In this document: piece after piece, positions 1 through 64,000 of the stretch
Position numbering within the stretch: position 1 is the stretch's first letter
How the letters are laid out: each line of letters begins with the position of its first letter
Source: Pseudoalteromonas sp. Scap06
Lineage (GTDB): Bacteria; Pseudomonadota; Gammaproteobacteria; Enterobacterales; Alteromonadaceae
Assembly: GCF_013394165.1 (NCBI RefSeq)
Contig: NZ_CP041330.1
Coordinates: 2,410,501-2,474,500, forward strand
Direction of reading: 5' to 3'
DNA length: 64,000 bases
Notes under the pieces: model-generated
Database searches by the model: none
The model's input: only the letters and a program-made list of their open reading frames with translations
Told to the model about the DNA's origin: nothing
Program-made: the position numbers and the translations under genes

Positions 1-186
1 AATTCTCAGCTTTTGACCTACAAACGGCTTTTCTTTATCGGGACCTTTACCATCAATTAATTCGCTGGGGGTGTAAAACAAATTAATATTTTCTTGTAAG
101 GCGTACAACACTAAACCAATTGATCCGCCAATACCAAAGAGTACGGCGATAATAACCAAAAGGCGTTTTTTACGTCTAGGGTTCAC
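1..186 (-). CDS. ccmE: Cytochrome c maturation protein CcmE, N-terminal part (cut by window edge)
   Basis: Heme chaperone that binds heme covalently in the periplasm and hands it to apocytochrome c. Only the first 62 residues are in the window. They show a basic start (NPRRKKRLL), one membrane anchor at about residues 8-28, and the start of the periplasmic domain with the family motif FYTPSEL. The heme-binding His lies outside. The start codon is GTG at 186-184, and its GTGA overlaps the ccmD stop by 4 bases, which indicates translational coupling. The next genes of the ccm operon should lie to the left of the window. Confidence 0.93.
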
Positions 187-386
187 GAGGTTTGCTCCTG
201 CTTAGAATTTTTAATTCGAGTTTCACGTGCAATTTGCTGCTCAACGGACGCTAAAATTTGTTTTTTGTCGCGTAACGAGCTAAATAAAATACCTAATAAA
301 ATCAATGCACATGTACCAAAAGAAAGCCATACATAAAAACCATAGCCTCCCATTGCAATAAAATCTGAAAACGAGTCAAACTGCAT
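183..386 (-). CDS. ccmD: Heme exporter protein CcmD
   Basis: Small (67 aa) membrane protein of the CcmABCD heme-handling complex, thought to help release holo-CcmE from CcmC. It has one hydrophobic segment at about residues 14-36 with the family feature [10 protein letters not shown] before it, then a charged cytoplasmic tail, which is normal for CcmD. It lies between ccmC (2 bases upstream) and ccmE (4-base overlap), the standard operon order. The family is short and poorly conserved, so position and the YGFYVW motif carry most of the call. Confidence 0.92.
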
Positions 387-388
387 AA

Positions 389-1126
389 TTACCCCTTAGT
401 TAACAACTGTCGCACCCATGGGCGGTGCTTTTCACGGTGTAAAATTTCATTTTTAAGACGAATTAAAGTCACCGTACCGACAAACGCGGCAAAGGCTAAA
501 ATATTAATCATTAATGGCCAAAACATACTAGGGTCAACCGCATCGCGATTAAACTTAGTGATACTCGCCCCTTGGTGCAGGGTATTCCACCACTCCACCG
601 AAAAGTGAATAATAGGTAGGTTGATCACCCCTACTATGGCTAAAATTGACGCGGCGCGACCGGCTGACTTTTTATCTTCAAAGGCATGGTACAAAGACAA
701 CACCCCTAAGTATAAAAATAATAAAATAAGTTCAGAAGTCAGTCGTGCATCCCATACCCACCAAGCACCCCACATCGGTTTACCCCATGCGGCACCGGTA
801 ATTAAGGCTATTGCAGTCATACACGCGCCAACAGGCGCGATTGCAATTACCGCAAGTTCTGCATTACGCAATTGCCATACCAAGGCAACAATGGCAGCAA
901 TCGCCATTGATGAATATGCGCCCATAGATAAAATAGCGGAGGGCACGTGAATAAAAATAATACGATAACTGTCTTTTTGTTGGTAATCGGCAGGGGCAAA
1001 ACCTAACCCCCAAATCCAACCAACAATCATACTAACGACCGTTACTACTGCAAAATATGGCAGTAGAGTATTGCATAATTGATATGCTCGCTCTGCTTTC
1101 GCATACGGATGTAACCACTTCCACAT
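389..1126 (-). CDS. ccmC: Heme exporter protein CcmC
   Basis: Six-helix inner-membrane protein that presents heme to CcmE (cytochrome c maturation system I). The tryptophan-rich WWD motif of heme-handling proteins is seen at about residues 114-130 (WGKPMWGAWWVWDARLT). The flanking histidines that ligate heme in this family appear as H60 and H174. The length of 245 aa is normal. It is one base from ccmB and 2 bases from ccmD, within the ccmA-B-C-D-E operon. Confidence 0.97.
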   Translation of the reverse strand: MWKWLHPYAKAERAYQLCNTLLPYFAVVTVVSMIVGWIWGLGFAPADYQQKDSYRIIFIHVPSAILSMGAYSSMAIAAIVALVWQLRNAELAVIAIAPVGACMTAIALITGAAWGKPMWGAWWVWDARLTSELILLFLYLGVLSLYHAFEDKKSAGRAASILAIVGVINLPIIHFSVEWWNTLHQGASITKFNRDAVDPSMFWPLMINILAFAAFVGTVTLIRLKNEILHREKHRPWVRQLLTKG

Positions 1127-1127
1127 A

Positions 1128-1814
1128 TTAACTTACACTCACTTTTAATGCTGATGATATGGCAATTGGTGCACTGATAATCGCAACGACTAACATAGCA
1201 CCAAGGATTGCAAGCTGACCACTGTAATCCAGCGACATAGTGCTGGTATCAATAGCGGAAGTTGCAAAAATTAAAACTGGAATATACAAAGGCAACACTA
1301 ATAAGCTCATTAAAATGCCGCCTTTTTGTAATCCCACAGTCAAACCCGCCCCTATTGCGCCAATAAAGCTTAATAAAGGGCTTCCTAGTAATAGCGTTAA
1401 TAACGTGGCCATTAAGGCCGTTGTTTCTAAATTTAGTAATAAAGCAAATAAAGGAGTCATAAAGACCAACGGTAAGCCGGTGATCACCCAATGGGCCGCA
1501 ACTTTACCTAGCACAGTTAATGATAATGGATACGAGGAAGCAATTAGTTGCTCCAAAGAGCCATCGTTATAGTCATCTCTAAATAACTTATCGAGTCCAA
1601 GCATGGTTGATAATAAAGCCGCAACCCAAATAATGCCTGGCGCCATTCTTGATAACAACCCAGGCTCTGGCCCTATTGCTAATGGGAATAACGAGATAAC
1701 AATTAAAAAAAACAAGATAGGATTGACTATTTCAGCACGCTGGCGAAAAGCGAGTTTAACGTCTTTACTAAATACCGCGACAAATAACTGCCAATATGAG
1801 TGCTGTCGTGTCAT
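1128..1814 (-). CDS. ccmB: Heme exporter protein CcmB
   Basis: Membrane subunit of the CcmAB ABC transporter, which acts with CcmC and CcmD to release heme-loaded CcmE using ATP. The 228-residue protein has about six hydrophobic segments and the family-typical N-terminal part (FRQRAEIVNPILFF). The ATG overlaps the ccmA stop by one base, so the two subunits are translationally coupled. Confidence 0.96.
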   Translation of the reverse strand: MTRQHSYWQLFVAVFSKDVKLAFRQRAEIVNPILFFLIVISLFPLAIGPEPGLLSRMAPGIIWVAALLSTMLGLDKLFRDDYNDGSLEQLIASSYPLSLTVLGKVAAHWVITGLPLVFMTPLFALLLNLETTALMATLLTLLLGSPLLSFIGAIGAGLTVGLQKGGILMSLLVLPLYIPVLIFATSAIDTSTMSLDYSGQLAILGAMLVVAIISAPIAISSALKVSVS

Positions 1815-2434
1815 TAGTGGCGGTACTCCAAAGTCAAGGTCTGTAGGTCACTAAAGTGGGTGGTTAGGTCTTGGTGTGTTGTTAACAAAATAGCGCCCCC
1901 CTTTGATAAGTGCTCAGTAAAACGTTGCTGTAAAAAAGCAACGCCACTTTTGTCGAGCGCTGTAAATGGTTCATCTAAAATCCATAACTTAGCTTCAGAT
2001 AACCATAATCTAACCAAAGCTACTCGTCTTTGTTGACCCGCCGATAATGTTCTTACGGGCACATCTTCCAGCCCTACCAAACCTAACTTACTCAACAAAG
2101 GATATAAATCAGGTGTATTAACATAACCATTAATTGCCAACCAATGTGCTACATTTTCAACTGCACTGAGTTGTACATTAACTCCGGTTTTATGGCCTAT
2201 AAATAATAAATCTCTGGCGTATTCGTCATAATATTTTTTGATAGATTGATTAAGGTATAAAATATCACCTTCATCAGGCAGCGAAAAACCGGCAATGATG
2301 CGCAATAATGATGTTTTGCCAGCCCCATTAGGACCAGCTAACTGCATGATTTGACCGCTTTTAAGGCTAAAATTAAGTTCATCAAACAAACAACGCTCTT
2401 GCTTGATACAAGTAACGGACTTAATGTGTAACAA
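1814..2434 (-). CDS. ccmA: Cytochrome c biogenesis ATP-binding export protein CcmA
   Basis: ATPase subunit of the CcmAB transporter. Motifs in order: Walker A (GPNGAGKTS), ABC signature (TLSAGQQRRVALVR), Walker B (LWILDEPFTALD) and the switch His (LLTTHQ). The open frame reaches a TTG at 2455. I prefer the TTG at 2434 because an AGAGAGAA ribosome binding site lies 9 bases before it, and the protein then starts MLHIKSVTCI, the usual CcmA N-terminus. It is the first gene of the ccm operon, divergent from the fliK-like gene at 2548 across about 110 bases. Confidence 0.95.
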   Translation of the reverse strand: MLHIKSVTCIKQERCLFDELNFSLKSGQIMQLAGPNGAGKTSLLRIIAGFSLPDEGDILYLNQSIKKYYDEYARDLLFIGHKTGVNVQLSAVENVAHWLAINGYVNTPDLYPLLSKLGLVGLEDVPVRTLSAGQQRRVALVRLWLSEAKLWILDEPFTALDKSGVAFLQQRFTEHLSKGGAILLTTHQDLTTHFSDLQTLTLEYRH

Positions 2435-2547
2435 GATGACGATTCTCTCTGCCAAAAATTAGCGGTAAGTCTACCATAATGATAGGGTAATACGAATATT
2501 GCTTTAGAATCGATTTACTTAAAATACAGAAAACTTGATATAAAATA

Positions 2548-4713
2548 ATGAATACACCAACGCACATTACAGTGACTAACCCACAGGTTAGTAATCAAAC
2601 AACCGATTCGGGTAAAACTGCGTTACCAATACTGCCGCCTGAAGTACTAGCGGCAAAAAACATTCAGTTTTCTAAAGATTCAGTTACGCTTGATGTATTT
2701 ATGAATAAGCATTGGCAAACAATTCGGCTCACTGTTAATGAAGCCCCAACAAACGTTGAAAAAATAGCGAGTGCTAACATACAACTAAGTGCAGATGGTA
2801 AAAGCTTAACCATTATTCCTAACAACAGCACCTTATCAATTAAACAACCAGAACAGTTACAGCGGTTTTTAAACTTTATAAACACTCAAAGTGATATTCA
2901 AAACAACCCGCTATCGATACAAGTTACTTTAAAGCCAACGCCAAAACTGGTGATTGAAAAATTTAATGCCAGCATCGCCATTAATAAACAAGTAGCGCAA
3001 TTACTGGCCGAAGAACCCTTATTAAAAGGCATAATTGATACTGATGGCAAAGGTACACGGCTAAATATCATTAATCGTTTTGCTGACATTGTACATTCTC
3101 AACCTTTAAGCCAGGCAAAACTAACACAATTAGTTGCTAACAATTTAGGTCATGCTCAGCTTCATGCTACACCCAAGTTTGCGGTGCTAACTCCAAATAC
3201 CGCAAAAAGCTCGTTAAATATTAGCTTAAGCCATCAACAGTTATCTGAACTACCCACAACGCCGACTAAGGTAACTATTAGCAGCCAAGCAGATAAACTA
3301 TTAATTAAAACCGCTTATCAAAATATAACCGTGGAGCTTAAAAACTCATTTAGTAAACCATTTAATGAAATGCTGTTACAGCAACCGCAAGTTGCTATCG
3401 ATTCGCAAAAAATTAAGTCTCATCCACTTAGTACCGTTAATAGTCCAATTCAATCATGGCTAAAAAGCAGCTTTGCTGATTTTAAAACACGTATTTTAGA
3501 TGCGGTAAAACATTTTGAAAGCAAGCCATTTACCACTGTATTAAACGCATCTCAAAAACCAAACATTGCTTTTAATGAACAGCAACAATTGCTCGCGCCA
3601 ACGCAAAAAATAGACATTACGCAATTAAAAAGCCCTTTAGGAACTCCCCCCCCTTTAGTGCAACTAACCCAGCAGCTAAAAACCAGTATCTCTTTATGGC
3701 AACAGCGAGCGTTACCAACACCCGTAGATTTACACCCTGTTATTACCCAATCAGCACAAACAGCTAATAGCACCTTAACAGCCGTTAATCATTTGCAGCC
3801 ACTGGAAAAGCTATTATTGACAGCCGTTTTAAAGCAAACCGAAACCGCTCCAATAGAGCAAAAAGAAGCAAGCAAACACGCTCTAAGCAGCCAACTAAAC
3901 ACTATCGTAACTAAGGCGGCAGATCAGGGTACTGACTTAAACCGCTTGGTTAATCAAGCTTTTAACCGTATGTTGTCAGAAAGTAATTTACACCCGACCA
4001 CCATACAACGTGAAATACTCAGCACTATAAAGCCGACACAACTAACCAGTGACACTTTGCAGAGTTCCTTTAATCGAGGTGTAGAACAACTTTCATTAAG
4101 CATTTTAGCTGCGCCGATTATTAACCAAAACCCAACAGCCGTTAGCATTAATAATCAAAGCGGTTTAGAGGCCCTACTTCAGGTTTTATTACCAAGCTTC
4201 AAGGCCGGTAATAATACTAATAAGTTATTAGAACAGTTACAGCAACCACAAGTGCAAGCATTAGCAGGTGAATTAACACAAATTAAAAACACCTTAAGCC
4301 AAGTACAAGCGCCCGTTTTGAGCCAGCAGCCTGACACTAACTCCTTAGTGCAGTTTTTATTGCCTATGAAACTGCCACCAGAGGCGGCACAAACAGAAAT
4401 ATCGTTAGGACAATATAAAAAGCCAAACAACGGCAAATTAGCGGATAAAAACGTGTGGTTTGTAAGATTAAATTTTGATTATGCTGAACTAGGTAAGCTG
4501 CAAATAACCGCAGAGTTGATGGACAAAGCATTAGATTGTCAGTTATTAGCGTCCACTCAAGCTGTGAGCGCGTTGGCTCATCCACACCTTGATAATTTAC
4601 GCTCAAAACTAGCAAAACAGGGCTTACAAGTCGGCGATCTTAATTTGAAACGCGCAGATGACAACCATCAAGCATTTTATCAATCCCATACCATTATAAA
4701 TATTAAGGTTTAG
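2548..4713 (+). CDS. Second FliK-like hook-length-control family protein (FliK2)
   Basis: Large (721 aa), Gln-, Thr- and Asn-rich, low-complexity protein whose last 90 residues form a FliK C-terminal (Flg_hook) type domain. This part has alternating beta segments (WFVRLNFDYAELGKLQITAEL) and a helix ending SKLAKQGLQVGDLNL. FliK measures hook length and switches export specificity by contacting the FlhB C-terminal domain. The true fliK is at 24659-26470, so this is a paralogue. The next gene, 2 bases downstream, encodes an FlhB C-terminal-domain homologue, so the two are probably partners. No clear ribosome binding site precedes the ATG. Bacillus YlqG/YlqH is a comparable pairing. The precise role is unknown. 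Confidence 0.8.
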   Translation: MNTPTHITVTNPQVSNQTTDSGKTALPILPPEVLAAKNIQFSKDSVTLDVFMNKHWQTIRLTVNEAPTNVEKIASANIQLSADGKSLTIIPNNSTLSIKQPEQLQRFLNFINTQSDIQNNPLSIQVTLKPTPKLVIEKFNASIAINKQVAQLLAEEPLLKGIIDTDGKGTRLNIINRFADIVHSQPLSQAKLTQLVANNLGHAQLHATPKFAVLTPNTAKSSLNISLSHQQLSELPTTPTKVTISSQADKLLIKTAYQNITVELKNSFSKPFNEMLLQQPQVAIDSQKIKSHPLSTVNSPIQSWLKSSFADFKTRILDAVKHFESKPFTTVLNASQKPNIAFNEQQQLLAPTQKIDITQLKSPLGTPPPLVQLTQQLKTSISLWQQRALPTPVDLHPVITQSAQTANSTLTAVNHLQPLEKLLLTAVLKQTETAPIEQKEASKHALSSQLNTIVTKAADQGTDLNRLVNQAFNRMLSESNLHPTTIQREILSTIKPTQLTSDTLQSSFNRGVEQLSLSILAAPIINQNPTAVSINNQSGLEALLQVLLPSFKAGNNTNKLLEQLQQPQVQALAGELTQIKNTLSQVQAPVLSQQPDTNSLVQFLLPMKLPPEAAQTEISLGQYKKPNNGKLADKNVWFVRLNFDYAELGKLQITAELMDKALDCQLLASTQAVSALAHPHLDNLRSKLAKQGLQVGDLNLKRADDNHQAFYQSHTIINIKV

Positions 4714-4715
4714 CC

Positions 4716-5024
4716 ATGACGGATTCATTTAAAAACAATTCAGCAATTGGACTGCTCTACGAAACGGGTAATTCACCCACCGTAAGCGCTAAAGGGTTTG
4801 GAGAATTGGCGGATGAAATTATTGCCCTAGCTAAAGATAAAGGTATTTTAATCCATCAGGATGAAGCACTTGCAAATACACTGTCGAAATTAGAGCTTGG
4901 CGAAGAGATCCCTAAAGAGCTTTACTTTGTTATTGCTGAACTGATTGCTTTTTCATATGTGGTAAGAGGGAAATTCCCGCCCGGATGGCAGGACTTTCAA
5001 GGGAAGCTCAATATAAAAGCATGA
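4716..5024 (+). CDS. Free-standing FlhB C-terminal-domain protein (FhlB/YlqH-like)
   Basis: A 102-residue homologue of the cytoplasmic C-terminal domain of FlhB (EscU/YscU/HrcU family). It aligns with residues following the cleavage site of this organism's FlhB: SAIGLLYE against YSVALKYD, AKGFGELADEI against AKGVDELAMQI, and ELGEEIPKELYFVIAELIAF against EVGDQIPDQLFTAVAQVLAY. It has no transmembrane part and no NPTH autocleavage motif, so it corresponds roughly to the fragment left after FlhB self-cleavage. Proteins of this type are known to substitute partly for FlhB-C in export switching. It is co-transcribed with the FliK-like gene and followed by a strong terminator. Confidence 0.88.
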   Translation: MTDSFKNNSAIGLLYETGNSPTVSAKGFGELADEIIALAKDKGILIHQDEALANTLSKLELGEEIPKELYFVIAELIAFSYVVRGKFPPGWQDFQGKLNIKA

Positions 5025-5041
5025 GCCAATATGATAAAAAC

Positions 5042-5066
5042 AAAAAAGGCGCTAAGCGCCTTTTTG
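5042..5066. terminator. Bidirectional rho-independent terminator
   Basis: AAAAGGCGC-TAA-GCGCCTTTT hairpin with an A-run on one side and a T-run on the other, lying between two convergent operons. It ends the FliK2/FhlB operon on the plus strand and the long flhA-to-DUF2802 chemotaxis operon on the minus strand. The stop codon of the DUF2802 gene (5054-5052) lies in the hairpin loop. Confidence 0.9.
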
Positions 5067-5453
5067 TTTGTGTAAAGAAAATAACAGTTCTGCTTCGGCG
5101 CGGGGTAATTCACACTCGCGAATAACCTCATCTAAATCAGCACCTAGCTCAACCATTTTTACCGCTCGAGAGTATATTTTAGCATCAGGGTCATCGTATT
5201 TTTGAGCAGCTTGTTGCTGTATCAGCTCTTGGTTTTGTTGTTCTACCTCAAGCACTCGTTTACCAATACTCATTAATCCAGTTCGTAACTCAGAGACTTC
5301 GCTACGTAAAATATTAATCTGCTCTGATGAATCTTTAAATTGCTGTAATTGTGCGCCAAGCTCATTCGCATAACGCTTTTTAAACATCACAATTAACAGC
5401 AGCGAGAATAGCCCAAATGCCAAACCCGCAATTGCAATACCAAGTAATAACAT
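5052..5453 (-). CDS. DUF2802 domain membrane protein at the end of the chemotaxis operon
   Basis: A 133-residue protein with one N-terminal membrane helix (about residues 2-25), then a coiled coil (about 30-85, rich in Glu and Gln) and a small C-terminal helical region (YSRAVKMVELGADLDEVIRECELPRAEAELLFSLHK) that resembles a helix-turn-helix-like fold. It matches the DUF2802 family, which closes the fliA-che-mot-par-cheW operon in polar flagellates such as Pseudomonas and Vibrio. Its function is not established. The context suggests a role at the polar array or motor. It follows cheW by 18 bases. Confidence 0.85.
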   Translation of the reverse strand: MLLLGIAIAGLAFGLFSLLLIVMFKKRYANELGAQLQQFKDSSEQINILRSEVSELRTGLMSIGKRVLEVEQQNQELIQQQAAQKYDDPDAKIYSRAVKMVELGADLDEVIRECELPRAEAELLFSLHKQKGA

Positions 5454-5471
5454 AATTTTATGTAGAGAAGC

Positions 5472-5969
5472 TTATATATCGCTTAACTCATCCCATTCGT
5501 CATCACTAAGTAGTTTATTTAAATCAACCAGAATAAGTAGCTCATTATCGCGGTTACATACACCTTGAATAAATTTAGCACTTTCTTCAGTACCCACGTT
5601 TGGAGCGCTGTCAATTTCTGAGCTACGTAAATACACGACCTCAGACACGCTATCGGCTAAAATACCAATTACTTGTTCTTCAGCTTCAATAATCAAAATA
5701 CGTGAATTGTCGGTCGCTTCAATGTCAGGTAACCCAAAGCGAGAGCGAGTATCAATAACGGTAACAACATTACCACGCAGGTTGATAATACCAATCACAT
5801 ACGAAGGCGCACCTGGGACAGGAGCAATTTCGGTGTAACGCAGTATTTCTTGCACTTGCATTACATTTACGCCATAAGTTTCATCTTCTAGCTTAAACGT
5901 AACCCACTGTAAAATTTCATCATTATTATCTGCATTTTTTTTAGCTGACAGTAATTTATCTTCACTCAT
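5472..5969 (-). CDS. cheW: Chemotaxis coupling protein CheW
   Basis: Adaptor that links chemoreceptors to the CheA kinase in the polar signalling array. The 165-residue protein is one CheW domain: QWVTFKLEDETYGVNVMQVQEILRYTEIAPVPGAPSYVIGIINLRGNVVTVID with the conserved NLRG, and the C-terminal half ending LLILVDLNKLL. Length and motifs are normal. It follows parP by 21 bases in the chemotaxis operon. Confidence 0.97.
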   Translation of the reverse strand: MSEDKLLSAKKNADNNDEILQWVTFKLEDETYGVNVMQVQEILRYTEIAPVPGAPSYVIGIINLRGNVVTVIDTRSRFGLPDIEATDNSRILIIEAEEQVIGILADSVSEVVYLRSSEIDSAPNVGTEESAKFIQGVCNRDNELLILVDLNKLLSDDEWDELSDI

Positions 5970-5990
5970 GCTCTTACCTCGTAATGGTCA

Positions 5991-6725
5991 TTACTTGTGA
6001 CGGCTATCTAAGCCCTTCTCTAATAGTGCATTTAAATTATTAACATCTATTAAAGCACACATTTTTTCTTTAATTACTCCAGCAAGCCATGGGCGCTTAC
6101 TGTCATTTGTACGCCATTTTACATCTTCTTTACTCAATGTAATGTTATTTATTAGTTTTTCTGCTAATAAACCCCACTGGCTATCACCTAAAGTGATTAG
6201 ATATTGATAATTTAAAGATGCCTCTAACTGCTCATCATACTTTTCAGGCATAACCCAGCGTGCAGTATCAACAACATTGAGCTTTTCTTCTCGGTTGATC
6301 ATGACACCTTTAAACCATTTAGGTTTACCAAATAAATGATTCACTTCCCCAAGCTCATGAATGCCGCCTAACGCTTTTAATGGCACTGCTAAAGTGAGTC
6401 CTGCTACCTCAAAAAATAATGCCTGAAATTCACCATCAAAGTATTCAGCTTCATTACCAAGTGCTACATCATGTTCAGTTTTAAGCTGCTGAACTTGGTG
6501 AGAATCTATTTCTACATTCGTTACCTGCTCATGGCGTTTTTCAACCTCAACAACCGGCTCAACTACCGATTCAACCTGAAGTGGTTGCTCTTTTTGCTCT
6601 TCATACGCTACCTGCTCAAGCAATTTAGCAACAGGCTCAAGGTCTTTCGCTGGTACGTCATCAGATAATAACGCCCCTAAATACTGAGTGACTACTTTTT
6701 CATTAGCAAATAATTGCTTACTCAT
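5991..6725 (-). CDS. parP: ParP, CheW-like array-tethering protein
   Basis: A 244-residue protein with an acidic, Glu- and Val-rich N-terminal half (about 20-85, probably disordered) and a C-terminal CheW-like domain (about 100-240; FEVAGLTLAVPLKALGGIHELGEV and later MINREEKLNVVDTARWVMP). In Vibrio, ParP binds ParC through its N-terminal region and binds receptors and CheA through the CheW-like part, which keeps arrays at the flagellated pole. The family assignment rests on architecture and on the position between parC (3 bases upstream) and cheW. Confidence 0.87.
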   Translation of the reverse strand: MSKQLFANEKVVTQYLGALLSDDVPAKDLEPVAKLLEQVAYEEQKEQPLQVESVVEPVVEVEKRHEQVTNVEIDSHQVQQLKTEHDVALGNEAEYFDGEFQALFFEVAGLTLAVPLKALGGIHELGEVNHLFGKPKWFKGVMINREEKLNVVDTARWVMPEKYDEQLEASLNYQYLITLGDSQWGLLAEKLINNITLSKEDVKWRTNDSKRPWLAGVIKEKMCALIDVNNLNALLEKGLDSRHK

Positions 6726-6728
6726 TTA

Positions 6729-7499
6729 TTAACCTTGTTTTATTAAATATTCGAGCAATGCTTTATAAGCATAGACTCCACGGGCATTAGGGCAAAAATC
6801 AATAGGCACTTTTTGCGCTAAACTCGCATCTCTAAATTTTGTATCAACAGGAATTACACCTGGCCATACTTTTTCTTTGTACGTATCTTGTAATGTTTTA
6901 TAGGCTTCAAGTGACGCTTTGGTGCGCTTATCATACATAGTTGGAATTATAGTATATTCATAGCTTTTCGCTTGCGAGGTTTGCATTAATTCCATAGTAC
7001 GCATCATTCTATCAAGCCCCTTAAGCGCTAAGAACTCAGTTTGTACTGGCACCAGCACTCTTTCACAAGCAGCAAGGGCATTGACCATAAGTACCCCTAA
7101 AACGGGCGGACAATCTAAAATTGCGTAATCGTAATGCTCGCCAATTTTAGCCAATGTTTTTTTTAAAATCAGGCCCATCCCCGTTTTATTACCCATACTA
7201 CGGTCAAGTGTAGCAATCGCCATTGTGGCAGGTAAAATATCAAGATTTTCTATAGTAGAAGGGCATAATGCTTGCAATATTTCCTCGCTTTTCATGCTCG
7301 ACCCGCGACTGAAAATATCGTAAACACTGACCTCTAAATCTTCTGAATCAATGCCAAAGTAATAAGTTAATGATGCATGTGGATCGGTATCAATCAGTAA
7401 CACTCGCTTACCTTGAAGCGCAAGGATGCCAGCAAGGCTAACCGCTGTAGTGGTTTTACCTACCCCTCCTTTTTGATTGGCTACTGTCCAGATTTTCAC
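6729..7499 (-). CDS. parC: ParC, ParA-family ATPase for polar chemotaxis arrays
   Basis: ParA/MinD-type ATPase of 256 aa. The deviant Walker A (KGGVGKTTTAV) begins at residue 10, followed by LLIDTDPHASLTYYFG and the Walker B region YAILDCPPVLG. In Vibrio the orthologue localises chemotaxis clusters to the pole together with ParP. It is distinct from FlhG, the other ParA-like protein of this operon at 14651-15511. The start codon is GTG (7499-7497), with only a short distance to the AGGA upstream, so translation may be modest. Confidence 0.9.
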   Translation of the reverse strand: MKIWTVANQKGGVGKTTTAVSLAGILALQGKRVLLIDTDPHASLTYYFGIDSEDLEVSVYDIFSRGSSMKSEEILQALCPSTIENLDILPATMAIATLDRSMGNKTGMGLILKKTLAKIGEHYDYAILDCPPVLGVLMVNALAACERVLVPVQTEFLALKGLDRMMRTMELMQTSQAKSYEYTIIPTMYDKRTKASLEAYKTLQDTYKEKVWPGVIPVDTKFRDASLAQKVPIDFCPNARGVYAYKALLEYLIKQG

Positions 7500-7511
7500 A
7501 TTACATCCTAA

Positions 7512-8471
7512 TTACTGTTCATTACGCGTAGTAACACGAATACCACCATGCTCTAAGCGAATTATTTTTATTGTATCGTCTTGAGTAGGCAGCTCAACTT
7601 CAGCTGGTTTAATAGCTTCAGGAAGTTGCTGCTCAGTATCCTCATCCGCTGACTCTAAAACCAAGCCGTATTTGGAAAGCGCAATCACCACTTTGCGGTT
7701 TTCAGCCCGCCCTGCTTCGGTATCATTATCGGCAAAAGGTGAGTATTGGCCATATCCCTCAATTGCCATGCGCGCAGATTGAATACCTAAGCGCTCTAAT
7801 TCAACTAATATTGATGTTGCACGTGCCACCGACAACTCCCAATTAGAGCGAAATATTTCATTGCGAATAGTTTCGTTATCTGTGTATCCCCGCACTCTTA
7901 TATAGTTATCGACAGGTGCGATTATTGCTTCAATCTTTTTTACAACGTCTTTAGCTTGGTTATGCGCAACGGCACTACCGCTGGCAAACAACAACCCAGA
8001 ATTAAGTTCAATAACCAGCCAATCTTGACTAAGCTCTAAGCTTGCATCGCCACTACGTATTTCATCAATGAGTGACGACTGTAGTTTGACCAGTAAACTG
8101 TCGAGTGGCTTACCTAAGTGACGCTGGCTGATATTGCTATTATCACTTTGGCCATCGAGCAATACTGGCCCTTGTTCTTGTTTTTGAATACTTTCGCCAT
8201 ATAAAACTTCAGCCTCGGGAGTCACTCTTTCAAGCAACAAAGCATCGCCGTTTACTCCCTTACCTTGCTGAGAAAATTGTTTAGCTGACTTATCAAAAAC
8301 ATGCTCAAGAGAGTCAGATAAAACTTGTATATTGTCTTCTTTGTTTATTGCAATAGCATACAATACAACAAAAAATGCAAACATAATGGTCATGTAATCT
8401 GCATAAGAGACTAGCCAACGCTCAGTATGTTGGCTTTTAACGTTTTGATGACGTAAGCGACGGCGAAGCAT
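7512..8471 (-). CDS. motD: Flagellar stator protein MotD (MotB family)
   Basis: Stator B subunit, 319 aa. One transmembrane helix at about residues 20-42 carries the conserved ion-binding aspartate (D25 in SYADYMTIMFAFF). A periplasmic plug/linker follows, then an OmpA-like peptidoglycan-binding domain at about 195-280 (RVRGYTDNE ... NWELSVARA ... AENRKVVIAL). The pair sits directly after cheB, as motCD does in Pseudomonas, and not in the place of Vibrio pomAB. It probably uses protons or sodium with MotC; the ion cannot be settled from sequence alone. Confidence 0.9.
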   Translation of the reverse strand: MLRRRLRHQNVKSQHTERWLVSYADYMTIMFAFFVVLYAIAINKEDNIQVLSDSLEHVFDKSAKQFSQQGKGVNGDALLLERVTPEAEVLYGESIQKQEQGPVLLDGQSDNSNISQRHLGKPLDSLLVKLQSSLIDEIRSGDASLELSQDWLVIELNSGLLFASGSAVAHNQAKDVVKKIEAIIAPVDNYIRVRGYTDNETIRNEIFRSNWELSVARATSILVELERLGIQSARMAIEGYGQYSPFADNDTEAGRAENRKVVIALSKYGLVLESADEDTEQQLPEAIKPAEVELPTQDDTIKIIRLEHGGIRVTTRNEQ

Positions 8472-8476
8472 AACCG

Positions 8477-9241
8477 CTAATGAGCCTGTAATATAGGACG
8501 TTCAACGCGGTAAGCTTCAAGCTTTAATTCTATATTAATAGGGCTCTCGCCTTGGCTAATGGCAATAACGCCTTCAGCTAGCATTTCATGGTAAAGCATT
8601 TTTTGCTCAACCCGTTGCTTTAATTTGTTGGCCATCGGCAAAAACAGTAAATTAGCTAAACCTACACCATATATAGTCGCAATGAATGCAGTGGCAATAC
8701 CCGTTCCTAATTGCTCAGGATCGTTAATAAACGACATAGCTTGGATCAGTCCAAGCACAGCACCTAAAATACCAATGGTTGGGCTGTAACCTCCCATCGC
8801 TTCATACACTCGGCTAGCTTCCAGCAATCGTTCTCGTTCAAGTAATAAATCAATCTCGAGAGTATCACGAAGCTTTTGATCTGAGCAGCCATCGACTAAT
8901 AAACTCAGTCCTTTAGTGGCATAAGGGTCAGAGTGAGTAAGTGCTTCGTTTTCGAGCGCTAAATAGCCCTCTTGGCGGGCTTTATGCGACCAGCGTTTTA
9001 CTTGTTCAATCGTATCTTCAATATCGTGGTCATCAGTAACAAAAACCCAATGAGTAATACTAAGCATTTTCTTAAATGTATTGGCTGATGTTTGCAGCAT
9101 CACTGCTCCTAATGTGCCGCCTAATACAATAATAAGTGCAGGCCCATTAAACAGAGCAGATACCACACCTCCCTCTAAAGAATAACCGATTGCAATAGCA
9201 CCTAATGCAACCAATAATCCTAAAATAGAAAGCTTATCCAC
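8477..9241 (-). CDS. motC: Flagellar stator protein MotC (MotA family)
   Basis: Stator A subunit with four membrane helices and a cytoplasmic loop that pushes on FliG. Family motifs are LGGTLGAV near the second helix and [17 protein letters not shown] in the third helix region. The frame opens at a TTG at 9247. I prefer the GTG at 9241 because an AGAGAG site lies 7 bases before it, and the protein then begins MDKLSILG like other MotC/MotA proteins (254 aa). The start lies within the end of cheB (8-base overlap). It is 5 bases from motD. Confidence 0.93.
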
Positions 9242-10385
9242 AGCCAATCTCTCTTTTTAAACGCGCAGCAACATCATGAAGACCTATGCTTTCACTTGCT
9301 AATCCTGCACTTGCTACTGCTTGCGGCATACCATATACAACACAGCTTTTTTCATCTTGAGCCCAAATTGTAGCGCCAGTTTGTTTAAGCATACGAGCAC
9401 CATCACGACCATCCGCGCCCATACCAGTCAAAATAACGGCAAGTACATCACCTTGGTATGCTTTTGCTGCACTAGCAAAGGTTATGTCAACACTAGGCTT
9501 ATAGCTTACTCGTTCATTTTTATCTTCAAATACGCGTAGTGTTCTGTTTGAACCCCGTCCTTCTACCATCATTTGCTGCCCACCTGGTGCTAAATATGCA
9601 CAGCCAGGTTGAAGCCTATCGCCTTGCTGTGCTTCTTTTACTTTAATTTTGCACAAGCTATCTAATCGGGTTGCGAACGCAGGTGTAAATGCCGCAGGCA
9701 TGTGTTGTATGAGTAGTATTGGGTGTGGGAAATTAGCAGGTAACTGAGTCAATATAGTTTGCAGTGCAACCGGTCCACCTGTTGATGTCCCAATAGCAAC
9801 TAGTTGATACTGTTTACCACTTGCGCGCACTGATGTACCACTACTGGTTGGTACAGGAGCTGTATTATTGAAGCTGCGATCAGGTTGAACAATTGGCTTT
9901 TTAGCGAGATTAGAAAAGCGTTCAGACGTGCTTGGTGCTGGTTTACTTATACTAGGAGAGGCTGGCGCTCTTGTGATTCTACCAATACGCTGGCGACCTA
10001 TTTCCTTAACCTTATTTTGTAGTAACTTAATTGCATCGTCGTTGTTACGTGCGATATCTTCAAACTTTTTCGGTAAAAAGTCCATCGCACCAGCATCAAG
10101 TGCATCTAAGGTAGCAGATGCCCCTGCACGCGTTAACGACGAGAACATTAAAATAGGAGTGGGATTACTCGCCATTATCTCTTTAACTGCGCTGATGCCA
10201 TCAAGCACAGGCATTTCAACATCCATGGTGATCACATCGGGTCGTAGTTGAGCTGTTTTATCGACAGCTTCTCGACCATTTACAGCGAAACCTATAACTT
10301 CAATGCCGCTGTCTTGTTCAAGTATTTCACTCACTCTGCGGCGAAAAAAGCTTGAATCATCAACTACTAAAACTTTAACAGCCAT
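9234..10385 (-). CDS. cheB: Chemotaxis response regulator protein-glutamate methylesterase CheB
   Basis: Removes methyl groups from chemoreceptors (and deamidates Gln) to adapt the array. An N-terminal receiver domain has D9/D10 and phospho-acceptor D55 (ITMDVEMP). A linker of about 75 residues is rich in Ser, Pro and Thr. The C-terminal methylesterase domain has the catalytic Ser (GTSTGGP), His (IQHMP) and Asp (TGMGADG). At 383 aa it is a little longer than E. coli CheB because of the linker. It follows cheA by 53 bases. Confidence 0.97.
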
Positions 10386-10438
10386 TTCGCTCTCTTATTC
10401 AATGAATGGGTAGGCATAAAATGTATGCCTACTTTTAA

Positions 10439-12685
10439 TTATCCAGCGTAATGCTTTAACATATTTGGCACATCTAGGATCAGTGCAATACCACCATCAG
10501 AGGTAATTGTTGCACCTGCCATACCTGGTGTACCTTGAAGTAATGCGTCTAGAGGCTTAATTACCACTTCTTCTTGACCAATGAGCGAGTCAACAACAAA
10601 ACCCACTTTTTGAGTTCCTATTTGCACAATAACCACATGACCTTGTGCTTTTCGCTGACCTCTATCGGCGCCTTTAATGAGCCAATGTTCAAGGTAGAAT
10701 AGTGGAATTGATTTTTTACGAACAATTATAGTTAGCTGGCCATCAACCACATTGGTTTTTGTTAAATCTAAATGGAATATTTCACTCACACCCGCCAGCG
10801 GCAACGCAAAGGTTTGTTCGCCAACTATTACCATTAAGGTAGGCAGTATCGCTAGAGTAAGTGGCACTTTAATTTCTAAAGTAGTACCAACACCCATTTC
10901 TGATTTGATATTCACCGAGCCATTGAGTTGAGTGATTTTTGTTTTAACCACATCCATACCAACACCACGGCCGGAAATATCTGAGATCTCTTCTTTAGTT
11001 GAAAAACCAGGTGCAAAAATAAGATTATACGCTTCAGTATCAGAAAGACGACTCGCTTGGTCGTGATCAAGCACCCCTTTACTAATCGCAATCTTTTTAA
11101 GCTTTTCAGCATCCATACCGGCACCATCATCTTGGATGGTAAGTAGAATATGATCGCCTTGTTGAGAAGCTGATAAGGTCACAGTACCCGTTCTAGGTTT
11201 ACCCGATGCTTCACGAACATCTGGCATTTCAATACCATGATCCACTGAGTTGCGCACTAAATGCACCAATGGATCTGCCAATGCTTCTACTAAGTTTTTG
11301 TCTAAATCAGTGTCTTCACCAACAAGTAATAAATTAATATCTTTTTGTAGCGTTCGTGCTAAATCTCGAACTACACGTGGAAAACGGCCAAACACTTTTT
11401 TGATTGGCTGCATTCGCGTTTGCATTACCGCACCTTGGATATCAGCAGTCACTACATCTAAATTAGAAATAGCTTTGCCCATAGCCTCGCTGTCAGAGTT
11501 TGTTGCCAGACTCACCAAACGGTTTCGCACAAGTACCAGCTCGCCTACCATATTCATTATTTGGTCTAAACGTTTGGTGTCAACACGAACCGTTGTTTCT
11601 GCCGGTGGAGGCGCTGCTTTTTTAGGCGGCGCGGCCTTGGCTGGCTGTGGAGCAGGCGCCGGCTTAGCAGGCTCTGCTTTTGGTACCGGTTTCGGTTCAG
11701 GTTTTGGTACAGGTTTCGGTGTAGCAGCAGGTGCAGACTTGTTTGCGGCTACGGGCTCAGGTTTACTTGCCGGAGCCGATACTTCTATAGCTTTAGGTGC
11801 ACCTTTGCCATGTAATTCATCTAGCAAAGCTTCAAATTCATCGTCACTTATTTCATCATCGCCCGCGCTTGAGTCACTATTTTGTGAATCTACTACAGGA
11901 GCTGATGGTGCTTGCTGTGGTGTACTTGCAGTGCTTTGAGTAACTTCGCCAAAACTACCAACACCATGAAGCTCATCTAATAAGCTATCAAATTCATCAT
12001 CTGTAATATCGCCATTTACATCACTGTCGCTTGATGGGGATTGTTTTTCTTGCGTGGACTGGCCTTTACCATGAAGCTCATCAAGAAGACTTTCGAACTC
12101 ATCTTCAGTTATTTCATCAATCTGAGAGTCTGAGCTACTACTATCTGGGCCGCTAAATAATTCATCAAATGCGAATGGGTCTTCTTCAGAATCATTGCTA
12201 GGTTGTTCTACAGCGGCCTCAGGTTCTACTGATGGGGTTTCAACAGAGGCTGTATCTTCCTCAACTACAGCATCGCCGGCTAGCTCTTCTGCCGTCGGTG
12301 GTTGTCCAAGCTTATGAAGGACTGCAAGTAACTCTGGATCAGCAGGTTCTGGCTGGTCACGATTTTTAATTGTGGCAAACATTTCATTAATGGTGTCGAG
12401 CGCTTGTAAAATTACATCCATTAATTCAGAGTTAACTGTTCTTACACCTTGGCGCAATAAATCAAACACGTTTTCAGCACCATGACATGCATCAACAAGC
12501 TCTGTCATTGCCAAAAAGCCGGCGCCACCTTTTACAGTGTGGAAACCACGAAATATTGCGTTTAGTAGTTCAGTATCATCTGGGTTGTTTTCCAGTTCTA
12601 CTAACTGTTCAGATAAAAGCTCAAGGATTTCTCCGGCCTCTACTAAAAAGTCTTGTAAAATATCTTCATCGACTTCAAAGCTCAT
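10439..12685 (-). CDS. cheA: Chemotaxis histidine kinase CheA
   Basis: Kinase of the chemotaxis array, 748 aa. The P1 domain has phosphorylated H49 (FHTVKGGAGF). A long acidic linker at about 135-300 follows in place of a recognisable P2 domain, then a Pro/Ala/Lys-rich spacer (about 305-362). P3 dimerisation begins VDTKRLDQIMNMVGEL, P4 has HSP90-type ATPase boxes (NSVDHGIE, DDGAGMD, GFSTKEEISDISGRGVGMDVV), and P5 is CheW-like. The acidic linker holds three copies of a motif of about 16 residues (192-207, 227-242, 279-294) like the FliM N-terminus; see findings. It lies 14 bases after cheZ. Confidence 0.97.
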   Translation of the reverse strand: MSFEVDEDILQDFLVEAGEILELLSEQLVELENNPDDTELLNAIFRGFHTVKGGAGFLAMTELVDACHGAENVFDLLRQGVRTVNSELMDVILQALDTINEMFATIKNRDQPEPADPELLAVLHKLGQPPTAEELAGDAVVEEDTASVETPSVEPEAAVEQPSNDSEEDPFAFDELFSGPDSSSSDSQIDEITEDEFESLLDELHGKGQSTQEKQSPSSDSDVNGDITDDEFDSLLDELHGVGSFGEVTQSTASTPQQAPSAPVVDSQNSDSSAGDDEISDDEFEALLDELHGKGAPKAIEVSAPASKPEPVAANKSAPAATPKPVPKPEPKPVPKAEPAKPAPAPQPAKAAPPKKAAPPPAETTVRVDTKRLDQIMNMVGELVLVRNRLVSLATNSDSEAMGKAISNLDVVTADIQGAVMQTRMQPIKKVFGRFPRVVRDLARTLQKDINLLLVGEDTDLDKNLVEALADPLVHLVRNSVDHGIEMPDVREASGKPRTGTVTLSASQQGDHILLTIQDDGAGMDAEKLKKIAISKGVLDHDQASRLSDTEAYNLIFAPGFSTKEEISDISGRGVGMDVVKTKITQLNGSVNIKSEMGVGTTLEIKVPLTLAILPTLMVIVGEQTFALPLAGVSEIFHLDLTKTNVVDGQLTIIVRKKSIPLFYLEHWLIKGADRGQRKAQGHVVIVQIGTQKVGFVVDSLIGQEEVVIKPLDALLQGTPGMAGATITSDGGIALILDVPNMLKHYAG

Positions 12686-12699
12686 GCAGTACTCTCCTA

Positions 12700-13473
12700 T
12701 TAGAAGCCCAAACTTGATAATAGATCATCAACTTCATCTTGATCAGATACAACATCATTACGCGATTCTTTATCAATAATAGGCCCTTCAGGGCCTGCTA
12801 GTGTTTGTGCAACAATGGAATCTTCTGTTTCTTCTGGTTGTTCGGTCTGTTGTGTTGGCTCAACCTCACCTTGTGCTGCAAATGCAGTTAACAAGTGGAT
12901 CAAGCTTTCTTCAACTTCACGCACAAGTTCAATAACACGACGAATAACCTGACCAGTTAAATCTTGATAGTCTTGAGCCATCAATACATTGGTCATCAAC
13001 ATCTGCAACTCATCAGTTTTATGATGAGAGCTGTTCATAAACTTATCAATACTATGACAAAGTGACTTAAACTCACCAAGCTCAATTTCCCGGTTCATTA
13101 ACCGATCCCACGTTGGCTTGATATCAGAAATTTCGTCAGCAATTTCTTGCGCTAAAGGTAAGCTAGCTTCAACTGCATCCATTGTTTTATTGGCTGCATT
13201 CTCAGTCATTTCCATGACATAGTTGAGGCGTTTCTTAGCATCAGGGATGGCATCAGTGGTAATGTCTGTTAAGCGCGTATCTAACTCGAAACTCTTTAAA
13301 GCTTCATGTAATTGACGCGTTAACTTACCTACCTCAGCAAATAACTGTGATTGCTCTTGTGAAGCTGTTTCTAAAATTAACTGATTCGCTTTATCTTGCT
13401 CACCATTTTCTAAAAAAACAACCAACTGGCGAGCTTGTTCTAAAGTAATCTGAGGCGCAGCAGGTGCTGACAT
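12700..13473 (-). CDS. cheZ: Protein phosphatase CheZ
   Basis: Dephosphorylates CheY-P. The 257-residue, mostly helical protein contains the catalytic segment MAQDYQDLTGQVIRRV with the active-site Gln. It ends with the amphipathic CheY-binding tail VDDLLSSLGF, as in E. coli CheZ. An acidic linker (about 205-245) separates the helical core from the tail. It lies between cheY (16 bases upstream) and cheA. Confidence 0.97.
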   Translation of the reverse strand: MSAPAAPQITLEQARQLVVFLENGEQDKANQLILETASQEQSQLFAEVGKLTRQLHEALKSFELDTRLTDITTDAIPDAKKRLNYVMEMTENAANKTMDAVEASLPLAQEIADEISDIKPTWDRLMNREIELGEFKSLCHSIDKFMNSSHHKTDELQMLMTNVLMAQDYQDLTGQVIRRVIELVREVEESLIHLLTAFAAQGEVEPTQQTEQPEETEDSIVAQTLAGPEGPIIDKESRNDVVSDQDEVDDLLSSLGF

Positions 13474-13489
13474 AAGCCTCTCCCTCTCA

Positions 13490-13873
13490 TTAACCTAAGC
13501 GTTCGAACACTTTTTCTAATTTAGTCTTCAATGTACCTGCAGTAAATGGTTTAACAATATAACCATTAACACCTGCTTGGGCCGCAGCTACTATTTGTTC
13601 TTTTTTAGCTTCTGCTGTAACCATTAAAACAGGAATATGCTTTAATTTGTCATCAGCTCGAATTGCCCTCAAAAGATCAATACCTTGCATGCCTGGCATA
13701 TTCCAATCTGTTACAACAAAATCAAATACTTGATTTTGCAACATAGGTAAAGCAGTTGACCCATCATCCGCTTCTTGAACATTGGTAAAACCTAAATCGC
13801 GCAACAGGTTTTTAATAATACGTCTCATTGTTGAAAAATCATCAACAACAAGAATTTTAATGTTTTTATCCAA
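13490..13873 (-). CDS. cheY: Chemotaxis response regulator CheY
   Basis: Single receiver domain that binds FliM/FliN when phosphorylated and changes motor rotation. Key residues are D11/D12, phospho-acceptor D56 (VTDWNMPG), the Thr of MVTAEA and the Lys of IVKPF. The start is a TTG at 13873 with a strong GGAGG five bases upstream. An ATG two bases after the GGAGG is out of frame, so TTG is the real start. Length 127-128 aa is normal. Confidence 0.97.
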
Positions 13874-13913
13874 AACATCCTCCAGTGAGGCCTGAACCTT
13901 TATTTACTTACTT

Positions 13914-14648
13914 CTAGTTTATCCAGTCATTGATTTTTGCTTTAAGCTTAATCATCGCCTGACCATGTATCTGACTTACACGCGACTCACTAACATCGAG
14001 TATATGCCCAATTTCTTTTAAATTCATTTCATCGTTATAGTACAAAGAAAGCACCATTGCATCTTTTTCCGGTAACGACTTTATCGCATTGAGTAAAGAC
14101 TCATTAAACCGTTCATTTTTAACATTATTGAAAGGTTTGTCTAGTGCTAAATCTTGGCCATGAGGTGTAATCACATCATCGTCAATACCAAGGTCCTCAA
14201 TGCCCAAAACTTTGCTTACATTGACATCATTTAAAATATGATGGTACTCATTTAACGAAATTTCAAGTTTTTCAGCCACTTCACTATCTTTAGGTTCACG
14301 ATTTAAACTGTTTTCAAGCGCGACTATCGTCTCTGCTACTAGTCTACTTTTTCTGTGAACTGAACGTGGAACCCAATCACCTCGTCGCATTTCATCTATC
14401 ATTGCACCACGAATACGAATACCCGCAAAGGTTTCAAAACTCGCGCCTTTACTGGCATCGAAGTTTTTTGAAGCCTCTATTAAGCCAATCATACCTGATT
14501 GAATTAAATCATCTAGTTGCACACTGGCCGGTAAACGAGCAATTAAATGGCATGCCACTTTTTTGACTAATGAGGCATGCTTTTCAACAATCATATTTAA
14601 ATTCTGTGCTGACTGATATCCCATAGCTCTATTCACCGGTATTGTCAT
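13914..14648 (-). CDS. fliA: RNA polymerase sigma-28 factor FliA
   Basis: Sigma factor for late flagellar genes. The 244-residue protein has sigma region 2 (LIQSGMIGLIEASKNFDASKGASFETFAGIRIRGAMIDEMRR), region 3 and region 4 (LKEIGHILDVSESRVSQIHGQAMIKLK). Promoters matching its known consensus are seen before fliS and the downstream flagellin gene of this window. The start lies 2 bases after flhG. Confidence 0.97.
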   Translation of the reverse strand: MTIPVNRAMGYQSAQNLNMIVEKHASLVKKVACHLIARLPASVQLDDLIQSGMIGLIEASKNFDASKGASFETFAGIRIRGAMIDEMRRGDWVPRSVHRKSRLVAETIVALENSLNREPKDSEVAEKLEISLNEYHHILNDVNVSKVLGIEDLGIDDDVITPHGQDLALDKPFNNVKNERFNESLLNAIKSLPEKDAMVLSLYYNDEMNLKEIGHILDVSESRVSQIHGQAMIKLKAKINDWIN

Positions 14649-14650
14649 CG

Positions 14651-15511
14651 TTAGTTACTAACTAGCTTCTCAATAAAAAACTCTAAATGACCCGAGGCTT
14701 GACTAGGTGTTTGCCACTTAGTAATTTTTGTCGCCAGTGTTTTAAAAGCAATCGCAGCAGGAGACCCTGGAAAAACTTCAACTATCACTTTTTGGCGACG
14801 CGTTGATTTGCGCATATTCTCATCATAAGGAACTGTTGCAACCAACTCCATGGTTATATCTAAAAATCGGTCGGTTACTTTTGATAGTTTAGCAAATAAT
14901 TCCTGCCCTTCACGTAAGCTACGCACCATGTTGGCAACAATTTTAAATTTGATTACGCCGTGTTCACGGCTCAGTACTTTAATTAGTGCATAAGCATCAG
15001 TAATTGAGGTTGGCTCATCACATACCACCACAACCACATCTTGTGCGGCGCGAGAAAAGCTCAATACCATGTCAGAAATACCCGCTGCGGTATCCACAAT
15101 TAAAATATCAAAATCGGTGTTAAGCTCGCTAAATGCACGGATAAGTCCGGCGTGCTCTGAAGGAGATAGCTCAACCATGCTTTGCGATCCCGATGTTGCA
15201 GGTACTATTTTTATGCCTGCGGGGCCTTCAACTAAAATATCTTCGAGTTCACATTCACCTGATAAAACATGAGACAAATTGCGCTCTACACGCAGTCCAA
15301 GCATAACATCACAATTAGCTAACCCTAAATCAGCATCTAATACCAGCACACGCTTGCCTTGTTGGCCTAACGCGATTGCCGTGTTAAGGGATACGTTTGT
15401 TTTACCCACTCCACCTTTGCCGCCGGTGACAGCGATAACTTTTACGCCGTTATTATTATTGTTGCTCATTTTGCGAAGGCCGCTTGCTTGATCTAAAACT
15501 GTGTTAATCAT
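14651..15511 (-). CDS. flhG: Flagellar number regulator FlhG (FleN)
   Basis: MinD/ParA-like ATPase that limits polar flagella to one, by opposing FlhF and, in relatives, by restraining FlrA/FleQ. It has a short N-terminal part (DQASGLRKM, the FlhF-stimulating region in this family), the deviant Walker A GGKGGVGKTN at 30-39, LVLDADLGLANCD, and IVDTAAGISD. The length of 286 aa is typical. It overlaps flhF by 8 bases, so the two are coupled. Confidence 0.96.
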   Translation of the reverse strand: MINTVLDQASGLRKMSNNNNNGVKVIAVTGGKGGVGKTNVSLNTAIALGQQGKRVLVLDADLGLANCDVMLGLRVERNLSHVLSGECELEDILVEGPAGIKIVPATSGSQSMVELSPSEHAGLIRAFSELNTDFDILIVDTAAGISDMVLSFSRAAQDVVVVVCDEPTSITDAYALIKVLSREHGVIKFKIVANMVRSLREGQELFAKLSKVTDRFLDITMELVATVPYDENMRKSTRRQKVIVEVFPGSPAAIAFKTLATKITKWQTPSQASGHLEFFIEKLVSN

Positions 15512-16991
15512 ACATCTCTACTGTGTTCGACGCCACTGATTGGTGTCTTGATTGTTGTGCTTTTATTCTTTTTAAATACAATTGCTCAGCTTTTTTTACT
15601 AGTTTTTCAGCATTTGCCACTCTGATATCTTCTGGTACTCGCTGACCATTAGTAAGATACCCTATTGGGAGACGATTTTGAATCGCAATACTAATAATCT
15701 CACCTAAACTCAATGACTCATCTAACTTAGTAAAAATACACCCACTAAGCTGTACTTTTTTAAAGTGCCTTACTGTCTCTTGTAATACATTGATTTGCGC
15801 TGTAGCACTTAATACTAAATAACTACGTATATCCACACGTTGATTACGCATTAAGGTATTAAGCTGCTCAGTTAAGCGTAAATCTCGCTGACTCATTCCT
15901 GCTGTATCAATTAAGACTAGACGTTTATTTCGTAAATGGTATAAAACTTCTGCTAATTCATTTGCATCTTTAACTTGTTTTACGCCACAGCCAATAATTC
16001 GACCGTAAGTTGCTAGCTGCTCATACGCACCAATACGGTAGGTATCAGTGGTAATAAGCGCGACTTTATCAGCACCATACTTTTGCGCACCTAATGCAGC
16101 TAATTTTGCAACGGTGGTGGTTTTACCTACCCCTGTTGGGCCCACTAGAGCATAAACACCACCTTGGCGAAGAATTTCGTTGTTAGTGGTTTGCATTTGA
16201 TCTTCAACCATATTCAATAAGGCTTTCCAACCTTGTTGGCGAGATACATCATCAGGTACAAAGCATGCCATCTGCTCAGCAACGTCTTTATCTATTCCCA
16301 TACCCACTAAACGGTCAATCATGCATGCACGGGTTGGATCACGACGTGCCATATCTTGTTGCATTAAACCTGACACTTGATGTTCTAGTAATTGACGAAT
16401 TGCGTTCATTTCTTCGCGCATGGTGCTTATATCACTCGACTCGTTTTGCATCGTTTGCTGACGCGGTGCACTCGGTGAGTCTAAATCGTCAAAACCACTG
16501 TCTAAATCATCAAAACCTAAGCTATCAGCTTGAGTACGAGGACGTGCAGGCGCACTTTGTTCACGTTCAAACATATTTTTAGGTCGAGATTGCACAGCTT
16601 CTTGTTCTTGATAATGGCCAGAAGTATCAATACCTGATTGTGAAAACATTGACGCAAGCTCTGCTGAACGAGGACGGGGAGATTGACGTTCTAATAAAGC
16701 TTGTAAACTGTCTGCTACCTTTGCTTGTGGCTTAGGTTGAGCACGCTGTGGCTCTGGTTTTACAAAGTTATGTGAGCTCTGGGTATGTGCAAATGAAGCA
16801 CTTGCAGCTGGTTGGCTTTGAGGTTGCTCTGGCGCTTTTGTCGCGGCTTTGTCGTAATCAACAGCAGCAACAATTTCAACGCCATTAGCTAGTTTCTTAT
16901 TTGACATAATAACCGCATCAACACCAAGCTCTTCTTTTACTTCTTTTAGTGCGGTGCGCATGTCTTTAGCAAAAAAACGTTTAATTTTCAT
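15504..16991 (-). CDS. flhF: Flagellar polar-placement GTPase FlhF
   Basis: SRP-type GTPase that marks the pole for flagellum assembly. The N-terminal basic domain (1-50) is followed by a long variable Gln-, Pro- and Arg-rich linker (about 50-190) containing a short tandem duplication of GFDDLDS at 159-172. The NG domain follows, with G1 motif GPTGVGKT at 284-291, DTAGMSQRD, and TKLDESLSLGE. Length 495 aa is in the family range. It starts 21 bases after flhA in the operon. Confidence 0.96.
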   Translation of the reverse strand: MKIKRFFAKDMRTALKEVKEELGVDAVIMSNKKLANGVEIVAAVDYDKAATKAPEQPQSQPAASASFAHTQSSHNFVKPEPQRAQPKPQAKVADSLQALLERQSPRPRSAELASMFSQSGIDTSGHYQEQEAVQSRPKNMFEREQSAPARPRTQADSLGFDDLDSGFDDLDSPSAPRQQTMQNESSDISTMREEMNAIRQLLEHQVSGLMQQDMARRDPTRACMIDRLVGMGIDKDVAEQMACFVPDDVSRQQGWKALLNMVEDQMQTTNNEILRQGGVYALVGPTGVGKTTTVAKLAALGAQKYGADKVALITTDTYRIGAYEQLATYGRIIGCGVKQVKDANELAEVLYHLRNKRLVLIDTAGMSQRDLRLTEQLNTLMRNQRVDIRSYLVLSATAQINVLQETVRHFKKVQLSGCIFTKLDESLSLGEIISIAIQNRLPIGYLTNGQRVPEDIRVANAEKLVKKAEQLYLKRIKAQQSRHQSVASNTVEMYD

Positions 16992-17012
16992 AATTCAAAC
17001 CCCTTTAAAATC

Positions 17013-19121
17013 TTATTGTTGGCCTACAGAGCTGACAATCTTGATCTGTCTTTCATCTGGTATCTCTTGATAAGACATCACTCGCAATCCTGGAATGGTG
17101 TATTTAACAAATCGAGATAACACAGTGCGTAACATTCCTGACGTTAGCAATATTGAAGGTTCACCGGCCATTTCTTGATTTTGATGTGCTTCATTCAATG
17201 ATGTTTGAAGTCTATCAGCAAGTCCTGGTTCTATTCCGGCACCTTCATCACCTGCATTTTGAAGTGACTGATGCAACATCTGTTCCAACTCAGGCGCCAA
17301 GGTTATGACAGGGATTTCAGAAGACATACCAACAGCATCTTGAACGATTAATCTACGCAACGATATTCTCACTGCAGCCGTTAATACATCAGGGTCTTGG
17401 CTACGAGGGCCATACTCAACAAGGGTTTGAACAATCGAACGCATATCTCGTATTGCTACCCCTTCATTTAATAAGTTTTGTAGTACTTTAACGATGGTGG
17501 TCAGCGGTAATACATCCGGTACCAGCCCTTCAACTAAGCGAGGGTGACTTTTACCTAACATATCTAATAAGTTTTGTACTTCTTCGTGGCCAAGCAATAA
17601 TGCGGCGCTATTTGTGAGTAACTGGCTAATATGAGTGGCCACAACGGTTGCTGAATCAACTACGGTATAACCTAAAGATTGCGCTTCATCTTTTTGATCT
17701 GGTTTTATCCATACCGCATCTAAACCAAATGCAGGGTCTGTAGTTTCAATGCCTTTGAGCGGGCCAAACACTTGGCCAGGATTAATTGCCAGTTCATCGC
17801 CGTGTTTAAGCTCACCCTCACCACTTGATACACCCATCATGGTGATGCGATACGCATTTGGGTCGAGCTCAAGATTATCGCGGATATGCACTGGCGGCAC
17901 TAAAAAACCTAGCTCTTGAGATAGTTTTTTACGCACCCCTTTAATACGGTTTAATAGCTCGCCACCTTGTGATTGGTCTACTAAAGGAATTAACCGGTAA
18001 CCCACTTCTAAGCCAATAACATCAACTTGCTGTACATCATCCCAACCCAGTTCTTTTTGTTCTTGTTTAGCCGCAATTCCGGTACCTGAGGCTGCATTTT
18101 CAGCTTCTTCGGCTTCAGCAGCTGCTAATTTAAGTTTGTTTTGCTGCGTGTAGTATGCAAGGTAACCTAAAAGCGCCCCTAAACTTAAAAATGCAATATG
18201 CGGCATACCTGGGACTAAACCCATAGTAATGAGGATACCAGAGGCAATAAATAACGATTTTTCGTTTCCTAGCTGCTGCTTAAACTGATCGCCCATATTG
18301 TGCGATTCATTTTGACGCGTTACAACAATCGCAGTACCAATTGAAAGTAGTAATGAAGGTAATTGCGCTACTAAGCCATCACCAATGGTCAATAGTGTAT
18401 ACACTTCCATGGCACGGGAAAAACTCAAATCATGTTGGATCATACCAACAAATAAACCACCTACAATATTAATCACTAAAATAACGATACCCGCGATAGC
18501 ATCGCCTTTTACAAATTTACTAGCACCATCCATAGAACCATAAAAGTCGGCTTCACGGGTTACTTCATCACGACGTTCTCTGGCTTGCTCTGCACTAATA
18601 AAGCCAGCATTCATATCTGCATCAATCGCCATTTGCTTACCCGGCATAGCATCAAGGGTAAAACGTGCTGACACTTCAGAAATACGCCCTGCACCTTTGG
18701 TAATTACCACAAAGTTTATGATAATTAGAATCAAAAATACCACTAAACCCACGGCGTAGTTACCACCAATCACCACCGAGCCAAATGCTTCAATTACCTT
18801 ACCAGCAGCATCACCACCATTATGACCCTCAAGTAGTACCACCCGAGTACTGGCTACATTAAGTGCTAAACGCATGATCGTGGCGATTAACAACACAGCT
18901 GGAAACATGCCAAATTCAAGCGGCTTCATGGTATATACAGTGACCAGTAATACTACTAATGCAAGCGCGATATTAAACGAAAATAATATATCAAGCAGAA
19001 ATGGAGGCAGGGGTAAAATAACCATGCCAAGCGCAGCTAAGACTAAAAGCGGTGTACCAACGCCCTTTGCATATTCTTTTTTATCTTTATTAAGTTGTTG
19101 TAATACCGCTTTAAATTCCAT
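17013..19121 (-). CDS. flhA: Flagellar export gate protein FlhA
   Basis: Core of the flagellar type III export gate, 702 aa. The N-terminal half has about eight membrane helices with the FHIPEP-family signature near 144-168 (RISEVSARFTLDAMPGKQMAIDAD). The C-terminal cytoplasmic half docks substrate-chaperone complexes. It is the first gene of the flhA-flhF-flhG-fliA-che operon. A sigma-54 type site lies 40 bases upstream at 19161-19175. Confidence 0.97.
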   Translation of the reverse strand: MEFKAVLQQLNKDKKEYAKGVGTPLLVLAALGMVILPLPPFLLDILFSFNIALALVVLLVTVYTMKPLEFGMFPAVLLIATIMRLALNVASTRVVLLEGHNGGDAAGKVIEAFGSVVIGGNYAVGLVVFLILIIINFVVITKGAGRISEVSARFTLDAMPGKQMAIDADMNAGFISAEQARERRDEVTREADFYGSMDGASKFVKGDAIAGIVILVINIVGGLFVGMIQHDLSFSRAMEVYTLLTIGDGLVAQLPSLLLSIGTAIVVTRQNESHNMGDQFKQQLGNEKSLFIASGILITMGLVPGMPHIAFLSLGALLGYLAYYTQQNKLKLAAAEAEEAENAASGTGIAAKQEQKELGWDDVQQVDVIGLEVGYRLIPLVDQSQGGELLNRIKGVRKKLSQELGFLVPPVHIRDNLELDPNAYRITMMGVSSGEGELKHGDELAINPGQVFGPLKGIETTDPAFGLDAVWIKPDQKDEAQSLGYTVVDSATVVATHISQLLTNSAALLLGHEEVQNLLDMLGKSHPRLVEGLVPDVLPLTTIVKVLQNLLNEGVAIRDMRSIVQTLVEYGPRSQDPDVLTAAVRISLRRLIVQDAVGMSSEIPVITLAPELEQMLHQSLQNAGDEGAGIEPGLADRLQTSLNEAHQNQEMAGEPSILLTSGMLRTVLSRFVKYTIPGLRVMSYQEIPDERQIKIVSSVGQQ

Positions 19122-19159
19122 AACTCTACAATTTCAAAAAATTGACACTACGCTGAAAT

Positions 19160-19176
19160 TGCAATAACTATTCCAA
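19160..19176 (-). promoter_or_regulatory. Sigma-54 promoter of flhA operon
   Basis: On the minus strand the sequence reads TTGGAATAGTTATTGCAA. It has GG at -24 (19174-19173), exactly ten bases, then GC at -12 (19162-19161) within TTGCA, close to the TGGCAC-N5-TTGCA consensus. Transcription should start near 19150, about 30 bases before the flhA ATG. It lies in the 71-base gap between flhB and flhA, which also explains why the che operon can be expressed apart from the fli genes. Confidence 0.72.
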
Positions 19177-19192
19177 GTTAGTTGGTTAGCGG

Positions 19193-20323
19193 TTAATACT
19201 TGAATTCATCGGGGATTGGCAGTTTTTTATTAAGCGCGACAGGGCGTTTTCCACGGCCTTTTTTAAACCGTTTAAGTTGAAATACATAGGCAAGCACTTG
19301 AGCAACAGCAGTAAATAGCTGATCGGGAATTTGATCCCCTACTTCAGCAGTATGATAAAGCGCTCGCGTTAAAGTAGGCGACTCAACAATAGGCACTTCA
19401 TTACCTAAAGCAATTTTACGAATTTGCATAGCGAGTTCGTCAACACCTTTGGCTAGTACAATAGGCGCTCCAGCTCGCTCTGTGTCGTATTTTAAAGCCA
19501 CTGAGTAATGAGTAGGATTGGTAACAATAACATCGGCATCGGGAACATCCTGCATCATTCTCTTTTGCGACATTTGACGTTGGGTTTGCCTGATACGCGC
19601 TTTGATTTGCGGATCCCCCTCAGAGTTCTTATATTCATCTTTTACTTCTTGCATCGTCATTTTAAGCTGTTTGTTATGGCTATAACTTTGAAATGGCGCA
19701 TCAATAGCTGCAATAATAATTAAGGTGCAAGATAACCCTAAAAACATCCAGGCTAATATTTCCAAAGCATGCACGATATTGCCTGGCGCACTTTCTATAC
19801 TTAAATGTAATATTTCATCAAAATAAACATTAATTAAAAAGATAGCGAAAGTTGCCACTAGGCCAAACTTTAATAATGATTTAAGTAGTTCAATAGCCGC
19901 TTGCGGGCCAAACATCCGAGTAAAACCTTTCATTGGCGACATTTTACTGGCTTTGGGCGCAGCTGCCTGCCAGCTAAAATTAAAGCCGCCAAGCATGGTG
20001 TTACCAATAAACGCAGCGAGTACAATAATAAGTACAAACATCGACATAGGAAATAACAGTACGTCGGCCACCTCCCCCCACACCGCAAACATTTTTGTGG
20101 TGTCGTAGGTTTCATTGCGATTAAGACTAAGCATTCTGCCCATAATTCGGTACAAGCCTTTGCCAATTTCAGGGCCGTACATTAATAGAGAAATAGCAGA
20201 AAAAATAAGTACAAACATAGTACCTAGCTCTTTAGAGCGCGCTATTTGGCCTTTCTTTTTGGCATCATCAACTTTTTTGGGCGTGGGTTCTTCGGTTTTT
20301 TCTTGTCCTGAATCTTCAGCCAT
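19193..20323 (-). CDS. flhB: Flagellar export switch protein FlhB
   Basis: Export-gate protein that switches from hook to filament substrates. It has four membrane helices (about 30-205) and a cytoplasmic domain with the self-cleavage site NPTH; cleavage falls between N269 and P270. Length 376 aa is normal. It is the last gene of the fliE-to-flhB run, 9 bases after fliR. Compare the separate FlhB-C-like protein at 4716-5024. Confidence 0.97.
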   Translation of the reverse strand: MAEDSGQEKTEEPTPKKVDDAKKKGQIARSKELGTMFVLIFSAISLLMYGPEIGKGLYRIMGRMLSLNRNETYDTTKMFAVWGEVADVLLFPMSMFVLIIVLAAFIGNTMLGGFNFSWQAAAPKASKMSPMKGFTRMFGPQAAIELLKSLLKFGLVATFAIFLINVYFDEILHLSIESAPGNIVHALEILAWMFLGLSCTLIIIAAIDAPFQSYSHNKQLKMTMQEVKDEYKNSEGDPQIKARIRQTQRQMSQKRMMQDVPDADVIVTNPTHYSVALKYDTERAGAPIVLAKGVDELAMQIRKIALGNEVPIVESPTLTRALYHTAEVGDQIPDQLFTAVAQVLAYVFQLKRFKKGRGKRPVALNKKLPIPDEFKY

Positions 20324-20332
20324 TACGCTCTC

Positions 20333-21112
20333 CTAAGGGGAACAACCAACTAGAGTACACATTAGCTCAACCATTTTTAGCCATTGGAACTCAAACTGAG
20401 TGATAAAGTTACCGAGGGTAGCCCAAATAATAACGAGCCCTGCCACTAAGGTAAACGGAAAGCCTATAGAGAAGATATTTAACTGTGGGGCAGCACGGGT
20501 CATGATGCCAAATGACATATTAATTACAAGCATGGCCGTTAATGGCGCTAACGAAAGCACTAGTGCAGTGGTAAACATCCAACCACCCCATGTCACTATG
20601 TCCCAATAATGATCAACCGCCCACCAATTACCATCAATTGGCAATACCTGAAAACTATGTACCACCATTTGAATCATCATTAAATGGCCATTAAATACAA
20701 AAAATAACAAGGTAGCTAAAATGAGGTAGAACTGCCCTACAGCAGGCACACTCATTCCATTTGAGGGGTCAACAACAGACGCAAAACCTAAACCAGTTTG
20801 CATAGCAAGGATTTGCCCGGCTAACACAAATGTATTGAGCAGTAGTGTGGATGCAAAACCAATCGCAACGCCAATCAGCATTTGTTGTAGCACCACTAAA
20901 ACCATTTCAAAAGAAAATAAATTAGTAAATGTAGCGGGAGGTAAAACAGGCACAACTAAAAATGTGACTACAACAGCCAAGCCCATTTTAATTCGAGAAG
21001 GGACGTTTTTGGCGCCAATACCCGCCATTATCATGATCATTGAGCTAATACGCACCAGGGGCAGTAAAAAATCACTTAACCATTGAATAACAACGGAAAA
21101 TGGGAACTCCAT
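20333..21112 (-). CDS. fliR: Flagellar export protein FliR
   Basis: Integral membrane subunit of the FliPQR export channel, 259 aa, with about six hydrophobic helices and typical FliR features (QTGLGFASVVDPSNGMSVPAVGQFY). It lies between fliQ (2 bases) and flhB (9 bases), the standard order. Confidence 0.97.
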   Translation of the reverse strand: MEFPFSVVIQWLSDFLLPLVRISSMIMIMAGIGAKNVPSRIKMGLAVVVTFLVVPVLPPATFTNLFSFEMVLVVLQQMLIGVAIGFASTLLLNTFVLAGQILAMQTGLGFASVVDPSNGMSVPAVGQFYLILATLLFFVFNGHLMMIQMVVHSFQVLPIDGNWWAVDHYWDIVTWGGWMFTTALVLSLAPLTAMLVINMSFGIMTRAAPQLNIFSIGFPFTLVAGLVIIWATLGNFITQFEFQWLKMVELMCTLVGCSP

Positions 21113-21114
21113 CG

Positions 21115-21384
21115 TTAACCTGCTATTTCGGGTATAAGAAGCACTAAGCGATTAAAAAAATCCATCAGCTCTTGAGTAAACCAATGTCCACCCACTATTA
21201 ACGCACTAATAGTAATTAATAGACGCGGTAAAAAGCTCAGTGTTTGTTCATTAATTGAGGTTGCCGCCTGAAATACTGCCACTACTAAACCAATAATTAA
21301 ACCAGGTACCACAATAGCAGACACCAGCTTAATCACTAAAAACAGGGCTCCACTTAAAATATCAACAAATACTTCAGGTTCCAT
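21115..21384 (-). CDS. fliQ: Flagellar export protein FliQ
   Basis: Small export-channel subunit of 89 aa with two membrane helices and the family segment VAVFQAATSINEQTLSFLPRLL. FliP, FliQ and FliR form the export pore. It lies 41 bases after fliP and 2 bases before fliR. Confidence 0.97.
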   Translation of the reverse strand: MEPEVFVDILSGALFLVIKLVSAIVVPGLIIGLVVAVFQAATSINEQTLSFLPRLLITISALIVGGHWFTQELMDFFNRLVLLIPEIAG

Positions 21385-21425
21385 GGGCGACTCCTAGAGT
21401 GATTGGTTCAAAGTAGAAAGCACCA

Positions 21426-22166
21426 CTATGTGCCCAACCCAAAGCTTTTAGCGAGCGTCCCCATCACCAAGCTCCAACCATCAACCAATACAAACAACAT
21501 AATCTTAAACGGTAGCGATACTATCATGGGGGATAGCATCATCATACCCATGGCCATCAACACCGATGCAACCACCAAATCGACAATCAAAAAGGGGATG
21601 AAGAACATAAAACCGATAATAAAGGCCGTTTGTAGCTCACTGGTCACAAACGCCGGAATAAGAACAATCATTGGCGTTGCTTCGGGTGAATCAAGCTGAT
21701 CGTACCCAGCTATTTTTGCAAAGGTTTCTAAGTCTTTTAATCGTACTTGAGAAAGCATAAAAGCTTTCATTGGCTCTTTAGCTAAATCGAGTGCTTCTAG
21801 TGATGTTACCTGTTCACTTAAGTACGGTTCGATTGCACGTTCGTTTATTTGCTCATAAATAGGCGCCATAATAAAAATACTTAAAAACAGCGACATACCT
21901 AGTAATACTTGATTAGAAGGCGTTTGTTGTAAACCAATCGCTTGGCGCAAAATAGCTAAAACAACAATAATTCGAGTGAACGAGGTCATCATGATAATGG
22001 CTGCTGGAATAAAGCTCATTGCCGTCATGATCGCTAACACTTGTAGCGTCACTGAATAGTCTTGCGTGCCATCAGGATTACTTGTGATCGTAAGCGCGTC
22101 AATTCCTTCCGCATTAACACCAGGAATGAACACGGTGGCAAGAATAATAAGCAGCCATTTGGTCAT
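21426..22166 (-). CDS. fliP: Flagellar export protein FliP
   Basis: Main pore-forming subunit of the export channel, 246 aa. It begins with a cleavable signal peptide (residues 1 to about 19, ending GVNA), as FliP does in enterobacteria. Membrane helices follow, with family motifs [31 protein letters not shown] and [25 protein letters not shown]. It is 4 bases from fliO. Confidence 0.97.
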
Positions 22167-22170
22167 AATA

Positions 22171-22554
22171 TTAATTCTTTTTATTTTGATTAAGTTGTGG
22201 ATTTAACATTTTGCCAAAACGCTTCGCTAATTCTGGTAACTCTTTCTCTGTTAGGGGGGTTTCTAGTTTGTGTAAATAATTAATGCTATGTGGAGTTACA
22301 CCTAATAGATGCTGTGCATTATCTATCTCAACTACCATCAAACGCTCGCGTGAGCCTAAAGGGAGGCTGCGAATCACTTTAAACTCATCGTTATTGGTTA
22401 AATTTGGATTAAGCTTTTTAACAAAAAAAGCCAACACTAAAATTAACACTACCACCACACCTAACGACATAACCATTGAAATAATGTCTGTGGTGGGTGT
22501 TGCAGCATCGGTAGCTGCAAACACAGAATTGCTTAAACCAAGTAATGCTATCAT
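22171..22554 (-). CDS. fliO: Flagellar biosynthesis protein FliO
   Basis: Assembly factor for the FliP ring, 127 aa. It has a likely signal sequence at 1-13, one membrane helix at about 23-46 and a small cytoplasmic domain with the FliO pattern [30 protein letters not shown]. Its ATG overlaps the fliN stop by 4 bases. Confidence 0.94.
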
Positions 22555-22952
22555 CGTAACTTTTTGATCCGTTCAACCTGACTAATTACATCCGTTAAGC
22601 GAATACCAAACTTATCGTTCACCACAACCACTTCACCATGTGCTATCAACGTACCATTAACTAATACATCTAGCGGTTCACCTGCAACCCTATCAAGTTC
22701 AACAACTGAACCTTGGTTAAGTTGTAATAAGTTACGAATATTAATTTTAGAACGCCCTACTTCCATCGAAATAGTAACGGGAATATCTAAAATAGTGTCG
22801 AGTTTACGTTTTTCTTCACCGCTGAGCTCATGCTTTGAATCATCCAGCTCATCAAGCTCGGTTACTTTAACCTCTGCACTATCATCGTCAGTTCCCTCAG
22901 CCTCAGCAAGTGCTGCTGCCCATTCGTCCATCGTATCTTGATCATCGCTCAT
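22551..22952 (-). CDS. fliN: Flagellar motor switch protein FliN
   Basis: C-ring component, 133 aa. An acidic N-terminal extension (1-50) precedes the SpoA/FliN domain (LDIPVTISMEVGRSKINIRNLLQLNQGSVVELDRVAGEPLDVLVNG). The extension contains a short acidic amphipathic stretch (MDEWAAALAEAEG); such extensions contribute to CheY binding in some species, which is an inference here. It lies between fliM (20 bases upstream) and fliO. Confidence 0.97.
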   Translation of the reverse strand: MSDDQDTMDEWAAALAEAEGTDDDSAEVKVTELDELDDSKHELSGEEKRKLDTILDIPVTISMEVGRSKINIRNLLQLNQGSVVELDRVAGEPLDVLVNGTLIAHGEVVVVNDKFGIRLTDVISQVERIKKLR

Positions 22953-22972
22953 ACTTTTAACCTTTTAATCAA

Positions 22973-24064
22973 TTACCAGTCTAAGTCTACACCGTTTGAA
23001 AGGTGTAAATCATCTTCTAGTTCTGCTAATTCTGCATCTGAATCAATTTTTTTGCCGCCTTTAGTAAAGACATGCAGCTCAGATTTAACTGAATCAGGGC
23101 GTTTAATTTTTTCACTAATTTGTAGCGCAACGTTATCGCGTGAGCGACCCATTTTAGCTCTAAATGTTGGTAACTCTTCAACAAACACAGTAATATGCTC
23201 TGGCATTTCAACAGGAATAATATCCCCCGCCTTAAGCTCCATAATTTGTTTTAAGCTTAAATCAACTTCAAGTAGCTGAGTCGACAAATCGACTTCTACA
23301 TCCATTATTTCGTCGCGAAGTGCCTTGCTCCAACGTAAATCGGTATCTTCAGTATCAGACTGAACACCTGCATCCAGTAGCTCTCGAATAGGTTCGAGCA
23401 TTGAGTAAGGCAGCGCAATATGAAAGTCACCACCGCCGCCATCAAGCTCAATATGAAAAGAGCTAATAACCACCACTTCGGTTGGGCTAACAATGTTAGC
23501 CATGGCGGGATTCACCTCAGAATCGAGATACTCAAACGACACATCCATAACCGGCGCCCATGCTTCTTTGTAATCTTCAAAGATTATTTTTAGCAGCATT
23601 TGCACGATACGGCGCTCTGTTGGGGTAAATTCACGCCCTTCAATTTTGGCATGATAACGACCATCGCCACCAAAAAAGTTATCTACCAGTATAAAGACTA
23701 AGCGCGCCTCCATGGTAATTAAACCAGTGCCTTTTAATGGGCGAAAACGCACCATATTCAAACTGGTTGGTACAAATAAGGTATGAATATACTCACCAAA
23801 TTTGATCATTTGCACGCCATTAATTGACACCTCAGCGGTGCGGCGCATCATGTTAAATAAGCTAATTCGCATATGACGCGCAAATCGCTCATTAACAATT
23901 TCAAGTGTCGGCATGCGACCACGCACGATGCGATCTTGCGAAGAGAAGTCATACTGTAGCGTACTTCCCTCACCGTCTTCACCGTCGTGTATATCTTCCT
24001 CTTCGACCTCATCAACACCGTGTAATAGCGCATCAATTTCGTCTTGGGATAATAAATCGCTCAC
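22973..24064 (-). CDS. fliM: Flagellar motor switch protein FliM
   Basis: C-ring protein that receives CheY-P, 363 aa. The N-terminal CheY-binding peptide is LLSQDEIDALLHGVDE (residues 4-19), followed by an acidic linker, the CheC-like middle domain and a C-terminal SpoA domain (VEVDLSTQLLEVDLSLKQIMELKAGDIIPVEMPE). The start is GTG at 24064 with AAGGGG five bases upstream. It follows fliL by 9 bases. Confidence 0.97.
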   Translation of the reverse strand: MSDLLSQDEIDALLHGVDEVEEEDIHDGEDGEGSTLQYDFSSQDRIVRGRMPTLEIVNERFARHMRISLFNMMRRTAEVSINGVQMIKFGEYIHTLFVPTSLNMVRFRPLKGTGLITMEARLVFILVDNFFGGDGRYHAKIEGREFTPTERRIVQMLLKIIFEDYKEAWAPVMDVSFEYLDSEVNPAMANIVSPTEVVVISSFHIELDGGGGDFHIALPYSMLEPIRELLDAGVQSDTEDTDLRWSKALRDEIMDVEVDLSTQLLEVDLSLKQIMELKAGDIIPVEMPEHITVFVEELPTFRAKMGRSRDNVALQISEKIKRPDSVKSELHVFTKGGKKIDSDAELAELEDDLHLSNGVDLDW

Positions 24065-24073
24065 ACTGACCCC

Positions 24074-24601
24074 TTATTGCATCACAAAGCCGGTAAACAG
24101 TACCCGCTCAATTACTTTACTTCCTTCCACATCCATCATTGCAGCTTGTACTTTATCAAGCGCAGTAAAGCGCAGTGTTTCTTTGCCTACACTGGTGCTT
24201 AGTTCATCTGCGGTAGTCATTGAAAATACACTCAATAGCGTACCTTCAATCAGTGGAATATGCTTTTTAGCAGTTTCTTCATTGCCATCTCCGCGCACCA
24301 GCAATTGCACTTTAATTTGTACAATTCTATCGCGACTCGCCCCTGGAACATTAAATATAAAAGGTCTTGGCATAGCAACATATAGCGCACTGCCGACCGT
24401 TGCCGAGGAGCTTGATGATTCTGCGGCTACTTCACCACTGGCGGCATCATCTGTTAAAGTTTCTACGGGCTCATCATCACCCGATAGTAAAAAGTAACCA
24501 GCTGCACCGCCAACAATAACTAATACAGCGGCTATAATTATAATGAGTTTGCTTTTATTTTTACTGACTTCTTCTATTTCTAAATTAGTATCTTCAGCCA
24601 T
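24074..24601 (-). CDS. fliL: Flagellar basal body-associated protein FliL
   Basis: Stator-associated membrane protein, 175 aa. It has one membrane helix at about 18-39, a short Ser- and Glu-rich periplasmic linker (45-70) and the FliL domain (YVAMPRPFIFNVPG ... RIVQIKVQLLVRGD ... IPLIEGTLLSVFS). It precedes fliM in the operon. Confidence 0.96.
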   Translation of the reverse strand: MAEDTNLEIEEVSKNKSKLIIIIAAVLVIVGGAAGYFLLSGDDEPVETLTDDAASGEVAAESSSSSATVGSALYVAMPRPFIFNVPGASRDRIVQIKVQLLVRGDGNEETAKKHIPLIEGTLLSVFSMTTADELSTSVGKETLRFTALDKVQAAMMDVEGSKVIERVLFTGFVMQ

Positions 24602-24658
24602 TGTATTTCCTTTATTCGCAAAGGTATTTGCTTGTTTTAACTATTATAATAGCAGGAC

Positions 24659-26470
24659 TTAGGCATAGTAATCTATTGATGATGACGTTTGTTGTCCAGA
24701 ACTATGTGTTTGCTTATCTGGTTGCTCACTATTTGTCTCATCTGAAGAGCTATTATTAGCCATTTGACCTTGTGGCTGACTTTCTTGTTGCTCGTTTTGT
24801 TCTGGAGATGAACCACCATAAGAAATGCTGCTTTCACCTAGTTCTAAACCCTGTTGCATTAATAATTCTCTAAGCCTAGGTAATGATTGCTCCAGCGCTT
24901 CTTTGGCTTGCTGATTTTGCACTACAAAGTTTATTTGTGCTTGCTCCGCATCACTTCGAATACGAATTTGCATACTGCCCATTTCAGGTGGATCTAAACG
25001 AATTTCAGCTTCTTTGTTATTAATGCTTAACATTGAAGTAACGCGCTCTTGTAGCATTTTTGCGGCATCACTTTTAATAATATTTAATGCCTGTAAGGTG
25101 GCAGGATCAATGCTCACCTGTTTAGCTTGCGCAGTGCTTTGTAACTGCCCAGCCTGTAAACTTTGCGCTTCAATAATAGCTTGCTCGTAGCCTAAAGTAT
25201 CGTATTTAGCGATAGTATTAAGCGACGATTTATCGAATATATTAATGATTTGAGAAAAAATCTGTGCAGCACGCGGTGGCATTTGTTCTGCGTTAGTGGC
25301 GCGCATACTCTCTTTTTGTAGTACATCAAGCTGTTTAGTAAGCTCCTCAGGCGTTTCGGCTATCGATTTAGAGCTTTCTGATTTTAGCTCAGGTTTTACA
25401 TTAGCCGACTCTGTACCTTGTTGTGTTTTAGGTGTAACGCCTGCTATCAACGTATTATTAGCAAACAACGGCTTATCTTTGGCACTAGACAAAGTGTCTG
25501 CGTTGATAGCAGTTTCTAAATCACTGATAACCCCTTTTAATAAGGTAAGTTCTTTAGTAGGTATAGGCTCGCTTTTAATGTATCCCTGCAACTGATTAAG
25601 CAATGCCTGTTTTTCTGGGGTCGTTAGCGTACTTATTTGTGCATTAATGGCTTGTTGAGGAGTTTGCGGTTTCTCGCTTTCGCTAACATACTTACTGAGT
25701 AACTGCTTTAAATCCGCTACATTGTCTTTATTAATGGGCTTGCTCATCGCATCTAGCTCAGTAGCAAGTTCACCTTGTTGTGAAGGCGTTAAATTTGCTA
25801 AGAATTTATCAGCTTTTATTGCATTATCATCTTTTGATAACAACGCCAAAACAGACGCATCTATCGATGCTTTAGTGCCTGTAGAATCAGTCGGCTTATC
25901 TGATGGTTTTGCAACCGCTTGCTCATTTTTAACAGTCTCAGATTCTCCAGCTGTGGCAGCTGTCGCTATTGATTGAGTACCAAGCTGTGGAGACTCAACA
26001 GCAGTTTTGCTCGCTGACTCAGCACCTACAGCATTTTGTACTTGTAAAATAGCTGCATCATCAACAATTTCATCACTTGGCAAATTAATAACAATAGGTG
26101 CAAGCTTATCTTCAGGCTTAATGTTTATTTTGACACCATTTTTGTCTATTAACTCTGCGCCGCCATGAGAGTTATTTTTTACTGAGGTGTCGATTACCTG
26201 TGCCGCATTAATTTGCGCCAGCATATCCTCACCGCTCAAAGGCTTCTCTTCGCTAGTTTGCTCTTTTGGATCGGATGGTTCATCTGATGGTTGTTTTTTT
26301 GGCGCCTTAACCTCTGCATTTTGTGTATCAGAAGCTTGGTTAGCAAGTGCTAGTTGGTCAAAAAAGCCAGCATCATTACTGCTATCTAATTTTGCTTTAT
26401 CACTGTCTTTATTAACTAGGTATGAGTCTTGCTCAGATACCGCCAACATTGAAATATCATTCATCGCCAT
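24659..26470 (-). CDS. fliK: Flagellar hook-length control protein FliK
   Basis: Secreted molecular ruler and export-switch trigger, 603 aa. The long Ser-, Ala-, Gln- and Lys-rich N-terminal and central parts act as the ruler. The C-terminal Flg_hook domain (about 480-555) has RLDPPEMGSMQIRIRSDAEQAQINFVVQNQQAKEALEQSLPRLRELLMQQG, and the tail is Gln- and Ser-rich. The ATG at 26470 and one at 26464 share an AGGTGA site; the second has the better spacing. A sigma-54 site lies between it and fliJ. Confidence 0.96.
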   Translation of the reverse strand: MAMNDISMLAVSEQDSYLVNKDSDKAKLDSSNDAGFFDQLALANQASDTQNAEVKAPKKQPSDEPSDPKEQTSEEKPLSGEDMLAQINAAQVIDTSVKNNSHGGAELIDKNGVKINIKPEDKLAPIVINLPSDEIVDDAAILQVQNAVGAESASKTAVESPQLGTQSIATAATAGESETVKNEQAVAKPSDKPTDSTGTKASIDASVLALLSKDDNAIKADKFLANLTPSQQGELATELDAMSKPINKDNVADLKQLLSKYVSESEKPQTPQQAINAQISTLTTPEKQALLNQLQGYIKSEPIPTKELTLLKGVISDLETAINADTLSSAKDKPLFANNTLIAGVTPKTQQGTESANVKPELKSESSKSIAETPEELTKQLDVLQKESMRATNAEQMPPRAAQIFSQIINIFDKSSLNTIAKYDTLGYEQAIIEAQSLQAGQLQSTAQAKQVSIDPATLQALNIIKSDAAKMLQERVTSMLSINNKEAEIRLDPPEMGSMQIRIRSDAEQAQINFVVQNQQAKEALEQSLPRLRELLMQQGLELGESSISYGGSSPEQNEQQESQPQGQMANNSSSDETNSEQPDKQTHSSGQQTSSSIDYYA

Positions 26471-26538
26471 AAATCACCTAATAAAAGCGGCAACAGCCCA
26501 CCGCACAATCCTAAAAAACATTGCTCTTATAGAACATA

Positions 26539-26555
26539 AGCAATTAGTATGCCTA
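26539..26555 (-). promoter_or_regulatory. Sigma-54 promoter of fliK-L-M-N-O-P-Q-R-flhB
   Basis: The minus strand reads AGGCATACTAATTGCTTA. GG lies at -24 (26553-26552) within GGCA, ten bases follow, then GC at -12 (26541-26540) within TTGCT. Predicted start of transcription is near 26529, about 60 bases before fliK. It lies in the 87-base gap after fliJ, the only sizeable gap in this part of the operon, so the cluster can be split into fliE-J and fliK-flhB transcripts. Confidence 0.65.
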
Positions 26556-26557
26556 CC

Positions 26558-27004
26558 TTACAGTGCTTTATTTCTTTGATAAAATTGATTAGAAGAAAAC
26601 TCATCTAACATTTTTTGTTCATTCTTAGCCACCAGCATATCCGCTTTTAACTGTTGCTTTTCAATTAGCTTAGCAACCGCTTTCGCTTTAACTTGTTGTT
26701 TTAACCATAACGTTTTACGCTGGCTCACGACTTGTTTTGCAGTATTAACGGTACTCGCTTGTTGGCGAGTCGCCTCTTCAATCTTAGCTATGAATGCGTG
26801 ATACTGGCTAAACCCAGCACTTGATAAGCCCGATTGCCCTTTAATATGAAGTTGCTGCGTATATTCAAGTCGAAAGTCATTTAAGCCTTGAAGCTTTTGC
26901 TGATTTAGCTGCAAGTTTTGATTTGCTTGCAAGTAGCTCATGCGTAATGTTTCTTCTTTTTCATTTTCAAGCTTAAGCAGCAAATGTAGTTTATTTTTTG
27001 CCAT
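26558..27004 (-). CDS. fliJ: Flagellar export chaperone FliJ
   Basis: Soluble coiled-coil export component of 148 aa that links FliI to FlhA. It is almost entirely helical, rich in Gln, Lys and Leu, with the typical FliJ start (LHLLLKLENEKEETLRMSYLQANQNLQLNQQKLQGLNDFRLEYTQQ). It overlaps the fliI stop by one base. Confidence 0.93.
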   Translation of the reverse strand: MAKNKLHLLLKLENEKEETLRMSYLQANQNLQLNQQKLQGLNDFRLEYTQQLHIKGQSGLSSAGFSQYHAFIAKIEEATRQQASTVNTAKQVVSQRKTLWLKQQVKAKAVAKLIEKQQLKADMLVAKNEQKMLDEFSSNQFYQRNKAL

Positions 27005-28338
27005 TATGCTTGTCCTAATAATTGTGCGAGCCCTTGTAGGCCATCATCATAACTAATCACGTCACGCATGCCTTGCTGTAAAAATGCGTTCACTCTTGGC
27101 ATCATGTTTATTGCCTGATCAAGCATTTGGTCACTGCCTTTTTGATAAGCACCCAAGGTGATCATATCTTTGTTCTGTTGATACATAGAATATACTTGTT
27201 TAAGTACCCGAGCTTGCTGCATATGTGGCTCAGAAACCACTTGTGGCATCACTCGAGAAATAGACTTTTCTATATCAATAGCAGGGTAATGACCGCTGTC
27301 GGCTAAATCACGCGATAAAACAATATGCCCATCAAGTATGGCACGTGCGGCATCGGCTATCGGGTCTTGCATGTCATCACCTTCACTCAGTACAGTAAAA
27401 AAGGCAGTAATAGAGCCTTGCCCTTCTCCGCCATTACCAGCACGTTCCACTAATGCGGGTAATTTAGCAAATACTGAAGGCGGATAACCTTTGGTAGCAG
27501 GAGGCTCACCCACAGCAAGTGCTATTTCACGCTGTGCCATGGCATAACGCGTTACCGAGTCAAGCAGTAACAATACGTTTAGCCCTTGATCTCGAAAGTA
27601 TTCTGCAATGGTGACTGCACTCTCACAGCCTTTTAATCGCATTAATGGTGAAGCATCAGCAGGCGCTGCCACAACAACTGAGCGTTTACGTCCTTCAACA
27701 CCCAGTATTTCTTCAATAAATTCTTTTACTTCTCGGCCACGCTCACCAACTAAACCCACTACAATTACATCGGCTTCACTGCCTCGAGTCATCATGCCCA
27801 ATAGTACAGATTTACCCACACCGGAGCCTGCAAATAAGCCCATACGCTGACCTTGGCCTACGGTAATTACTGAGTTAATAGCGCGAACTCCCACATCCAT
27901 GGGTTTACTAATGGGGCGTCTTGCCAGTGGGTTTATTGCGTTTTGAGCGAATTTAAGTGTGTGTTCTGCGTTTATTTTCCCTAGCCCATCTAAAGGTCGC
28001 CCTAAACCGTCGATAACTCGGCCAAGTAAACTCATACCAACAGGTAAACCAGTGTCATTAACTTGAGGAATAACTCGGGCACCAGGAAGTACACCTGAGA
28101 TATGATCATTGGGCATTAAATATAAGGTTTGATCATTAAAACCAACAATCTCGGCATCAACAAAGCCGCTCATGGTTTCAATTTTACATTGGCTGCCTAC
28201 TGGAGCTCGCAGGCCTTTTGCTTCAAGTGTTAAACCAACCACACGGGTTAAAACACCCGCAACCGCAGGGGCTGGGGTTTTAATATGTTGTTGGTATTGA
28301 GATAAGCGTTCGCTTAATGAAGTATCGCTCACAGACAT
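27004..28338 (-). CDS. fliI: Flagellum-specific ATPase FliI
   Basis: Hexameric export ATPase of the F1-beta type, 444 aa. Walker A is AGSGVGKS at 170-177, with [15 protein letters not shown] and Walker [20 protein letters not shown]-terminal helical domain follows. It follows fliH by 17 bases and overlaps fliJ. Confidence 0.97.
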
Positions 28339-28355
28339 TGCACGCCAATAAAAAG

Positions 28356-29159
28356 TTAGATACCACTATTATGCAAAAAACTATCCAATGTTTCTTTGAC
28401 ACGAGTTTTCAAGGTCATATCTAAAGACGATAGTGTTGTCTTAACTTCACAACCGCCGCGCTCCAATGTAGGCTCTGGAATTAACTGCCAATGATTATCT
28501 TCAATAGCTTGCTCGCCATAACTGGTTTTTATAAGTGTTAGGTCTTCTGGGTGAAGATGAATTTTAACTTTCTGTTGCTCTGCATTCAATGCATCAATGC
28601 TTTTTTTCAAGGTATGTAAGATAATATCAGGCGAAGTTTTTATCTCTTGATAAATGATTGCTTCACTAAGCATAGTTGCTAACTGTACCAACTGCTTTTC
28701 TGCTTGCTCATCCACTTTTTTAAGTGGATCAGATAAACTATCTAACAAGCTGCGTAAGTGAGTTAACTGCTCATCCATCAAAGGTTTAACCTCTTCTTGA
28801 CCTTGGGTTTTACCCAGCTCAACACCTTCTTTGTAACCAGCTTCTTTTCCCTCAGTTACGCCTTTATCAAAACCATCTATATAGCCTTGCTCGTGTCCTT
28901 GCTTAAGACCTTCCTCATACGCATCTTGGCGAATGCGCTCAAGCTCCACCATAGTAAGAGAAGGTAATTCTTGTTCTTCGGGCTCTTCATCTTGCTCTTT
29001 GGCCATTTCTTTATGGTATAGCTCTGCCAATGGCGTACCAAAAGCGGTCGAACGATTGCCAAAACTTCGCTCATCTGGCGCAACATCTGGAATTGGCCAA
29101 TTTTTTAATAGCTCATCAGCTTCATCAGCGTGTAACGGGCGACCTTTTGAGTTACTCAT
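28356..29159 (-). CDS. fliH: Flagellar assembly protein FliH
   Basis: Regulator and stator of the FliI ATPase, 267 aa. An acidic N-terminal part leads into a long series of GxxxG steps (about residues 92-131: [17 protein letters not shown], then [17 protein letters not shown]), the hallmark glycine repeats of FliH. A C-terminal V-ATPase-E-like domain follows ([14 protein letters not shown]). It is 3 bases after fliG. Confidence 0.96.
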
Positions 29160-29162
29160 AAA

Positions 29163-30203
29163 TTATAAGAACTCCTCACCACCGCCACCACCAAGCATAA
29201 TTTCACCTGAATCTGATAGACGACGAGCTGTTGACAGTATTTCTTTTTGTGCTGCTTCTACTTCACTAATACGCACTGGTGCCATAGCTTCTAAGTCATC
29301 AGCAAGCATTTCTGCTGCACGTTTTGACATGTTACCCAAAATCTTCTCTTTAAGCGCTTCGTCAGTGCCTTTAATGGCTTTCATCAGAACATCTTGAGGC
29401 ACTTCACGTAAAATTGCTTGAATACCTCGATCCTCTACATCCATTAAGTTTTCGAAGACAAACATTAAGTCTTGAATTTGTTGCGACATTTCTTCGTCAT
29501 GCTCACGGATAGAATCCATTAACTGCCCTTCAACATTGGTATCGAGGTAGTTCATAATATCTGCAGCCGCTTTTAAGCCACCCATCTTCGCAGCTTGTGC
29601 ACCCGCTTGACCAGCGAATTGTTTTTCCATAATTTCGTTTAATTCTTGTAAAGCCGCTGGTTGAACTTCTTCTAAATTGGCAATACGCATGGTTAAATCT
29701 AAGCGCACTTTTTCAGGAAATTGCGCTAAAATCTCAGCAGATTGTTCCGGCTCTAAATAAGAAAGCACAATTGTTTGAATTTGTGGATGCTCATTACGAA
29801 TAATATTCGCTACCTGCTTTGAGTCCATCCATTTTAATGAATCAAGCCCTTTGGCGCCTGAGCCCATAACAATTTGGTCTATCAAGCTGGCAGCTTTATC
29901 TTCACCTAATGCAGCAGTAAGTGCTTTTTTGATAAAATCTTCAGACTGAAAACCTATCGTACTAAAGCTTTGAATTTGTTCGATAAACAAGTTGTGCACT
30001 GCGCTGATTTTAGCTTGCGACAAATCATCGATTGCCGCCATGGCCATACCTACCTTTTGCACTTGCTTTGGCTCTAAGTGCTTTAGGATTTGCGCTGCAT
30101 CTTCTTCAGATAAACTTAGCAATAATATCGCCGCTTTATCTACACCATCGAGCTTATCAACATCAAACGCCGGTGGTAGTTGTTTTTGTTCTTGATCAGT
30201 CAT
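29163..30203 (-). CDS. fliG: Flagellar motor switch protein FliG
   Basis: Rotor protein that contacts MotA-type stators, 346 aa. It has the N-terminal FliF-binding domain, a middle domain (EHPQIQTIVLSYLEPEQSAEILAQFPEKVR with the EHPQ motif) and a C-terminal torque helix region (MFVFENLMDVEDRGIQAILREV). It ends with an unusual Gly-rich tail (LGGGGGEEFL). It overlaps fliF by 8 bases. Confidence 0.97.
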   Translation of the reverse strand: MTDQEQKQLPPAFDVDKLDGVDKAAILLLSLSEEDAAQILKHLEPKQVQKVGMAMAAIDDLSQAKISAVHNLFIEQIQSFSTIGFQSEDFIKKALTAALGEDKAASLIDQIVMGSGAKGLDSLKWMDSKQVANIIRNEHPQIQTIVLSYLEPEQSAEILAQFPEKVRLDLTMRIANLEEVQPAALQELNEIMEKQFAGQAGAQAAKMGGLKAAADIMNYLDTNVEGQLMDSIREHDEEMSQQIQDLMFVFENLMDVEDRGIQAILREVPQDVLMKAIKGTDEALKEKILGNMSKRAAEMLADDLEAMAPVRISEVEAAQKEILSTARRLSDSGEIMLGGGGGEEFL

Positions 30204-31911
30204 CTTCTGTTAACCACGCTTTCACTACTTGTGATGATAGTTCTGGTTCATTGGCTACAAGGGCACGAACCGCTTTCAATAAGTCTTCGTCGCCATGTAG
30301 GTCTGGTAACTGTAGTGTACCATCGCTTGAGAAGCCAACTGAAGCAGAATCAAAGTCATTATTTAGCATATCTAATGTGCTGTCACCAAGGTCAACACCT
30401 GAACTAAGAGAGTCTTCATCATATTCTTCAAGTGTATTATCTGGGTAAATTAATCGCTTAAGCATAGGCTTAACTACAGCTAAAATCAGTACAATAATAA
30501 CCAGCGCACCCAATACTAAGCGCATCATTTTCATAAACCAGTCTTGTTCCCATAAAGGCAATTCGAAATCAAGCGCTGAGTCTTCACGAACAAATGGCAC
30601 GGTCACTACTTCAAGTGCATCGCCACGTTGCATATCAAAGCCTACGCCACCTTGTAACAAGCGACGAATATTTGACAAAGCTTCTACCGAGCGTGGTGTC
30701 ATGGTTGTTTCACCGTTTTCATCTACCGTGGGTAAGTAATCGACCGCTACAGACACACTAATTCTGCGGATCACACCCGTTTGCTGACGTTTATGAGAAA
30801 TAGTGGTATCAAGTTCATAGTTACGGGTAGCTTCTTTGTGAGTACGACTTGGTGAGGTTGCAGTGCCTGCACCGCCAGCCATTGCATCTTCAGGTATCGT
30901 TGAGTTAACAGGAGGCTGATTAGTAAGTGCACCAGGAATACCTACCGCTAAACCACCGATATTATTTTCTTCGAAAGTGGTTTCACTTCTTACTGCCGGT
31001 AAATCTGGGTTGTAACGTTTTTGTGTTTCTTCTACTGCACTAAAGTCCATGCTTAAATCTACTTGGGCGGTGTAATTACCCAAACCAACGACGGGAATTA
31101 AAATGCTGTCAATTTTTTCTAGGTATTCTTGCTCACGTTTACGCTCTAGGTCGTATTCTTTACGAGAGCGTGCAGCCAAAGAGGTTTGCGAACCTGAATT
31201 TAGTAAGCGACCGTTTTGATCGGTCACCGTTACGCGAGAAGGCTCAAGGCCTTGCACCGCTGAAGCAATCATATCAACTACTGAGTCAACTTCTTCGCTA
31301 TCTAATGAGCGACCACGCTTAAGCGTTAGTACTACTGTTGCTGAGGGTTTTTTCTCTCGACGAGCAAATACATTTTCTTTTGGAATAGCTAATAGTACTT
31401 TGGCGCGAGTAACGTTGTTTAGCTCTTCAATAGTACGGGCAAGCTGTTGCTCGCGACCATGTTTAAGGCGCTCACGTTCTAAACGTTGGCTTACTCCAAA
31501 CCCCATGTCTTGCATAATAATATCGCTACCTGATGTTGGCCCTTGATCTAAACCTTCACGTGTCATCAGTAACTTAATATTTTGATACTCAGTTTCATCA
31601 ACCGACACCACATTACCATCAAGTTCATAGTCAATTTTTTGCGCATCTAAAAAGTCGAGTGTTTCAATTAACTCTTGAGTTTGCATTTTACCTAATGGGC
31701 GCATATCTGGCTGACGAGCCCAGATAATCACGAAGATAGCAATAGCCAAACAAATGGCCAATGCAACAATCAGGGTAATTTGACGTAAAACATCAACACC
31801 ACCTAGGGCGCTGAAATAGCCCGATTTTTGCTCTTGTTGATCTTCAGTTTCACTTTGCTCCATCATGCCATCAGCAAGTGCCAGATCTGTTGATTGATTA
31901 GATTGCGCCAC
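30196..31911 (-). CDS. fliF: Flagellar MS-ring protein FliF
   Basis: Forms the membrane MS ring, 571 aa. It has a first membrane helix at about 44-65, periplasmic ring-building domains (TREGLDQGPTSGSDIIMQDMGFGVSQRLERERLKHGREQQLARTIEEL), and a second helix at about 458-478. The acidic cytoplasmic C-terminus (LVANEPELSSQVVKAWL) binds FliG. The start codon is GTG at 31911 with GGAG seven bases upstream. It follows fliE by 20 bases. Confidence 0.97.
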   Translation of the reverse strand: MAQSNQSTDLALADGMMEQSETEDQQEQKSGYFSALGGVDVLRQITLIVALAICLAIAIFVIIWARQPDMRPLGKMQTQELIETLDFLDAQKIDYELDGNVVSVDETEYQNIKLLMTREGLDQGPTSGSDIIMQDMGFGVSQRLERERLKHGREQQLARTIEELNNVTRAKVLLAIPKENVFARREKKPSATVVLTLKRGRSLDSEEVDSVVDMIASAVQGLEPSRVTVTDQNGRLLNSGSQTSLAARSRKEYDLERKREQEYLEKIDSILIPVVGLGNYTAQVDLSMDFSAVEETQKRYNPDLPAVRSETTFEENNIGGLAVGIPGALTNQPPVNSTIPEDAMAGGAGTATSPSRTHKEATRNYELDTTISHKRQQTGVIRRISVSVAVDYLPTVDENGETTMTPRSVEALSNIRRLLQGGVGFDMQRGDALEVVTVPFVREDSALDFELPLWEQDWFMKMMRLVLGALVIIVLILAVVKPMLKRLIYPDNTLEEYDEDSLSSGVDLGDSTLDMLNNDFDSASVGFSSDGTLQLPDLHGDEDLLKAVRALVANEPELSSQVVKAWLTEDD

Positions 31912-31931
31912 AATAATTCTCCACTACCTAG

Positions 31932-32264
31932 TTAAACAGGCATGTTCATAATTTCTTTGTAAGATTCAACAAGCTTATTACGAACCTGTACCGTAGCTTC
32001 AAATGCCACAGAAGACTTTTGCGAGGCAATCATCGCCTCAGCAAGCGATACGCTTCTGTCGCCCATCTCAACTGCTTTTCTTTTTTGTCCTGTGTCTTGC
32101 TGAAGCTCATGCACTGTATTAAGTGCATTACTCAACATATCACCAAATTGTGCTGTAGACGTTGATTGCACTTGCGTTGGCAAGTTATTAACTTGGTTAC
32201 TACGCGTGGCTTCTGAAGCCATAGATTGCATTTCTTGAAATAAAGCACTGTTTTGAATTTTCAT
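31932..32264 (-). CDS. fliE: Flagellar hook-basal body protein FliE
   Basis: Rod-MS ring adaptor and the first secreted flagellar protein, 110 aa. The conserved C-terminal half is SLAEAMIASQKSSVAFEATVQVRNKLVESYKEIMNMPV. It is the first gene of the fliE-F-G-H-I-J set, with a sigma-54 site 42 bases upstream. Confidence 0.96.
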   Translation of the reverse strand: MKIQNSALFQEMQSMASEATRSNQVNNLPTQVQSTSTAQFGDMLSNALNTVHELQQDTGQKRKAVEMGDRSVSLAEAMIASQKSSVAFEATVQVRNKLVESYKEIMNMPV

Positions 32265-32304
32265 AATTGTCTCTGATAATGCAGTAAACTCTTAAAGAGA
32301 ATAA

Positions 32305-32320
32305 AGCACAAAACATGCCA
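32305..32320 (-). promoter_or_regulatory. Sigma-54 promoter of fliE operon
   Basis: The minus strand reads TTGGCATGTTTTGTGCTTT. GG lies at -24 (32319-32318) in TGGCA, ten bases follow, then GC at -12 (32307-32306). Transcription should begin near 32295, about 30 bases before fliE. FlrC, encoded just upstream, is the expected activator by comparison with Vibrio class III flagellar promoters. Confidence 0.72.
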
Positions 32321-32380
32321 AAAATAAAATTCAACTAGAACAATGGTTTACTATGTTTATTTGCGTAGTCAGAGTTTTGA

Positions 32381-32414
32381 CAGCCCTAAAATCAGTTACT
32401 TAGTTTTAGAGCTG
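32381..32414 (-). terminator. Possible terminator of flrBC
   Basis: Inverted repeat CAGCCCTAAAA / TTTTAGAGCTG with one mismatch (10 of 11 pairs) and a 12-base loop, just after the flrC stop. The run of T expected after it on the minus strand is weak (TCAAAACTCT), so termination may be partial. It separates flrBC from the fliE promoter. Confidence 0.4.
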
Positions 32415-32420
32415 TTGAGG

Positions 32421-33845
32421 TTATGCAGGGAGGGAAATACCTAAATCGCGCATTTGCGCTAATTTGTAACGCAAAGTACGTGGACTTATACCTAAGGTTT
32501 CGGCTACTTCTTTACGTTTCCCTTGGCAACGCGCCAAGGTTTCTAGAATTATGCGATGCTCTTTATCTTTAAGCTCATCTTTATAACTCCCCGTGTCTAA
32601 GGCGAGCAAATCATTTTTTTGCTCATCTTCGGGCATTGTTTTTTCATCATAATAAGCGTTACTGAGACTATTGTTTATAGGCTCAGGCACTGACGTTGTT
32701 TCAACCACAAACTGAGTTGGGGTTAAATTTTCGATAAAAATTGCATGCTCATCAATAGTACTGCCACTGCGTAAAATTAAAGCACGTTGAATAACGTTAT
32801 CCAGCTCTCGAACGTTACCCGGCCAGCTATGGCTAAGTAGCTTTTGTTCAGCGCTTGTATCTAGATACGCCATTGGCTCTTTGCTTTTACTTAAGTGACG
32901 TTCAATTAAATGCTTAGCCAGTACAATAATGTCGCCAGGACGCTCACACAGAGGTCGCCACAGTAAAGGAAACACATTGAGTCGATAATATAAATCTTCG
33001 CGGAACTGATTTTCAGCAACGGCCTCTTTTAATTCGCGGTTACTGGTTGCAAGCACACGTACATCTAGCGAAATAGTTTTCCGACCGCCTAAACGCTCAA
33101 CTTCGCGTTCTTGTAATACCCGCAGTAGTTTAGCTTGTAAGCCTAAATCCATTTCGGTGATTTCATCAAGTAAGATAGTCCCACCCTGTGCTTGTTCAAA
33201 CTTACCCGGGCAGGCCTGAATCGCACCAGTAAACGCGCCTTTTTCGTAGCCAAACAAAGTAGCTTCAAGCATGTTTTCAGGAATAGCAGCACAGTTAATT
33301 GCTACAAATGGTTCATTGCAGCGTTTTGACTTGTCATGAATATACCGTGCCAGCACTTCTTTACCTGAGCCACTTGGCCCAAGTACCATTACACTGGCAT
33401 CTGAACGAGCAACTTTACCTGCAAGTTCAAGTAATTGAATACTACTAGGGTCGGCAACGATAGGACCGTCTGTTTCTTTTTCCTTTTCAGGTAAGTAACG
33501 GCTCACCATGTTCAATAGCACTTCTGGTGCAAATGGCTTAGCCATATAATCAATCGCGCCTAGGCGCATGGCTTCAACCGCATCATCAATAGTGGCATAG
33601 GCCGTCATCATTAAAACGGGTAAATCAGGGTGATTTAATTTAATACTGCGTAATAAATCTAAGCCACTCATTTCGCCCATTTGTACATCACTGACCACCA
33701 GTGAAAATACATCTTTTTTTAATAACAACATGGCTTGCTCTGCACTACTGGCTGCCGTGCAAGCGATGCCCGACATTTCTAGAGTATCAATTAATGCTTC
33801 ACGAAGTCCGGCGTCGTCTTCTACAACTAAAATAGTGTTACTCAT
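32421..33845 (-). CDS. flrC: Sigma-54 response regulator FlrC (FleR)
   Basis: Activator of mid-to-late flagellar genes, 474 aa. The receiver domain has phospho-acceptor D53 (VVSDVQMGEMSG). The AAA+ domain has Walker A GPSGSGKE at 156-163, the sigma-54 contact loop GAFTGA and Walker B GGTILLDE. A C-terminal Fis-type helix-turn-helix (RKEVAETLGISPRTLRYKL) ends the protein. It overlaps flrB by 8 bases, so kinase and regulator are coupled. Confidence 0.96.
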   Translation of the reverse strand: MSNTILVVEDDAGLREALIDTLEMSGIACTAASSAEQAMLLLKKDVFSLVVSDVQMGEMSGLDLLRSIKLNHPDLPVLMMTAYATIDDAVEAMRLGAIDYMAKPFAPEVLLNMVSRYLPEKEKETDGPIVADPSSIQLLELAGKVARSDASVMVLGPSGSGKEVLARYIHDKSKRCNEPFVAINCAAIPENMLEATLFGYEKGAFTGAIQACPGKFEQAQGGTILLDEITEMDLGLQAKLLRVLQEREVERLGGRKTISLDVRVLATSNRELKEAVAENQFREDLYYRLNVFPLLWRPLCERPGDIIVLAKHLIERHLSKSKEPMAYLDTSAEQKLLSHSWPGNVRELDNVIQRALILRSGSTIDEHAIFIENLTPTQFVVETTSVPEPINNSLSNAYYDEKTMPEDEQKNDLLALDTGSYKDELKDKEHRIILETLARCQGKRKEVAETLGISPRTLRYKLAQMRDLGISLPA

Positions 33846-34953
33846 GTGACTCCCCTAATTTAGATGTGACACTAATAGGCAGCAACATACTAAAAATTGC
33901 TCCCCCGTGTGGGTTGTTGTTTGCCTCCACCCTTCCCTGATGCGCACTGGCTACCGAACTAACAACGGCAAGCCCTAAGCCTGTACCTTGGCTTTTAGTG
34001 GTATAAAAAGGTTCAAATATTTTCTCGCTCTGGACTAAGTCAATGCCTGGACCATTGTCACTCACGCTAATGCGTACAAAGTCAGAGTCTTGTTTGTCAC
34101 GCTGGGCGCTAAGGTAAACCTGCGCGCCACTGCCAATAACTTGAATACTGTTGTGAATTAGGTTTTGAATAGCGCTTGCTAATGCGGTTTTATTACCCAT
34201 GATTTCTATATCGGGTTCAGGTAAGCTCACATTTAATTCGCTATCATTGAGCGCTACCATGGCATCGGCACCAGCTTTTACTTCACTGAGTAACTGTTGC
34301 ATCGACACTTGCTCAACTACCTGTTGATCACCACTTTTAGCAAATAGCAGCATGTCGTTTACTTGGGTTTCTAAATCTTTCAAGCGAGACATTAATTTTG
34401 TGTGAAAACTGCCGCGTGATGCTTCCGGTAAGCGCTTTGAGCCTAAGTTGGCAGCATACAACATCGCTGCTGATAACGGTGTGCGTACTTGATGGGCCAA
34501 AGATGCCACCATTTTACCTAACGCACTTAAACGCTGCATATGCGCGACTCGTTTTTGTAAGCGTCGGGTTTCAGTCAAATCGGTCATTAATATAAGTTGC
34601 CCAGGCTCTGGCGCAAGTGCGGTAATATCGAGTTTTATTAAGCGTCCATCTTTTAACGACACTTCATGACCATCATCTTGATGAGGACGAAATGAGCGCT
34701 GAATAACACTAAACCACTTCTCACCTTCTAGTGGTTCACCGAGCATATCGATAGCAATTTGATTCGCTTTAGCGATCATTCCTTTACCATCGAGTACAAT
34801 CACGCCCGCAGGCATAGTATCAACTAAATGAGAAAGCCAACTTGCCTGTTGACGCAAATCACTCAACTCACCAACATACTCCTCTTGCAGTAAACATGGG
34901 TTATACTGGTTAGCAGAAATAAACTGGGGTTTTAGCACACTTGCAAGGGCCAT
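33838..34953 (-). CDS. flrB: Flagellar sensor histidine kinase FlrB (FleS)
   Basis: Soluble kinase partner of FlrC with no membrane helix. It has an N-terminal PAS domain (about 40-125), a HisKA domain with phosphorylated H154 (LAHQVRTPL) and an ATPase domain (NLIHNSIQ, DNGPGID, FYTTKSQGTGLGL). The frame opens at a TTG at 34959. The ATG at 34953 is preferred because GAGAG lies six bases before it. A sigma-54 promoter is seen about 40 bases upstream. Confidence 0.95.
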   Translation of the reverse strand: MALASVLKPQFISANQYNPCLLQEEYVGELSDLRQQASWLSHLVDTMPAGVIVLDGKGMIAKANQIAIDMLGEPLEGEKWFSVIQRSFRPHQDDGHEVSLKDGRLIKLDITALAPEPGQLILMTDLTETRRLQKRVAHMQRLSALGKMVASLAHQVRTPLSAAMLYAANLGSKRLPEASRGSFHTKLMSRLKDLETQVNDMLLFAKSGDQQVVEQVSMQQLLSEVKAGADAMVALNDSELNVSLPEPDIEIMGNKTALASAIQNLIHNSIQVIGSGAQVYLSAQRDKQDSDFVRISVSDNGPGIDLVQSEKIFEPFYTTKSQGTGLGLAVVSSVASAHQGRVEANNNPHGGAIFSMLLPISVTSKLGESHE

Positions 34954-34990
34954 AATCAACTCTCTAAAATAATGTAGATACAGTAGCTAA

Positions 34991-35007
34991 TGCATAATGT
35001 GTACCAA
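34991..35007 (-). promoter_or_regulatory. Sigma-54 promoter of flrBC
   Basis: The minus strand reads TTGGTACACATTATGCATT. GG lies at -24 (35005-35004), ten bases follow, then GC at -12 (34993-34992). The match is TGGTAC-N5-ATGCA against TGGCAC-N5-TTGCA. The predicted start of transcription near 34981 lies about 28 bases before the flrB ATG. Control by FlrA with sigma-54 is expected from Vibrio and Pseudomonas. Confidence 0.72.
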
Positions 35008-35082
35008 AATTATTTTACAGTAAATTCAATAGATTAAACCGTAAAAACACGTGCCGTAAAAATGACGCGCAAAGGAAAATGT

Positions 35083-35673
35083 ATGAATAAAGAGACTCAG
35101 TGCCGCTGCCCATGGTTAGATACAACAAAACCTGACTATGTGGAATATCATGATCATGAATGGGGCGTCCCAGTGTATGAGGATCAACTACTTTTTGAGT
35201 TTTTAACATTAGAATCGGCACAAGCAGGACTTAGCTGGTATACAATATTAAAAAAGCGTGAGAATTATAAAAATGCCTTCGCCAACTTTGATGTACACAA
35301 AGTAGCGGCCTTTACTGAACACGATATAGAAAAATTAATGCAAAATGCGGGCATAGTTCGCAACCGCTTAAAAATTGTCGCAACAATTAATAACGCGAAA
35401 TGCTTTATTGCAATTCAAGAAGAATTTGGCAGTTTTAGTGATTATCAATGGCGGTTTGTTGGTAATAAACCTCAGGTAAACGATCTAGAAACACTGGCCG
35501 ACTACCCTGCAGTTACTGAGGCATCGACGTTATTTGCGAAGGATTTAAAAAAGCGTGGCTTTAAATTTTTAGGCCCAACCACAGTGTATGCTTACATGCA
35601 GGCCTGTGGAATGGTTAACGATCATAGTAATGATTGCTTTAGGAAGGAAGAAGATATCGCGCAGTACTCATAG
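35083..35673 (+). CDS. tag: DNA-3-methyladenine glycosylase I
   Basis: Base-excision repair enzyme removing 3-methyladenine. It matches E. coli Tag along its length: CPW near the start, YHDHEWGVP, LTLESAQAGLSWYTILKKRENY, and the zinc ligands Cys and His near the start with the C-terminal pair in ACGMVNDHSNDC. The frame opens at an ATG at 35062. The ATG at 35083 is preferred because AAAGGA lies six bases before it (196 aa). It has no link to flagella and sits divergently beside flrB. Confidence 0.95.
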   Translation: MNKETQCRCPWLDTTKPDYVEYHDHEWGVPVYEDQLLFEFLTLESAQAGLSWYTILKKRENYKNAFANFDVHKVAAFTEHDIEKLMQNAGIVRNRLKIVATINNAKCFIAIQEEFGSFSDYQWRFVGNKPQVNDLETLADYPAVTEASTLFAKDLKKRGFKFLGPTTVYAYMQACGMVNDHSNDCFRKEEDIAQYS

Positions 35674-35834
35674 GTTAGTAATTAAAATAGATTTAGTTAG
35701 CCTGAACGATGCCAATTAAGTCTAGTTAAAAGCGTTACATTGTGCTGTTTTCATACTTTTTATTGATTCATTTCATAATTAATCTAACACTTATATTCTT
35801 AAATGTTCGAAAAAACTCCATTATCTTTAAAAAA

Positions 35835-36611
35835 TTAAATGTGTTTATCTGTTAAAAACCAAGGGTCTTTCTCATATAACTCTGAGAATGCCTTGTTCAT
35901 ATCTTCGACAGAAATACAGCCAATTCCACCTCGACCTACCTTAGCCCTTTTATAAATACCTTTATCACTGGCATAACGGTTAAAGCGCTCGAAACTCGCC
36001 TGAGACCCCTCTATGTTTAAATCTCGAACCCATAAGGTTGATTTGCATGGAATATAGCATTTGCCATCAAACTTTTTACCATAAAATGTTTTGTCAAACC
36101 TATAAGATACATTATGTACTCTTTCAAAAAAATGTAATAACGTACTGCCTGCATCAAAGTTAATGTTAAGCACCTTAGCCTTTAATTGAACGAGTCGTGA
36201 AAAAGCGCTTCCCTCATCATAGGCATTTTCAGATACTTTATTTGTTAAGAAACTAGCATACTTTCCAATAGCAGAAACAGATACAGAAGGGTCATTGCTT
36301 CGCACTGACAATGGATTAGTCCTAATATATTCTGAGAACATACCACAGTCAGACGCTGTATCATTGACATTAAAATTCTCTCCTTTACCAAATGAATAAG
36401 TAAAGGTAGGTACCACTAAGGTACCTTGGCTTCCTAGTAAATTTAAAAAAGTACTAAGTATTAACTCTAAGGATTGCTGCTTGGAAGTAACTCCTTCCGG
36501 GTAACCTAGGTAACCAACATTACTATGACAAAAAACAGTATCACCTTTACAAATCCCTACAGATTGTAAAGCCAACTCAAAATCAGTCCTACTATAATGA
36601 TAGTTTTGCAA
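35835..36611 (-). CDS. AAC(3)-family N-acyltransferase
   Basis: A 258-residue protein of the aminoglycoside 3-N-acetyltransferase fold (Antibiotic_NAT). Seen: GDTVFCHSNVGYLG, GTLVVPTFTYSF, RSNDPSVSVSAIGKYA, and the catalytic-type segment DAGSTLLHFFERVH with H160 and E163. Many members are not resistance enzymes; they acylate amino sugars or amines in biosynthetic clusters. Here the neighbour one base upstream is an acyl carrier protein, so an ACP-borne acyl group transferred to an amino sugar is likely (inference). The start is TTG at 36611 with AGGTG seven bases upstream. It is the last gene of the six-gene operon. Confidence 0.82.
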   Translation of the reverse strand: MQNYHYSRTDFELALQSVGICKGDTVFCHSNVGYLGYPEGVTSKQQSLELILSTFLNLLGSQGTLVVPTFTYSFGKGENFNVNDTASDCGMFSEYIRTNPLSVRSNDPSVSVSAIGKYASFLTNKVSENAYDEGSAFSRLVQLKAKVLNINFDAGSTLLHFFERVHNVSYRFDKTFYGKKFDGKCYIPCKSTLWVRDLNIEGSQASFERFNRYASDKGIYKRAKVGRGGIGCISVEDMNKAFSELYEKDPWFLTDKHI

Positions 36612-36612
36612 T

Positions 36613-36849
36613 TCATTGCACCTGTAAATCGTTTAAAATATCAACCAACCCATCAATTGAAGAGAACCTTCTATCTTCAAAATGTATCTCATTAAGCACT
36701 ACATTGAAGCTTGATTCACAGAACTCTATTAACATCAGCACGTCAAATGAATCAATATAACCGGATTCAAAATAATTTAACGTTGTATCAATATTTTCCA
36801 TCTGGCTTTTGGAAACAAACCACTGCACTAGCTTTTCTTTTACTAGCAT
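36613..36849 (-). CDS. Acyl carrier protein
   Basis: A 78-residue carrier protein with the phosphopantetheine attachment Ser in FESGYIDSFDVLMLIEF (S34). The frame opens at 36900 inside the cyclase gene. The ATG at 36849 gives a normal ACP length and lies ten bases after the cyclase stop with AAGAG ahead of it, so I take it as the start. It is not the housekeeping AcpP, which has a DSLD motif. It probably carries the product of the AMP-ligase encoded three genes upstream. Confidence 0.86.
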   Translation of the reverse strand: MLVKEKLVQWFVSKSQMENIDTTLNYFESGYIDSFDVLMLIEFCESSFNVVLNEIHFEDRRFSSIDGLVDILNDLQVQ

Positions 36850-36859
36850 TTCATTACTC

Positions 36860-37516
36860 TTACTCAATTGCAAAACACCTAACTGGAGCCCCATCGCCAC
36901 CTTTAATTTTTAAGGGTGCGACGATAAGCGTAAATTCTTCGCTCTCAATCGAACGAATATTAATTAAATATTCAACGATAACAACACCTGCACCAAGCAG
37001 TATTTTATGGTTAGGTGCATCCTTTTCTGCCCCTCTTCCATTTAAAGGGTTGTCAGGCTGGGGGGTATCTAGGGCGATAAGCTTACACCCATTATCTACC
37101 AGCCATTGACAAGCATCCTCAGAAAAAAAGGCATGGTCTGTGTAGTATTCATTAGTGTTTAATTTTAAATCCCAGTCAAACCTGGCAACAAGGCGAACCG
37201 GACACTGGGAACCTAAAGCTAATGTCAACTCATCTTTAGTAATTTCATGTTTATCTGCAAGATTCGAAAAGTCAATAACCCGTGCAGGCCCATTTAATTG
37301 AGCTAATGGTATATTTTCAATTGTTTCACCATCAGCAATAAAGTGCCTTGGGGCATCTATGTGAGTTCCAGTGTGTGTACCTAATACAATTTTTCGCGTT
37401 TCTCTATTTTCAATTCCGTGTCGTCCTAACTGAGTTGATTCAAAAAAGGGGTGCCAATGAGCTGCAAATGTTTGCATCCCCTCTTCAAGCAACATTGTTA
37501 AATCTGTTATTTTCAT
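36860..37516 (-). CDS. Cyclase-family (kynurenine formamidase-like) metal hydrolase
   Basis: A 218-residue member of the cyclase family (PF04199). The metal-binding motif HTGTHIDAPRHF is at residues 48-59 and a second conserved region is LIALDTPQPDN. Family members hydrolyse formyl-kynurenine, cyclic imides or isatin, or act as cyclases in polyketide pathways. The neighbours point to a biosynthetic role on a small acid or amide, but the substrate is unknown. The ATG overlaps the preceding gene by 4 bases. Confidence 0.82.
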   Translation of the reverse strand: MKITDLTMLLEEGMQTFAAHWHPFFESTQLGRHGIENRETRKIVLGTHTGTHIDAPRHFIADGETIENIPLAQLNGPARVIDFSNLADKHEITKDELTLALGSQCPVRLVARFDWDLKLNTNEYYTDHAFFSEDACQWLVDNGCKLIALDTPQPDNPLNGRGAEKDAPNHKILLGAGVVIVEYLINIRSIESEEFTLIVAPLKIKGGDGAPVRCFAIE

Positions 37517-38133
37517 TTTAATACCTCGATGAGTTCTATTATTACCCCTGAGGGAGTTTTAAATAGGAGTATATCCATCTTCTGTTCATTAACTTCAAGA
37601 GTAAATATCTCAGAAATCCAAATTACTTTATTTTTTAGTTTACTCTTAAACAGAGCTAAATCTTTTACTATAAATGCAATTGATGTAAAGCCTTGTAGAT
37701 CCAGTTTTTGTTCTACAAGATCTTGTTCCGTTGAAACAAAAGAGATATCGAGGTTCCATGTTTTTACAGGTCTAGATAACCTTAGGCAATTTCCACTTTC
37801 TTTGAAACCTAGCCCACACCAAAAATCAATTTCCTTTGCAAAACAACCTGATGGTATCAAAATAGTCATCATTGAGTCACTGTAAAATAAACGATTTTGT
37901 ACATTCATGTTTTTACTATGGTGATTAATAATCTCAATGTCATATGAATCACTTCGTTTAAGTAATTTAATATCATGTTTCGCAGAATAGGAAGCAAGTA
38001 AATCCTTTTTTGAATAGTTATTCTCTAACTCTTTTTCATCAAATACCGATTCATATCCTAACTCTTTAAATTTAGAGATATCTCGCTCAACAAAAGCTGA
38101 ATTCCAAGTAAGATGGGAGAATCCAATAATCAT
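37513..38133 (-). CDS. VOC-superfamily (glyoxalase-like) protein
   Basis: A 206-residue protein with two weak beta-alpha-beta-beta-beta repeats, the second clearer: GFTSIAFIVKDLALFKSKLKNK followed by MDILLFKTPSGVIIELIEV, the end pattern of glyoxalase/dioxygenase-fold domains. The first half (FSHLTWNSAFVERDISKFKELGYESVF) looks like the matching first domain. H7 and E202 are candidate metal ligands. The fold is moderately certain and the reaction is unknown. It overlaps both neighbours by 4 bases, so it belongs to the pathway. Confidence 0.62.
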   Translation of the reverse strand: MIIGFSHLTWNSAFVERDISKFKELGYESVFDEKELENNYSKKDLLASYSAKHDIKLLKRSDSYDIEIINHHSKNMNVQNRLFYSDSMMTILIPSGCFAKEIDFWCGLGFKESGNCLRLSRPVKTWNLDISFVSTEQDLVEQKLDLQGFTSIAFIVKDLALFKSKLKNKVIWISEIFTLEVNEQKMDILLFKTPSGVIIELIEVLK

Positions 38134-39491
38134 ATTAAGTACTTTTCGATTAGCTTTGCTTTCATTACTTTTCCCGTGACTGAAGTAGGAAAGCTTTTCA
38201 AAACAATTATTTTTTCAGGAAGAAACTCTGAAGGTAACAAGGTACCCAACCACGCCTTTATAGATTTAATATTTAAATCATGCTCTGATAAAAGAAATAA
38301 TATTGGCACTTCACCCCAAAAATCATGGGGCTTTGCAACTACTGCAGCATCCATAATACCAGCATACTTCAAACTAACATCCTCTATATACCTCGAACTT
38401 ATATTAATTCCACCTTTAATAATAATATCTTTTTTACGTCCAGTTATGCTTAAAACCCCTGATGATGACTTTCCAATATCACCTGTAGCAGGGCACTCTG
38501 AGTCAGCGTTTAAGTAGCCAAGCATCTCCCAAGGAGAATCAATTAGTATTTCGTTCGAATCAGAAAAAGTTACATTTACAAGATCCAGACACCGACCAAC
38601 TCCGTCCAAATGCCCTTCACCGACTTTCGCACAAGATATAAACAACTGCTCACTTGTGCCATAACTTTCTAAAACTTCATGTGCAAATTTATGCTCAAAC
38701 TCTTTTTTTGTATTTTGCATAAGAGGCGCAGTACCGATAAATATCTTTGCTGCGCAATCACTTACCCAGCCTATAGTATCTCTATCGGTTGTCATTTTAG
38801 ATGAAAGGGCTAACATTGAAGGGCTTAGCCAAATAGCATTTGCTCTATATTTAGCAAAATTCTTAAAGATAGTTGCGGCATTACTAGCCGAGAAGGTTGT
38901 ACTTAAAATGACACATCCACCAGCTATTAATGGACATAAAAAAGTGTTAAGAATACCAGCCATGTAAAAACAAGGCATTACATGCAACATCTTAACTTCA
39001 CAACCGATTTCATTATGTTTGTTAAACGCTTCAGCGCAAACAAGTAAGCTTTTTAAGTCGTGGCATACCGCTTTTGGTGTACCTGTAGTCCCTGAAGTAA
39101 AGGTAATAACCTGAGCATTATTCGAACTATCCTTATAGATAAAGCTATTCGTTTTTTTTTCGGGTATGTATTCTTCAAATTCGCCAACATTGTTAATTAC
39201 TTTGTCAGGGTTAAAGATGTCCAGCAATGTGCATTTATAACATTCATTGTAGTTAGCTGATAATGGTAAGACCTTTGCACCTAATGTGAACAATGAAACA
39301 AGAATTACAAAAAACTCCAATTTATCTTCGAGCTCTAGAGCTACTTTATCACCTTGACTTACACCAGCTTTAGTTAACTGATTCATATAAAACATTACCT
39401 GACTCTCAAAATTTAAATAAGTAATCTTTTGAGTACCTTGTATTATTGCAAAAGAGTGTTGTTCTGCTGACTTAAATAGTTCTTTTATCAT
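38130..39491 (-). CDS. AMP-forming acyl ligase (ANL superfamily)
   Basis: Adenylate-forming enzyme, 453 aa, somewhat short for the family. Motifs: P-loop TFTSGTTGTPKAV (130-142), ESYGTSEQ, ATGDIG, GRKKDIIIKGGINIS, and a C-terminal SVTGKVMKAKL with the catalytic Lys. It probably activates a carboxylic acid and loads it onto the ACP encoded downstream, or onto CoA. Its ATG overlaps the aldolase stop as ATGA. Confidence 0.88.
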   Translation of the reverse strand: MIKELFKSAEQHSFAIIQGTQKITYLNFESQVMFYMNQLTKAGVSQGDKVALELEDKLEFFVILVSLFTLGAKVLPLSANYNECYKCTLLDIFNPDKVINNVGEFEEYIPEKKTNSFIYKDSSNNAQVITFTSGTTGTPKAVCHDLKSLLVCAEAFNKHNEIGCEVKMLHVMPCFYMAGILNTFLCPLIAGGCVILSTTFSASNAATIFKNFAKYRANAIWLSPSMLALSSKMTTDRDTIGWVSDCAAKIFIGTAPLMQNTKKEFEHKFAHEVLESYGTSEQLFISCAKVGEGHLDGVGRCLDLVNVTFSDSNEILIDSPWEMLGYLNADSECPATGDIGKSSSGVLSITGRKKDIIIKGGINISSRYIEDVSLKYAGIMDAAVVAKPHDFWGEVPILFLLSEHDLNIKSIKAWLGTLLPSEFLPEKIIVLKSFPTSVTGKVMKAKLIEKYLI

Positions 39492-40552
39492 AGAATTACT
39501 TGCTCATTCACATGGTAATTTTTATAACTCGGCTTCCAATACCCTTTTGCCTTTTGTATTTTTAACAGCTCAATTGCATGCCTTTCAACCATTTCTTCAG
39601 GTGCATTGCAAGTATCTTCTTTACAAACAGAAATAATTAAATGCCTTGGATCAACTTTATATTTTTGTGACATTTCAAAAATTATAGGCATATAACTAGA
39701 ATGGAATAATGACATCCCTGATATAGTGTCAATAGATGAAAGACCATTTTTATTAATCAAAGGTTTTATGAGTTCTTCACCTAAATCCATTACTTGTATT
39801 GGATCTATTTTTCCCTCCAATCCCATACGAGCCAAGCACCCTATAATTTGTTCTGTACTTGTATTACCGGCACTACGTCCAAATCCTTGCAGCGACGAAT
39901 CAATAATTTCAGCACCAGCATTGATAGCGGCAAGAGCGTTTCCCACACCTAACCCCAAATTATTATGCCCATGAAATCCAACTGTTAGACTAGGGCATTC
40001 AGCAAGTATTGCTTGAACATACTCCGTTACTTCTTGTGGTAGCATTCCGCCTGCTGAGTCCACTACATAAACAGCATCAGCCCCAATTTCGAAAGCAGCC
40101 TTTGCAGCCTTAGCCAGCTTGCTAGGCGAAACAGTATACGACTTCATGAAATTGACGTATGTGAGCATACTTTTATTTTTCGCAGAGCTTATAAATTTTT
40201 CACACTTTTTAAAATCAGATATTGTAGAACCTAAGCGAACAAAATCCATTCCATGGTACTCAGCTAACGTAAGGTGTTCTAAATTTGCAATCCCCGGAAT
40301 TGCAAACATCCCCCAATTACCTTTTTTTACACTCTCAGACGCTGCTTTCATATAGACTTCATCAGTCTCAAGAGCAACTCCTATACCTCTTTCTGAAGCA
40401 CCTAGACCGACACCATGACCAACTTCTATTAACTCAAATCCACAGTAATCTAGTGCACTACAAATACCAACTGTATCATTTTTAGAAAACTGAAAGTCAA
40501 TTTCATAACTTCCATCTCTTAAAGTGCATTCTAGTATTTTTGGATACTTCAT
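39488..40552 (-). CDS. DRE-TIM aldolase (4-hydroxy-2-oxovalerate aldolase-like)
   Basis: TIM-barrel metal-dependent aldolase of the HMGL/DmpG family, 354 aa. Seen: ECTLRDGSY at the N-terminus (metal and substrate residues R12, D13) and the metal motif GFHGHNNLG (H194, H196). A C-terminal extension to FKNYHV is short compared with DmpG. The predicted reaction is aldol condensation or cleavage with a 2-oxo acid; the real substrate is unknown. The frame opens at a GTG one codon earlier. The ATG at 40552 has AAGG eight bases upstream. It is the first gene of the operon. Confidence 0.83.
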   Translation of the reverse strand: MKYPKILECTLRDGSYEIDFQFSKNDTVGICSALDYCGFELIEVGHGVGLGASERGIGVALETDEVYMKAASESVKKGNWGMFAIPGIANLEHLTLAEYHGMDFVRLGSTISDFKKCEKFISSAKNKSMLTYVNFMKSYTVSPSKLAKAAKAAFEIGADAVYVVDSAGGMLPQEVTEYVQAILAECPSLTVGFHGHNNLGLGVGNALAAINAGAEIIDSSLQGFGRSAGNTSTEQIIGCLARMGLEGKIDPIQVMDLGEELIKPLINKNGLSSIDTISGMSLFHSSYMPIIFEMSQKYKVDPRHLIISVCKEDTCNAPEEMVERHAIELLKIQKAKGYWKPSYKNYHVNEQVIL

Positions 40553-40590
40553 CACTAATACCTTTTAATAATTGGAGCACTACTTAAAAG

Positions 40591-40606
40591 TGCGCTTATT
40601 TTGCCT
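40591..40606 (-). promoter_or_regulatory. Possible sigma-54 promoter of the aldolase-ACP operon
   Basis: The minus strand reads GAGGCAAAATAAGCGCAC. GG lies at -24 (40605-40604) in GGCA, ten bases follow, then GC at -12 (40593-40592). The -12 half is poorer than in the other sites of this window (AGCGC instead of TTGC). Spacing to the gene, with a start near 40581, is good. Chance matches are expected at this level, so it is a suggestion only. Confidence 0.3.
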
Positions 40607-40801
40607 CTACTCGAAGACCAGTCGATGAACATTGCCATACTTAAAGTTTTTACTAGCTTTCAAGTATAAAGCAAAATACAAGCCACTATTAATAACCTTG
40701 GCAGCTAGATATTCCTATAAATATTGTAAACCGTATTTATGAAATGTTATCTTAAGTGTTAAACATTATACCTAACCCTATATAAAGGTAATAATACTAC
40801 A

Positions 40802-41491
40802 ATGAAGTATGATAGAGATAAATCATGGAATAGCATATATGCTGAAAACACAGAAATAGCCTACCCACCAGAAGCAGTTATTAGAATTTTTTTAGGGCAA
40901 TTTCCAAAGTTAGAGTTTCTAGATAAAAATTTTCAAGGTAAGAAAATTTTAGATGTAGGTTTTGGTGATGGCCGTAATTTCCCTCTTTTTAATAGACTTG
41001 GTTTATTGAGTAGTGGGGTAGAAATCACAAAAGATATCGTAAATAATGCCTCTGAAAGAAAGGAGTTTAAAGGCCAAGAATTAGACTTACGAATAGGTAG
41101 CTGCGAAGAAATCCCATTCGAAGCGAATATGTTTGATTATTTAATATCTTGGAATAGTAGTTATTATATGAGTTCTGAAAGTTTTGATTATCAAAAACAT
41201 ATTGATGAATTCGTAAGAGTAACAAAGCCAAAAGGCTATCTAATCGTATCTGTTCCAACTGCTTCAGCTTTTATTTACGAATCGTGTGAAGAGCTCGAAA
41301 AAGGGTATGTGAGAATTAAAAATGATTACTTCGGAGTTCGCAATGGTCAAGTCATGCGTCGCTTTGAAGATAAAGATGATTTTTTGAGCTGCTTTTCAAA
41401 TATTTCACAATATTGTGAATGCGCAGAAATAAAAATGGATTGGTTCGGATTAGCTTACAATTGGTATGTTGCTGTAATTAAATTAAACTAA
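40802..41491 (+). CDS. Class I SAM-dependent methyltransferase
   Basis: A 229-residue methyltransferase with motif I KKILDVGFGDGRNFPLF, acidic motif II region GVEITKD, and motif IV FDYLISWNSSYYM in the usual order. The substrate is unknown. Small methyltransferases like this often modify glycans or lysine residues of flagellin near flagellar loci, which would fit here (inference). It is a single gene, divergent from the aldolase operon. A weak sigma-70-like pair TTGTAA-N17-TTATCT at 40724-40752 could serve it. Confidence 0.85.
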   Translation: MKYDRDKSWNSIYAENTEIAYPPEAVIRIFLGQFPKLEFLDKNFQGKKILDVGFGDGRNFPLFNRLGLLSSGVEITKDIVNNASERKEFKGQELDLRIGSCEEIPFEANMFDYLISWNSSYYMSSESFDYQKHIDEFVRVTKPKGYLIVSVPTASAFIYESCEELEKGYVRIKNDYFGVRNGQVMRRFEDKDDFLSCFSNISQYCECAEIKMDWFGLAYNWYVAVIKLN

Positions 41492-41496
41492 CAAAA

Positions 41497-41514
41497 GAGC
41501 GCATTTATGCGCTC
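41497..41514. terminator. Terminator between methyltransferase and DUF4910 genes
   Basis: GAGCGCA-TTTA-TGCGCTC hairpin with seven pairs between convergent genes. On the minus strand it is followed by TTTTGTT, a usable T-run for the DUF4910 gene. On the plus strand the following CCTTCTACCC is a poor T-run, so it mainly serves the minus strand. Confidence 0.75.
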
Positions 41515-41526
41515 CTTCTACCCTAT

Positions 41527-42819
41527 TTAGTCTTGAACTTTGATTAAACCAGCTTTTTCGAGAGATTCAACTAAAGGTAAAAGCTCAAAAATATTAGCTC
41601 GAATCTTATCAGCAAGCTCTAATAAATCACTACCTCCATCTGCATAAGCTAGTAAATTAGTGAGCATTTTTACTTGAGTATAATCTTGCTGCATATTGCT
41701 CGTATTAGGATACAATCCTCTTTTACCAAGTTGCGGCTCACATAAATTAGTTGCTTTATATACTTTATTTTTTTCTAATAATTGAATAGCGCCAACAATT
41801 ACATCTGCAGCACCTCTTAATCCAGCAGGTGTAATTAATGTAAGATCATCTAATGATGTATGATATTCGGGATATTCCCCGTATTTGCTCCGCATAATTG
41901 AACATACAGGTAAATCAACACCAGGAGCGCAAAATTGACGCTCATCACTACCGCGCTCAAGAAAAGAATACTGTTTAAAACTACCAACTAAATTCTTTAA
42001 AGCACTTAGTGCTGCTCTGTCGGCTAAAGTACGAGAGTTGCGTGAACTTAGGTAAGAGTACTCTCTTTCATCACCGACACATGTGACAATGAATCCAGCT
42101 TTCAGATGCTTTTTCAAACGTTTTAAATGTTTTGAAATATAAACTATTGATCCTATGGTTTCTGGTAAAAATAAAACTCTGTAAGTATATCTACGGTCAG
42201 TCATTAATTTAAGTTGCTCAATTAATGCCATACAAACAACTGGTCCAGATAATTCATTATTAGCTAAAGAAGGATGGCATATGTATGTAGAAAGCAAAAT
42301 TTCATTTTCTGTTTCTCCAGGTAAAACAAACTCTCCATACGTTAAATGCCCATTGAATAAATTTGTATCTATAACAACTTGGTAACTACCTTCAGTCAAA
42401 GATAAACGTTGAGAGTGGCTAAGACAAAATCCCCAATTACGCTCATAGTATGATGTAACATATGGTATTGCGTCAGGCATATCCTCTATACTGTAAAGGT
42501 GGGCTTGTAATTCTTTTAAAGAAAGTGTCTTATTAACAGGCTCTGAGTAACCCATTAGATGTAGGTTATTAACTTTAAAATCGCATATTTTATTACCATT
42601 AGGATCAATTATGTATGCGTTATTTACTTTCCACTCTTGCGGTACCTTCCAGTCAAAAGCGATAGTATTTGAAGGAACCTCATGTGCAACCAGTTCCGGT
42701 ACAAACTGTTTGATATATCTCAATGTTTCTCTTACACCATCACCTGTAAGGCTTCGATTGATTGGAAATAGCTCCTTTGCCCACCCATACATTCTATTTC
42801 CATCGATTGCTTCGTTCAT
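41527..42819 (-). CDS. DUF4910 (M28 aminopeptidase-like) protein
   Basis: A 430-residue protein of the DUF4910/DUF2172 family, which has an M28-type zinc-peptidase fold. Seen: the N-terminal signature ELFPINRSLTGDGVRETLRYI, a metal-site-like stretch YICHPSLANNELSG, GDEREYSYLSSRNSRTLAD, and EYPEYHTSLDDL with Asp/His ligands. The family is common in surface-polysaccharide and nonulosonate clusters, but its substrate is not established. A C-terminal helical part (about 355-430) may be a winged-helix-like domain. It is a single gene ended by the hairpin at 41497-41514. Confidence 0.8.
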   Translation of the reverse strand: MNEAIDGNRMYGWAKELFPINRSLTGDGVRETLRYIKQFVPELVAHEVPSNTIAFDWKVPQEWKVNNAYIIDPNGNKICDFKVNNLHLMGYSEPVNKTLSLKELQAHLYSIEDMPDAIPYVTSYYERNWGFCLSHSQRLSLTEGSYQVVIDTNLFNGHLTYGEFVLPGETENEILLSTYICHPSLANNELSGPVVCMALIEQLKLMTDRRYTYRVLFLPETIGSIVYISKHLKRLKKHLKAGFIVTCVGDEREYSYLSSRNSRTLADRAALSALKNLVGSFKQYSFLERGSDERQFCAPGVDLPVCSIMRSKYGEYPEYHTSLDDLTLITPAGLRGAADVIVGAIQLLEKNKVYKATNLCEPQLGKRGLYPNTSNMQQDYTQVKMLTNLLAYADGGSDLLELADKIRANIFELLPLVESLEKAGLIKVQD

Positions 42820-42928
42820 TTTTAACCTTATTTTACTTTACTTTGTATAGAAAGCGTTACCTGCATAAAACACATGCTAGATTATTCATTAACTTAGGAG
42901 TGTACAATAAGAAAAAGAGCACCGCACA

Positions 42929-42953
42929 CCATTAAATTGTCACTATTTAATGG
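42929..42953 (-). terminator. Possible terminator of flrA
   Basis: Nine-pair inverted repeat CCATTAAAT / ATTTAATGG with a 7-base loop, about 80 bases after the flrA stop. On the minus strand a T-run (CTCTTTTTC) follows only after about 10 bases, so efficiency is doubtful. Nothing else recognisable lies in this gap (42820-43034). Confidence 0.35.
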
Positions 42954-43034
42954 GAGGCAAATCAAGTTTTAAAGCCAAAATTAAAAATAACATAGAACTT
43001 TATTAACTACAGTTCAATTTATTAGCGGTTTTAA

Positions 43035-44471
43035 TCAATCCCTAGAAAGATTATACTTTTTCATTTTTTCGACCAGTGTGGTTCGCCTTACGCCTAGTAC
43101 TTCAGCAGCACGGGCAACAACGTAATCAAAGCGCTCTAATGCCTGGGTGATTAAGTTAATTTCAAGCTCAGCTAAGTACTCCTTAAGCTCAATACCTTCA
43201 TCGGGCAATAAACCGGGTGCCGCTTGAGCAAAATCATCTTCGAGGTCTATTTCGTCTTCGCTGAATCCGCCACTAAAAATATCATTAAACGCATCACGCT
43301 CCATCAGTTCTTCTGGGTACTGTGGCTCATAGGCTTCAACTTCAATGTAGCGGTATTTATTAGGTAAATCAGGAACATCAACCACCTTGTCTGGGAACAT
43401 AATAACCATACGCTCAACTAAGTTAGCGAGCTCACGAATATTACCTGGCCAAGAATGCTCTTTTAAACTATCAATAGCACGCTCTGTAAACTTAGCCGTA
43501 GTGCCGCTTTGTTCATTTACACGGCGCATTAGCTCTTTAAGTAGCAAAGGGATGTCTTCTGCACGTTGAGCAAGTGATGGACTCTCAATAGGAAAAACAT
43601 TTAAGCGATAGTATAAGTCTTCTCGGAATGAGCCTTTTTCAATCATGCTTTCAAGATCACGGTGGGTTGCAGCAATAACACGTACATCGGCTTGAATCGC
43701 TTTGGTACCGCCAACGCGCTCATAGCTACGCTCTTGTAGTACTCGCAGTAACTTGACCTGCATTTGCAGCGGCATATCCCCTATTTCATCTAAAAATAGC
43801 GTGCCACCTTGCGCCAATTCAAACCGGCCTTTACGTGCTGAAATAGCCCCGGTAAATGCACCTTTTTCATGGCCAAATAGTTCACTTTCTAGTAGCTCCG
43901 CAGGAATTGCCCCACAGTTTACTGGTACAAATGGGCCTTTGTTACGCTTAGAAAGCAGATGCACATTACGAGCAACTACTTCTTTACCCGTGCCCGACTC
44001 ACCTAAAATAAGCACGTTGGCATCGGTTTTAGCAACTTGAGTAATTAAAAAGCGTAAATCTTTTACAGCTTTGGTTTCACCTACAAGGCCATCAAAGGTG
44101 CTTTTTTCTTTATTATGTTGATGCTCATGAGGCAGCATACGCTGATATTGCTGACAATCATGGAGTAACTGAGTGGTAACTTCATGAGTAAATGGCTCAC
44201 AAATTAGTCCAACAACATTGGCGAGACTCAGTAGCGGTTTGAGCGTTTCACCAATCAGTAAAAAAGGAAATGTTGGATAGCGTTTAATTAAACTTTCATG
44301 ATCTAAAGATTGCAGCGCCCCTAACACCACAATACATTCTTTGTTTTGATAGTGACTACATGCCTGCTCAAAGTCAGCTTCTGTTTGCAACTGTACCGCC
44401 TCACCAATAAAAGTAAGCGATGCATATAATCCAATAGAGCGATTATTATTATTATCTAAAATTAAGATCAT
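43035..44471 (-). CDS. flrA: Master flagellar sigma-54 activator FlrA (FleQ)
   Basis: Top regulator of the polar flagellar cascade, 478 aa. The N-terminal domain has a receiver-like fold, but the phospho-acceptor position is not Asp (IVVLGALQS), as in FleQ. The AAA+ domain has Walker A GESGTGKE (157-164), GAFTGA and GGTLFLDE. The C-terminal helix-turn-helix is [23 protein letters not shown]. Residues R140 and R168-N169 are placed like the cyclic-di-GMP-binding arginines of FleQ/FlrA (inference). In Vibrio and Shewanella flrA adjoins flrB; here about 8 kb of other genes separates them. Confidence 0.93.
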
Positions 44472-44737
44472 TTTTTAGCGAGCCATTTATTTCACTAATT
44501 TGTTTTATTAATCAAATTGTAAGCCAGTTGGATTTGGATGCAAGTAATAGCGGCGATTTTTTGACATTAACGCCAAAAAACAGACACACCGCCTGAAAAG
44601 TCAATACTTTATAACTAATAACTCTTTAACTATTTATAACGGACTACCCACTTAGGATGAATTACCTAACACATTTTTGCCACCAGTAATGATACGATTT
44701 CACACAGAAGAAACTCATAAAAACTGCTATTATTACT

Positions 44738-44764
44738 TAAAGGTGTGACTGTTTTGGCCGATAA
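44738..44764 (+). promoter_or_regulatory. Sigma-28 (FliA) promoter of fliS operon
   Basis: TAAAG at 44738-44742, fourteen bases, then GCCGATAA at 44757-44764. This fits the FliA consensus TAAAGTTT-N11-GCCGATAA with a perfect -10 and the exact spacing. Transcription should start near 44771, about 70 bases before fliS and upstream of the sigma-54 site. Confidence 0.88.
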
Positions 44765-44782
44765 GTAATAGTCAAACTTATG

Positions 44783-44800
44783 TTGGAACTAAACTTGCTT
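44783..44800 (+). promoter_or_regulatory. Sigma-54 promoter of fliS operon
   Basis: TTGGAACTAAACTTGCTT: GG at -24 (44785-44786), ten bases, then GC at -12 (44797-44798) within TTGCT. Transcription should start near 44809, about 30 bases before fliS. It lies just downstream of the sigma-28 promoter, so RNA from the latter runs through it. Confidence 0.75.
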
Positions 44801-44839
44801 AAGGTTCTACACATGTAATTAAAATTTAAGGAATTACCT

Positions 44840-45235
44840 ATGGCGCACGCATCAATCAATAAATACCGTCAAATTACAGTTAGCAGCGTTAAAGAAATGA
44901 CGCCTTATGATCAAGTCAAACTCGTGTTTGTTAATATTGTTGGTAAGTTATCAGCTGCTAAAGGGTTTATTGAACGTAAAGAGTTAGAAAAAAAAGGCAA
45001 CGCAATCTCTGATTGTATTGTGCTACTTGGTGCTTTGCAGCAAGTATTAAATTTTGAACATAATAATGAAGTATCAACTAACTTAGACTCTTTATATGAT
45101 TATTGTCAGCGATGCTTACTAACCGCAAACCTCGAGAACGATATAGAAAAAATTGATGAAGTAATTACCTTGATTAAGGAAATAAAATCAGGTTGGGAAG
45201 CAATTCCATTTGAACAAAGAGAACCACAACTATAA
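44840..45235 (+). CDS. fliS: Flagellin export chaperone FliS
   Basis: Small helical chaperone that keeps flagellin unpolymerised before export, 131 aa. FliS features are INKYRQITVSSVKEMTPYDQVKLVFVNIVGKLSAAKGFIERKE near the start and a long C-terminal helix (EVITLIKEIKSGWEAIP). In Vibrio fliS follows fliD; here it heads a separate operon with the nonulosonate genes. AAGGA lies upstream of the ATG. Its stop overlaps the next start. Confidence 0.94.
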   Translation: MAHASINKYRQITVSSVKEMTPYDQVKLVFVNIVGKLSAAKGFIERKELEKKGNAISDCIVLLGALQQVLNFEHNNEVSTNLDSLYDYCQRCLLTANLENDIEKIDEVITLIKEIKSGWEAIPFEQREPQL

Positions 45236-45558
45236 TGTCTTTAAAGCGGGTTACAAGCTCACAAGTTAAAGATAGTGAGACTAGAGCATATTGCAATGAT
45301 CTAGTAAGTTTGATTGCTGACTCAGAAGATTGGGATATTGAGCAAGCGCTGAATATTCATAATAAACTTGATATTCACATAAGTAGCTCACTTTCTAGAG
45401 AAAAAACTCATTATTCAGCTACTGAACTTGAGTTTTTAATTAACCTAATAGAACAGCTATCTGTTAAAATAGATAATCAAAAGCAACTATTAGCGGTTAA
45501 AATAGTTGGTAATCAAAAAAATAAAAAAGCTGTAAATAAGTATAAATCTAACTTTTAA
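45235..45558 (+). CDS. FliT-like small helical protein
   Basis: A 107-residue, mainly helical, soluble protein (ALNIHNKLDIHISSSLSREKTHYSATELEFLINLIEQLSVKIDNQKQLL) with a basic, Asn- and Lys-rich tail. It starts within the fliS stop (TAATG), the position where a FliT-type chaperone for FliD is found in many polar flagellates. Sequence alone gives only weak support for FliT, so the call rests on size, helicity and place. Confidence 0.6.
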   Translation: MSLKRVTSSQVKDSETRAYCNDLVSLIADSEDWDIEQALNIHNKLDIHISSSLSREKTHYSATELEFLINLIEQLSVKIDNQKQLLAVKIVGNQKNKKAVNKYKSNF

Positions 45559-46605
<1,047 letters not shown>

Positions 46606-46618
46606 AAGTTATTACTCC

Positions 46619-47770
46619 ATGATCCCTTACGGCAAACAAGCTATTTCTCAACAAGACATCGACGCAGTAGTTGATGTCTTAAAATCCGACTGGTTAACGC
46701 AAGGCCCTAAAGTCCCCGCTTTTGAGCAAGCCATTGCGAAATATTGTGGCAGCACCTATGCATGTGCAACAAACAGTGCCACATCGGCATTGCACATTGC
46801 ATGTTTAGCGTTAAATGTAGGGAAAGACGATATTGTATGGACCTCCCCTATTTCGTTCGTTGCTTCTGCAAATTGTGCACTTTACTGTGGTGCTCAAATA
46901 GATTTTGTGGATATTGATGTAGCAACAGGGAATATGTGCACTGATGAGTTAGAAAAAAAACTTATTATTGCTAAAGAAAATAATCGTTTACCAAAGGTAG
47001 TCATCCCAGTTCACCTGGCAGGTCAGTCATGTGATATGCAGGCTATATATCAACTTGCAGTTGAATATGGCTTTAAGGTTATTGAAGATGCTTCACATGC
47101 TATTGGTGCAAAATATTTAGGCAGCCCAGTGGGCAGTTGTGAGTTTTCAGATATTTGCGTATTTAGCTTTCATCCAGTCAAGATAATCACCTCAGCTGAA
47201 GGAGGCATGGCGGTAACAAACAATAAACAACTTGCTAAAAGAATGGAGCGTTTACGTAGCCATGGAATTACAGCCAACCCGAGTGAAATGACCGAACCAA
47301 GTCATGGCCCTTGGTACTATCAGCAAATTGAACTCGGCTTTAATTATAGAATGACTGAGTTGCAAGCGGCATTAGGCCTTAGCCAGCTTTCAAAGCTCGA
47401 TGAATTTGTTACAAAGCGCAACCAGCTGGCTAAAGTCTATTCTAGCAAATTAAAAGACTTGCCTATTAATCATTTAACTCAATCACAACAAAGCTACTCT
47501 AGTTACCATTTATATATTTTAACCTTGTCTGGTGACGCAGTTGTAAAACATGAGTCTCTTATCTGTAGTTTAAGAGAGCGAGGCATAACGAGTCATTTGC
47601 ATTATATTCCAATTCATATACAACCTTATTATAAAGAGCTTGGCTTTAAGGCAAATGACTTTCCAAATGCAATAAAATATTACAGTTGCGCTCTCACTAT
47701 ACCTTTGCATCCTGAATTAACTAATTCAGAACAAAATTTCATAATAGAAACACTAGCCGAACAACTATGA
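46619..47770 (+). CDS. pseC: UDP-4-amino-4,6-dideoxy-L-AltNAc aminotransferase PseC
   Basis: PLP-dependent aminotransferase of the DegT/DnrJ/EryC1 family, second step of the pathway. The 383-residue protein has the PLP lysine K188 in FSFHPVKIITSAEGG, an upstream VIEDASHAIGA, and LGFNYRMTELQAALGLSQL. It is 13 bases after pseB, and its stop overlaps the next start. Confidence 0.94.
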   Translation: MIPYGKQAISQQDIDAVVDVLKSDWLTQGPKVPAFEQAIAKYCGSTYACATNSATSALHIACLALNVGKDDIVWTSPISFVASANCALYCGAQIDFVDIDVATGNMCTDELEKKLIIAKENNRLPKVVIPVHLAGQSCDMQAIYQLAVEYGFKVIEDASHAIGAKYLGSPVGSCEFSDICVFSFHPVKIITSAEGGMAVTNNKQLAKRMERLRSHGITANPSEMTEPSHGPWYYQQIELGFNYRMTELQAALGLSQLSKLDEFVTKRNQLAKVYSSKLKDLPINHLTQSQQSYSSYHLYILTLSGDAVVKHESLICSLRERGITSHLHYIPIHIQPYYKELGFKANDFPNAIKYYSCALTIPLHPELTNSEQNFIIETLAEQL

Positions 47771-48627
47771 AAATCGCTTTAGGAACCGCCCAATTTGGTT
47801 TAGATTATGGCATTAGTAATACTGTCGGACAGGTTAAAACTGATGAGGTTAAACGAATACTCAGCCTCGCACTAGACGCTGGTATAACAGTTGTTGATAC
47901 GGCATCGGCTTATGGTAGTAGCGAGAGTAATATTGGTCAATCGGGTTTAAGCCAAGCTTTATCTATTGTTACTAAAGTATCAGGTGAAAATATTCACGCG
48001 CAGGTAGAAAAAAGCTTAAAAAATCTGAACTGTGAGTCAATTGATGCAGTGTTATTTCATAATTGTGAGTTGCTTTTAAGCAGTTCAGGGGAAGACTATT
48101 TTTCGCAGCTAGAGCAGTTAAAAGCCAAAGGCATAGTTAAGCGAATAGGTGTTTCTGTTTATAACCCTAAAGAGCTTGAATTACTTAGTGAAAGGTTTAA
48201 TTTAGATCTGGTTCAAGCTCCTGTAAATTGGTTAGATCAACGTTTTATACAACCTGAAATCATCGATAAGCTAATAGAAAAAAATATAAAGCTTCACGCT
48301 CGCTCGATATTTTTACAAGGGCTTTTATTAGAGCCAATGATTCAAAATAACGCTTATTTTTCACAGTTTAATAATGAGTTTTCTCAGTATAATTGTGTTA
48401 TTAATGAATTAGGCTGCAATCGGCTAACTTTCGCATTAGCAATTATTGCGCAAAAAGCCCCTCATATCGAAAATGCAATTATAGGGTGTTGCTCACAAGA
48501 ACAGTTAACACAATTAATAGACAGCTACTGCGTCGCAAAAAAGCTTACACTCCCCTCGGATGACGTTTTAGCCTCTTTAGCTTCAAGTAATTTAGCATTA
48601 ATCAATCCATCGCAATGGCTTGGTTAA
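47767..48627 (+). CDS. Aldo/keto reductase of the nonulosonate operon
   Basis: A 286-residue aldo/keto reductase with all four catalytic residues in place: Asp and Tyr in VVDTASAYGSSE, Lys in SIVTKVSG and His in LFHNCEL. The start overlaps pseC as ATGA. It is not part of the minimal Pse pathway, so it probably reduces a keto intermediate of a variant sugar or of a side chain. The substrate is unknown. Confidence 0.86.
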   Translation: MKIALGTAQFGLDYGISNTVGQVKTDEVKRILSLALDAGITVVDTASAYGSSESNIGQSGLSQALSIVTKVSGENIHAQVEKSLKNLNCESIDAVLFHNCELLLSSSGEDYFSQLEQLKAKGIVKRIGVSVYNPKELELLSERFNLDLVQAPVNWLDQRFIQPEIIDKLIEKNIKLHARSIFLQGLLLEPMIQNNAYFSQFNNEFSQYNCVINELGCNRLTFALAIIAQKAPHIENAIIGCCSQEQLTQLIDSYCVAKKLTLPSDDVLASLASSNLALINPSQWLG

Positions 48628-48648
48628 TTAAGCGCTAGGATTAAAAAT

Positions 48649-49413
48649 ATGATAAATGCTTTCATGCAAGCTAGGACAGGATCAACACGCTTACCTAATA
48701 AAGTTTTAAAGAATCTCCAAGGTTTACCTATGTTTATTCAACAAGCTAAGCGTGTACAACGAGCCAAGTTGGTAGACAACCTAGTTATTGTCACAAGTAC
48801 TGATGAAAGTGACGACATTATTGAACAGTTATGCAATGAGAATAATTTATTATGCTTTAGAGGAAGTTTAAGCAATGTTCTCAGCCGGTACTTTCATGCT
48901 GAACTCAATTACCCTTGTGATGCTATCGTTAGAATAACAGCTGACTGCCCAGTGATTGACCCTGAGCTCATGGACTATGTCATTAATAGTCATTTAAAAA
49001 ACAACAATGATTATACTTCAAACTGCTTAGTAGCCACATACCCTGATGGTCTCGATATTGAAGTTATTAGTAAGAAGGCCTTACACAACGCTTATAAATA
49101 TGCAGAAAAGCCTTCTGAGTTAGAACACGTAACACCTTATATAACAAGTCACCCTGATAAGTATAAGTTACAGAATATCCAAAGTGAGCAAGACCTGTCT
49201 GCCTATAGATGGACTGTTGACGAACCCAAAGACTTTGAGTTGATTTCATCAATATATGAAAATTTATATGTAAAAAAGCCTAATTTTAATTATCAAGATA
49301 TACTGGAATTGTTATCACATAAACCAGAGCTGAACTTATTAAACCCCCAAATTGCTCGAAATGAGGGAATGGTTAAATCATTAAAACAAGATAAAGAAGA
49401 AGGCTATGAATAA
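48649..49413 (+). CDS. SpsF-like cytidylyltransferase
   Basis: Nucleotidyltransferase of the CMP-nonulosonate synthetase/SpsF family, 254 aa. It has the N-terminal nucleotide loop NAFMQARTGSTRLPNKVL and IVRITADCPVIDPELMD. In this operon it would activate the nine-carbon sugar as the CMP derivative, the PseF role, but it is of the SpsF type and not the classical PseF type. It overlaps the next gene by 8 bases. Confidence 0.85.
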   Translation: MINAFMQARTGSTRLPNKVLKNLQGLPMFIQQAKRVQRAKLVDNLVIVTSTDESDDIIEQLCNENNLLCFRGSLSNVLSRYFHAELNYPCDAIVRITADCPVIDPELMDYVINSHLKNNNDYTSNCLVATYPDGLDIEVISKKALHNAYKYAEKPSELEHVTPYITSHPDKYKLQNIQSEQDLSAYRWTVDEPKDFELISSIYENLYVKKPNFNYQDILELLSHKPELNLLNPQIARNEGMVKSLKQDKEEGYE

Positions 49414-50692
49414 TTACACTAATTCAGCGGAGTGGCTACATAGAGCTGAAAAAACCATTCCTCTAGGTTCCCAAACTTTTAGTAAGAGTAGAATTGCGTT
49501 CCCACAGAATGCAGCACCTTTATTTATTGAACGAGGTTTAGGTTCTAAAGTGTGGGATGCAGATAATAATGAGTATATTGACTTTGTGAATGGCTTACTT
49601 TCTGTTTCTTTAGGCTACTGTGATGCTGATGTGAATCAAGCTGTTATAGACCAGCTTAGCTCAGGGATCACTTTCTCCCTTCCTCATAGATTAGAAATGG
49701 AAGTCGCCGAAGAACTCACAAAGCTAATACCTTGCGCTGAAATGGTGCGTTTTGGTAAAAATGGCAGTGATGCAACATCTGCTGCTATTCGACTAGCAAG
49801 AGCTTATACAAAAAGAGAGCATGTTGCTGTCTGTGGTTATCATGGTTGGCAAGATTGGTATATTGGCTCAACAACCAGAAATTTAGGTGTCCCTGAATGT
49901 GTTAGAGCGCTTACCCATGCGTTTACATACAATGATCTTAGCTCATTAGAAAGGCTCTTTACTGAATACCCTGAACAGCTTGCAGCTGTAATTATGGAGC
50001 CAATGAATGTCTCCTTTCCAGAAACGGGATTTCTTCAAGGAGTACAAGCACTTTGTAAAAAACATGGCTCTGTACTAATTTTTGACGAAACAATTACCGG
50101 TTTTCGGTTCGATCTACATGGTGCTCAAGGCTTATTTAATATTACACCCGACCTAGCAACCTTTGGCAAAGGCATGGCAAACGGATTCCCTATCTCAGCT
50201 GTCGTAGGTAAACAAAAAATAATGTCATTGATGGAAGATATTTTCTTCTCCGGTACCTTTGCGGGCGAAACCATGTCTTTAATTGCTACAAAAACAACAT
50301 TAAAAAAAATGCAGCAAGAAAGAGTACTGACACATATTCACACTTTAGGTGAAAAATTAATTTGTGAGCTTAATAAATTAATAGAAAAACACAAAGTAAA
50401 AGATTGGCTGAGCACTGCAGGTCATCCGTCATGGTCTTTTATTATTATTAAAGACACTCAAAAATACTCCTCATTAGAGCTAAAATCTTTATTTATTCAA
50501 GAGATGTGCTCTAGAGGTATTTTAATTGGTGGTAGTCATAACCTTAGCTATGCCCATACACATGATGATATAGAAAAATTACTTAATGCATACGATGAAG
50601 TTATTTTTATTTTAAAAAATACAATAGAAACACAAAATTTATATGATGTTTTTAAAGGACATCTTTTAGAGCCAGTTTTTAAAGTTAGATAA
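49406..50692 (+). CDS. Class III aminotransferase (glutamate-1-semialdehyde aminomutase-like)
   Basis: PLP enzyme of 428 aa in the GSA-aminomutase branch: GLGSKVWDADNNEYIDFVNG, VRFGKNGSDATSAAIRLARAYT, FDETITGFR, and PLP-lysine K255 in ATFGKGMANGFP. It is not HemL, which has a different context. In nonulosonate operons such enzymes occur beside SpsF-like proteins, presumably acting on a sugar or side-chain carbonyl. The substrate is unknown. Confidence 0.85.
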   Translation: MNNYTNSAEWLHRAEKTIPLGSQTFSKSRIAFPQNAAPLFIERGLGSKVWDADNNEYIDFVNGLLSVSLGYCDADVNQAVIDQLSSGITFSLPHRLEMEVAEELTKLIPCAEMVRFGKNGSDATSAAIRLARAYTKREHVAVCGYHGWQDWYIGSTTRNLGVPECVRALTHAFTYNDLSSLERLFTEYPEQLAAVIMEPMNVSFPETGFLQGVQALCKKHGSVLIFDETITGFRFDLHGAQGLFNITPDLATFGKGMANGFPISAVVGKQKIMSLMEDIFFSGTFAGETMSLIATKTTLKKMQQERVLTHIHTLGEKLICELNKLIEKHKVKDWLSTAGHPSWSFIIIKDTQKYSSLELKSLFIQEMCSRGILIGGSHNLSYAHTHDDIEKLLNAYDEVIFILKNTIETQNLYDVFKGHLLEPVFKVR

Positions 50693-50749
50693 ATGACAAC
50701 TAATGTAAGACAACTCTTCTCTTAGTTAAATTTATCGAGGATAGTAAGT

Positions 50750-51421
50750 ATGAAAGTAGCAGTAATTGTCGCCCATCCTGATGATGAGACACTCGGCTGT
50801 GGTGCCACAATCGCGAACCATATTGAAAAGTGTGATGAAGTATATATTTTAACACTTTCTAATGGGGTTAGTTCGCGCCTAGAATATACTGAAGCAGAGA
50901 TTCAAACCCGGCAAGCAGCCTTTTTAAATGCCGCCCAACATTTAGGCGTTTCACCTAATAATCTAACATCATTAGATTTTCCTGATAATGAATTCGATAC
51001 CATACCACTTTTAAAAATAGCGCAAGCCATCGAACTATTTTTATCTAAAAATATAATTGCACGCGTGTATACCCATTATCATAGCGATTTAAATGTTGAT
51101 CATCGAAAAACTTATGAAGCTGTTTTAACAGCTTGCAGGCCGCAACCCATGCAATCAGTAAAGCAAATATTTTGCTTCGAAACACTATCAAGCACTGAAT
51201 GGGCAAGTCATCGTTACGAGGCATTCAAACCGAACTATTTTGTCAATATCGAGCATGTATTTAGTAAAAAAATAAAAGCTCTTACAGCTTATAAAGATGA
51301 AATGAGAGAAGCACCACACACTCGAAGTCTTGAGAATATTCAAGCACTCGCTAAATTTAGAGGCATGTGTATAGGCACTCCACTTGCTGAAGCATTTTAT
51401 ATTGAACGCTTTATAGATTAG
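50750..51421 (+). CDS. PIG-L family deacetylase
   Basis: A 223-residue zinc-dependent N-deacetylase of the LmbE/PIG-L family with AHPDDE at residues 8-13 and the second metal motif HYHSDLNVDHRKTYEAV. It probably removes an N-acetyl group from an amino-sugar intermediate, exposing an amine for another acyl group. That would fit with the formyltransferase and extra acetyltransferase of the operon (inference). A 57-base gap precedes it. Confidence 0.88.
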   Translation: MKVAVIVAHPDDETLGCGATIANHIEKCDEVYILTLSNGVSSRLEYTEAEIQTRQAAFLNAAQHLGVSPNNLTSLDFPDNEFDTIPLLKIAQAIELFLSKNIIARVYTHYHSDLNVDHRKTYEAVLTACRPQPMQSVKQIFCFETLSSTEWASHRYEAFKPNYFVNIEHVFSKKIKALTAYKDEMREAPHTRSLENIQALAKFRGMCIGTPLAEAFYIERFID

Positions 51422-51480
51422 GCCTATTACGCTCGTTATAAAGTTGCGGTTTTAATACCTAATTTAGGATAGAAAATAAA

Positions 51481-51957
51481 ATGATAACATTAAGGGAAGC
51501 CGAGCAAAGTGATTGTACTACTTTATACCAGTGGGCTAATGATCCTGTTATTCGCAGCTGCGCATTAAAAGACGCCCCAATTACCTTACAAAATCACTTA
51601 AATTGGTTTAATAAGCAACTAGCGTCTCTTAATAGTAAAATTTATATTGCATCTATTGACGACAAACCAATCGGACAAGTCAGATTTAATCAAACAGATC
51701 TTAATACATATGAAATAGACACGCATTTATCTCCTTGCAGTAGAGGCTATGGTTACGGTCGAAAAATGTTAAAACAAGCGCTAAAACTAATAGAAAAAAA
51801 TAAAAATAGTACATTTATTGCGATTATTTTAATTGAAAATATAGCATCTATTAAATTATTCGAAGCCTGTAACTTTAAACGTGAAAAAGAAACAACAATA
51901 GAAAATAAAAAATGTTTCATTTACATCCGTAAAGAGGCTCTAGATGGTGAGCATTAA
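51481..51957 (+). CDS. pseH: GNAT N-acetyltransferase, PseH-like
   Basis: A 158-residue GNAT enzyme with an acetyl-CoA loop region (LSPCSRGYGYGRKMLKQALKLI) and the RimJ/RimL-type start LREAEQSDCTTLYQWANDPVIR. Between PseC and PseG in the pathway, PseH N-acetylates the 4-amino sugar nucleotide. The position directly before pseG (14-base overlap) supports this role. A second GNAT gene at 54861-55406 could alternatively hold it. Confidence 0.75.
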   Translation: MITLREAEQSDCTTLYQWANDPVIRSCALKDAPITLQNHLNWFNKQLASLNSKIYIASIDDKPIGQVRFNQTDLNTYEIDTHLSPCSRGYGYGRKMLKQALKLIEKNKNSTFIAIILIENIASIKLFEACNFKREKETTIENKKCFIYIRKEALDGEH

Positions 51958-53059
51958 TATAAATAAAAGTAATACCGAAACTCCGACTCGATTACTCAAC
52001 ATCGCTTTTAGAGTTGATGCTTCTTTAAATATTGGTTCAGGCCATGTGATGCGCTGCCTCACACTAGCGACAGCAATTAGAAAGGCTGCCAATGTTAATA
52101 TCACTTTTTTCTGTCGCGATGCCGCCGGTAATAGTAATGAAAATATAATCCAATCTGGGTTTGAGCTTGTTAGAATGGCTCCTCCAAAAAATACCATCGA
52201 CTTAAAAAACTACAGCTCATGGCTGGGTACTAGCATAGATGATGACTGTGAAGAGTTTCTAAAATTAACAGCGGGGAAAAATTACGATTTAATCGTAATA
52301 GATCATTATGCTATTGATAACCATTGGCATAATAAAGTAAAAAGCATAACCAAAAAAATTATGGTTATTGACGATCTAGCGAACCGAATACACAATTGTG
52401 ACTTGTTATTAGATCAAACCTACCAATGCCCAACAGTTAAATACTCGCATCTGATAAATAACCATACAAAACTCCTACTTGGCTCAAGCTTTGCTTTATT
52501 AAGGCCTGAGTTTTTAGATTTTCAAAAAGCATCAATTGTAAAAAAAGAGCGCACCTTACTCATAATGTTTGGAGGAACAGATCCTGACAATTTGACTCTT
52601 CAAGTATTAGCGCGAGTAATCAAATTAAAATACTTTGAAAGAATTAATGTAATCCTAAATAAAACAGCAAAAAACGTGAAATCAGTGTTTAACTTTGCAC
52701 AATGTCATAAAAAAGTCTTTTTACATATATCGCCGAGTAATATTGCGGAAATTATGTCAACGGCAACAATAGCGATTGGTGCAGCTGGAACAACATCATG
52801 GGAAAGATGCGCTTTAGGCCTTCCTGCTGTTGTTATTGTACAAGCAGACAATCAGCGAGAGATCGCTAACGCGCTTCAATTAGCTGAAGTGATCCGCTTT
52901 ATTTCAATTGCAGAGATTGAAGACAAGTTAATTAAAGAAATTGAATTTTGGCAAAATAGGTTAAAATTAAGTAATGATGTTCATAAAAATTGTATTAATA
53001 TTTGTGATGGCAAAGGCACTGTAAGAGTCACCAACGAAGTGCTAAAAGTCATAGAGTAG
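51944..53059 (+). CDS. pseG: UDP-2,4-diacetamido-trideoxy-altropyranose hydrolase PseG
   Basis: GT-B-fold UDP-sugar hydrolase of 371 aa that releases the hexose for condensation with phosphoenolpyruvate. The N-terminal loop FRVDASLNIGSGHVMRCLTLA carries the catalytic-type His. Other motifs are VIDHYAID, VIDDLANR and MFGGTDPDN, with AIGAAGTTSWERCALGLPAVV in the C-terminal domain, all PseG-like. It overlaps the acetyltransferase gene upstream. Confidence 0.93.
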   Translation: MVSININKSNTETPTRLLNIAFRVDASLNIGSGHVMRCLTLATAIRKAANVNITFFCRDAAGNSNENIIQSGFELVRMAPPKNTIDLKNYSSWLGTSIDDDCEEFLKLTAGKNYDLIVIDHYAIDNHWHNKVKSITKKIMVIDDLANRIHNCDLLLDQTYQCPTVKYSHLINNHTKLLLGSSFALLRPEFLDFQKASIVKKERTLLIMFGGTDPDNLTLQVLARVIKLKYFERINVILNKTAKNVKSVFNFAQCHKKVFLHISPSNIAEIMSTATIAIGAAGTTSWERCALGLPAVVIVQADNQREIANALQLAEVIRFISIAEIEDKLIKEIEFWQNRLKLSNDVHKNCINICDGKGTVRVTNEVLKVIE

Positions 53060-53132
53060 CAATTTACCTGAAGCTGAATAACTATTAATTTGACTATGAG
53101 ATAGCGTCTCTAAAACCGATAAGCGATTGAAT

Positions 53133-53810
53133 ATGAACAATTACATTGTAGCTACAATTAAAGACTGGAATATTGCCCAATATAAAAAACGCACGCCAGC
53201 TTATAATGGAAATTGGCATTTAATTACTGACAAAAAAGAGCTCACTTATAATCACTTAAAACATCTAAACCCTAAATATATATTTTTTCCTCATTGGAGC
53301 TGGATTGTTCCCGAAGAAATAATTAACAACTTTAATTGCGTTTGCTTTCATATGACTGATTTGCCTTATGGACGGGGCGGAAGCCCAATGCAGAATTTAA
53401 TTTCTCTTGGCCATACCACCACAAAGTTAAGTGCCCTAAAAATGGAAGAAAGTATAGATACAGGCCCTATTTATCTAAAAAGGGCTCTATCTTTGGAGGG
53501 CACAGCGCAACAAATATTTTTACGCTGTTCAGCTTTAACTTTTGATATGATTGAGTTTATTGTTAACGATAATCCTGAAGTAACACCTCAAGAAGGCCCT
53601 GTAACAGCATTTTCAAGACGCAATCCAAGCCAAAGTGTTATTGATACGAACTTAGAGCTGGATGATATCTTTGATCATATTCGCATGTTAGATGCCGATA
53701 GTTATCCAAAAGCATACATAAAACATGGAAAGTATAAGCTTGAGTTTACAAATGCCAAAAAAAGCAACGACGCTTTAACTGCCAATATAAAATTAACTTT
53801 ACTTGAGTAA
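53133..53810 (+). CDS. Sugar N-formyltransferase-like protein
   Basis: A 225-residue protein of the methionyl-tRNA formyltransferase fold. The signature VCFHMTDLPYGRGGSP has H73, and MEESIDTGPIY has D109, the positions of the catalytic His and Asp. The catalytic Asn of the classical NxH pair appears to be Cys (C71). It lacks the C-terminal tRNA-binding domain, so the substrate is probably an amino sugar with formyl-tetrahydrofolate as donor. The frame opens at a TTG at 53127; the ATG at 53133 is taken as start. It is 2 bases before pseI. Confidence 0.78.
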   Translation: MNNYIVATIKDWNIAQYKKRTPAYNGNWHLITDKKELTYNHLKHLNPKYIFFPHWSWIVPEEIINNFNCVCFHMTDLPYGRGGSPMQNLISLGHTTTKLSALKMEESIDTGPIYLKRALSLEGTAQQIFLRCSALTFDMIEFIVNDNPEVTPQEGPVTAFSRRNPSQSVIDTNLELDDIFDHIRMLDADSYPKAYIKHGKYKLEFTNAKKSNDALTANIKLTLLE

Positions 53811-53812
53811 TC

Positions 53813-54877
53813 ATGAAAAATAAATTTGTAGAAATAGATGGTCGAAGAATAGGTTTAGACTATGAACCTTACATTGTTGCTGAGCTTTCAGCTAACCATA
53901 ACGGCGATCTTAAAGAAGCCCTAAAAACAATTGAAGAAGCCGCTAAATGTGGAGCCGATGCAATAAAAATTCAATCATATACGCCCGATACAATGACTAT
54001 CGACTGTAATAAGGACGAGTTTCAGATTAAAGGCGGATTATGGGATGGTTATAATTTATATAAATTATATGAGTGGGCCCATACTCCTTTTGAGTGGCAC
54101 AATGCACTGTTTGAAAAGGCCAAAGAAGTCGGTATCACTTTATTTTCAACACCGTTTGATGAAACAGCCGTTGAGCTGCTAGAAGCATTAAACACCCCAG
54201 CTTATAAAGTGGCCTCTTTCGAATTAACCGATCTACCTCTCATCAAGCGAGTTGCTGAAACAGGTAAACCTATCATTATGTCTACTGGTATGGCTAATAT
54301 CTCAGAGATAGAGGAAGCGATTAGCACAGCAAGAGATAATGGTTGTGATGAACTAATTGTATTGCATTGCATAAGTGCTTACCCTGCGCCATTCGAGCAA
54401 GCTAATTTAGCTACAATCTCGGATATTGCAACACGCTTTAACGTTATTACAGGCTTATCTGATCATACCTTAGGCACAACGGCAGCAATTGCATCAGTGG
54501 CTTTAGGAGCATGCTTTATTGAAAAGCATTTTATTTTAGATAGATCTAAAAAAGGGCCTGATTCAGAATTTTCAATTGAGCCTGAGCAGCTTAAATCAAT
54601 TGTTAGTCAAAGCAAAGAAGTGTACAAATCGATAGGTAATCCAGGGTATGAAGTAAAATCAGCCGAAAGCGAAAACCTAAAATTTAGACGCTCTATTTAT
54701 TTTATTGAAGACGTACCAGCAGGTACAGTTATAACAAAAAAACACATAAAAAGAATACGTCCAGGCTACGGTCTCCCCTGTAAGTATTACGATACGCTGA
54801 TTGGTAAGAAAACTTCTGTAAATATAACAAGAGGAACAGCTGCTAAATGGGAGCTAATTGATGAAAAATCTAGTTAA
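53813..54877 (+). CDS. pseI: Pseudaminic acid synthase PseI
   Basis: Condenses the six-carbon amino sugar with phosphoenolpyruvate to give the nine-carbon nonulosonate. The 354-residue NeuB-family protein has YIVAELSANHNGD at the N-terminus, STPFDETAVELLEAL, KVASFELTDLPLI, SDHTLGTTAAIASVALGACFIEKHF and a C-terminal SAF (antifreeze-like) domain (RRSIYFIEDVPAGTVITKKHIKRIRPG). The motifs match PseI better than NeuB or LegI. Confidence 0.94.
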   Translation: MKNKFVEIDGRRIGLDYEPYIVAELSANHNGDLKEALKTIEEAAKCGADAIKIQSYTPDTMTIDCNKDEFQIKGGLWDGYNLYKLYEWAHTPFEWHNALFEKAKEVGITLFSTPFDETAVELLEALNTPAYKVASFELTDLPLIKRVAETGKPIIMSTGMANISEIEEAISTARDNGCDELIVLHCISAYPAPFEQANLATISDIATRFNVITGLSDHTLGTTAAIASVALGACFIEKHFILDRSKKGPDSEFSIEPEQLKSIVSQSKEVYKSIGNPGYEVKSAESENLKFRRSIYFIEDVPAGTVITKKHIKRIRPGYGLPCKYYDTLIGKKTSVNITRGTAAKWELIDEKSS

Positions 54878-55406
54878 AGTAACAAGTAATGAGGTGAAAG
54901 ATATTTTTTTGCAAAGTATATCTTTAGACGATGTAAATGAAAATTATGTTGCTTGGCTTAATGATCCTCTAGTAAATCAGTACTTAGAAACTCGTTTTAG
55001 TAAACAGGATCTTAACTCAGTTAAGGATTATATTTCAGCTAATTTAAATAACCCGCTTGAACAATTATTTACGATTAGAACCAACAATAATAAACACATT
55101 GGGAATATTAAAGTTGGAAATATAAATAGGATTCATAATATTGCTCAAGTGAGTCTGTTTATTGGCGAAAAAGAAAGTTGGGGGAAAGGCTATGCAAATC
55201 AAGCTATCAAGCTAATTAACCAATATGCTTTCGAAACGTTATTGATTAGAAAACTAGTCGCCTGGGTTTACACCGACAATATTGGAAGTTTTAAAGCCTT
55301 TAAAAAGGCTGGCTATAGCAAAGAGTGTGTACTTAAAAATCATTATATATTGAATGGAAAACCAAGTGATCTAATCCAACTCTCTTTGTTTAATATTAAA
55401 CCCTAA
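54861..55406 (+). CDS. GNAT N-acetyltransferase closing the nonulosonate operon
   Basis: A 181-residue RimJ-type acetyltransferase (YVAWLNDPLVNQYLETRF near the start; ESWGKGYANQAIKLINQYAFETLLIRKLVAWVYTDNIGSFKAFKKAGY). It probably acylates the finished nonulosonate or an intermediate. The frame opens at a TTG at 54858. The ATG at 54861 is preferred, with GGGAG seven bases upstream. It overlaps the end of pseI. It is either PseH or a second, decorating acetyltransferase. Confidence 0.83.
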   Translation: MKNLVKVTSNEVKDIFLQSISLDDVNENYVAWLNDPLVNQYLETRFSKQDLNSVKDYISANLNNPLEQLFTIRTNNNKHIGNIKVGNINRIHNIAQVSLFIGEKESWGKGYANQAIKLINQYAFETLLIRKLVAWVYTDNIGSFKAFKKAGYSKECVLKNHYILNGKPSDLIQLSLFNIKP

Positions 55407-55425
55407 TATAAGTAAGTTATTTACC

Positions 55426-55452
55426 AAAAAAGGCCAAAGCTAAGCTTTGGCC
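55426..55452 (-). terminator. Terminator of flaG-fliD-maf
   Basis: Strong hairpin GGCCAAAGC-TTA-GCTTTGGCC followed on the minus strand by TTTTTTGG. The stop codon of maf (55442-55440) lies in the loop. On the plus strand the following bases (GGTTTATTATAG) form no T-run, so it ends the minus-strand operon chiefly. Confidence 0.9.
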
Positions 55453-57455
55453 GGTTTATTATAGTTTTCAATAAACTCTAAATAAATACCTTTTACATGC
55501 TCATGAAACGCATCAATACATGCATTTATAAATCCTGTACGCATTTCTAAATCATTGTAATAATAGCTACTTGTCATAATGTAAGCTTGAAAATATCTAA
55601 AAGTTCCCTGAATCAGCCAATAAACTACATTATCGTCTGCGGTGCTATTACGTAATGTAAGTAATATTTTATTTTGTAAATTAAACGCATCAGCAAGCTG
55701 CTCACGTGTTTCAAAATGTTGAGAAGTAATTGATAACAGCTGCTCAAGAACATCTTTGGTTCTAGCTTTTATAGCTTCCATTTTATAGTTAACGTTACCA
55801 GCAGATAATTGCTCTAAAGAAGTAGCCCTATTAAGTAGCTCTGTTATTTTATCTTGCTTATTACTAATTGGCTTCATATCAGTAATATCTTCAATACGTT
55901 TAGGCTCAGAATACTTTATAAATGCACCATTGGCCGTATTAAATACTTTAACATTGAGGTTTTTTTGGAGTAATAACTCTAAGTTACCCTTTGATGAGTC
56001 AAATATAGGAATCGTAAAGACCTCTTCGGTAAAATTACCTTTAACAATAAATGCTCCCTCAATACCTTGCTCAACCACTTTTTTATGCTTAAAGTCATTA
56101 TCAAAATAGATACTATGTTTTGAATGATGATGCTCTTTAGATACAAAGCCTAAGTCAGTACCAACTAAATATACTTTCTTAAACCCCAACTCAATAGCTG
56201 TAGCAAGTGCTGTATTCGATACTGTTGGGTTACTGTAGTCAGGGTAGGTAAATTGCTTTTTTGTATCCAAAGCACGAATAAGACGACCGCCTGCATCATT
56301 TAATTTTGATAACAAATGCGCACTTTTAAAGCGCTTTAAAATGCTATCGTATACCGTATTAAGTGCAACAATATTTATCTCATTTAATTTTATCTTTAGT
56401 CCAGAGACGCGATCTATTGACTCCACCCATTCTAGCAGCCCTGCGCCTCGCTCCATTTCTATGTGAATATCAGGTTTAATATTATTACTAAGTAAGGCTC
56501 TTAATGCTGTACCACAAGAAATAATAATGATGTCACCCTGATTTTTTTTCAAAAACTCAATCGCATCATCAAGAGAGGGACCATTAGCAACAATAAATAC
56601 AGAATGTTCTTGCAGAGTGTTATTTACTAACTCAGGCTTTTTCAATACTGGAAACTTTTCATTTAAATTAGCCAGAGTATGAGATACACCTATTATTTCA
56701 TCTTCAAAAAAACCCCAGCCTGCAGACCAACGATGTCCGATACTTTTAATACGCTCAATTGTTTTCTCAATCAGTGGGCTATTATAATGCTTTAAGAAAA
56801 GAATTTGACTGAGGTTAAAATGACCCTGATTAAACAAAAACTTAGAAATTTCGTTAATCACTCCATCTTCACCACCAGAAACACGTATTGAAAATTGCCC
56901 ACCATTGGCAGTGCATTTATCAAAAAGCGGCTTTAATTCGATACAATGTAAAAGTGCATAGAAGGTATCTTTACTCGGCTCAAATAAAAACACATTAAGT
57001 ACATCTTTTTTCTTGAGTAACTCTTCTATCTGATAGCCTAACCCCCCACCTAAAAAACAAACAAAGTCGAGGCGCTTTTCTTCAGCAGGGTTATTTATTT
57101 TATTATCTGTTTCAGCGGTACGTACGTTGTAAATTGATTTTAATAGCGCAGCATGTTCAAAAACAATATTTGTGTCATCTTGGTGATTTATTTGATATTT
57201 GAAGTAAAGCGGGTTTTCTAGAAACTGAATAACTTGCTGTTTAGCGAATTCTCTAGGCTCATCTTGATAAACGAACTCATTATTGTTAAACAAGTTAGCA
57301 TTGCCCATTTCATCGATTGCAACACCAGTATCGCTTGGCGTGTAATCTTTAAATGTTTCATAAATAGCCGGCATTTGCTCTTGAAGTAGAGCTAAATTTG
57401 CAAGCAGGGTTGCTTGCAACATCATTTTTGTTAATTCTTGCTGATTAGCGTCCAA
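55440..57455 (-). CDS. Motility-associated factor glycosyltransferase (Maf)
   Basis: A 671-residue Maf-family protein with the central MAF_flag10/DUF115 domain (about 270-450: SVFIVANGPSLDDAIEFLKKNQGDIIIISCGTALRALL, KVYLVGTDLGF) between N- and C-terminal helical domains. Maf proteins transfer CMP-pseudaminic or legionaminic acid onto flagellin before export, which matches the convergent Pse operon. The start is TTG at 57455 with GGAG six bases upstream; the nearby GTG is out of frame. It follows fliD by 12 bases. Confidence 0.92.
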   Translation of the reverse strand: MDANQQELTKMMLQATLLANLALLQEQMPAIYETFKDYTPSDTGVAIDEMGNANLFNNNEFVYQDEPREFAKQQVIQFLENPLYFKYQINHQDDTNIVFEHAALLKSIYNVRTAETDNKINNPAEEKRLDFVCFLGGGLGYQIEELLKKKDVLNVFLFEPSKDTFYALLHCIELKPLFDKCTANGGQFSIRVSGGEDGVINEISKFLFNQGHFNLSQILFLKHYNSPLIEKTIERIKSIGHRWSAGWGFFEDEIIGVSHTLANLNEKFPVLKKPELVNNTLQEHSVFIVANGPSLDDAIEFLKKNQGDIIIISCGTALRALLSNNIKPDIHIEMERGAGLLEWVESIDRVSGLKIKLNEINIVALNTVYDSILKRFKSAHLLSKLNDAGGRLIRALDTKKQFTYPDYSNPTVSNTALATAIELGFKKVYLVGTDLGFVSKEHHHSKHSIYFDNDFKHKKVVEQGIEGAFIVKGNFTEEVFTIPIFDSSKGNLELLLQKNLNVKVFNTANGAFIKYSEPKRIEDITDMKPISNKQDKITELLNRATSLEQLSAGNVNYKMEAIKARTKDVLEQLLSITSQHFETREQLADAFNLQNKILLTLRNSTADDNVVYWLIQGTFRYFQAYIMTSSYYYNDLEMRTGFINACIDAFHEHVKGIYLEFIENYNKPAKA

Positions 57456-57467
57456 AGTTCACTCCGC

Positions 57468-58892
57468 TTAACTTGATTTCTTAACCACCCCTGGTAGGTT
57501 AGCTAATTGTTGTTGTAAATAGCTGCCTGTTGAATTTAAATTGGCCACTAATAAATCCATTGCATTGTATTGGCTATATAATCGTTCTTCATATTTGGCC
57601 ATACGAATATTAAATTTTTCTACATCAGTTTCTAGTTTAGAAAGCTGTGATTCACGACCTTCTATACGTGAACTAATAATACCATCAGAAGCCGTATAAC
57701 CCTTAATAACAGTATCAAGCTGTGCAACAAAACCGCCTTTATCTTTTTCACCTACAAAAAAGGTTTGTAAGGCTTGAGGATCCTTTTCTATCGCAGCTTT
57801 TAATGCGTCAGAATCAATACTTAATTTACCAGAGCGCTCCGTTCTAATACCAAAATTAGCTAAAAAATCAGTGTTACCATTTCCCGTACTAAATTCTGAA
57901 GTTAACAATGAGCGCACCTGATTAACAGACCCTCTTAATAAAGAGTCTCCGGCAAGCGCCCCTACGCCCTCTTCAGCACTTGAGCGTCCCAGCTGTTTCG
58001 ATAAATCAATAAAGGCATTAAATTTGTCTACAAATGAGTTCAAACCTGTTGTAATATTTTTGTTATTTTCAGTTATAACAGCTTTACTTAAATCATCGTC
58101 AGTGCCATGCATTTTTTTTGCATTAATGGTGACGCCTTCAATAACATCTTTAAACTCATTAGTACTGCTTGAAGCCACAAGCGTACCATCTATAGTGATA
58201 GAAGCATCGGTTGCTGCAGTTACCTCATTTAAATTTTCGGCATACGTTGTTGAAGTCGTATCACTATCATACGCCAAACGAGATAAACCTAAAAGATCCG
58301 TATTGCCACCGTCACCAGCATCATCGACTACTATTTTTATAGCATTTTCCGCGCCGGTTTCTTTACTCGACAATACCAATCGCTGACCGGTGTCATCAGT
58401 GATAATGGTGGCGTTTACCGAGTCATTATCAACTGAATCATTAATCGCATCACGAATATCGGCAAGCTTTGCTGTATCTGACACAGTAATATCAAAACTG
58501 TTAGAACCAGAGCTGATCGTTAGCTTACCCTCACCCACAGCTTCATCGCCAGCTATAGCATCTGATGTTAGCTTATGGTTTTCGGCCAAACTATTAACTT
58601 TAATTGAGTAATTATTGGTTTGTGCATCTTTTTCAGAACTTAAAGTAACAAAATCATCACTGCCACTAATTGTTCTCTTTTGAAACTCCTCAACAGAGGA
58701 TAGTGACTCCAATGAGCCATTCAGCTCCTCTAAAGACGCTTTTAGTGTTCCAACAGCAGATATATCAGTCGTGAAATTAGCTTGCTGTTTTGTTACTCGA
58801 GCTTGATAAGGGGACTTCTCAGCATTGACTAAAGCACTTACAATTTCGTTTACTTGAAGTCCTGAACCTATACCTGTAAATGAAATAGCCAT
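57468..58892 (-). CDS. fliD: Flagellar cap protein FliD
   Basis: Filament cap that guides flagellin polymerisation, 474 aa. The N-terminal D0 region is ISFTGIGSGLQVNEIVSALVNAEKSPYQARV, a variable beta-rich middle follows, and the C-terminal FliD domain ends LYSQYNAMDLLVANLNSTGSYLQQQLANL. It follows flaG by 29 bases. Confidence 0.96.
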   Translation of the reverse strand: MAISFTGIGSGLQVNEIVSALVNAEKSPYQARVTKQQANFTTDISAVGTLKASLEELNGSLESLSSVEEFQKRTISGSDDFVTLSSEKDAQTNNYSIKVNSLAENHKLTSDAIAGDEAVGEGKLTISSGSNSFDITVSDTAKLADIRDAINDSVDNDSVNATIITDDTGQRLVLSSKETGAENAIKIVVDDAGDGGNTDLLGLSRLAYDSDTTSTTYAENLNEVTAATDASITIDGTLVASSSTNEFKDVIEGVTINAKKMHGTDDDLSKAVITENNKNITTGLNSFVDKFNAFIDLSKQLGRSSAEEGVGALAGDSLLRGSVNQVRSLLTSEFSTGNGNTDFLANFGIRTERSGKLSIDSDALKAAIEKDPQALQTFFVGEKDKGGFVAQLDTVIKGYTASDGIISSRIEGRESQLSKLETDVEKFNIRMAKYEERLYSQYNAMDLLVANLNSTGSYLQQQLANLPGVVKKSS

Positions 58893-58921
58893 AATTGTTG
58901 CCCTCTTAAATTACTGAAATA

Positions 58922-59308
58922 CTAAACTTTAAAATCAACCAATACGCCCGTGGCTTCTGCTAATTTGGCCACTATACCTAATACTTCTTCTGACGGATAT
59001 TGCTTAACTAAGTCACCACTCTCTTTATCGATAACCTTGATTACATTACGGCCAGAGTCTTCGTCTACTTTAAATTGAAGACTGCGGTTCATTTCACCCA
59101 TAAAATCCTGCAATTGCTGTACCACCTTTTCTAGCTTTTCAGGTGATAACTCAGTTTCAGAGACTTCGTTTCTACTTGCAGCAGTAGGGGTGGTTGTATT
59201 CTTCTGTTCATCAACATTTTGCTTAACTTGAGATGGGGCTTGATAACTTGAGGTAACCTCACCTTTTTGAGCTGAGTTGATGTTTAGATTTAAACTTTGC
59301 GTTTCCAT
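58922..59308 (-). CDS. flaG: Flagellar protein FlaG
   Basis: Small protein of 128 aa affecting filament length in polar flagellates. A disordered Gln- and Thr-rich N-terminal half precedes the FlaG domain (VVQQLQDFMGEMNRSLQFKVDEDSGRNVIKVIDKESGDLVKQYPSEEVLGI). It is located between flagellin and fliD as usual. No sigma-28 or sigma-54 site was recognised directly before it, so some readthrough from the flagellin transcript is likely. Confidence 0.94.
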   Translation of the reverse strand: METQSLNLNINSAQKGEVTSSYQAPSQVKQNVDEQKNTTTPTAASRNEVSETELSPEKLEKVVQQLQDFMGEMNRSLQFKVDEDSGRNVIKVIDKESGDLVKQYPSEEVLGIVAKLAEATGVLVDFKV

Positions 59309-59356
59309 AATTCGCTCCTACTATAAAGCGATATAAAGCTTTATACCTATACAAGA

Positions 59357-59378
59357 AAGGAAGGGTTACCCCTTCCTT
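59357..59378 (-). terminator. Terminator or attenuator after the downstream flagellin
   Basis: Nine-pair hairpin AAGGAAGGG / CCCTTCCTT with a 4-base loop, 31 bases past the flagellin stop. The following minus-strand bases (TCTTGTATAGG) contain few T in a row. It may stabilise the abundant flagellin mRNA end and let some transcription pass into flaG-fliD-maf. Confidence 0.6.
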
Positions 59379-59408
59379 AGTAGTTAAAGTATAGAGCTTA
59401 TTGTTAAA

Positions 59409-60857
59409 TTAACCTAATAAGCTAAGTGCTGCCTGCGGTAACTGGTTAGACTGAGCTAAGATTGTTGTACCAGCCTGTTGCATAATCTGGTTTTTCGTTA
59501 GCTTAGCTGTTTCTGCAGCGTAATCGGTATCTTGTATACGGCTTTTAGAAGCTGATACGTTTTCTGATACGTTTGAAAGGTTTGCTATGGTAAAGCCAAA
59601 GCGGTTTTGTACCGCACCTAAATCTGCACGCTGTGCATCAATCTGAGCAAGAGCAGCATCGATTGCTTTAATCGCATCTTGCGCACCAGCTGAAGTCGCA
59701 CCTGAGATATCCACAGACTCAACTGAAGTTAACTCACTTGTACCACCTGTAGATGCAATATCAGCACCTGCAGCACCTTTACCAAACAGTTCATTTGCGC
59801 TCGTACCAGATATACCAATTTTATCTGCAGAGCTTAAGTTAAGCTCTGCTGAAACGCTGAGCGAACCTGCGGTGCTAGCAACAGCTTGACCACCGATAGT
59901 GAAAGCACTTGTATCGCCAGCGCCAGTAACATCAATACCATCGATATTTGTCGCTTTAAACGTAATTTCATCTTTAGCTTCATCAAAAACAGCATCATAA
60001 CCATCAGCTTGCATCTCATTAGCAAGACGCGCCATATCACCACCAAAGTCACCTAGGTCATATGAATCAACTGCAGTGGCACCCTTTTTAATCTCAATTA
60101 CTGATGAACTTCCAGCTTTGATAGCACCAATTGTAGTTTCAAGTTTAGCTTCGGCATTTACACCAGAACCAGATGAATTTATTGTATCAGCAATTGTTGC
60201 CGCACCTTGGTTAGCACCAACAGATACATCTGTGCCATTGATACTTAATGTATCTGCTGAAGTTACAATATTACCGGCTAGGTTAACCGTTTGAACATCC
60301 CCAAGCGCAGAAACTGTCGATGTTGCCGCACCTTTGATTTCATTCGCACCGATAGCATCAGCAGATACGTCACGAAGGCTTACGTTGATTGTTTCATTAG
60401 CGTTTGAACCCACTTGGAACTGCTTAGTACCAAATGAACCATCTAATAAGCTAGTACCACCGAATTTAGTAGTTTCTGCAATACGCGTTAATTCTTGTTG
60501 TAATGCGCCTACCTCTTTTTGAAGGGCCGCACGTGCATCAGCATCATTTGAACCATTCGCTGATTGTAGTGCTAAGTCACGCATACGTTGTAGAATATTT
60601 GATGACTCTGTCATCGCACCCTCAGCGGTTTGCGACATTGAGATACCGTCATTAGCGTTTCGCTGAGCAACACCTAAACCATTAATTTGTGAAGATAGAC
60701 GGTTAGCAATTTGTAGACCAGCCGCATCATCTTTCGCGCTGTTAATTTTCATACCAGATGAAAGACGTTGCATTGATGTGCCTAACGCATCGCTAGATTT
60801 TGATAAGTTTCTTTGTGCATTTATTGATGCAACGTTAGTATTTACTGATAAAGCCAT
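59409..60857 (-). CDS. Flagellin (sigma-28-type gene)
   Basis: Filament protein of 482 aa. The N-terminal D0/D1 is highly conserved ([54 protein letters not shown]), and the C-terminal D1/D0 ends [12 protein letters not shown] central variable region (about 170-390), rich in Ser, Thr, Gly and Asp, is the likely site of glycosylation by Maf. It is longer than Vibrio polar flagellins because of this insert. CAGGAG precedes the ATG. A sigma-28 promoter lies about 95 bases upstream. It is a close paralogue of the gene at 61075-62523. Confidence 0.97.
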
Positions 60858-60950
60858 GTTATAACTCCTGATTACTTTCGTAATGTAACTAATTGATTTT
60901 AACCAAGAGCCATCACAATAAAAACCTGTTCAAGCTCCGTTCTAATTAAG

Positions 60951-60977
60951 TTAACGGCTGTTATAAAATTACCTTTA
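60951..60977 (-). promoter_or_regulatory. Sigma-28 (FliA) promoter of the downstream flagellin
   Basis: On the minus strand TAAAG (60977-60973), fourteen bases, then GCCGTTAA (60958-60951). This matches TAAAG-N14-GCCGATAA with one difference in the -10. Transcription should start near 60944, leaving an untranslated leader of about 87 bases before the flagellin ATG. Confidence 0.85.
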
Positions 60978-61028
60978 GCTTTTTTTTTAAAAAAACAGTA
61001 AAAACTTTTAGTTGATTGAAATACAAAC

Positions 61029-61060
61029 AAAAAAGCCAAGTATAAATACTTGGCTTTTTT
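61029..61060. terminator. Strong terminator after the upstream flagellin
   Basis: AAAAGCCAAGTA-TAAA-TACTTGGCTTTT: twelve pairs with a 4-base loop, flanked by A-runs and T-runs, 15 bases past the stop of the flagellin gene. On the minus strand TTTTTTGTTTG follows. It makes the two flagellin genes separate transcripts. Confidence 0.93.
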
Positions 61061-61074
61061 AATTTTAATTATTA

Positions 61075-62523
61075 TTAACCACCTAACAAGCTTAATGCAG
61101 CCTGTGGTAACTGGTTTGCTTGCGACAAGATAGTAGTACCTGCCTGTTGCATGATTTGATTTTTAGTCAACGTTGCAGTTTCAAGCGCATAATCAGTGTC
61201 TTGAATACGGCTACGCGAAGCCGATACGTTTTCAGATACGTTAGCAAGGTTGGCAATAGTAAAACCAAAGCGGTTTTGCACCGCACCTAAGTCAGCTCGT
61301 TGAGCATCAATTTGCGCTAATGCTGCATCAATTGCTTTAATCGCGTCTTGCGCACCATCTGAAGTCGCGCCTGAAATATCAACACTCTCAATACTTGTTA
61401 ATGAACTAGTACCGCCTGATGATTGTATTGCAGCAGCCCCTGTACCAAATAATTCATTCGCAGTGGTCCCTGAAATACCTATTTTATTCGCTGATGATAA
61501 ATTTAGCTCTGCGGACACACTAAATGAGTTCGCTGTGCTGGTTACTGCAGTTCCACCTATAGTAAAGCCACTTTGATCAGTGCCTGTGATATCAATACCA
61601 TCAACATCTGTGGCTTTAAAAGCAATCTCTTCAGTTGCAGGGTCGTAAATGGCATCATAACCTGCTTGTTGCATGTCATTTGTTAATCGCTCCATCTCAC
61701 CACCATAATTGCCTAAGTCAAATGACTTCTCAACTAAGCCATTTTTCTTAATTTCAATCACACCTTTACTGTCCGATGTGATCCCAGCAAAAGTGGTATC
61801 AATTTTAGCCTCTGCAACCACACCGGCGCCTGACTTGTTGATAGTATCTGCAATAACAGCCGCACCAGAACCACCAGCAATAACAATATCTGTACCGTTA
61901 ATATTAACCGTGTCCGCACTTGTACCATGATTTGTTGCTAAGTTAACAGTTTGTACATCGCCAAGCTTAGTATTTGCATCTGCGGCGTTGCCAGGTCCTT
62001 TAATTTCATGCGCACCAATTGAGTCTGCTGCTACATTACGTAAGCTTACATTAATGGTTTCATTCGCATTTGCACCTACTTGGAATTGTTTTGTACCAAA
62101 TGTACCGTCAAGTAAGCTGGTTCCACCAAATTTGGTAGTGTCTGCAATTCGAGTAAGCTCTTGTTGCAGGGCTGCTACTTCTTTTTGCAGTGATGCACGG
62201 TCAACTGCACTGTTTGACCCATTGGCTGATTGCAGTGATAAGTCACGCATACGTTGTAAAATGTTTGCTGACTCTTGCATCGCACCTTCAGCAGTTTGCG
62301 CCATAGAAATACCATCATTGGCATTACGCTGAGCAACCGTTAGGCCATTAACCTGAGACGTTAGTCGGTTGGCAATTTGTAAACCTGCAGCATCGTCTTT
62401 TGCGCTATTAATACGCAAACCAGATGATAGTCTCTGCATTGAAGTTTCAAGTGCCATGCTAGATTTAGATAGATTGCGTTGCCCATTAAGTGATGCAACA
62501 TTTGTATTTACGCTTAAAGCCAT
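61075..62523 (-). CDS. Flagellin (sigma-54-type gene)
   Basis: Second filament protein, 482 aa from this start. The same architecture as its neighbour: near-identical N- and C-terminal domains and a central Ser-, Thr- and Gly-rich region that differs by many substitutions and a few small insertions ([20 protein letters not shown]). The frame opens at 62544, but AGGAGA lies seven bases before the ATG at 62523, which gives the standard MALSVNTN start. A sigma-54 promoter lies about 80 bases upstream and no sigma-28 site was found. Confidence 0.97.
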
Positions 62524-62600
62524 TTTACCATCTCCTAGTTTCAATCAGAATGTGGTTCAAAATATTTAAGCAAAAACCACACTTTCTATAACCAGTTGAA

Positions 62601-62616
62601 TGCATTAGTTGTGCCA
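62601..62616 (-). promoter_or_regulatory. Sigma-54 promoter of the upstream flagellin
   Basis: The minus strand reads TTGGCACAACTAATGCAT. TGGCAC matches the -24 consensus exactly (GG at 62615-62614), ten bases follow, then GC at -12 (62603-62602). Transcription should start near 62591, about 68 bases before the flagellin ATG. Confidence 0.82.
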
Positions 62617-62743
62617 ACTAATAAAAAATAGTTAAATAACTGTTTTTTAATAAATAAATAGCGTTTATTGATACTTAAAATCAGAAGTTAGCATTTTTTT
62701 GACAGGAGAAAAAAGGGGGGTGACAGTTTTTTGCCGCTTCGTT

Positions 62744-62789
62744 AAGGCAAGTTATTACCTACTTTTCTCGTATAGTAATAACCTGCCTT
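62744..62789. repeat. Long inverted repeat between flgL and flagellin
   Basis: Fourteen of fifteen bases pair (AAGGCAAGTTATTAC / GTAATAACCTGCCTT) around a 16-base loop, ten bases after the flgL stop. There is no T-run directly after it on either strand. A C6T6 tract (minus strand) lies about 20 bases beyond. It may be an mRNA-stabilising 3' structure of the flgL transcript or an unusual terminator. Confidence 0.7.
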
Positions 62790-62798
62790 GGATGGTAT

Positions 62799-64000
62799 TT
62801 ATAAATAATCAAATAATGAAAGTTTAGCCAAGCGACCAAAAGTCGCTTGTGAAGCCTGTAAACCAGACTCATGTTTAGTGAGATCGCTGATGGCTTCAGC
62901 GGCATCAATCTCAATTAGGCTAGATCTGTTTTCTTGATTATTAATATCTAGAGCACTGTTTGAGTCGGTAACACGCTCAACTACATTCATACGCCCACCT
63001 AAACCAGCCTGAGTAAACACAATTTGCTCACTAGCATTTTTAAGCTGAATTAAACCATCAGATAATGCTTGGTTAATTTGCGTTTCATCAAGTTGTTCGT
63101 CATTTAGGCTAATGATCAAATCTTCTAGCGTATTAAGTACATTTTCTTTGCCTGGTTTTTCAAGAGTAAAATCAAGCTGTCCTGGTGCTGCCCCCTCAAG
63201 TTGAATTTCCATACCTGCAAATTCAATCGGTTCATCGGTTACTTCACCCGTAACGGGTGGTACAAGAGGATTACCATCACGTAATATTTCATATTGATCT
63301 GGCGCTGAAGGGGTCGCCCCAGGGATCACATTAACATTATAGGTATTGATCGTTGGAGAAATAAGCGGATCTGGATCTGAGTTATAATTATCTTTATGAA
63401 AACGGTCAAACTCGCCTTGGTTTTCAACATAAACAGTTCCAGCGGTAATGCCGCCTGTTGGCGTTCCATCGTTTGAAACTACATCGAGTCGCGCATCAAC
63501 TCGTTCAAATACATTGAAGCCATTATCGCTTGATTTGATCTCAACGCCTTTTGCGATCGTCACTTCGTGTTGGCCTTGATCGCCTTGATATTCGTATTTG
63601 CCATTGGTGCTATTAAATGTATAAGTTTGAATATCGTCTTGATAGCCAGAGAAAAGGTATTTCCCTCCTTCAGATTGACTATTCATTAAATTAAGCAGTG
63701 ATTTTTGCAATTCTTTTAGTTCACTGGCAACTGAAGCCAAATCACCTTTATCTAACGAACCATTGCCCGCTCGTATAGTTAACATTTGCGCTTCTAAAAT
63801 AGTGTCGTTCATACCTTGCAATAAACTTTCTTCGGTTTCTAAACGCCCTTTTAGCTGATTAATATTCTTCGTCAGCTGCTCATTAGTTTCTATTTTATTG
63901 GTGTACAACATACCTTGCGAAATAGCAGCAGGGTTTTCAGAGGTACTCAAATATTTTTGACCTGTATTAACGCGCTCCTGCGCACCAGCTACATTTTGTT
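62799..64000 (-). CDS. flgL: Flagellar hook-filament junction protein FlgL (cut by window edge)
   Basis: Adaptor between hook and filament. The reading frame stays open to the window edge with typical FlgL sequence (QNVAGAQERVNTGQKYLSTSENPAAISQG), so the first 20 or so residues lie outside and the TTG at 63950 is not the real start. The C-terminal D0 helix ends LQASQATFGRLAKLSLFDYL. The central region (about 165-270) is an inserted Pro- and Gly-rich segment. flgK should follow to the right. Confidence 0.96.
   Translation of the reverse strand, partial: QNVAGAQERVNTGQKYLSTSENPAAISQGMLYTNKIETNEQLTKNINQLKGRLETEESLLQGMNDTILEAQMLTIRAGNGSLDKGDLASVASELKELQKSLLNLMNSQSEGGKYLFSGYQDDIQTYTFNSTNGKYEYQGDQGQHEVTIAKGVEIKSSDNGFNVFERVDARLDVVSNDGTPTGGITAGTVYVENQGEFDRFHKDNYNSDPDPLISPTINTYNVNVIPGATPSAPDQYEILRDGNPLVPPVTGEVTDEPIEFAGMEIQLEGAAPGQLDFTLEKPGKENVLNTLEDLIISLNDEQLDETQINQALSDGLIQLKNASEQIVFTQAGLGGRMNVVERVTDSNSALDINNQENRSSLIEIDAAEAISDLTKHESGLQASQATFGRLAKLSLFDYL

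Follow-up and report, generated by a model that had tools for sequence, protein, structure and literature searches.

The flagellar regulatory region of Pseudoalteromonas sp. Scap06 contains a compact set of acyl-metabolism genes, within a 64,000-nucleotide stretch of contig NZ_CP041330.1 (positions 2,410,501 to 2,474,500; hereafter the window), and raises the question of what these genes make and which molecule receives it. Comparative analysis indicates that they probably constitute an acyl-making and acyl-transfer module for pseudaminic acid (Pse), which in this organism would decorate the flagellin sugar.

An insert between flrA and tag

All six ORFs of the operon (35835..40552) were confirmed on the minus strand, in the 5' to 3' order aldolase, AMP-ligase, VOC-like protein, cyclase-family hydrolase, acyl carrier protein (ACP) and AAC(3)-type acyltransferase, as listed in the first-pass annotation; four of the products score above Pfam cut-offs, the VOC-like protein was recognized from a structure model and the ACP from a family profile. 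The ORF coordinates also bear out the joints described there, which are 4-base overlaps (ATGA) at three positions and gaps of 10 and 1 bases at the remaining two. The insertion had been described as these six genes, but it is larger. A close relative, G020, is 95.9% identical to the window on the flank with flrA, 98.2% on that with tag and flrB, and 84.5% at fliD; its homology ends at 43037 and restarts at 35653, so that exactly an eight-gene insert (35,654-43,036, with 143 bp in its place in G020) is missing. The two further genes encode a SAM methyltransferase (40802..41491, plus strand, assigned by Pfam), and a DUF4910/DUF2172/HTH_47 protein of the Cj1295/CA_C2195 family (41527..42819, minus strand, assigned by Pfam and from the literature). 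The placement of the operon between flrB and flrA was right as to the flagellar regulatory region but not as to the immediate neighbour: tag, a DNA glycosylase gene, separates the insert from flrB, as it does in seven of nine relatives examined, and the insertion point is therefore flrA / tag.

Predicted enzymes of the operon

The first gene (39488..40552, minus strand; ATG start, with an alternative GTG directly upstream at 40555) encodes a DmpG-like (HMGL) pyruvate aldolase according to Pfam (HMGL-like, 2.7e-36), NCBIfam, alignment and structure matching. It scores above the cut-off of the wider NCBIfam subfamily PRK08195 (283.1 of 229 bits) and under that of the equivalog TIGR03217, 4-hydroxy-2-oxovalerate aldolase (251.2 of 286 bits). 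In all 13 aligned rows of cassette aldolases (RDGSY ... FHSSYM in the window, with Y17 and H285 when the 355-codon ORF is counted from the GTG), Tyr and His replace the His of RDGxH and the Tyr of VYSS, to which we ascribe the catalytic roles in DmpG. Thus, alignment indicates a new detail of this subfamily, in which the catalytic His and Tyr of DmpG occupy exchanged places. A separate comparison of aldolases from 13 loci found His/Tyr in seven and Tyr/His in six, one of the six (L032) being a repeat of L020. The swapped branch, accompanied here by AMP-ligase, ACP and AAC(3), may also be represented at two loci with only the aldolase, which were left outside the cassette-locus count: L036, where an ATP-grasp gene is adjacent in another pse cluster, and L060, where an adenylation-thiolation didomain accompanies it in a natural-product-like cluster. 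Tentatively, the His/Tyr-exchanged class II pyruvate aldolases may form a modular biosynthetic branch, supplying hydroxy-oxo acids that become activated acyl groups in place of the acetyl groups of Pse, with an N-acyl group new to nonulosonates as the product.

The AMP-dependent acid ligase (38130..39491, minus strand), a putative standalone adenylation enzyme by Pfam (AMP-binding, 4.2e-34), alignment and profile/structure matching, has a lysine that is invariant across the aligned rows; a ligase-based scan of genome contigs returned six candidate stretches and no relatives. The VOC-like protein (37513..38133, minus strand) matches Pfam VOC at 0.04, below the cut-off, and the structure predicted for it (pLDDT 94.9) adopts a VOC fold. 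Residues H7, E67, H71 and E200 are invariant in 12 rows, and Ser, Cys or Gly stands at the position that we take to be that of the usual third metal-ligand His of the superfamily. From alignment and model, the protein is likely an isomerase/epimerase or an oxygenase. When searched against 394 genomes of the order, it matched one, its own; P. phenolica, which has a 36% identical copy, possibly lies outside that sample.

The fourth gene (36860..37516, minus strand) encodes a PF04199 metal-dependent hydrolase ("cyclase") of the kynurenine formamidase/isatin hydrolase fold, assigned by Pfam (Cyclase, 1.1e-27), alignment and structure matching. Its metal motif is intact (HTGTHxDAP; HxGTHxDxP in the family) and invariant in the aligned rows, from which L027 was excluded as truncated, and it scores under the cut-off of kynurenine formamidase KynB (TIGR03035, 81.8 of 223 bits). 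Searches of plasmids, phages and viral contigs with this protein gave no relatives at the limits used. The carrier protein (36613..36849, minus strand) matches no Pfam ACP family, PF00550 being silent, whereas its family profile matches D-alanyl carrier proteins (DltC) at 5.5e-10, and its phosphopantetheine serine, Ser34, is invariant in 11/11 sequences (DSF here, D/N-S-F/M/L across the family). The last gene (35835..36611, minus strand, TTG start) encodes an AAC(3)-fold N-acyltransferase by Pfam (PF02522 Antibiotic_NAT, 4.1e-28, 99 bits against a cut-off of 25), alignment and structure matching; it scores 70 of the 270 bits of the NCBIfam AAC_3 equivalog cut-off, and no second PF02522 gene was found in the genome. 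A histidine, presumably functional as in the family, is invariant in its nine-row alignment, from which L017, L023, L035 and L039 were left out (L035 and L039 are absent from all the family alignments).

Recurrence of the cassette

The first-pass annotation knew of no described pathway with exactly these genes; the set is not confined to this locus and forms a recurring cassette. The order recurs in Vibrio, Grimontia, Pseudoalteromonas phenolica, a Roseobacter and several uncultured genomes, spanning Pseudomonadota, a Myxococcales assembly and one Nitrospirales MAG. Because an identical order recurs in such distant bacteria, the grouping of six genes is not due to chance. All six are found in 12 of the 16 distinct loci, usually with the DUF4910 gene (14/16) and in half of the loci with the methyltransferase (homologues at 7 of the 15 loci other than the window). 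These counts leave out L028 (a 33% identical cyclase and no cassette), L037 (a duplicate of L020) and L038 (aldolase only), which was not counted beside L026 since G997 and G1205, with the same NeuB places, are apparently one genome. Among the incomplete loci, no VOC gene separates ligase from cyclase at L023 and L027; VOC is therefore sometimes dispensable or encoded elsewhere. The first four genes are present at L020, with ACP and AAC(3) not found nearby. The two halves of the cassette are ~10 kb apart at L039, where the DUF4910 protein is 27% identical and there is no clear adjacent pse gene, only a 28% identical PseC-like aminotransferase.

The expected co-occurrence with pse genes was found, these genes lying beside the cassette in 11/16 loci, the window included, but the tie to flagellin is not general. 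A flagellin gene is within 17 kb of the cassette in six of the 16 (the window, P. phenolica L016, L035, L021, L022 and L024, of which L021, L022 and L024 have it just upstream of pseB), and none was seen in four of the 16 cassette genomes, which are draft or uncultured. Capsule-type genes adjoin the cassette in V. coralliilyticus (L015), G. hollisae (L017) and the Myxococcales assembly (L019); the cassette is therefore not specific to flagellin.

The Pse/Maf island

The window also contains a Pse biosynthesis island with Maf (45561..57467), represented by 184 bp in G020. The island includes genes called as a PIG-L deacetylase (50750..51421, plus strand), a possible source of free amine, a formyltransferase (53127..53810, plus strand), PseI of the NeuB family (53813..54877, plus strand), the only NeuB synthase that the genome yielded, and the Maf flagellin glycosyltransferase (55440..57455, minus strand; PF20157, 2.6e-41). 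In this one pair of close relatives, the insert and the island are present or absent together, and no NeuB-type synthase was found in G020. NeuB is in any case common, having been found in 9/14 control genomes and in 6/9 of the family members examined. Searches for the aldolase gave no match in four NeuB-bearing Pseudoalteromonas (G001, G002, G005 and G012); the cassette is therefore optional.

Proposed pathway and alternatives

The conserved pse linkage, the joint absence from G020 and the single NeuB synthase support the core of the original proposal, namely that the nonulosonate of flagellin receives an N-acyl group by way of a carrier protein. The aldolase would condense pyruvate with a short aldehyde to a 4-hydroxy-2-oxo acid, which the VOC enzyme and the PF04199 hydrolase would convert to the final short hydroxy acid, by isomerization or oxidation plus the opening of a lactone or amide. 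The ligase would adenylate this acid and load it onto the DltC-like ACP; DUF4910, or the PIG-L enzyme of the island, would free an amine on the Pse sugar, to which the AAC(3)-fold enzyme would transfer the acyl group. The methyltransferase may O-methylate the acyl group, and Maf would attach the decorated sugar to flagellin. According to Das et al. 2014 (PMC4000134), DUF4910 proteins have no known peptidase catalytic residues, which makes a deacylase role less likely. The incomplete loci, the frequency of NeuB in other genomes and the NeuB-bearing Pseudoalteromonas with no aldolase match also weigh against the pathway.

The cassette might instead make an outer acyl or acyl-like unit for the glycan on flagellin, attached to a hydroxyl or to a different sugar. 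The methyltransferase of the insert would suit such a unit, as would S. oneidensis flagellin, which in the accessible part of its description carries a 274 Da inner unit and a separate methylated unit of 236-264 Da. This reading is unlikely, given that AAC(3)-fold enzymes are established N-acyltransferases and that in C. jejuni a change of the 5-N-acyl group of Pse has been connected with Cj1295, a relative of the DUF4910 protein (PMC3068675). The ligase is second in the gene order of the cassette. It could load a simple acid at the outset, the VOC enzyme and cyclase then working on the ACP-bound intermediate, and carrier-bound tailoring is common; as the aldolase and PF04199 hydrolase have named relatives that act upon free small molecules, such assembly on the carrier is quite improbable.

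That the decorated sugar is destined here for a surface polysaccharide, its position among flagellar regulators being accidental, accords with the capsule-type neighbours at three loci and the four genomes with no flagellin match, but is rendered very unlikely by the only NeuB found in the window's genome, which sits in the Maf-flagellin island that comes and goes with the insert. Least credible, and extremely improbable, is a catabolic or resistance operon for 4-hydroxy-2-oxo acid breakdown or aminoglycoside acetylation: the aldolase and AAC(3) family names and the PRK08195 score recommend it, against the missed equivalog cut-offs (TIGR03217 and AAC_3), the swapped catalytic pair, the carrier protein and the pse linkage.

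If the cassette is indeed a Pse acylation module, studying it would lead directly to an acid that may be new and to what DUF4910 does. The N-acyl groups of Pse can alter surface charge, phage and host recognition, and flagellar assembly, and to our knowledge most unusual Pse acyl groups have no assigned origin. The cassette is compact and widely recurring, and G020, with neither the cassette nor Pse genes, is a natural control.

Comparison with known systems

Searches of the open-access literature, including the topics of Cj1295, DUF4910 and dimethylglyceric acid, found no description of the present gene set. The acylation of surface sugars by way of a carrier or ligase, as proposed for the cassette, is reportedly encoded by the tetronate genes of V. 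cholerae O1, and the ACP-containing flagellar glycosylation islands of Aeromonas and P. aeruginosa are said to specify similar decoration; the front ends of these systems are reportedly of LuxC/LuxE or ketosynthase type, unlike that of the cassette. With the 4-hydroxy-2-oxovalerate aldolase DmpG/BphI, the cassette aldolase has in common fold and family (8ih7, 6.4e-69), the metal His-x-His and the RDG motif, but its catalytic His and Tyr positions appear exchanged and its context biosynthetic. The Cj1295 locus of C. jejuni presumably holds ACPs, an AMP-ligase and the AAC(3)-like Cj1296/7.

The neighbourhoods of CA_C2195-type DUF4910 genes (PMC4000134) resemble the insert in having a NeuB-like synthase, an ACP, N-acetyltransferases, a methyltransferase and a "glyoxylase"; their tabulated ligase is ATP-grasp rather than an AMP-ligase, and the accessible main text has no "aldolase" and names no cyclase gene, both of which the cassette holds. 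The closest described case is that of C. jejuni Cj1295 and 2,3-di-O-methylglyceroyl-Pse, a related and partly different system (PMC3068675). The accessible part of that account names no aldolase, VOC protein or cyclase, in contrast to the cassette. For Pse5Ac7Ac it gives an oxonium ion near m/z 317. It reports that flagellin does not acquire di-O-methylglyceroyl-Pse without Cj1295, that the gene directly follows the Pse biosynthesis genes Cj1293 and Cj1294 and is adjoined by Cj1296/7, annotated as an N-acetyltransferase, and that the flagellin Pse bears a non-acetyl, O-methylated acyl group, 5-N-(2,3-di-O-methylglyceroyl)-Pse, much as would be expected under the present proposal; in the window, likewise, a DUF4910 gene and pse genes share a locus with flagellin.

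Distribution of the acyl cassette

The cassette (aldolase, AMP-ligase, VOC-like protein, cyclase of family PF04199, ACP and AAC(3)-type acyltransferase; window 35835..40552, - strand) is genuine, is not a chance grouping and shows good linkage to the flagellin sugar. The grouping of its six genes, first proposed in the first-pass annotation, is borne out by recurrence in other genomes: collapsing duplicates left 16 distinct loci (the window, L015 of V. coralliilyticus, L016 of P. phenolica, which is the same as L012, L017 of G. hollisae, L018 to L027, L035 and L039), and all six genes are present in 12 of them. They form two blocks approximately 10 kb apart in L039, only the first four genes are found in L020, and L023 lacks the VOC gene, with ACP and a divergent AAC(3)-type gene present. 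Genes of pseudaminic acid (Pse) synthesis lie inside 11 of the 16 loci, a DUF4910 gene is found in 14 (the L039 copy being 27% identical) and a methyltransferase homolog in eight; these counts are lower bounds, because the contigs of L026 and L027 are short and that of L019 stops 1.1 kb upstream of the aldolase gene. The AAC(3)-type gene of L017 (10904-11670) is split over two frames, by either a sequencing error or a real break.

A cyclase profile scan of one genome per species yielded 14 loci; 13 are close relatives. In whole-genome searches with the aldolase profile at E 1e-80, matches came from 3 of 369 genomes within the class and, within the phylum, from 4 of 398, the window's own genome included in each; one matching genome, G642, has the aldolase alone. 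At E 1e-30, nine of 196 relatives matched, and among these 196 a high-identity aldolase was found only in the window's own genome and in P. phenolica (G009).

Joint presence of the cassette and the sugar genes

A close relative, G020, encodes an FlrA 100% identical to that of the window, and from fliD to past flrC the homology between the two genomes is interrupted only twice. The insert (window 35,654-43,036), comprising the six cassette genes, a methyltransferase gene and the DUF4910 gene, corresponds to 143 bp between flrA and tag in G020, and the Pse island including Maf (window 45,561-57,467) to 184 bp between fliS and fliD. Identity is 95.9% between the blocks (fliS-fliS-flrA), 98.1-98.2% on the tag-flrB side and 84.5% on the fliD side. 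The window's genome has one PF02522 (AAC(3)-type) gene and one NeuB, which is located in the Pse island; no NeuB-type synthase was found in the searched genomes of G020 and two other relatives, G021 and G022. Thus, the cassette and the sugar genes, though non-contiguous, are jointly present or absent in the window-G020 pair. Gain of both blocks is a simpler reading than loss, because G021 and G022 also lack NeuB, have flrA and tag adjacent and possess aldolases of the DmpG type only. The tag gene lies between flrA and flrB in seven of nine relatives examined. G+C content is 31-40% in the cassette genes and, similarly, 30-39% in the Pse island, versus 42-44% in flrA and flrC-flrB. The 3' end of tag (window 35653-35673) diverges from that of G020 from the insertion point on, its product being 203 aa in the window and 202 aa in G020, with unlike last residues.

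All six cassette proteins are nearer by tblastn to those of V. coralliilyticus (aldolase 71%, ligase 51%, VOC 48%, cyclase 87%, ACP 54%, AAC(3) 57% identical) than to those of the congener P. phenolica (67%, 44%, 36%, 81%, 42% and 55%, respectively), whereas the DUF4910 protein shows the opposite (53% versus 67%). PseC (59% versus 60%) and PseI (55% versus 59%) are nearly tied. Between the window and P. phenolica, FlrA identity is approximately 78%. These pairwise identities suggest that the cassette has been exchanged among marine gammaproteobacteria and has a mosaic history.

Predicted acid and sugar

In the family alignment, the RDG, His-x-His and other motifs of the aldolase are invariant, and Tyr17 and His285 stand in 13 of 13 rows at the positions aligned with the His and Tyr that we take to be the catalytic residues of DmpG-type enzymes. 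Among 13 DmpG-like loci compared, the pair is His/Tyr in seven and Tyr/His in six, where L032 repeats L020. This paired exchange suggests that the swapped-type aldolases are a distinct biosynthetic subfamily. Two of the six Tyr/His enzymes lie in other settings. One is in a pse cluster of G642 (L036, 7718-13055) with ATP-grasp, methyltransferase, amidohydrolase and PIG-L genes, possibly an ACP-free version. The other is in a natural-product-like cluster of G044, another genome of the same genus (L060, 9865-15233); its companions there are an FAA hydrolase and an adenylation-thiolation didomain, after which comes an asparagine-synthase-like ORF.

Also invariant in the family alignments are the adenylation motifs and C-terminal lysine of the ligase (best-scoring solved relatives: malonyl-CoA synthetase and an NRPS adenylation domain), HTGTHxDAP, H58, H170 and E182 of the cyclase, whose named relatives are hydrolases, and H7, E67, H71 and E200 of the VOC protein, whose fold is compatible with isomerase or oxygenase and does not separate the two. 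The acid made would most likely be a short hydroxy acid that originates from a 4-hydroxy-2-oxo acid and may be O-methylated. Given a PIG-L deacetylase (window 50750-51421) and a formyltransferase (53127-53810) in the Pse island, neither of which was found in P. phenolica locus L016, the sugar of the window's strain may bear a formyl group as well as the new acyl group. An aldo/keto reductase (47767-48627) and a class-III aminotransferase (49406-50692) of the island, both with homologs in L015 and L023, may add another amine.

Proposed target of the decoration

NeuB is present in all 16 genomes searched (15 distinct, aldolase-only G642 among them), as well as in P. phenolica and the window's own genome, but a NeuB-family match also occurs in nine of 14 control genomes and six of nine family members examined, so that co-occurrence alone is weak evidence and physical linkage to pse genes is stronger. 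Flagellin was found in 11 of the 16 genomes searched, or in 12 of 16 cassette genomes when G642 is dropped and the window's genome added, its flagellins being ORFs homologous to Pfam-matched P. phenolica flagellins; none was found in the draft or uncultured genomes of L018, L023 and L027 (MAGs) and L019. The genome comparisons favor the proposed decoration of a flagellin sugar in the window, and a flagellin gene is no more than 17 kb from the cassette in six of 16 loci (the window, L016 and L035, plus, at genome level, L021, L022 and L024), but capsule-type genes adjoin the cassette in L015, L017 and L019. From such linkage, neighbors and genomes with no flagellin match, the cassette reads as a putative Pse decorator, acting on flagellin in the window's genome and on different glycans in other genomes.

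The genomes of L021, L022 and L024, which are alike and not independent cases, have a flagellin ORF and a 258-aa ORF upstream of pseB; the latter (L074 5435-6211; counterparts in L075 and L076) lies between flagellin and pseB in these three related genomes, and the L074 copy has no Pfam match. The flagellin genes (L072 9561-12600) of G020, which lacks Pse genes, align with those of the window (59409-62544) at the ends and not throughout the middle.

Comparison with published systems

The DUF4910 neighborhoods described by Das et al., in which DUF4910 adjoins NeuB-like, ACP and N-acetyltransferase genes and lacks a recognizable known peptidase active site (PMC4000134), resemble the window's locus in that combination of genes. 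Flagellin of S. oneidensis carries a 274 Da inner unit and a separate methylated unit (PMC3765264), and in a set of 16,130 C. jejuni genomes the carriage of cj1295 is correlated with that of pse genes (PMC13130089). The portions compared of these accounts of DUF4910, cj1295 and S. oneidensis flagellin do not name an aldolase-VOC-cyclase front end. Enzymatic acyl decoration of nonulosonates is the known kind of system to which the cassette belongs, as a new form with an unusual acid-making front end; the acid and every enzymatic step are predicted.
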